A DNA stretch of 24,428 bases from a virus: positions 1-24,428 of the IMG/VR virus record IMGVR_UViG_3300013005_000165; one strand, 5' to 3'. A program made the position numbers and the translations under genes. This document shows, piece by piece, positions 1-24,428 of this stretch (position 1 is its first letter; each line of letters opens with the position of its first letter). The notes beneath the pieces were generated by a model. It had not been told where the DNA came from. It saw nothing but the letters and a program-made list of their open reading frames with translations, and did no database searches.

Positions 1-246
1 AGTTTTATCAAATCCATATTTTTTTAAAACATTTACAGCAACACGATCCATGAATTTTTCATCACCCGAAAATACAATCATTAAATTATTAGTTGTATTA
101 ATCAAGTTACCTGTTTTAGGATCTCGGTTTGCTCCGCTATCAAATCCTAATTTATTTTCTAGATCGCTTAAATTCTGCTCAGTTAGATTCTTAGTGCCGA
201 ATCTACGCATATTTTCTTTTAAAGTTTGTTTCAATGATTTTTTCAT
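1..246 (-). CDS. Small protein with ENMRRFGTKNL N-terminal motif (3' end cut by window edge)
   Basis: The frame is open from the ATG at 246-244 to base 1, giving 82 codons, and the gene runs out of the window. The start is supported by an AAGGA ribosome-binding site a few bases upstream. The product begins MKKSLKQTLKE followed by NMRRFGTKNL, then a polar, acidic stretch and a short hydrophobic patch (LMIVF). The 11 residues ENMRRFGTKNL are identical to residues 10-20 of the neighbouring upstream gene (318-767), although six of the 33 bases differ, all synonymously. I do not recognise the family. L-K-E just before the shared motif resembles the LxE cleavage signal of T4 prohead protease substrates. 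A plus-strand frame over the same bases is a shadow. Confidence 0.75.
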   Translation of the reverse strand, partial: MKKSLKQTLKENMRRFGTKNLTEQNLSDLENKLGFDSGANRDPKTGNLINTTNNLMIVFSGDEKFMDRVAVNVLKKYGFDKT

Positions 247-279
247 TATATCCTTTTTTATATGAATAGTGTAATCAGT

Positions 280-307
280 AAAAAGTGCCAACATTACTGC
301 TAGCACT
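280..307 (-). terminator. Rho-independent terminator after the 149-residue gene
   Basis: On the minus strand AGTGCTAGCA and TGTTGGCACT form a 10-base-pair stem (two G-U pairs) closed by a GTAA tetraloop, followed directly by five T residues (plus-strand A-run 280-284). It lies in the 71-base gap after the stop at 318 and before the ATG at 246, so it should end or attenuate the upstream transcript. The next gene would then need its own promoter or readthrough. Confidence 0.8.
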
Positions 308-317
308 AATTAAATTG

Positions 318-767
318 TTATTTAAAAGTATTTTTTAATAACTCATCAGTATTACCATCATCATCGAGATCTAACACATCTGGTGCATTTTTCTTTATTT
401 TATCATAGTTTACAACAAATGAATCAATAGCATTTTCTAATTTTTTATCAATTGCAGAATCATATGTAGATGTATATCCGCCTTTTCCGGTAGGATAATT
501 AAATTGTTGTCGCATCACATCAATTTCTTTCGCTGTTTCTGGATCTAACTGTTTAACTTTATTATACACAGCTTGCCACTTATTTTGTAATCCTCTATGT
601 CTATTGCTACTGTATACTCCAATTAATATGCCTCCTGCAACTGCAAATGATAATAATATCTTATCTTTTACTGATGTATTTTCGATAAGAAACTGATCAT
701 ATATATCTAAATTTTTAGTACCAAAACGACGCATATTTTCTGCAAGTAAGTTGTTTTCGTTTTTCAT
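318..767 (-). CDS. Small predicted membrane protein with ENMRRFGTKNL N-terminal motif
   Basis: The product has 149 residues from the ATG at 767. That start is preferred over one 33 bases upstream because AAAGGA sits about 6 bases before it. Residues 1-10 are MKNENNLLAE, followed by NMRRFGTKNL, shared with the next gene downstream. Residues about 37-52 (ILLSFAVAGGILIGVY) form one likely membrane-spanning helix followed by a basic patch (NRHR), which suggests membrane anchoring. The C terminus carries an acidic DLDDDGNTDELL segment (about 133-144) resembling a calcium-binding DxDxDG loop. The family is not recognised. An ATATTTATA element lies 16 bases upstream and a strong hairpin terminator follows, so it could be a self-contained transcription unit. 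Confidence 0.8.
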   Translation of the reverse strand: MKNENNLLAENMRRFGTKNLDIYDQFLIENTSVKDKILLSFAVAGGILIGVYSSNRHRGLQNKWQAVYNKVKQLDPETAKEIDVMRQQFNYPTGKGGYTSTYDSAIDKKLENAIDSFVVNYDKIKKNAPDVLDLDDDGNTDELLKNTFK

Positions 768-782
768 TGTGTCCTTTTTTTT

Positions 783-791
783 TATAAATAT
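783..791 (-). promoter_or_regulatory. ATATTTATA element upstream of the 149-residue gene
   Basis: The coding strand reads TGATATTTATAAAAAAAAA then GGACAC and ATG. It is one of seven copies of the same nine bases found shortly upstream of starts in this window. It overlaps the stop codon of the preceding gene. Promoter function is inferred. Confidence 0.45.
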
Positions 792-1180
792 CAGTTCCAA
801 GAAATTTTCTTGAAAAATAGCAAATCAATAACACGATATCCTATAGGATCAGTAAGTATGAATGAATTCTGATACATGTTCCAATCTAGTTGATATGTTT
901 TATCTATAATTCCATTGTTAACAGAGCGAATAACTTCGTTAAGTGCATTTACGGTGTACAATGTATTTGTTTCTTTTTTTCGGTGTATGCTGATTGTGTT
1001 CTGTCCTCGCTGAGTCCCAGCATCAGCATTGTATGTGCAATACAAATTGTTTGATGCATTTGCGTTTGCAAATACAAATATTCTTTTTTCTGGTATCACG
1101 TAGCTTTGTTGTACATATTCTACAACAATGTTTATATCTGATTTATGTGCAAATGTGCATAGTAATTGTGTTTTCACCAC
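791..1180 (-). CDS. Conserved phage protein of unknown function
   Basis: The product has 129 residues from a GTG at 1180, or 128 from the next GTG at 1177. The second start would give a GTGA stop-start overlap with the preceding gene. GAGGAA lies just upstream and fits either start. The sequence has a hydrophobic N-terminal strand (KTQLLCTF), a YCTYN motif, then HRKKETNTLYTVNALNEVI, an amphipathic segment with a strongly basic start, and an FKKISW tail. I recall similar proteins in marine and freshwater T4-like phages but know no function. It has no signal peptide or membrane segment. It appears translationally coupled to the nuclease-like gene upstream, so the two may work together. Confidence 0.75.
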   Translation of the reverse strand: MVKTQLLCTFAHKSDINIVVEYVQQSYVIPEKRIFVFANANASNNLYCTYNADAGTQRGQNTISIHRKKETNTLYTVNALNEVIRSVNNGIIDKTYQLDWNMYQNSFILTDPIGYRVIDLLFFKKISWN

Positions 1181-2412
1181 TCGTCTTCCTCATTAATTTC
1201 TTCAGTTAAATCAGAATCTTCGGCTCCGATTGATTTTTCAATTATTCTTATTCTTCCTGCATCACAAACCACAAAGCGGAATTCATTTGTTAGTCGCACT
1301 CGGTCTTTTCTAAATACAATAAATTGCAAGTCGCCTTTTGTGATTGAATCAACTGCCGCTTGTAAATCCGTATTAAACAGATTTGGTTCGCGTACATATT
1401 TTAGCCGGCGTAGTTCGGTGTTAACATATGTTAATGATTGGCTGTCGTCATCGATAGGTTTTATAGTAATTGAACCGTCTGAATTTGTTGCGATTGGTTC
1501 AATTGACAATTCAACTGGTGTTGCATTCGGTCCTCGCAATATTACATTGGTAAATCCTTTTATATCTGAATTGATGGTGTTTGCTTCGCGATAAAATGTT
1601 TGCAACATTGCATTGTCTTTAAAATTCAAATTACCAGATAGTATAAATGACTTACGCTTATCTAGATAATCGATGGCTTGTAATAGTTCTGGATGAAATA
1701 TTTTATGGAAATCAAACTTTGGATTTTCAATTGTACCTCGGAGTTGATCGATACGTTTTAATGTGGTTGTAATTTCATCCCAAAAACCAAAATTTGTTAC
1801 GCTTCCTTTAGTACCTAAACGAATTGATGCAAATTTTGCTGTCCCACCGGTATAATCTTTTATCTCGTATTGGTTGCCGTTTTGATCCATATCATATGTT
1901 GCACCAGCTCCATTAATTTTTGAATTGTTAAATAAAATTGCTAGTAATATTTCACCTTTTCCTAATCCTTTAGTTTCTAATCTAAACAATTCATTTAGAA
2001 ACCCAGATCGAAAATTAATTGTATTTAATATGTCTTCGGTTATATCTGAATATGAATATAAAATTGCCGCAAACTCAACACATTTAGATTGGTCCATTGA
2101 ATTTAAAAAACTAATTACGGCCGAATCTGCATCAGTTGGTAATAATTTTAAAAATTGACGAAACTCATCTAATTTATTTGCTTGTTGTAATATTTGTATC
2201 AGTACTGGATTTTCAATTGTTTCTACGTCAACTGATTCTGTTATGATTGGTGCTAATCCTTTTGCATGATTAACTATTCGGTCTCGAGTTTCACGTGAAA
2301 ATGTAGTCATTTCACTCAATACATCACATAAAATTGTGTAATCGGAATCTGTTGTTGGATATCCCTTTGGTAGTCGGAATTGCCATTCTGTAAGTATTGA
2401 GTCGATATTCAT
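1174..2412 (-). CDS. Putative PD-(D/E)XK-type nuclease-like protein
   Basis: The product has 412 residues. The ATG at 2412 overlaps the polymerase stop by four bases (ATGA), so the two genes are probably translationally coupled. The central part reads GLGKGEILLAILF (about 149-161), then YDMDQNG (about 173-179), then YEIKDY (182-187). E154, D174 or D176, and E183-x-K185 in this order and spacing match the active-site pattern of PD-(D/E)XK nucleases (acidic helix, Asp, ExK on a strand). The N-terminal 140 residues look helical, and the C terminus is very acidic (DLTEEINEEDEW). The family is otherwise unrecognised. A structural or hub-associated role is the main alternative, because the gene lies next to baseplate genes. 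The nuclease call is inferred from motif only. Confidence 0.6.
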   Translation of the reverse strand: MNIDSILTEWQFRLPKGYPTTDSDYTILCDVLSEMTTFSRETRDRIVNHAKGLAPIITESVDVETIENPVLIQILQQANKLDEFRQFLKLLPTDADSAVISFLNSMDQSKCVEFAAILYSYSDITEDILNTINFRSGFLNELFRLETKGLGKGEILLAILFNNSKINGAGATYDMDQNGNQYEIKDYTGGTAKFASIRLGTKGSVTNFGFWDEITTTLKRIDQLRGTIENPKFDFHKIFHPELLQAIDYLDKRKSFILSGNLNFKDNAMLQTFYREANTINSDIKGFTNVILRGPNATPVELSIEPIATNSDGSITIKPIDDDSQSLTYVNTELRRLKYVREPNLFNTDLQAAVDSITKGDLQFIVFRKDRVRLTNEFRFVVCDAGRIRIIEKSIGAEDSDLTEEINEEDEW

Positions 2413-3731
2413 AACGATATAGTATTCATTTTACTATAAATATTACCAACTTGTGTTTTCACCGGAAAATTACCTTGCTCTAACACTGTTTTTATAGCTG
2501 GTATCATTTCTTTGGCTTCATGCATTGGCATATCAAATAAAAGTGAATCGTATGTATATAAAATTAGACAAGTTTCTCGTCCTTGCAATACAGCTTGAAC
2601 CGATTGCATTTTTTGCACAGATACTTCGGTTTCAGTGGCTTGCAAATAATAATTAAACAATTTGTTGGCTGTCATATTCTGCACGGCATCTTTGTTTATT
2701 CGGCGTTGCAGTATTGGAGTTTTAGCATGGCCCTTAGCTTTCCATGTTGCCCACAAACCATATATGAAATCATTGACTTGCTTGAAGAACGGTATTTGTA
2801 AGAATTCGTGATCAATCCCACCATATAATAATCGAAACGTTATCTGTTTGCTTTGTTCATATTGTTCTGTGGTTAATTGGGTGGTATCAAAATAGAATCG
2901 ACCAAAATATTCATGCACACTTCCTGCCGGCAAACTATATCCAATTAATCGGGCAATCAATCGCACGTGATATGCATCAAAATCCATTTCAACCAATGCC
3001 CCTCGATCAAATCTAGATATGAATGCATCTCTGGTGCCATCTTCTTTGTTCATTGCAGCAAAGTTGAATCCTCTAAATGCATTGCTAGGTCTTCCGGTGG
3101 TTGTATGATAATGATAGTTAGTATACACGTATCCGTTAGTTTGTAGTTCTGGCATTCTGAAATTCTCAGTAACATGCAATCCATTTTGTTCTATCTGTGC
3201 AAATGTCTTTGGATATATTGAATTGAATTGTAAATATGATTCCGTTAATTTTACATTCATACACATAGGCCATGCATATTTACGTATTTTCTGACACATG
3301 GCCAATTGATTCATGATTGGAACTAATGCATTGATATTAGGAAATGTAGTATGTCTTCTCCAATAAAACTGATGGGCTGGTGTATAATAATGTGTTTCAT
3401 CATATGCTTCTCCGTAAGTAAACCACCACAAAGTCTTTACATCCCATACGGCATCGTTTCCGCCTATTTGAAGCCACTGTTTTTTATCATATATAAAGAT
3501 ATCCATTAGGTCTAGAAATCGTTGTAGATGCTCAGTAAAGCCGTTTATTTGTTCGACATGGCGAATTGGCACAATGCGTTCTACGTCATCTTCCGTATAC
3601 ACATATATACATGATAGCTGATTAATCGATGCATGCTTTTGATGATCTGCAAATACTGGAACTAGTAATGTTTTGCGTCCTCGAATATATTCGAATAATG
3701 CATCTAAATCTAATTCAGTATCTACTATCAT
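2409..3731 (-). CDS. Divergent family A (Pol I-like) DNA polymerase
   Basis: The product has 440 residues. The polymerase half has the family A motifs in order: TTGRPS (211-216); motif A MDFDAYHVRLIA with D250; the O-helix SKQITFRLLYGG with K295, F299 and Y303; a QRRIN turn (342-346) then NKLFNYYLQATETEV (356-370), like the conserved NxxxQxxAAD region; and motif C YTYDSLLFD with D395. Both metal-binding aspartates are present. Residues that are usually conserved differ: the motif A Glu is His255, the O-helix Arg is Tyr291, and the motif C HDE is YDS. The first 150 residues look like a degenerate 3'-5' exonuclease fold (for example AVWDVKTLWWFT) without a clear DxE pair. No Shine-Dalgarno sequence is visible. 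Whether it replicates DNA is not known from sequence. Its position after baseplate genes is unusual. Confidence 0.8.
   Translation of the reverse strand: MIVDTELDLDALFEYIRGRKTLLVPVFADHQKHASINQLSCIYVYTEDDVERIVPIRHVEQINGFTEHLQRFLDLMDIFIYDKKQWLQIGGNDAVWDVKTLWWFTYGEAYDETHYYTPAHQFYWRRHTTFPNINALVPIMNQLAMCQKIRKYAWPMCMNVKLTESYLQFNSIYPKTFAQIEQNGLHVTENFRMPELQTNGYVYTNYHYHTTTGRPSNAFRGFNFAAMNKEDGTRDAFISRFDRGALVEMDFDAYHVRLIARLIGYSLPAGSVHEYFGRFYFDTTQLTTEQYEQSKQITFRLLYGGIDHEFLQIPFFKQVNDFIYGLWATWKAKGHAKTPILQRRINKDAVQNMTANKLFNYYLQATETEVSVQKMQSVQAVLQGRETCLILYTYDSLLFDMPMHEAKEMIPAIKTVLEQGNFPVKTQVGNIYSKMNTISL
2435..2443 (-). promoter_or_regulatory. ATATTTATA element inside the polymerase 3' end
   Basis: The coding strand reads GGTAATATTTATAGTAAAATG, 23 bases before the ATG at 2412. 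It lies within the last codons of the polymerase gene. It matches the element seen before six other genes. Because it is also coding, its placement here may be chance. Confidence 0.35.
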
Positions 3732-3769
3732 ACATTAATATAATAATGATAATAAATCAAGTTTCCAAA

Positions 3770-4381
3770 TTACCGGTTAATATCTTTTGGGACAAGATAT
3801 GTTATGTCAGAATAATATTGTAATGGATCGGTTAAAACTTTTGATATTCCAGCCAACGACGTTTCAGCTGATTTAATCTGATTTGTATTTTTAGTTTGTA
3901 CACCTTGTATAAAAACCATGTTTGATTGACTGTCTTCGATTGGCCCGGAAATATACCATTGCATTTTGATTGCTGAGTATAGTGCAGGATCAATTTGTTT
4001 GGATTGCCACATATTAAATTGCGGTTCATCAATTTCAATGATTTTTGATTCATTGACTTTTTTAATAAAATATCTAGTATAAGAGCCAGCCTTTAATTGT
4101 TCGGCGGTTGGTGCATTGAGTGCTGATACTGGTTGTGTATATGTTAACTTTAACTCTCGCTTCAATGTTTCATACTCAACGTTCTTGGCCGTAATATTTT
4201 TGTATACAATTAATTTTTTCGATGTTTTTGAGTCCCAAGTTGCACCTGTATATACTTCGCCTGTTAAATATGTATGATACAGTCCACGATATTCAGTATT
4301 ATCTTGCAACATGTATTGCATACCAGATGTATACAAATTGTTTGTAATCTCATCGGTTGTATAGTATAGTTTTAGTCTCAT
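3770..4381 (-). CDS. Conserved phage protein, probably baseplate-associated
   Basis: The product has 203 residues. The ATG at 4381 lies one base after the stop of the hub gene and has no obvious Shine-Dalgarno sequence, so coupled translation is likely. Visible features are MRLKLYYTTDEITNNLYTSG at the start, GEVYTGATWDSKTSKKLI (about 41-58), a YTRYFIKKVN motif, MQWYISGP, and QYYSDITYLVPKDINR at the C terminus. It has no membrane segment and no enzymatic motif. I recall close relatives next to structural genes of marine T4-like phages, annotated as hypothetical. From its coupling to the hub gene I infer a small virion or baseplate component. The function is not established. Confidence 0.75.
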   Translation of the reverse strand: MRLKLYYTTDEITNNLYTSGMQYMLQDNTEYRGLYHTYLTGEVYTGATWDSKTSKKLIVYKNITAKNVEYETLKRELKLTYTQPVSALNAPTAEQLKAGSYTRYFIKKVNESKIIEIDEPQFNMWQSKQIDPALYSAIKMQWYISGPIEDSQSNMVFIQGVQTKNTNQIKSAETSLAGISKVLTDPLQYYSDITYLVPKDINR

Positions 4382-4382
4382 G

Positions 4383-6689
4383 TTAATTAATACTTGATTT
4401 CATTACACATCTAATTGTTGTTTGCCATTGTCCATCACTCGATACAGTATGTGTTATACTTATAATTCCAAAAACTGTGTTGATACGATATTTTAATGGC
4501 AATGCATCAAATGTTAAAGTATCACCATATCTAAATCCATTTATCCCATCAATTGTAAATTCTACCGTAAATGGAAATATTGGTGCAGTTAGTTGCTGTG
4601 ATTTTCTTATATCATCAGTTGGATATTTTATGTATGATGATAATGCCTTATACAATGCTTGTGATTTTTCTGGTACTTGTGGAGCTTGTGCAAATAATTG
4701 TTTAGTTTCGCGAAGCTGTTTAACAATATCACTATGTTTGTCTTTATACTTTTGCAATATAAGATTAATTGTATCAGGATCATTTGAACTATACATTAAA
4801 TTCAAATAAGGTGCTAAATTTTCTTCTGTAACATCGGCATTTCCGCTATTTAAAACATACATCAATGTTTTTGCATTATCTGGTAATGTTGCTGAAATTT
4901 TAAAATCTCGCACTATAGTACCATTTTCGTGATTTGCTAACATGGGAACTGAGTATGGTGTTACTACGGTTGGTTTATCGGTTGCCCCTGTTAATATAGT
5001 TTTTTGATAAAACTTATCAATATACATTAATTTTGTTTCATCTAATGGATATGTTTCCAATGACATTCCAATTGCATTACCAGTAGCATATGATATTTTT
5101 GCAGATACTTCTTTAAGAAATTGTGATAATGTAAAATTCTTTTTACCACCAGCAGTTAATCCAGATTTTCCATCTTCGCCATTTAAAATATTTTGAATTG
5201 TTATTAGATTTATAAATATTCTAGATGCAAAAATTTTATTGGAATCAATTGCCTGAGCGGTTGTTGCTACACCTGGCCATGCATCTAGTAATCCGAAACG
5301 ATTAGTATTAGTCGAAATGTCTTTATAATATTGTAGCGAGGCCCCGGAACCAGCCAATTGGTTTCGCTGGATCTGTTCCGCGGAACTATAACTATTCATT
5401 CCGCCAGCTGTATTAGTTTCTTTTGGTAGCAACAAAATTTCATCTGGAATACATGATACTAGATGCGGATAATAATTACTACATGAAAATTGATCATCAC
5501 AAATAATTTGTGCGTCTTTTACTGTGCTATTAACTTTTGTACTAACTAAATAATCATTAATGAATTGAATTAACGCGCCAATTGTAATATATCTATTAAA
5601 CTTAGTAACTGACAATGTTCCTTGTACGATAGAATTCTCGCTATTGTATGGACGAAATGGTTCTCCATATAAAATATATTGATCGGTTACATTTGATCGG
5701 GCTTGTTTAGGTGTTTGATATCGTATTATTCCGGTAGGTTCTGCAAATTGTGCTGGTACAACTAATCCATCTACAATATCATGCAATGCCGTGTAAAATG
5801 TAATTTGTTGAGTAGCACTAATCGATGCAGTTCCTGCCGTTGGCGGAGGCGGCGTATTAACTGCAGGGGTCTTTTTAGGTATAGGTGGCATCCACATTGA
5901 TATATCAGTGTACACATTGCTAGCACCACGCAACTGTATTGATGCATCGACTTGACCATTAGGTTGGTATGAAAAATCAAATGTTGTTATTACTCCTTGA
6001 AATGAATATTCGTTCATTTTTCGGATTTCTTTTTCAAGATTATCTAAATCCCATTTTGGATATAGTTCTTTTAATTTTTCTTTGATTGGAATTGATGTTT
6101 TACTAAGTAGACCAGCATTACCTTCAGTATCTCTAGAAAGTATTGCAGAATCAGGGTGCACTATATCAATTTTAACAAAGCGACCTGGACGAAACCATGT
6201 TTCTTCTATCCCATCTAAATCTCGCTCTGGGTTTGGTATTGTGATTTGTATGGTTGCTGAATTTAATAGGCCCTGTGCATGGTCTGACATTTGAATATCA
6301 ACCCCAGTAATTACTGGGCCAATTCGACGAGACTGGTCGATCTGGGTAGTTGTTTTTGAATAGGCTTTGCCATTTGTGTCAAAAGATAGATTTCCATTTT
6401 TATCTTTAGCAATATTGGTAACATCATATTTGTTATCATTCAAATAGCCATCAGGTCCGGTTGGCAAATATCTACCAGATCGAAGCTGTGCGCCTCCTAA
6501 TATTCCATATGATTCTGCAATTTCATTAGGATTACTAGATCCAGACTGATATGCTGTAAGTTGTACATTGGCAATTTTACCGACCATAAAATCTATGTCA
6601 GCAGTGCTTCGTGTTTTTCCAGAATTACCTCGATAGTTTAATTCAACTTGTAAATTTGGATCTACTTCTGAATGAAATATAAAACTCAT
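4383..6689 (-). CDS. Baseplate central hub protein (gp27-like)
   Basis: The product has 768 residues. The ATG at 6689 overlaps the stop of the gp53-like gene by four bases (ATGA). Residues about 122-178 contain GPVITGVDIQMSDHAQGLLN, TIQITIPNPERD and FRPGRFVKIDI, the pattern of hub proteins that form the ring under the tail tube (T4 gp27, Mu gp44, P2 gpD class). A proline-rich linker (NTPPPPTAG) follows a segment like the second hub barrel. The C terminus (VEFTIDGINGFRYGDTLTFD, then FGIISITHTVSSDGQWQT) is typical of the final hub domain. It is about twice the length of T4 gp27 (391 residues), so it carries inserted domains of unknown role. No lysozyme domain or gp5-type spike is visible here or elsewhere in the window. 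Confidence 0.8.
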   Translation of the reverse strand: MSFIFHSEVDPNLQVELNYRGNSGKTRSTADIDFMVGKIANVQLTAYQSGSSNPNEIAESYGILGGAQLRSGRYLPTGPDGYLNDNKYDVTNIAKDKNGNLSFDTNGKAYSKTTTQIDQSRRIGPVITGVDIQMSDHAQGLLNSATIQITIPNPERDLDGIEETWFRPGRFVKIDIVHPDSAILSRDTEGNAGLLSKTSIPIKEKLKELYPKWDLDNLEKEIRKMNEYSFQGVITTFDFSYQPNGQVDASIQLRGASNVYTDISMWMPPIPKKTPAVNTPPPPTAGTASISATQQITFYTALHDIVDGLVVPAQFAEPTGIIRYQTPKQARSNVTDQYILYGEPFRPYNSENSIVQGTLSVTKFNRYITIGALIQFINDYLVSTKVNSTVKDAQIICDDQFSCSNYYPHLVSCIPDEILLLPKETNTAGGMNSYSSAEQIQRNQLAGSGASLQYYKDISTNTNRFGLLDAWPGVATTAQAIDSNKIFASRIFINLITIQNILNGEDGKSGLTAGGKKNFTLSQFLKEVSAKISYATGNAIGMSLETYPLDETKLMYIDKFYQKTILTGATDKPTVVTPYSVPMLANHENGTIVRDFKISATLPDNAKTLMYVLNSGNADVTEENLAPYLNLMYSSNDPDTINLILQKYKDKHSDIVKQLRETKQLFAQAPQVPEKSQALYKALSSYIKYPTDDIRKSQQLTAPIFPFTVEFTIDGINGFRYGDTLTFDALPLKYRINTVFGIISITHTVSSDGQWQTTIRCVMKSSIN

Positions 6690-6985
6690 CTTAAACTGTT
6701 TGCGTTATTAATTATTTGTTGTAAATTGTTCGTGCTTGGAATTCTTAATCGAGATTCAGTTGGTATTACTAGTGTTCCTTTACCAATACCATTAGCTGTT
6801 GCAATAACCCACCATTTTGATGCATCGCCGTAAAATTTATCGGCAAGTTTATCTAAACGTTCTATGCTGGTTGTTACAATATAAACATCATCAGCTCCAT
6901 ATGGTATTACTGGAACAATTGTTGTTGTTAAATATCGAGGCCCATTTGATTTTTTTAATACTTGTGTGGTGGCATATCTACTCAT
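6686..6985 (-). CDS. gp53-like baseplate wedge protein with LysM-type fold
   Basis: The product has 99 residues, starting at 6985 after an AAGGA site. The central part, ERLDKLADKFYGDASKWWVI (43-62), followed by ANGIG, LVIPTES and LRIP, is the LysM-like module of T4 gp53 and of Mu/P2 tail protein X. These small proteins sit in the inner baseplate. T4 gp53 is about twice as long, so this is a minimal form. It is encoded directly between the tube-initiator candidate and the hub gene, with a 4-base overlap with the hub gene, which supports a baseplate role. Confidence 0.8.
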   Translation of the reverse strand: MSRYATTQVLKKSNGPRYLTTTIVPVIPYGADDVYIVTTSIERLDKLADKFYGDASKWWVIATANGIGKGTLVIPTESRLRIPSTNNLQQIINNANSLR

Positions 6986-6999
6986 AGTTTTCCTTGTGT

Positions 7000-8823
7000 T
7001 TATCCAACAGTACCTGTTATCTTATTTTTTCGTTGGTTTCTGCGATCTTCTCGCGCGATATCTTTCAGCGATGGAATTGTATCAACATTATCTAATGCAT
7101 CACTTAACCAATTATCATTGCCTCGTTTTGGAGTCCCACTACCTTCATCGAATTTTTTAGCCAATGTATAGAAACGGCCGCCTTTTTGTGGAAGATGATC
7201 AGATATCATAGTAAAACTACAACGCACTGTTACTTTGAATGGCACTTCCATCATTGTAGGGTCGTTTTCAATGTTTATTTCCCAACTAGTATCAGCATCA
7301 TGCAGTGTGTAATCTAATGTTGTTAATAGTACAGGTTGTTGTACAAATAAATCACCCACTGTTATTCGCATCCATGGTGCTTGCATGGCAATACTGTCCG
7401 GTAAATATGTTGGAGCAGTGTAGCCGGCTAATGCATTTAGTTTTCTCCAAATTGGTTGTAGTTCATCGCGATCAGTTGCATAAACTGTAAAGTCTAAACT
7501 TACATCTCGATTGAATCCAGTATACTGATAGTTAGGATCTGCTCTGCCTATCATTGTTATTGGTGTCCAATTGCCTTGGAATGAATCTGACAATGAGCCT
7601 AATGTAGCTCGAAACACAATGATATCATCAGTGGCAAGTGCATCACCATTAACTAGTTTAGGTCCGGTCATATAAAATTTTATAAAATCTTGAGTAATTC
7701 CGGCCTTATTTAAAAGTTTGCCAATAATCGGACCTTGTAAGTCACTAAAAACTGGATTCCATTCGTATGCATGTGAAATTGTGCGTTGACTAAAATCAAT
7801 CACACTAACACGGTCTCCACGAAATGGTGTTACTTTTTCTAGTATTTTTTTAGTTCGAATCCATTTCCCAGGAGCATATGCTGGTTTTTTTAATGTTCCG
7901 CCTGTAAGACTAGCTGCTATATTATTAGCAATATCTGCAGTTGAAGTGACGCCAGGTAACCATTGTTTTGCTACATGGCTTCGTGCAGTAAAATCAGATC
8001 GTATTGCCCCAGCAGCATCATGAAATCCCCAACCATATTTAGTATTCAAATTGATTATTGAATATGCTCCCGCCGGCGTTAATGATGCTGCAGCATACGC
8101 AATTGCTATTCCACTACCACGTAATCCAGCACTAGCTCCATCTAATCGTCTAGGTAATACTGCCGAGCCAACTGAATCAGCGTTGTATCTAGCACGGAAA
8201 TCTGCATATGTAACGCCTGGAATTCTGCGTAATTGTCCTAGATCTAATGTTGAATATGTTGCCGATAAACTGTTTTCGATGTTATCTGCAGCTGCACTGG
8301 CAACTTGACTTATTTGCGGAATACCCATAGCTGATGCCATACCTAATCCAACTGTACTTAAAAGTTTTGCAGCTGAACCGCCTAAATTTATATTGGTGCT
8401 AGATGATTGTGGTGCCTTCCAATTTACGGCTTTACTAGCAGTAAATGTTAACTGCTCGTCGCCAAAATATGGAGCTGCTGGATTATTTATGTTAGCACCA
8501 GCTGGCGCAAAATCTATAGTTATCGGCGGCGTATTAAATACTCCGGGCAGTATTATCGGATTTGGATTTATTAAAGGTATTATTGCTGTTGATGGATTAT
8601 TATAAACGATACCGGGCTTTGAATCCGGTATATTAAATGGTGCATTAAATTGCGGATTAGGTTTATATGTTGGATTATTGGTAATATAAATTTTATCTGG
8701 AAGTATATTGAATGGGGCATTAAATTGTGTACCTACAGTTGATGGATTTAGATAAATTTTATCTGGAAGTATATTGAATGGTCTGGTGAATTGTGTGCCT
8801 GCCATTAATGTTGGGTTACTCAT
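7000..8823 (-). CDS. Baseplate / tail-tube initiator candidate (gp48/gp54 position)
   Basis: The product has 607 residues, starting at 8823 after an AAGGA site. The N terminus has three repeats of QFNAPFNILPDKIY type (about residues 11-24, 33-46 and 58-68). An Ala/Gly-rich middle follows. The C-terminal 250 residues contain FYMTGPKLVNGD, IIVFRATLGSLSDSFQGNW, MIGRADPNYQYTGFNRDVS, LQPIWRKLNALAGYTAP and ITVGDLFV. I recall this pattern from conserved tail proteins of T4-like marine phages; it suggests a tube-like beta-barrel. In gene order it follows the tape measure and precedes gp53 and the hub, the place where T4 keeps genes 48 and 54 (tube cap and initiator). The exact T4 counterpart is inferred from position and is not certain. 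Confidence 0.65.
   Translation of the reverse strand: MSNPTLMAGTQFTRPFNILPDKIYLNPSTVGTQFNAPFNILPDKIYITNNPTYKPNPQFNAPFNIPDSKPGIVYNNPSTAIIPLINPNPIILPGVFNTPPITIDFAPAGANINNPAAPYFGDEQLTFTASKAVNWKAPQSSSTNINLGGSAAKLLSTVGLGMASAMGIPQISQVASAAADNIENSLSATYSTLDLGQLRRIPGVTYADFRARYNADSVGSAVLPRRLDGASAGLRGSGIAIAYAAASLTPAGAYSIINLNTKYGWGFHDAAGAIRSDFTARSHVAKQWLPGVTSTADIANNIAASLTGGTLKKPAYAPGKWIRTKKILEKVTPFRGDRVSVIDFSQRTISHAYEWNPVFSDLQGPIIGKLLNKAGITQDFIKFYMTGPKLVNGDALATDDIIVFRATLGSLSDSFQGNWTPITMIGRADPNYQYTGFNRDVSLDFTVYATDRDELQPIWRKLNALAGYTAPTYLPDSIAMQAPWMRITVGDLFVQQPVLLTTLDYTLHDADTSWEINIENDPTMMEVPFKVTVRCSFTMISDHLPQKGGRFYTLAKKFDEGSGTPKRGNDNWLSDALDNVDTIPSLKDIAREDRRNQRKNKITGTVG
8686..8781 (-). repeat. Direct repeat encoding the N-terminal PFNILPDKIY repeats
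   Basis: Two identical 30-base copies lie at 8686-8715 and 8752-8781, 66 bases apart (22 codons), inside the start of the 607-residue baseplate gene. They encode PFNILPDKIY. A third, diverged copy (QFNAPFNI) lies near 8625-8655. The perfect DNA identity suggests recent duplication or recombination. Confidence 0.85.
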
Positions 8824-8831
8824 ATTGTTCC

Positions 8832-10607
8832 TTAACTAAAATAAGATGTATTCATGCCCTCACCAAAACTAGATCCTTGTTTTAGTGCTCGTGTTTGTTG
8901 TTGTATTGCTGTTACAATTGCAGTAGCCATTTGCATGATATCTGCATTACCGCTAGATGAACTAGTTCCTATATTAGTTCCTATGGCAACACCATCATTT
9001 TCCTGAAACCCTACTGTTCCAGCTGGCATTGAAATTACACCCCCTAATCCGGGAGGGATGATAGCATCTTCTACGACTGTAGTTAGTGCGCCATTGCCTT
9101 GTGTTGAATTTACTATTGTCGATCCTGCCGTTGATTTTGCTTCACTTAGTAGCTGGGTTTTTTTTCCAAATATTTGAGCTGACATAAACGTTTTACCTAG
9201 AGTTTTTAATTCGTCAGGTTTTAATTCTAGAAATGGATTATTTTTTTCTCGTTTTAATGATTCATCTTGCATGGATTTTTGTAATGCTGATATTACTGCA
9301 AAATTATTTTTTAAATCAGTGCCTTCTAACATCATCATGATTTTCAGGTCTTGCAAAACTTGTAACTGTTGCGCGGCTATTTCATTAGTAGTTCGCGTAT
9401 CATGTTCGTCAGCTTTCATTATTTTAGCAATATCTTCTGAATCAGCATTTACTGATTTTAACGCACTCATTAACTCATCACCAACTAACGTGAAATTAAT
9501 CCCATCCATTCCAGCTTCTTCTAACAGTTTCTTCTTCTGTAATGCTCTCGATAATGTAGCCTCGTCTGTTCCTAGCAACTCAGACATTTGACGTCTAGCA
9601 ATTAAATTGGTACTTAAAACATCGCCTTCTTGTTCTAGTATAGTCTTCAATATATCAGCTTGATCTGATGCTTTCCCTGCAATAGTTGCTTGTCGATACG
9701 CATCTGTCAAACTCTTGCCTCGCAAATTTGCTTGAGCTTTTTCATTTCCTACTAATCGACGTCCACTTAAAAGTTGATATTCTAACTCTTGTCCAATGCT
9801 TGATTCAATATTTAAAAGGGTATCACCTGTTTTAGCCATTTGTGCTAATGAAAATCCTAGTTGTTTAGCTTTAAGTGATGCAACCTCAAGCTCGCCTGGT
9901 ATGCGACCAAATTGTAATTGAACATCTGCAGTAGTTTGTGCAATGTCAGATACAATCGAATTAAAGACTCCAACTGTACCCTTAGGATCTAATGCTTTGG
10001 CAATTTCATCTGCTACTTGTATTTGAGTAGCTGCATTCTTGCCTGTTTGTGTAGCGTATGATGAATATGAATTTGCTAATTCTTCTGATAGGCCTAACTG
10101 TGTTTGTAATACATGTTGAGTAGCAATTAATCCTTGATATGTTGTATTATTTTCTTTGTCTAATTGATTAACCGTTGGTATTAACTTGTGTATTGAGCCA
10201 GCATACTTATTTGTTTGATCGTTTGTAATACCTAGATTTTTACCTATTTTTTGAAAACTATCTGCTAATTTTGCAGCTGATATACTATTAACTCCGAATG
10301 TTTTATTTATAGCCGAATTTCGGATTTCTAAAACAGACATTGATTTATTTATTTCATTGATGGATTTAGCTAAAAATTCATTGGTTTGAATTACTTTATC
10401 TAATCCTCGAGATATTTTACCGGCTATTGACAGTCTCGCATCCATACTGTCAACTGCATTTAATAATGCATCGACGGATAATTTAGCAATCCGAGTTAAA
10501 TTTTCTAAATCAGCTAGTGCTTTTTTACCATCATCAAATATATCACTATGCCTAGGTTGATGCTTTAATCTATTTATAATATGTGAAGTATTGTGCTGCA
10601 TATACAT
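8832..10607 (-). CDS. Tape measure protein (gp29-like)
   Basis: The product has 591 residues, nearly the length of T4 gp29 (590 residues, from memory). It is almost entirely helical with heptad-like stretches, for example residues 28-170 and 290-420. The ELEYQLLSGRRLVGNEKA segment and following helices match what I recall of tape measures in T4-like marine phages. The C terminus (MQMATAIVTAIQQQTRALKQ) is amphipathic. It lies directly after the chaperone pair and before baseplate genes, the classic place for the protein that sets tail length. ATG codons at 10607 and 10601 are both possible starts, and neither has a Shine-Dalgarno sequence. Translation may be coupled to the stop at 10626. Confidence 0.8.
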   Translation of the reverse strand: MYMQHNTSHIINRLKHQPRHSDIFDDGKKALADLENLTRIAKLSVDALLNAVDSMDARLSIAGKISRGLDKVIQTNEFLAKSINEINKSMSVLEIRNSAINKTFGVNSISAAKLADSFQKIGKNLGITNDQTNKYAGSIHKLIPTVNQLDKENNTTYQGLIATQHVLQTQLGLSEELANSYSSYATQTGKNAATQIQVADEIAKALDPKGTVGVFNSIVSDIAQTTADVQLQFGRIPGELEVASLKAKQLGFSLAQMAKTGDTLLNIESSIGQELEYQLLSGRRLVGNEKAQANLRGKSLTDAYRQATIAGKASDQADILKTILEQEGDVLSTNLIARRQMSELLGTDEATLSRALQKKKLLEEAGMDGINFTLVGDELMSALKSVNADSEDIAKIMKADEHDTRTTNEIAAQQLQVLQDLKIMMMLEGTDLKNNFAVISALQKSMQDESLKREKNNPFLELKPDELKTLGKTFMSAQIFGKKTQLLSEAKSTAGSTIVNSTQGNGALTTVVEDAIIPPGLGGVISMPAGTVGFQENDGVAIGTNIGTSSSSGNADIMQMATAIVTAIQQQTRALKQGSSFGEGMNTSYFS

Positions 10608-10617
10608 TTCAATTTAT

Positions 10618-10626
10618 TATAAATAT
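10618..10626 (-). promoter_or_regulatory. ATATTTATA element upstream of tape measure
   Basis: The coding strand reads GTTAATATTTATAATAAATTG. It lies only 11 bases before the first ATG (17 before the second) and touches the stop codon of the preceding frame. It is the closest to a start of the seven copies. If it were a -10 box the leader would be nearly absent. Confidence 0.35.
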
Positions 10627-10916
10627 TAACGTGTGGGTTTTCTGGTTTTTCTGCGTTCTTCAATTTCTTGTTTGATGCGTTCTTCCTCATCTTCCCGGTC
10701 GCGGTGCATTTTATTGATTTTACTTATATAAAATTTACGCAAAAATATTGGCATTGTGTAAATGGTGTCCCAGTCCCATCGACCGTCACCCCACCAAATT
10801 AGGTTGAATATTGATTCGTGTAGTTGTACTCGGTCTTCTGGTTTAAAACCAAAAAAGGTCTGTTCCAATTGGAAATGTTGATTGGAAGACGTCTCCTGTT
10901 TCGTCTTCAAACTCAT
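10626..10916 (-). CDS. Tail assembly chaperone, second frame (gpT-like), probably made by frameshift
   Basis: The frame can be read as 96 residues from an ATG at 10916, but no Shine-Dalgarno sequence precedes that ATG. The frame overlaps the upstream gp26-like gene by 74 bases in the +1 (equivalently -2) frame. The conserved-looking part starts near the upstream stop: FKPEDRVQLHESIFNLIWWG, then DWDTIYTMPIFLRKFYISKI and a charged, helical tail (DREDEEERIKQEIEERRK). Its place between the tube and tape measure genes matches the gpG/gpGT tail-assembly-chaperone arrangement. I infer it is mainly made as a C-terminal extension of the 253-residue protein (about 325 residues in total). Independent translation remains possible. 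Confidence 0.6.
   Translation of the reverse strand: MSLKTKQETSSNQHFQLEQTFFGFKPEDRVQLHESIFNLIWWGDGRWDWDTIYTMPIFLRKFYISKINKMHRDREDEEERIKQEIEERRKTRKPTR
10843..10857 (-). other. Candidate programmed frameshift site (CTT TTT TGG TTT TAA)
   Basis: The zero frame ends CTT TTT TGG TTT TAA, with the second frame reading on through the stop. A +1 slip of TTT on TTTT directly before TAA would join ...DLFWF to KPEDRVQL without a break. A slip on the upstream six-T run (10851-10856) could also serve, and so could a -2 shift. The placement at the end of a gp26-family gene before the tape measure fits known tail-chaperone frameshifts. The exact site is inferred. Confidence 0.5.
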
Positions 10917-11604
10917 ACGAAGTAATTAAGCCAGGTACATTTTTCATTACATGTGTTCGAAATGGCTTTGCATCGCGGGATAAAAAATCATAGCGTATAA
11001 ATTCTTCAATCTCTGCTGTGGATCTAGTGTCATTAACCTGTGTAATTATTTGACTCAATAGGTCCGATACCGTAATATCAGTAGCTGGATCATATGCTAG
11101 GTATGAATATTTTATGGTAGTTTGATCTGATACTTGGTATATGATTTCGCCTTCGGTGTCAGATTGCCAAACAATGTCTTTGTATTTTAACTCATCTAAT
11201 TTAACAACTCGCTCTAGTTGTTTGCCAGTTTTTGGCGATTGAACTAGTACTGGATAATCAGCTCCATATGCTAATATTCGAGCTTGGATAATCAATGCAT
11301 CTTTATCGCACGGTGCAATCTCACTCACAGCTACCGGAGTAACAATTAATGCTTCAAGCAATTTGTCAAACAATATTTGTTCGCGAATATATGATGTATT
11401 TGTTAGTATGTCCTCATCATATGCCGTCATGTGACGCATTTCAATTGTTCCATCGCTTAATGGATGTGTAGTTGGATAAACACGACCTTTACTAACAAGT
11501 TGTATAACTACTGATGGTAATTTGCTTTTTTGCTTGTTTTCGTATTGTTGGCGAGCTAGATTGATTATGTCCTGGTTGCCGATTCTGTCTGTTACTTTTG
11601 TCAT
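10843..11604 (-). CDS. gp26-family protein / tail assembly chaperone first frame (gpG-like)
   Basis: The product has 253 residues, starting at 11604 after AAAGGA. Residues about 28-130 (LPSVVIQLVSKGRVYPTTHP, then GTIEMRHMTAYDEDILTN, then LFDKLLEALIV and ILAYGADYPV) match the pattern of the T4 gp26 baseplate-protein family. The end, STFPIGTDLFWF, is also typical. T4 gp26 has been described as a hub-assembly protein. Proteins of this kind lying between tube and tape measure act as tail assembly chaperones in other phages, often with a frameshifted longer form. The overlap with the 96-residue frame supports that role here. The chaperone interpretation is inferred from position and overlap. The gp26-family relationship is from pattern recall. 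Confidence 0.7.
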   Translation of the reverse strand: MTKVTDRIGNQDIINLARQQYENKQKSKLPSVVIQLVSKGRVYPTTHPLSDGTIEMRHMTAYDEDILTNTSYIREQILFDKLLEALIVTPVAVSEIAPCDKDALIIQARILAYGADYPVLVQSPKTGKQLERVVKLDELKYKDIVWQSDTEGEIIYQVSDQTTIKYSYLAYDPATDITVSDLLSQIITQVNDTRSTAEIEEFIRYDFLSRDAKPFRTHVMKNVPGLITSYEFEDETGDVFQSTFPIGTDLFWF

Positions 11605-11628
11605 TTGTTTCCTTTATAACTTATTTAA

Positions 11629-11637
11629 TATAAATAT
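11629..11637 (-). promoter_or_regulatory. ATATTTATA element upstream of the gp26-like gene
   Basis: The coding strand reads CGTATATTTATATTAAATAAG, 25 bases before the ATG at 11604 and just after the terminator that follows the tube gene. The terminator-then-element order suggests a new transcript begins here. The extended sequence TATATTAAA is shared with the copy before the tube gene. Confidence 0.5.
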
Positions 11638-11645
11638 ACGTACAG

Positions 11646-11671
11646 TAAAAAAAGGGGCCGGAAAGCCCCTT
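11646..11671 (-). terminator. Rho-independent terminator after the tail tube gene
   Basis: On the minus strand AAGGGGC and GCCCCTT pair over seven bases around a TTTCCG loop, followed by a run of seven T residues that shares its first bases with the stem. It starts about 20 bases after the tube stop. It would separate the highly expressed tube message from the chaperone and tape-measure genes. Confidence 0.9.
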
Positions 11672-11689
11672 ATTACAATATTTTAATGA

Positions 11690-12211
11690 TTAGAAGTTTA
11701 AGAATGCCCAATCGTAACGAAGTGTCATTTCAATGTTGACAACTTCTTCACTGCCCCAATCCAAAGATCCAAAATTTGATTCTGTGATAAAGGCACCATT
11801 CAAGATCCATTCTTCAATAACCTCGCCTAATGGAGATAATTGATTGATGCGTATTAATTTTTTATAGAAAGATGAATATCCATCGCGACCTGTTGCTGAT
11901 TCATGATGCAAACGAACCCATTCCATTACTGATTGAGCTCCGGATGGTACAATTGCATCATACAATGTTACTGAGATAGTATTCCATTGAGTTTTACCTT
12001 TAACGTAACGTTTAACGTTGATATGGTCTAATGCAATTTCTCCATTTGTTAGTGAAGGCTTTGCACTTGCTTTAATTAAATACGCCGGAATATCATCAAT
12101 ATACATTATAAATTGATGAGCTTTTTTTGGCTCCCATGAATATGCAGTATTGAATATTTCATTGTCACTCGCAAATGCTAAGTTCGGGTTTATTTGATCA
12201 CTTAATGCCAT
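11690..12211 (-). CDS. Tail tube protein (gp19-like)
   Basis: The product has 173 residues, close to T4 gp19 (163). The start at 12211 follows AAGGA. Visible gp19-type features are AYSWEPKKAHQFIMYIDDIP near the N terminus, PSLTNGEIALDHINVKRYVK (about 53-72), KTQWNTISVTLYDAIVPSG, and the C-terminal GEVIEEWILNGAFI, ESNFGSLDWGSEEVVNIEMT, LRYDWAFLNF. The family forms stacked hexameric rings through which DNA passes, inside the contractile sheath. The gene lies directly after the sheath gene, as in T4, and is flanked on both sides by terminators, consistent with separate strong expression. Confidence in the family is high. Confidence 0.92.
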   Translation of the reverse strand: MALSDQINPNLAFASDNEIFNTAYSWEPKKAHQFIMYIDDIPAYLIKASAKPSLTNGEIALDHINVKRYVKGKTQWNTISVTLYDAIVPSGAQSVMEWVRLHHESATGRDGYSSFYKKLIRINQLSPLGEVIEEWILNGAFITESNFGSLDWGSEEVVNIEMTLRYDWAFLNF

Positions 12212-12233
12212 TTTATATAATCCTTATGTTTAA

Positions 12234-12242
12234 TATAAATAT
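12234..12242 (-). promoter_or_regulatory. ATATTTATA element upstream of the tail tube gene
   Basis: The coding strand reads CTGATATTTATATTAAACAT, 23 bases before the ATG at 12211 and about 10 bases after the sheath-gene terminator. The tube gene therefore looks like its own transcription unit, with this as its candidate promoter element. Confidence 0.5.
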
Positions 12243-12251
12243 CAGCAAAGT

Positions 12252-12277
12252 AAAAAAGGTAGAACCTAAGTCCTACC
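12252..12277 (-). terminator. Rho-independent terminator after the tail sheath gene
   Basis: On the minus strand GGTAGGA and TTCTACC form a seven-base-pair stem (one G-U pair) around a CTTAGG loop, followed by six T residues. It lies 25 bases after the sheath stop and before the candidate promoter of the tube gene. Confidence 0.85.
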
Positions 12278-12301
12278 CTTTATTTTAAATAATTTTACAT
12301 G

Positions 12302-14776
12302 TTATTCTGGAAAGCTTGCTCCTGTTGGTTGAATATTGAAATCTAAGATTATAAACTCAGCCGTACGAGTCGGTTGCAAAAATAATTGACCGTATAAAAT
12401 ATTTTGATCAATTATATCAGACGTATTATTAGTTGAATCCATTACAACACGGAAAGCAGATAGTCCTTGCTGAGATTTTACTTGTTCTAAATAAGGATTA
12501 ACAATGGCTAAGAATCGATTGCGAGTTGCTGTGGTATTTTGTTCGAATACTAAATACTTGGTTGCAGATGCAATATATTTTTTAACTTCAATTAACGCTC
12601 TACGCACACTTACACGGTCTAATGCACTTGGTCTTGCTTGTAAGGTCTTTTGTCCCCAAACACAAATACCTTCATTAGGGAAGTTTGCAATAGGATTAAT
12701 ACGAGCTGAATACAATGTGTCGCGCATCGTTTGTGATAAATTCACATAAGTGTCTGTTGCTGAGGTAATTCCTCCACGTGTCAAGCCGGCAGGCGCATAC
12801 CATGGTGCACCAACTGCATCATTGAATGATATTACTCCAGGCATAACTACTGATGGTGGAACCCATACCGGAACATTCTTATCATTTTTAACGCGAACCC
12901 AAGGCCAATATGCTGCTGTATAATTGCTATCTAATGTAGTTAATTGATTGGTAACCGTTGTTAATGTATCAGTAAGTGCATTTGAATCCATTATGTAGAA
13001 TGTGTCTTGACGTGTTTCACACAAGTTTCTTGCCGCAGTTGTTACATTGCTATGCAAACTATCAATAATACCTGGAGTGATCAACATGTTGATATCGTAA
13101 TAATCTGCGTTAGCTAACAATGCAAATGCTTTATTATATGCAATTGTACCAGTAGTAGTTGTTCCACTGCAATCAAATCCAAATGTATTTGTGTTAGAAA
13201 TCCATTTACCAGAATATTTTGGTAAGTTTGGACGAGCTCCATCAAATCCTCCTTGGAAACCAACAATGAATTTACGTGTATTAAATGATATATTAGTTGC
13301 AAATGAACCAGAAACTAAAGCTGATTCCAATGAACCTGAATATGCTGCGGTTGATGACGGGAATGCTGCTGCTGCATCTTGATTCACATTACCTAGATAG
13401 AAATCGGAATTGCTACCTGTGTTTGAACCAGATGTTGGTACTGGTGCCAAGTAATTCAAGTTGTTGATGTTTGTAAAATCAAATCCAACATAGTTTTTAG
13501 GACTATATGTTGTTACAACTTGTGATGTTAAATAAGAAGTAGCCGTTAAATTCAATGAACCAGATGCCATTGGAATTGGCGAATTCATTGCACGGAAACC
13601 AAATGGTGCCAATGTGTTGCTGTTTGAACGATTGCTTACACTTGAATCAACTTCTACGCGAATAAATTTAGAAAGATTTGGATAATCTCCATTAACTAGA
13701 ATATCGCCAGCATCGGTAACTGTTTGATAGCGATCTCCAATTACTAAGGCAATATATCTAGGAGATTGTGGATCTAAATTAACATTGAGAAACGTTTCAA
13801 CTAAATCTGGTTGGGCGTCTGTATCTTGAGATGAATATGGAGTGTTTGCAATGTTTGCTGTGTTAACTCGACGAACTTCTACTGTAAATGTTGCATACCC
13901 AGCTGGATCTGTTACTTCTGGTGATGTTCTAATATCTCGAATACCTACTTTAACCTCAGTGTTAACAGATGTACCATGTGATATTGTGTGAAACTTAAAC
14001 AAGTTTTTAACAGCAGTACCAATTTTTTGAGATGTAATCCATGGTGTTGCTGCTGATGCATAATCTGTTAAGAATTCATAGTTAGTAAATTCAAACAATT
14101 CCATTGTTACTTGTCCAAGATTTGCAAACAAACTGCTAGCAGTTTTATTTTCATATTGAACATATACTGGGTAATCATTTGATTTGGGACTTGACCCAAA
14201 AACTTTGTTGATGTATTTGTTGCTTGTGCTAACAATAGAGCCGGAAATTGCAATTGCCTCATCAACTAAAAATGCTCCCGTAAATCCAATTGCGTCATCT
14301 TGCGGTGATGTAAAAGAACCAGATACTTTGATTGCAAATGAACCAGAACCAGCATCAGTTAAAATGGAATCTTCAAACAATGGATTTGAATATGATCCTG
14401 ATGGTAATATTGCTTGTGTTGGGTGTAACACGTGAGTTACTACTTGAACGGCACTAGCGCCAGATCCTGATTTTGCAATGATTGCCAAACCACCATTTGT
14501 TAGTTTGTAACCATTTTCATATAAAAGACGTGTTACTGTGATTGAATTCCCATTCTTCAAATAATCTCGAACCACAAACGGTACATATGTGTCATCTGAA
14601 TAAGATCCAAATGTTGCAACATAATCACCATATGATGAAATTTTTGTAGGAATGAGTGCAGGACCTTTCACGGTTGGTCCGACAATTGCTGCTCCGATTT
14701 GGGCAACGGCTCCTGGTAAAAACGATTGATCTACTTCGTTCGTAAATACTCCGGGCGAAACTATTCTTTCTGCCAT
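12302..14776 (-). CDS. Contractile tail sheath protein (gp18-like)
   Basis: The product has 824 residues, longer than T4 gp18 (659). The start at 14776 follows AAAGGAG. The N terminus, IVSPGVFTNEVDQSFLPG, then IGAAIVGPTVKGPALIPTKI, is diagnostic of phage sheath proteins. The C-terminal 110 residues (VSVRRALIEVKKYIASATKY, NRFLAIVNPYLEQVKSQQGL, GQLFLQPTRTAEFIILDFNI) are the conserved inner sheath domain that interlocks with neighbouring subunits. The middle is variable and Ser/Gly/Thr-rich and probably forms extra surface domains. The protein polymerises around the tube and contracts during injection. It is preceded by an ATATTTATA element and followed by a terminator. Confidence 0.95.
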   Translation of the reverse strand: MAERIVSPGVFTNEVDQSFLPGAVAQIGAAIVGPTVKGPALIPTKISSYGDYVATFGSYSDDTYVPFVVRDYLKNGNSITVTRLLYENGYKLTNGGLAIIAKSGSGASAVQVVTHVLHPTQAILPSGSYSNPLFEDSILTDAGSGSFAIKVSGSFTSPQDDAIGFTGAFLVDEAIAISGSIVSTSNKYINKVFGSSPKSNDYPVYVQYENKTASSLFANLGQVTMELFEFTNYEFLTDYASAATPWITSQKIGTAVKNLFKFHTISHGTSVNTEVKVGIRDIRTSPEVTDPAGYATFTVEVRRVNTANIANTPYSSQDTDAQPDLVETFLNVNLDPQSPRYIALVIGDRYQTVTDAGDILVNGDYPNLSKFIRVEVDSSVSNRSNSNTLAPFGFRAMNSPIPMASGSLNLTATSYLTSQVVTTYSPKNYVGFDFTNINNLNYLAPVPTSGSNTGSNSDFYLGNVNQDAAAAFPSSTAAYSGSLESALVSGSFATNISFNTRKFIVGFQGGFDGARPNLPKYSGKWISNTNTFGFDCSGTTTTGTIAYNKAFALLANADYYDINMLITPGIIDSLHSNVTTAARNLCETRQDTFYIMDSNALTDTLTTVTNQLTTLDSNYTAAYWPWVRVKNDKNVPVWVPPSVVMPGVISFNDAVGAPWYAPAGLTRGGITSATDTYVNLSQTMRDTLYSARINPIANFPNEGICVWGQKTLQARPSALDRVSVRRALIEVKKYIASATKYLVFEQNTTATRNRFLAIVNPYLEQVKSQQGLSAFRVVMDSTNNTSDIIDQNILYGQLFLQPTRTAEFIILDFNIQPTGASFPE

Positions 14777-14803
14777 TTAATATACTCCTTTGATTGATTT
14801 ATT

Positions 14804-14812
14804 TATAAATAT
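14804..14812 (-). promoter_or_regulatory. ATATTTATA element upstream of the tail sheath gene
   Basis: The coding strand reads AATCATATTTATAAATAAATC, 28 bases before the ATG at 14776. The sequence ATCATATTTATAA is identical to the copy before the SHAEG-repeat fibre gene. It is locally palindromic (TATTTATAAATA), so it also contains the T4 late box TATAAATA on the coding strand. Confidence 0.5.
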
Positions 14813-14831
14813 GATTGGCGTTGTTCAAACC

Positions 14832-15101
14832 TTATTCTGCCGGAGTAAATGTGCCTGATTGAATATCAATTTGACCTTCGCCGTATGCATCTTTTAGTGA
14901 TGCTAACAACGTTTCTTCTTGTTGAATTAGTTCATCAGTTTTTGCAATGTATTGATTTTTTGTTTGTTGAATGGATTCGAGCTGTTGTTGTAGTCGATTT
15001 TCTTCGATTGTAACATAGCCTAGTTCTGTTGCATTTTGGGCAAATAGATTGCGAAGTGTTTGAATTGCATCTACATGTTGTTTGTCTAATTTTTTTGTCA
15101 T
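14832..15101 (-). CDS. Small coiled-coil protein upstream of the sheath
   Basis: The product has 89 residues, starting at 15101 after AAAGG. Residues about 5-72 are predicted by eye to be one continuous helix with coiled-coil character, rich in Gln, Glu and Leu (ENRLQQQLESIQQTKNQYIA). A short tail follows (GEGQIDIQSGTFTPAE). It has no membrane segment. Similar small coiled-coil proteins are common near structural genes of T4-like marine phages, but I know no assigned function. A chaperone or fibre-assembly role is possible and unproven. The upstream region has a degenerate form of the ATATTTATA element (AAATTTATTATATTAAATAG). Confidence 0.75.
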   Translation of the reverse strand: MTKKLDKQHVDAIQTLRNLFAQNATELGYVTIEENRLQQQLESIQQTKNQYIAKTDELIQQEETLLASLKDAYGEGQIDIQSGTFTPAE

Positions 15102-15150
15102 TGGTAACCTTTCTATTTAATATAATAAATTTTATTGATGATTCAAAGGT

Positions 15151-16572
15151 TTATGCTAAAGAAACAGATCTCCATCCGCCATTTAACCACACATGCATCT
15201 TATATACTGCACCGTTATCTCCAAATATCATTTCACCTTGAACGCCAGTCCATCCGGGAGTGCTACTAACAGTGGTAGGTAAAACAATTGAGCCAGATGG
15301 GGTAACTTTGAATGCATCTTTTCTATTATTATCGTCTACTCCATTTCCTATAATAAATAAAGAAGTGGTGTCTCCGTGTGTATTATATTGTCCTGAAACA
15401 TGTTGGTATGAACCTGATGCTATTGTTTGATTTCCTTCTGCATGTGAACCATCTCCTTGTGCTACTGTGCCATTTCCTTCTGCATGTGAATAGTTTCCTG
15501 ATGCAATTGTATCAGTTCCTTCTGTATGTGAATAATCTCCAATTGCTTGAGTACCAGCTCCTTCTGCATGTGAACCAACTCCGATTGCTTGAGTACTATT
15601 TCCTTCTGCGTGTGAAGAGCCTCCGATTGCTTGGGTGCTCTGACCTTCCGCATGAGAAGAGCCTCCGATTGCTTGAGTACCATTTCCTTCTGCATGTGAA
15701 TGAGGTCCTAATGATACCGTGTTTCGTCCTTCTGCATGTGAACCTTCTCCGATTGCTTGAGTACCTTGTCCTTCTACGTGTGAATTATATCCGATTGCTT
15801 GAGTACTATTTCCTTCTGCGTGTGAATAGTATCCCCCAATTGGGTATCCTCCACTCCAATTTCCAATACCATATGTAATATTTCCAATAATTGCTTGGGA
15901 GCAAGTTACTGATATATCAGTTAATGTTATTAATGTGTTAGAGCCAGAGTAACTTGAAGAAGCTACTATAAATGTTGTTAATCCATATGCTGCATCATAT
16001 ACTGTATCATCAAATAGTATAGAATCACCTGAGATATATTCAGCTGATACATCACTGTAACTTGCGTCTAATGTACATACACCATCGATGACTGTGGTAG
16101 CTAAATATCCTTGATTTGAGCCAGCAAATGTAGTATTTCCTTCTGCGTGTGAGTAATCTCCAATTGATATTGATCCTGATCCTTCTACATGTGATCCTCG
16201 TCCGAATGCTGTAGTGCCAGTTCCTTCTGCATGTGAGAATTTACCAGAGGCTGTAAGATCTAAATGACCGTTTAATAGTGAATAATTTGCTGAGTCGTAT
16301 GTGAGGGCGCTAAAACCGCCTAAAGTACCATTATTGTTAAATTGTACAGCTTGGTTGTTTCCGCCTAGGGTTATCGATGCAGCATATGAAGCACTTAACG
16401 CATATGAAGCGCTTGTTACTGTTCCAACAACATTAGAGGCTGTTACAAATGAAGCAGTTGTTGCTGTTCCTTGCAATGATCCGGTTATGCCTCCGGTTAC
16501 AATTAGAGATCCGGTAATTTGTGAATTACCTTCAGAAAGGAATCCATTCTTTATTTTAAATTCGTTTGCCAT
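15151..16572 (-). CDS. Tail fibre / adhesin with SHAEG (YadA-head-like) repeats
   Basis: The product has 473 residues. The N terminus (FKIKNGFLSEGNSQITGSL) and the following TGSLQGT..ASF..ASYALSASYAA stretch resemble attachment modules of marine phage fibres and are shared with the 1394-residue fibre upstream. Thirteen SHAEG/SHVEG/SHTEG repeats of 14 residues follow: three at about 113-154, then an insert of about 95 residues, then ten at about 250-389. These resemble the left-handed beta-roll repeats of YadA/Hia-type trimeric adhesins, and such proteins are normally trimers. The C terminus (LFIIGNGVDDNNRKDAFKV, then MHVWLNGGWRSVSLA) looks like a fibre tip. It probably recognises the host surface. 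No peptidase or chaperone domain is evident. Confidence 0.85.
   Translation of the reverse strand: MANEFKIKNGFLSEGNSQITGSLIVTGGITGSLQGTATTASFVTASNVVGTVTSASYALSASYAASITLGGNNQAVQFNNNGTLGGFSALTYDSANYSLLNGHLDLTASGKFSHAEGTGTTAFGRGSHVEGSGSISIGDYSHAEGNTTFAGSNQGYLATTVIDGVCTLDASYSDVSAEYISGDSILFDDTVYDAAYGLTTFIVASSSYSGSNTLITLTDISVTCSQAIIGNITYGIGNWSGGYPIGGYYSHAEGNSTQAIGYNSHVEGQGTQAIGEGSHAEGRNTVSLGPHSHAEGNGTQAIGGSSHAEGQSTQAIGGSSHAEGNSTQAIGVGSHAEGAGTQAIGDYSHTEGTDTIASGNYSHAEGNGTVAQGDGSHAEGNQTIASGSYQHVSGQYNTHGDTTSLFIIGNGVDDNNRKDAFKVTPSGSIVLPTTVSSTPGWTGVQGEMIFGDNGAVYKMHVWLNGGWRSVSLA
15406..15825 (-). repeat. Ten tandem 42-base units encoding SHAEG repeats
   Basis: Ten consecutive in-frame 42-base units (14 codons) each begin with the codons for SHAEG, SHVEG or SHTEG; six of them continue as xxTQAIGx. 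Units differ at several bases, and the two middle units (SSHAEGQSTQAIGG-like) are the most alike. The frame is maintained throughout, so change in unit number would alter fibre length without breaking the gene. Confidence 0.92.
16111..16236 (-). repeat. Three further SHAEG-type 42-base units
   Basis: Three units encode SHAEGTGTTAFGRG, SHVEGSGSISIGDY and SHAEGNTTFAGSNQ. They are separated from the ten-unit block by about 285 bases coding for an unrelated insert, which suggests a domain was inserted into an older continuous repeat array. Confidence 0.85.
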
Positions 16573-16608
16573 ATCTGTTCACTTTCCGAGATTAGGTTAA
16601 TACTTTGT

Positions 16609-16617
16609 TATAAATAT
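16609..16617 (-). promoter_or_regulatory. ATATTTATA element upstream of the SHAEG fibre gene
   Basis: The coding strand reads ATCATATTTATAACAAAG, 37 bases before the ATG at 16572, just after the stop of the 89-residue gene. It shares ATCATATTTATAA with the copy before the sheath gene. Confidence 0.5.
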
Positions 16618-16624
16618 GATTAAA

Positions 16625-16894
16625 TTATAGTTCCATTGATGGGTTTGGATCTGTCCATTCGGGAGTTGCTAGTATTGCTAACACTTCCTCATACGTGTAT
16701 GGACCTTCTTTTGTTTGTAAGTCCAATACGCATTGAGGAGTTAGTCCGTCCCATTTTACAAATGTTTTTGTACTATCAACACTTTTGCGTACTGTGTCTT
16801 GTGATGTTTCATGTACTTGATTAAAATCAATTTGATTGAGTTCTGATATATTGAATATCATGAATTGTCTGGCTTCGTAGTTTTGTGTTTCCAT
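16625..16894 (-). CDS. Small conserved protein in fibre cassette, unknown function
   Basis: The product has 89 residues, starting at 16894, three bases after the LamG-like gene. Visible features are FMIFNISELNQIDFNQV (12-28), STKTFVKWDG (41-50) and TKEGPYTYEEVLAILATPEW (61-80). I recall very similar small proteins beside fibre genes in marine T4-like phages, always annotated hypothetical. It has no signal peptide, membrane segment or enzymatic motif. The tight spacing places it in the same transcript as the two large fibre genes, so a fibre-assembly or accessory role is a reasonable but untested guess. Confidence 0.75.
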   Translation of the reverse strand: METQNYEARQFMIFNISELNQIDFNQVHETSQDTVRKSVDSTKTFVKWDGLTPQCVLDLQTKEGPYTYEEVLAILATPEWTDPNPSMEL

Positions 16895-16897
16895 AGT

Positions 16898-17617
16898 TTA
16901 TAGTCCGAATCGGGTTCTAGTTGCGTTATAATTTTGTAGGATTTCTTGAGAGGTAAGAATACGATTATACATACTAAAATTATAACAACTACCATTCCAC
17001 CAATTGTCGGAAACTCTAGTAGCTAATCTTATACTATTAAAATTAGCGGTTAATGCTTGGCTTACTGTAGTCCGTAATACACCATTGACATATATTTGTT
17101 GTCCTGCAGAATTTAAGATTACGGTATATATGCTAATGTTGTTAGCATCTGCTGTTGGTGTCCATGTATATACAAAGTAATCTACATTTTGTGTTGGACC
17201 ACCGGTACCTCTAAAACCACGACCTGCATTACCCCAAATTTCCAGGTTAAATGTACGGAATGTTGAAGAGTTATTATTAGATAATCCAAACAGTGCTTGT
17301 CTATTAGCTTGATTTGAATCCATTGTGTTGCTTTTCATAACTATATTAAATGTATAGTTATTTGCGGTGCTACCACTGTATGGGATAATAATTGAATCAT
17401 TCACCCCATCAAATACAATATTACCGCCATTTCCACTTGAAAATGTAGGTCCATTAGTTAATGTACCATTACTACCGCCTCGAGATAAATCTATCCATGT
17501 AGATGATCCAGAAACATATGATTTTGTATTAGCTGCATCTAAATAAAGTACTAATCCATCTGTTACAGTGTTTGGGCCTTTTATAACTTGCGATCCTGAT
17601 TGTATGCGTATTGCCAT
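16898..17617 (-). CDS. LamG / concanavalin-A-like lectin-fold fibre protein
   Basis: The product has 239 residues, starting at 17617, four bases after the large fibre's stop; AGGA lies upstream. The sequence DGLVLYLDAANTKSYVSGS (21-39), then TWIDLSRGG, NGTLTNGPTFSSGNGG, IVFDGVNDSIIIP, then QQIYVNGVLRTTV and YNRILTSQEILQNYNATRTR at the C terminus, is the standard pattern of LamG/concanavalin-A-like jelly-roll domains in phage tail proteins. These domains often bind carbohydrate, so a role in recognising host surface glycans is likely. No catalytic residues of a glycosidase are evident. It is probably a distal or accessory part of the fibre system encoded around it. Confidence 0.82.
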   Translation of the reverse strand: MAIRIQSGSQVIKGPNTVTDGLVLYLDAANTKSYVSGSSTWIDLSRGGSNGTLTNGPTFSSGNGGNIVFDGVNDSIIIPYSGSTANNYTFNIVMKSNTMDSNQANRQALFGLSNNNSSTFRTFNLEIWGNAGRGFRGTGGPTQNVDYFVYTWTPTADANNISIYTVILNSAGQQIYVNGVLRTTVSQALTANFNSIRLATRVSDNWWNGSCYNFSMYNRILTSQEILQNYNATRTRFGL

Positions 17618-17621
17618 AACT

Positions 17622-20600
17622 TTAGAGTCCTCGTATTATACATTTTGTGGTCCATGCTCCTGAAGTTGAAGACCCAGTTAATGCCATGTTTGACCCGGTT
17701 ATTATCACAGTAAATGAAACTGCGGAGGTACTTCCAAAGTCGGTTGTAGTAGTTTCTGCAAAGTTAACTGCAGAACCCGATTGGATAGCCATTATTGTAC
17801 CTGCTCTAGCATTTGAACCTGATCGAACTGAGTATTCAAAAAATGCAGTATCATATGATGCAGTTGGTAAACTATATACTATAAAAGAACCTGAGTTAGT
17901 TTGTACGGTTTTAGCTGTCGTAATTAACATTGGATCTTGAAAGTCACCTATCAGAGTAGTGCGATCTGAAAATACTCCTAGTATGGGTATTCCTGAGATA
18001 TCGTTTACTGAAAATAGACTTCCGCTAAAACTATCTGTTACACTGAATAATTCACCTTGCGAACCTTGTACTGTGAATACTGGTAATGTCGAACCAGATC
18101 CGAACACTGTTAATGTTGACCCAGATACTGTTCCGTTTGAACTAGATATAGATGCACGGGATGCTGATACGTTTTGTGTTATAGAAACCGATCCTGTTAC
18201 TAGAACACTACCAGTAATGTCTAACGAAGCAGATGGTGATAATTTTCCGATACCAACTCTTCCTACGTTATCAATTACAAATGGAGATGCATCTGGTCTG
18301 GTATCATCTTCAACTAAAAATGAATTGAATGAAGATGTATTATTAACATGTAGGGATGCTGATGGTGTTAATAAATTGGTTCCAATTGCCAAACCAACTG
18401 TAGTTAAAGCCATGGAAGAAGTATTGTTGTTTTCCCATGCAAATAAAGGTCGATTTCGAATTTGCCCAACTGCTGCAGATTGACTCATTACTAGAAAAGT
18501 CATTGCAGGATTGGTATTGGTAGCTCCATCATTACCAATTTGTGCTATAAGTTGTAATCCGACACTAGTACTTGAGGCACTATGAAGAGTTCGTATTGTT
18601 GGTACAAACACCCCTTGATTTGTTGCATAATTTATTATTTGAAGAGTACTAGTACTATCAGTAGCTTTAAATCGAGCTAGCTCTGATGTGGCACCTGCTG
18701 TGGATGGTACAGCTACTTGTAAAGATCCAGTTAATATAATCGATCCGGTTACAATAGCAGAACCAGTATATGGAAATGTTGTATCAGGTGCCCATGATGC
18801 ACTAGTTGCAAATGAAGCACTTACGGCATTTAAAACATAAGATGCTGTTGTTGCTAATCTAGGAGTACCGTTTTCCCATATTCCGCTATTATAAATAAGA
18901 GCTTGGCCATTACTAGGAGTAGTAATCGTTACATCACCTAAATCATTTAATGTTTGTGCAATTGCACCGCCGCTACTAGAACCACCTGCAATATTTCTGA
19001 AAATACCACCATTGATTATACTATTATTTGTAGCATCTGTTAAGTTGTTAGTTTGTCCTTTTAAAACCAAATATCCAACAAATATCAATGAATGTGCAGT
19101 AAATTCTCCTTCTGTAAAACTGTCGGTAGCTAAATACTGTAATGCATTAATTTTAGTTGTGTATATGTTTTGGCCGTAGTATATTACTACTCGACCGGTT
19201 ACTGGGTTAGCAAACACTCTTTGAATTTGCCAATCTCCCGCCGCCATTGTGTTTAACACACCAGTGCCGTCATCCCAATAATCGGGATCGACTGTTGTAT
19301 AAAATGCGCCACCGTTATTGTCTAAACGAACTCCAGAACCTGATCTGTATGCTCGAGCTATTGATGAGGTTGCAAAAGCATTGCCGTGATAGTGAGATGG
19401 ACTATTTGGATTTTGTGGATAAAATCCGCCCATTTGAAATGCAACACCATTACCTATACCAAAGCCTAAAGTTCCAGGATGTGCATTAATTGAAAATCCG
19501 TCTATCTTTAATGGACCAAATGCTCTAATAAAAGCACTTTGTTGACTATCACTATCATATGTAGTTTGTACATTGCTACCGACACCGGTTATTGTTGAGT
19601 AGTTGGGGTGGGTTGCTCGACCTAAAGGAATTGCTTGTTCATACTGTGTTTGATCAAAAAAGTCAATTTGCTGATGTATTGTTCCTACACTATCAACGTA
19701 TATGTATGTGTTTTGTGATGAAGTTAAATACGTAGCAGATGCTGAATAATTCGGCCATGTTACATAGGTAAACTGTGGATTAATCTCTGATGAAAAACTA
19801 GCATTAGGATCAAGTATCACGCCGGAGCCCGATGATACATATATGGTAGCCCCCGATGCAGATATAATACCTCCATACAAAAGACCACTACTTATTCCAC
19901 CTTCAAGCCACTTGAACTTAACTAGATTACCATATTGACGATAATATAAATCATATCCTTGTGCTGTATTTGATGCTGATGTGAACAGAAATGATGCTGT
20001 TAGGTTTGTACCGCCTGGATCTTGTGCTGGGTCTAAACGAAATGTTCCTGCTAAAGTTAGATCTGCTAGTGCATTAATTGATCCGGATACATAAATTGAT
20101 CCAGACAAATTTGTTTGACCTACTAATGTGTTGTTTCCTATTTGAGTTGTAGATCCACTTACGTTTACAGATCCTGTCACTCCTAAACTACCTGTTATAA
20201 GAGCAGATCCTGTGAATGGGAATGGTGATACACTAGGTGCCCATGACGCACTTAAAGCATTTAATGCATAAGATGATGTAGTTGCAAATGATGCTGTACC
20301 AAATAAACTTCCGGTAATACTTGGCAAATTTGCAGAGCCGGTAACTTCTAAACTACCACTAACAATTGTTCGGCCGATTAATGTTTGAGTGTCGTTTGTA
20401 GCATCTCCGAATTGATTTGAACCACTTGAATATATAACTGAAGCTGATTCATATGTTACGTTTAAAAAAGCAATTGATGCTGTTCCTAATACTGATACAT
20501 TGCCTGATATAGTTCCGCCAGTTAATGGTAAGTATAATGGGGCTAGCGATGCTGTTGCTGCGTAGCTTGAACTTACCGCATTTAAAGCATAGCTAGCAGT

Positions 20601-21806
20601 TTGAGCAAATGAAGCGGTACCTAATAAACTTCCAGTAAATCCAGTAGTTGCAACAATCGACCCTGTTACAGTTAATGAACCGGTAATAGTTGCAGATCCT
20701 GTAAATGGAAATGCTGGGATAGATGATCCACCACTACCAGATGCTTGATATAAATATTTTTGAAATATTAATGCTTGCGATATTCCAATATTTGCTGGAG
20801 TAATAGATGAACTTTGTAGCACATATCTAGAACCATATTCTGTTGCACCAAATCGGCTTACCACAAACTCTTTAACATTAGGTTGCATGCTGGTCCAGTA
20901 ATCTATTCTGGTTAGCTTCCATGGTGTAGTTGCAGAGCCGGGAGCTGTTACTGTGTATGATCCGTTTCGTACAGGATTTGATTCACTAACTGCTAACAAT
21001 CTTACGCCAGATGATGCAGTTACGCCTCCAATTACTCCCAATGCTCCACTTGCTGTTGCTGTTAATGTAGCCCCAGCGCCAGGAAACCCAACATATGTTG
21101 ATCCTGATGCATAAGTAGATAGTGGCAATGGCGCTGTTGTAACAGTATCTATGAATAGTATAGGAAGTGTTTGTGTTGATGTAGATGGTGACTGTGAAAA
21201 TACAATTGAGCTAGTCCCAATTATAGGATTAGGAGTTTGTTGTATATAAGTTTGGTTGGCACCTGTTGTGCCTCGAAGTCCTGTAATTTGAGATGGATAC
21301 ACCTCAGAACCGGTATCATAATATGATACCCGTGTTAAAACAAAAGATGATGTAGGACTTCCTAGATCGGTTATTGAATATAATCCATTTCTTAATGCAG
21401 CCGCCTCACTTCTAACTAATATAATATCATCTGCTAATGGAGTAGTATTATCTATTTTACCGGGTTGATTAAATTGTCCTAATGCAATAGAGCCAGTCGA
21501 TATTAAAGTTGCGCCACTGCCAGATACGCCGTTATTGTATGTACATGGCATTAATCTAGCACTAGTTACTAGATCTGCAAAGTATAATTCGCCTTCTGCA
21601 GATCCCGATGTAGGTGGTGTCGTTGCACTATTTAAAAGAACATATTCACCATTTAATCCAGATAATGCATCCCATCGATACAATGTATTAGCTGATTGAT
21701 CTAAGTATAAATATTTAATAGAACCAGTAGGCTGCGGGAAATTTGCAGATGATGAATACTGCAATATTTCTGATTCTACTTGTGCTAATTTTAATTGTCT
21801 TCCCAT
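17622..21806 (-). CDS. Large modular tail fibre / structural protein
   Basis: The product has 1394 residues from the ATG at 21806, chosen because AAGGTGG precedes it and it overlaps the gp15 stop as TAATG; a GTG nine bases upstream would add three residues. Near the N terminus, two copies of a module with GATL, NGxYxxT and LTR motifs occupy about 85-215 and 220-345. Several TGSLxGTASFAxTxSYALNA repeats follow (about 375-430, 505-540 and 965-1000), then a central domain of unknown type. The C-terminal part has SFLVEDDTRPDASPFVIDN and a final domain (SGSFIVYSLPTASYDTAFFE ... WTTKCIIRGL) that I recall from other environmental phage fibres. It is probably a trimeric fibre. The host target is unknown. 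Confidence 0.8.
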   Translation of the reverse strand: MGRQLKLAQVESEILQYSSSANFPQPTGSIKYLYLDQSANTLYRWDALSGLNGEYVLLNSATTPPTSGSAEGELYFADLVTSARLMPCTYNNGVSGSGATLISTGSIALGQFNQPGKIDNTTPLADDIILVRSEAAALRNGLYSITDLGSPTSSFVLTRVSYYDTGSEVYPSQITGLRGTTGANQTYIQQTPNPIIGTSSIVFSQSPSTSTQTLPILFIDTVTTAPLPLSTYASGSTYVGFPGAGATLTATASGALGVIGGVTASSGVRLLAVSESNPVRNGSYTVTAPGSATTPWKLTRIDYWTSMQPNVKEFVVSRFGATEYGSRYVLQSSSITPANIGISQALIFQKYLYQASGSGGSSIPAFPFTGSATITGSLTVTGSIVATTGFTGSLLGTASFAQTASYALNAVSSSYAATASLAPLYLPLTGGTISGNVSVLGTASIAFLNVTYESASVIYSSGSNQFGDATNDTQTLIGRTIVSGSLEVTGSANLPSITGSLFGTASFATTSSYALNALSASWAPSVSPFPFTGSALITGSLGVTGSVNVSGSTTQIGNNTLVGQTNLSGSIYVSGSINALADLTLAGTFRLDPAQDPGGTNLTASFLFTSASNTAQGYDLYYRQYGNLVKFKWLEGGISSGLLYGGIISASGATIYVSSGSGVILDPNASFSSEINPQFTYVTWPNYSASATYLTSSQNTYIYVDSVGTIHQQIDFFDQTQYEQAIPLGRATHPNYSTITGVGSNVQTTYDSDSQQSAFIRAFGPLKIDGFSINAHPGTLGFGIGNGVAFQMGGFYPQNPNSPSHYHGNAFATSSIARAYRSGSGVRLDNNGGAFYTTVDPDYWDDGTGVLNTMAAGDWQIQRVFANPVTGRVVIYYGQNIYTTKINALQYLATDSFTEGEFTAHSLIFVGYLVLKGQTNNLTDATNNSIINGGIFRNIAGGSSSGGAIAQTLNDLGDVTITTPSNGQALIYNSGIWENGTPRLATTASYVLNAVSASFATSASWAPDTTFPYTGSAIVTGSIILTGSLQVAVPSTAGATSELARFKATDSTSTLQIINYATNQGVFVPTIRTLHSASSTSVGLQLIAQIGNDGATNTNPAMTFLVMSQSAAVGQIRNRPLFAWENNNTSSMALTTVGLAIGTNLLTPSASLHVNNTSSFNSFLVEDDTRPDASPFVIDNVGRVGIGKLSPSASLDITGSVLVTGSVSITQNVSASRASISSSNGTVSGSTLTVFGSGSTLPVFTVQGSQGELFSVTDSFSGSLFSVNDISGIPILGVFSDRTTLIGDFQDPMLITTAKTVQTNSGSFIVYSLPTASYDTAFFEYSVRSGSNARAGTIMAIQSGSAVNFAETTTTDFGSTSAVSFTVIITGSNMALTGSSTSGAWTTKCIIRGL

Positions 21807-23017
21807 TAAATCCACCTTCCATTTATAATTATAACATCGGTAGATTCTATAGGATATCCTAATGCTGCGGTATCAAACACAATGGTTTGAATTGTATAAT
21901 CACTAGGCGTCCATGCATACAATTGTTTGTCAATATATTGGCCGTTGATATACACATCAAACTCATTAACACTTGCTATTTGATTGGTTACTGGATTGAT
22001 TGCTGCATAGTTAGATACACTAACCGTTGTTGAATCAACCCATACAGCTTGTTGATCAGTTAAATTAGTTAGATAAATCATGGCTTGTGCCGTAAGTGTT
22101 GCTGTTGTGGCTCCGGTTACATTTATATTTGCACCAGATGAAGCTGCACGTAAAATTGCTGCTGGTACAATTGTAGTGCTAAATAAATCAACAGCTACAT
22201 CAACATATTGGTTAAATGATAATCTCTTAACCGAATACATTTTTTTAAGAGTTTCAACTCGACTTTCCTGAGCTGACAACAATGTGCCTTGCACCGTTAT
22301 TGGTACTGTAGCTCGTACTAATCGATCTTCACCGACTGTGTTTACTGTTTCAAAACTAAATTGACCAATAGCGGTTGGAAATTTATTGAATTCATTACCC
22401 CAACTGAAACGTCCGTACGGTAATATTTGATCTACAACTGAATTCAATTGAGATGTAAAGTCACACCAAATCATCATGTCATATTCAATAGTAACATATT
22501 TAGGGACATCAATCACATAAATTTTTTCGGAGTCTGCTGGTTTTGGAATTGGTATTGGAAACAATTCATCTTCATATCGATTACGTTCATTGTATCGGCT
22601 GCGATATACAAGATGATTTGCTGCTTGTGGTCGATTGACATCCAATGTTCTTTGGGCATCTCTTTCAACTACACTGTTTCTTTTCAACATGATAACTGGA
22701 GATTGAAGCATTCCTTTTTCGTCACGTAAATATCCTAAACGGCGTACATTGTCCCATTTTTCACCATTAGCAAAAATTACAGGAATCGGAATCAATTGAT
22801 CTGCTGCTGTTATCTGTGGACGCATTTCATTTTCAATAAACCATTTGATTGCAAAGTCAATATCATACACCGTACGTTGTTTAGTTCGTATTACATCATC
22901 ATCACGACGAGTTTGATAAGCTCTGTTCAATATCAGATCATCCGCTAATCCTTCAGTTCGTGTTGGATTAGGTTTATTTGTTTTTCGATCGATATCTTCT
23001 CTGTTCAATCTAGGCAT
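21806..23017 (-). CDS. Tail terminator / sheath stabiliser (gp15-like) with C-terminal extension
   Basis: The product has 403 residues; T4 gp15 has 272. The start at 23017 overlaps the preceding stop as TAATG after AAAGGA. IPIPVIFANGEKWD (about 76-89) and YVTIEYDMMIWCDF (about 174-187), followed by LNSVVDQILPYGRFSWGNEF, align with T4 gp15 regions as I remember them (RVPITYASKEHF and YELSIFTRYEDDMFQIVEQI). T4 gp15 caps the tail tube and sheath before head joining. The last 120 residues or so (INVTGATTATLTAQ ... VNEFDVYINGQYIDKQLYAW) are not part of gp15 and resemble fibre-type beta domains. The gene directly precedes the fibre cassette, so the extension may anchor collar or tail fibres. Confidence 0.75.
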   Translation of the reverse strand: MPRLNREDIDRKTNKPNPTRTEGLADDLILNRAYQTRRDDDVIRTKQRTVYDIDFAIKWFIENEMRPQITAADQLIPIPVIFANGEKWDNVRRLGYLRDEKGMLQSPVIMLKRNSVVERDAQRTLDVNRPQAANHLVYRSRYNERNRYEDELFPIPIPKPADSEKIYVIDVPKYVTIEYDMMIWCDFTSQLNSVVDQILPYGRFSWGNEFNKFPTAIGQFSFETVNTVGEDRLVRATVPITVQGTLLSAQESRVETLKKMYSVKRLSFNQYVDVAVDLFSTTIVPAAILRAASSGANINVTGATTATLTAQAMIYLTNLTDQQAVWVDSTTVSVSNYAAINPVTNQIASVNEFDVYINGQYIDKQLYAWTPSDYTIQTIVFDTAALGYPIESTDVIIINGRWI

Positions 23018-23538
23018 TAAAATCCTTTATATGAAGGAGGCATATTGTTTCCTCCGCGTCTTATATTTGTTATTCCTTGTGGTGTTTGTCTTGTTGCATG
23101 GGCATCACAAACTACAGATACACTGTAACCATGGTTTGAACCATTTGGCCACGTGTCTGGATTTTTACCAGCAAAGTATTGATTTGCATCAACATTGTCT
23201 AGTTCATAATATTCATTGTCCCAAAATATAATATCACCAACTTCCGGATAAAAATCAGCTTTTTCTAGAATATCACGGGATACTGCAAATTGAGCTGTTC
23301 TGGTATATGTATGACCGTAATCATCCATGGTTGCTGTTTTTGTTTCTTTTGTGATTAAGCACGGAATTAAAATTGAATCGTAATATGATTTTAATTCTGC
23401 TTCGCCGTATAAGTTTGAGTTGCTTGCTGCTACAATTAATTTAAAAAACTCAATTTCGGTATCGATAATTGAATTTAATAATTCTGAGTTAACTGCTGCT
23501 AAAAATTTAGCATCTCGTATTCCTCCAAATAATGCCAT
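23017..23538 (-). CDS. Neck / head-completion protein (gp14-like)
   Basis: The product has 173 residues; T4 gp14 has 256. The start at 23538 follows AAGGAG, 12 bases after the gp13-like stop. NLYGEAELKSYYDSILIPCL (about 42-61), then TATMDDYGHTYTRTAQFAVS, FYPEVGDIIFWDNEYYELDN (about 96-115) and QYFAGKNPD, fit the pattern of gp14-type neck proteins in marine T4-like phages. These proteins close the portal and provide the docking face for tails. The order gp13-gp14-gp15, with tight spacing, supports the call. Similarity to T4 itself is weak, so the assignment rests partly on gene order. Confidence 0.65.
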   Translation of the reverse strand: MALFGGIRDAKFLAAVNSELLNSIIDTEIEFFKLIVAASNSNLYGEAELKSYYDSILIPCLITKETKTATMDDYGHTYTRTAQFAVSRDILEKADFYPEVGDIIFWDNEYYELDNVDANQYFAGKNPDTWPNGSNHGYSVSVVCDAHATRQTPQGITNIRRGGNNMPPSYKGF

Positions 23539-23550
23539 AATTTATACTCC

Positions 23551-24428
23551 TTAACCAACATATATTTTTAATGGCACTTTGCCAAGTATTTCATTCATCT
23601 GTGTAGCTTCTGTATTTTGACGTGTTAACATTTGTTCTTTTGTTAGTTTGTCTAAGAATTCTCGAAGCTGCGTAATCAATGTTTCTTTTTCTGATTGCGC
23701 ACTAGATACTAATTCAGATCCATTCAGTGTTACTTCGGAATTTGGTATAGGTACTGTCGAATATTTATTACGAACAAACCCTAACATTTCTTTTGCAAGT
23801 GATGATCCGTATTTAATAATCCACGCACGCCCCATATCATTAATGCTACTGTATGTTTGATATGTATATGGTATATTGGATGCGTCACTTACTGCCCCTT
23901 TAACAAGTGCGGTATTACCAAATAAAAGGGCATCATTATTTTTTTGTTCTTCAAATAAAAACTCAAACCAAACTTGGCCATAAAATATAGTTGATGATGC
24001 AGAACCGGTACCTGATGTTGGCACTGGCCAGAACTTAATATCATCTCCATGTACTTCAAATGAATAATGAGATTTACGTACTTGATCATTAAACTCAATT
24101 GCTTGCAATCTCATTAAATCAGCATTGATTGGCATCATCATAAAACTAATTGACGGCGAGAATCCTCCAAAGTTAAATGAATCAAGTAATTGCTGTGAAC
24201 CCAATCCAGTACCAACGAATGGGTCAAAATATCTAACAATTGCTGGCGGCGGATTATGTAGTACCCGTTTAATTTCGATCGAACTAGTATTTGATAATGT
24301 GATACCTAAAGAATTAGATACAGCTGTTCTAATACTATATGTTTGCTGGCCGGGCGTCATATCTATCCTAGCTTTGTACCAACGTGCGGTTCCTCCTGAA
24401 TCAGCTTCTGTACCATATGCTTTTGATA
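23551..24428 (-). CDS. Neck protein (gp13-like), 5' end cut by window edge
   Basis: The frame is open from the window edge to the stop at 23551. The ATG at 24360 is not the true start: upstream codons stay open and encode GGTARWYKARID, which runs naturally into MTPGQQTYSI. At least 292 residues are present; T4 gp13 has 309. SYSFEVHGDDIKFWPVPTSG-like residues (about 125-145 of the visible part) and the C-terminal helix with KIYVG are features I associate with gp13-type neck proteins of marine T4-like phages. Gp13 joins gp14 to seal the packaged head. The identification rests on pattern recall plus order before gp14 and gp15. Confidence 0.65.
   Translation of the reverse strand, partial: SKAYGTEADSGGTARWYKARIDMTPGQQTYSIRTAVSNSLGITLSNTSSIEIKRVLHNPPPAIVRYFDPFVGTGLGSQQLLDSFNFGGFSPSISFMMMPINADLMRLQAIEFNDQVRKSHYSFEVHGDDIKFWPVPTSGTGSASSTIFYGQVWFEFLFEEQKNNDALLFGNTALVKGAVSDASNIPYTYQTYSSINDMGRAWIIKYGSSLAKEMLGFVRNKYSTVPIPNSEVTLNGSELVSSAQSEKETLITQLREFLDKLTKEQMLTRQNTEATQMNEILGKVPLKIYVG

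Follow-up and report, generated by a model that had tools for sequence, protein, structure and literature searches.

A probable phage tail fibre built on YadA-head-like repeats carries a recurring insert at a near-fixed repeat position

The window, by which we mean the whole stretch of DNA analyzed, comprises a 24,428-base virus record. A gene for a fibre protein with SHAEG repeats lies within it (Table 1). On one side of this gene are encoded an 89-aa protein, a tail sheath, a tail tube, and baseplate-wedge-like and baseplate-hub-like proteins. On the other side lie a LamG-like protein (16898-17617, minus strand), which gave a lectin match in Pfam at E 8.5e-07, and a 1397-aa protein that matches no family convincingly. 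The closest sheath among sequenced phages is that of Microcystis phage Mel-JY01, at 48%. Amid the tail and baseplate genes, a 440-aa protein (2409-3731, minus strand) matches part of the DNA polymerase families (phrog_17, E 1.6e-08). At the start of the window, two adjacent small ORFs (1-306 and 318-800, both minus strand) have the N-terminal sequence ENMRRFGTKNL in common and diverge afterwards. This motif, which was not found in the other loci examined, is possibly a shared targeting or cleavage signal.

The fibre protein contains 13 units of 14 residues, ten with the motif SHAEG, two with SHVEG, and one with SHTEG. Three units (residues 113-154) are separated from the other ten (residues 250-389) by the insert. 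These residue positions confirm the original prediction of 13 repeats split three plus ten by an insert of about 95 residues, and the coordinates it gave for the unit DNA, 15406-16236, proved exact. The 42-base units that it described are also recovered by Tandem Repeats Finder, which reports a 42-base period with 9.6 copies and a score of 316 at 15430-15834. A total of 84 residues lie C-terminal of the last SHAEG unit; they begin with a degenerate unit 14 directly after unit 13, and the C-terminal stretch comes next. By our reading of the alignments the insert begins within unit 3, past approximately its 10th or 11th residue, and what looks like two arrays is therefore better seen as a single roll that has a domain set into one of its turns.

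Table 1. Features of the fibre gene and its neighbours in the window
Feature	Coordinates	Strand	Basis or remark
SHAEG fibre gene, 473 aa	15151..16572	-	ATG start
N-terminal residues 1-60, proposed virion-attachment end	16393..16572	-	53/60 residues kept in relative L002; attachment inferred
Variable linker, residues 61-112	16237..16392	-	46% of bases identical to relative L094
Units 1-3, YadA-head-like array	16111..16236	-	repeat positions
95-residue insert, residues 155-249, predicted small beta domain in the turn of unit 3	15826..16110	-	recurrence and model (mean pLDDT 86)
Units 4-13 of the array	15406..15825	-	repeat positions; period-14 strands in model
Degenerate unit 14, QHVSGQYNTHGDTT	15364..15405	-	repeat positions
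C-terminal cap and tip	15154..15363	-	with unit 14: 73/83 aligned residues identical to L002
89-aa protein adjoining the fibre gene, possible assembly partner	14832..15101	-	61% identical in L094, 97% in relative L004
Tail sheath, backbone marker for finding relatives	12302..14776	-	Pfam/PHROGs

The repeats belong to a known family. Pfam YadA_head (PF05658) matched the fibre, whose units have a period of 14 residues, in five stretches at E 1.1e-13 and 51.6 bits (cut-off 25), which places the match well beyond chance. The nearest PDB structures by sequence are BpaC (7o23), YadA (1p9h), and a Burkholderia head (3s6l), and a Foldseek search with the monomer model described below returned YadA-type heads as its top matches (3s6l, E 4.6e-4; 7o23, E 8.3e-4). 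The YadA-head-like character claimed at the outset is thus backed by three lines of comparison. In PHROGs the protein falls into phrog_25468, a function-unassigned family (E 5.3e-39). Like the heads of YadA, BpaC, BoaA, and CbpF, which consist of 14-residue left-handed beta-roll repeats, the fibre would form such a roll, judging from its sequence and fold matches. Unlike the YadA-type bacterial adhesins, it is encoded among phage tail genes and has no membrane anchor domain in Pfam. We rejected assignment to the trimeric autotransporter adhesins (type Vc), as there is no C-terminal membrane-anchor barrel and YadA_head is the only Pfam family above its cut-off. Assignment as a peptidase-G2 fibre was also rejected. 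SHAEG proteins on Priestia plasmids are annotated with a peptidase G2 domain, whereas the Pfam peptidase G2 autoproteolytic domain is absent here at E up to 1.

YadA-type repeats are already known in phage fibres, and in this respect the fibre is of a known kind. Cyanophage S-SZBM1 has a YadA-domain structural protein listed among its virion proteins, according to PMC9146016, and a pelagiphage tail fibre is described in PMC3909814 as having a C-terminal YadA domain with reduced read coverage there. The 'tail spike' of Flavobacterium phage immuto carries a SHAEG array like the one here, but gave no match to a profile of the insert.

An AlphaFold2 monomer model of residues 90-473 was computed from 15 sequences (L133 was listed but left out). 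The model has a mean pLDDT of 75.2 and a pTM of 0.62, with the five models running from 62.5 to 75.2. Strands of period 14 form a repeat-periodic roll, which is clearest after the insert. The core of the insert (pLDDT 87-95) and the units that follow it (mostly approximately 81-90) bear out, at the level of the monomer, the expected beta-roll with an insert. The units before the insert (56-63) and the junction after it (60-72) do not, and the last ~80 residues are also low (53-82).

Modelled alone from 25 sequences, the insert gave a mean pLDDT of 86.0 and a pTM of 0.77, with six strands and short helical turns. From this model we confidently predict a folded small beta domain rather than the loop that had been suggested. 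A Foldseek search of the PDB with the insert model returned no match that reached E 0.001. VIA-align placed GH110 galactosidases first (Z 7.5) and scored the Klebsiella phage K1 capsule lyase (7w1c) at Z 6.7, over 83 residues with an rmsd of 3.6; the best E from Foldseek for this lyase was 0.014. Unrelated barrels, namely those of ubiquitin-activating enzymes and EF-Tu, scored nearly the same as the lyase (Z 5.6-6.6). These matches support a predicted 'small beta-barrel' and no closer kinship. Among viral models, three matches to the insert fold were found at E under 0.001, all nameless in the tables used. What makes the K1 lyase of interest is a barrel mounted on a trimeric solenoid, where it lines a carbohydrate pocket. 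Its 'rider' is a small beta-barrel-like domain that juts from a turn of a trimeric beta-solenoid, as the insert may do here, and PMC8822698 describes it as lining a second carbohydrate pocket that is important for adsorption. The lyase itself is a right-handed beta-helix enzyme, unlike the fibre, and a Z of 6.7 can be reached by a common barrel arrangement.

The insert recurs. A profile HMM built from 14 inserts was run on 4887 ORFs from loci gathered with the SHAEG protein or the sheath, a biased sample. Its 27 rows reduced to 24 copies plus that of the window once duplicates and near-duplicates (among them L003, L008, L012, L014, L028, L089, L094, L117, and L118) were omitted, leaving an alignment of 25 copies that come from the window and 18 loci, 19 viral records in all. 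In every copy the insert directly precedes a SHAEG-type unit, at nearly the same repeat position, and the H and the last G of that unit are invariant. A repeat unit, usually SHAEGxxTxAG, also stands before the insert in 24 of the 25 copies, the exception being L038. Among 69 distinct SHAEG ORFs from 80 loci, 16 carry the insert at E up to 1e-3; it occurs singly in 14 of them, in two copies in one, and in three copies in another. Two of these 16 ORFs (L011 and L012) come from nearly the same virus. The sole match outside SHAEG-type ORFs came from L008, whose copy of the same gene has a broken frame; absence elsewhere is an unfair test because the loci were gathered with SHAEG or sheath queries. 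The insert had been called unrelated, which holds with respect to the repeats but not more widely, as many homologues of it exist. One further locus, L035, contains a 2749-aa SHAEG ORF (4993-13239) with several long inserts between its repeat groups, of which one matches the insert profile strongly and one weakly.

The point of insertion may also have a counterpart among bacterial heads. In BpaC-type rolls, loop insertions occur where two layers meet, after position 14 of the first and before position 1 of the second, as stated in PMC9543794. Transferring this BpaC numbering to the fibre ourselves, we read the insertion point as probably the between-layer turn that tolerates loops.

Beyond these loci the insert was not recovered. 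A single-sequence tblastn search of 50,697 records of sequenced phages, which has limited reach, gave no match at E up to 0.1, and none of eight SHAEG loci from a scan of bacterial genomes matched the insert profile at E up to 1. The copy in the window has no Pfam or PHROGs matches. Across the 14 insert members, one match to VasX_N (Pfam, E 0.0027, in one member) and three to PHROGs (E 0.027 or worse) were weak and judged to be chance, as was the one PDB sequence profile match (E 6.6). There is thus no convincing match in Pfam, PHROGs, or PDB sequences. Our search of the open-licence literature turned up no account of an insert of this kind within a phage SHAEG or YadA array, and among the matches listed for the string SHAEG there was unrelated text only. 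In the literature searched, neither the module nor its recurrence at a near-fixed position appears to have been described.

Comparison with the relative L094 revealed that the centre of the fibre gene is divergent. At 72.7% of bases identical, the fibre gene is the least conserved against L094 of the 15 genes compared. Six other genes are 97-100% identical, among them 23551-24360, 23017-23538, and 10626-10916, which are identical in all bases, and 21806-23017, at 99.9%. The divergence is concentrated within the gene. Base identity is 89.4% over the first 60 codons and 90.2% over the last part, compared with 46.2% in the linker, 61.1% in units 1-3, 69.1% in the insert, and 70.7% in units 4-13. 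The centre therefore appears to have been replaced, or to have diverged fast, on a nearly unchanged backbone. Other divergent genes are 14832-15101 (73.3% of bases identical), 8832-10607 (81.5%), and 7000-8823 (85.3%). The last two, on the minus strand and without a PHROG match, come next in divergence after the fibre and 89-aa genes. At the protein level, identity in L094 is 62% for the fibre, 61% for the 89-aa neighbour, 94% for the sheath, and 90% for the LamG-like protein; in L004 it is 56% for the fibre, 97% for the 89-aa neighbour, and 93% for the sheath. Pattern scans of DNA for more copies of the near-identical genome returned only contigs already in the set. In a wider comparison that took in more distant relatives, 59 were scored for the protein encoded beside the 89-aa gene. 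In most of them a different protein sits there, and five of the 59 have at least three SHAEG motifs at this place; 20 of these slot proteins are cut by the contig start, and the selection rule was mechanical, so some rows may be other open frames.

Unit number also differs between lineages, with 3+10 units in the window, 2+10 in L002, and 1+8 in L004. The last units of the window and L002 arrays correspond in order, while the best matches of inner units are out of order (unit 4 of the window matches unit 10 of L002, and unit 10 matches unit 9). Between units, the same residue is encoded by the same codon in 73.6% of 640 comparisons. Codon use in other genes would predict 45.8%, and shuffling within the array gives 60.8%; none of 1000 simulations of either kind reached the observed value. 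This high same-codon use points to descent by duplication. Repeat expansion has been described for BpaC, according to PMC9543794.

The homogeneity of the unit DNA and the non-collinear inner units are both consistent with units being gained and lost often enough within one population to act as a length switch. Near-identical contigs were sorted by hand, starting from 61 pairs and leaving out loci on the same contig and pairs at ~92%, which gave 16 groups. Whole arrays could be compared in 14 groups, a contig end blocking L005/L028 and L041/L117. Unit number was constant in 13 of the 14, although this test is weak because many of the contigs are probably the same virus sampled repeatedly. In the remaining group, L008 lacks 85 bases within the array relative to the otherwise matching L002. 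This deletion would favour a switch, but it disrupts the frame and could have arisen through misassembly of the repeat. We accordingly consider a length switch very improbable, and the near-identical contigs lend no support to rapid phase variation by unit number. The suggestion that 42-base units could expand or contract holds between lineages, and the codon homogeneity agrees with it; it does not extend to frequent in-frame change, the only change within a group being the frame-breaking one.

Taken together, a gene in the tail module, a conserved end that would serve for attachment, and a variable centre make it probable that the protein is the distal, receptor-binding tail-fibre adhesin of a myovirus, a trimeric roll with a side insert. 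Its trimeric state, its place in the virion, and its contact with a receptor we infer, and its folds are predicted. The low model confidence before the insert and at the junctions, and the presence of other divergent genes in the window, weigh against this reading. The lectin match of the LamG-like protein, a second candidate receptor binder, favours an alternative: the SHAEG protein would serve as a structural shaft or spacer, and receptor binding would fall to the LamG-like protein or to the C-terminal tip. In keeping with this alternative, the protein encoded next to the sheath in L165 and L166 ends, judged by eye, in a similar C-terminal part. Against it, the LamG-like protein is far less divergent in L094 than the SHAEG protein, and the C-terminal cap and tip are conserved too. 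We regard a mere shaft as unlikely.

A tail-fibre adhesin of this kind would most probably work as follows. It would be fixed to the virion by its conserved first 60 residues, and the 13-14 repeat layers would build one continuous trimeric left-handed beta-roll, with the conserved C-terminal cap and tip closing the trimer. One small beta domain per chain, in the turn of layer 3, would jut sideways from the rod. The receptor might be contacted by the exposed roll faces, by the insert, or, on the model of the K1 lyase 'rider', by a pocket between the insert and a neighbouring subunit. Two processes would generate diversity: the centre of the gene is replaced or diverges fast, and 42-base units are slowly gained and lost.

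By analogy, the insert is a plausible receptor-binding part. Besides the rider there is a side-face precedent in CbpF, whose CEACAM1-binding site is a lateral loop of the roll (PMC12012533); the CbpF loop has eight residues, compared with 95 in the insert. The rider also suggests a different role, since PMC8822698 also reports that it contacts the neighbouring subunit and that mutating it lowers thermal stability. The insert might then be mainly a trimer clamp or folding aid that bridges subunits, with specificity residing in the roll surface or the C-terminal tip. The mean column entropy of the insert does not differ between strands (2.06 bits) and loops (2.01 bits). We therefore rejected its loops as hypervariable sites, and the lack of especially variable loops would suit a clamp. 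The insert is missing from most SHAEG ORFs and so is not required for every such fibre, which we also count on the side of a clamp. A clamp, however, need not differ so much between close relatives, in which 55 of 94 and 60 of 95 insert residues are identical, and the rider lines its carbohydrate pocket in addition to contacting its neighbour. On balance a role mainly as a clamp seems rather unlikely.

For the insert as a receptor-binding part, we tentatively put forward, as a possibility still short of an even chance, that phages plug this undescribed domain into one particular turn of YadA-type rolls, with up to three copies per fibre in the loci examined, so that a receptor or glycan site faces sideways from the rod at selected heights. 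If this reading is true, fibre length, set by the units, and side domains could vary independently. A recurring folded domain without a convincing family match would then represent a reusable receptor-binding part of phages among uncultured viruses. The module would be a clear target for structural work, and a phage parallel to the capsule-lyase rider and to CbpF, which binds through a side loop.
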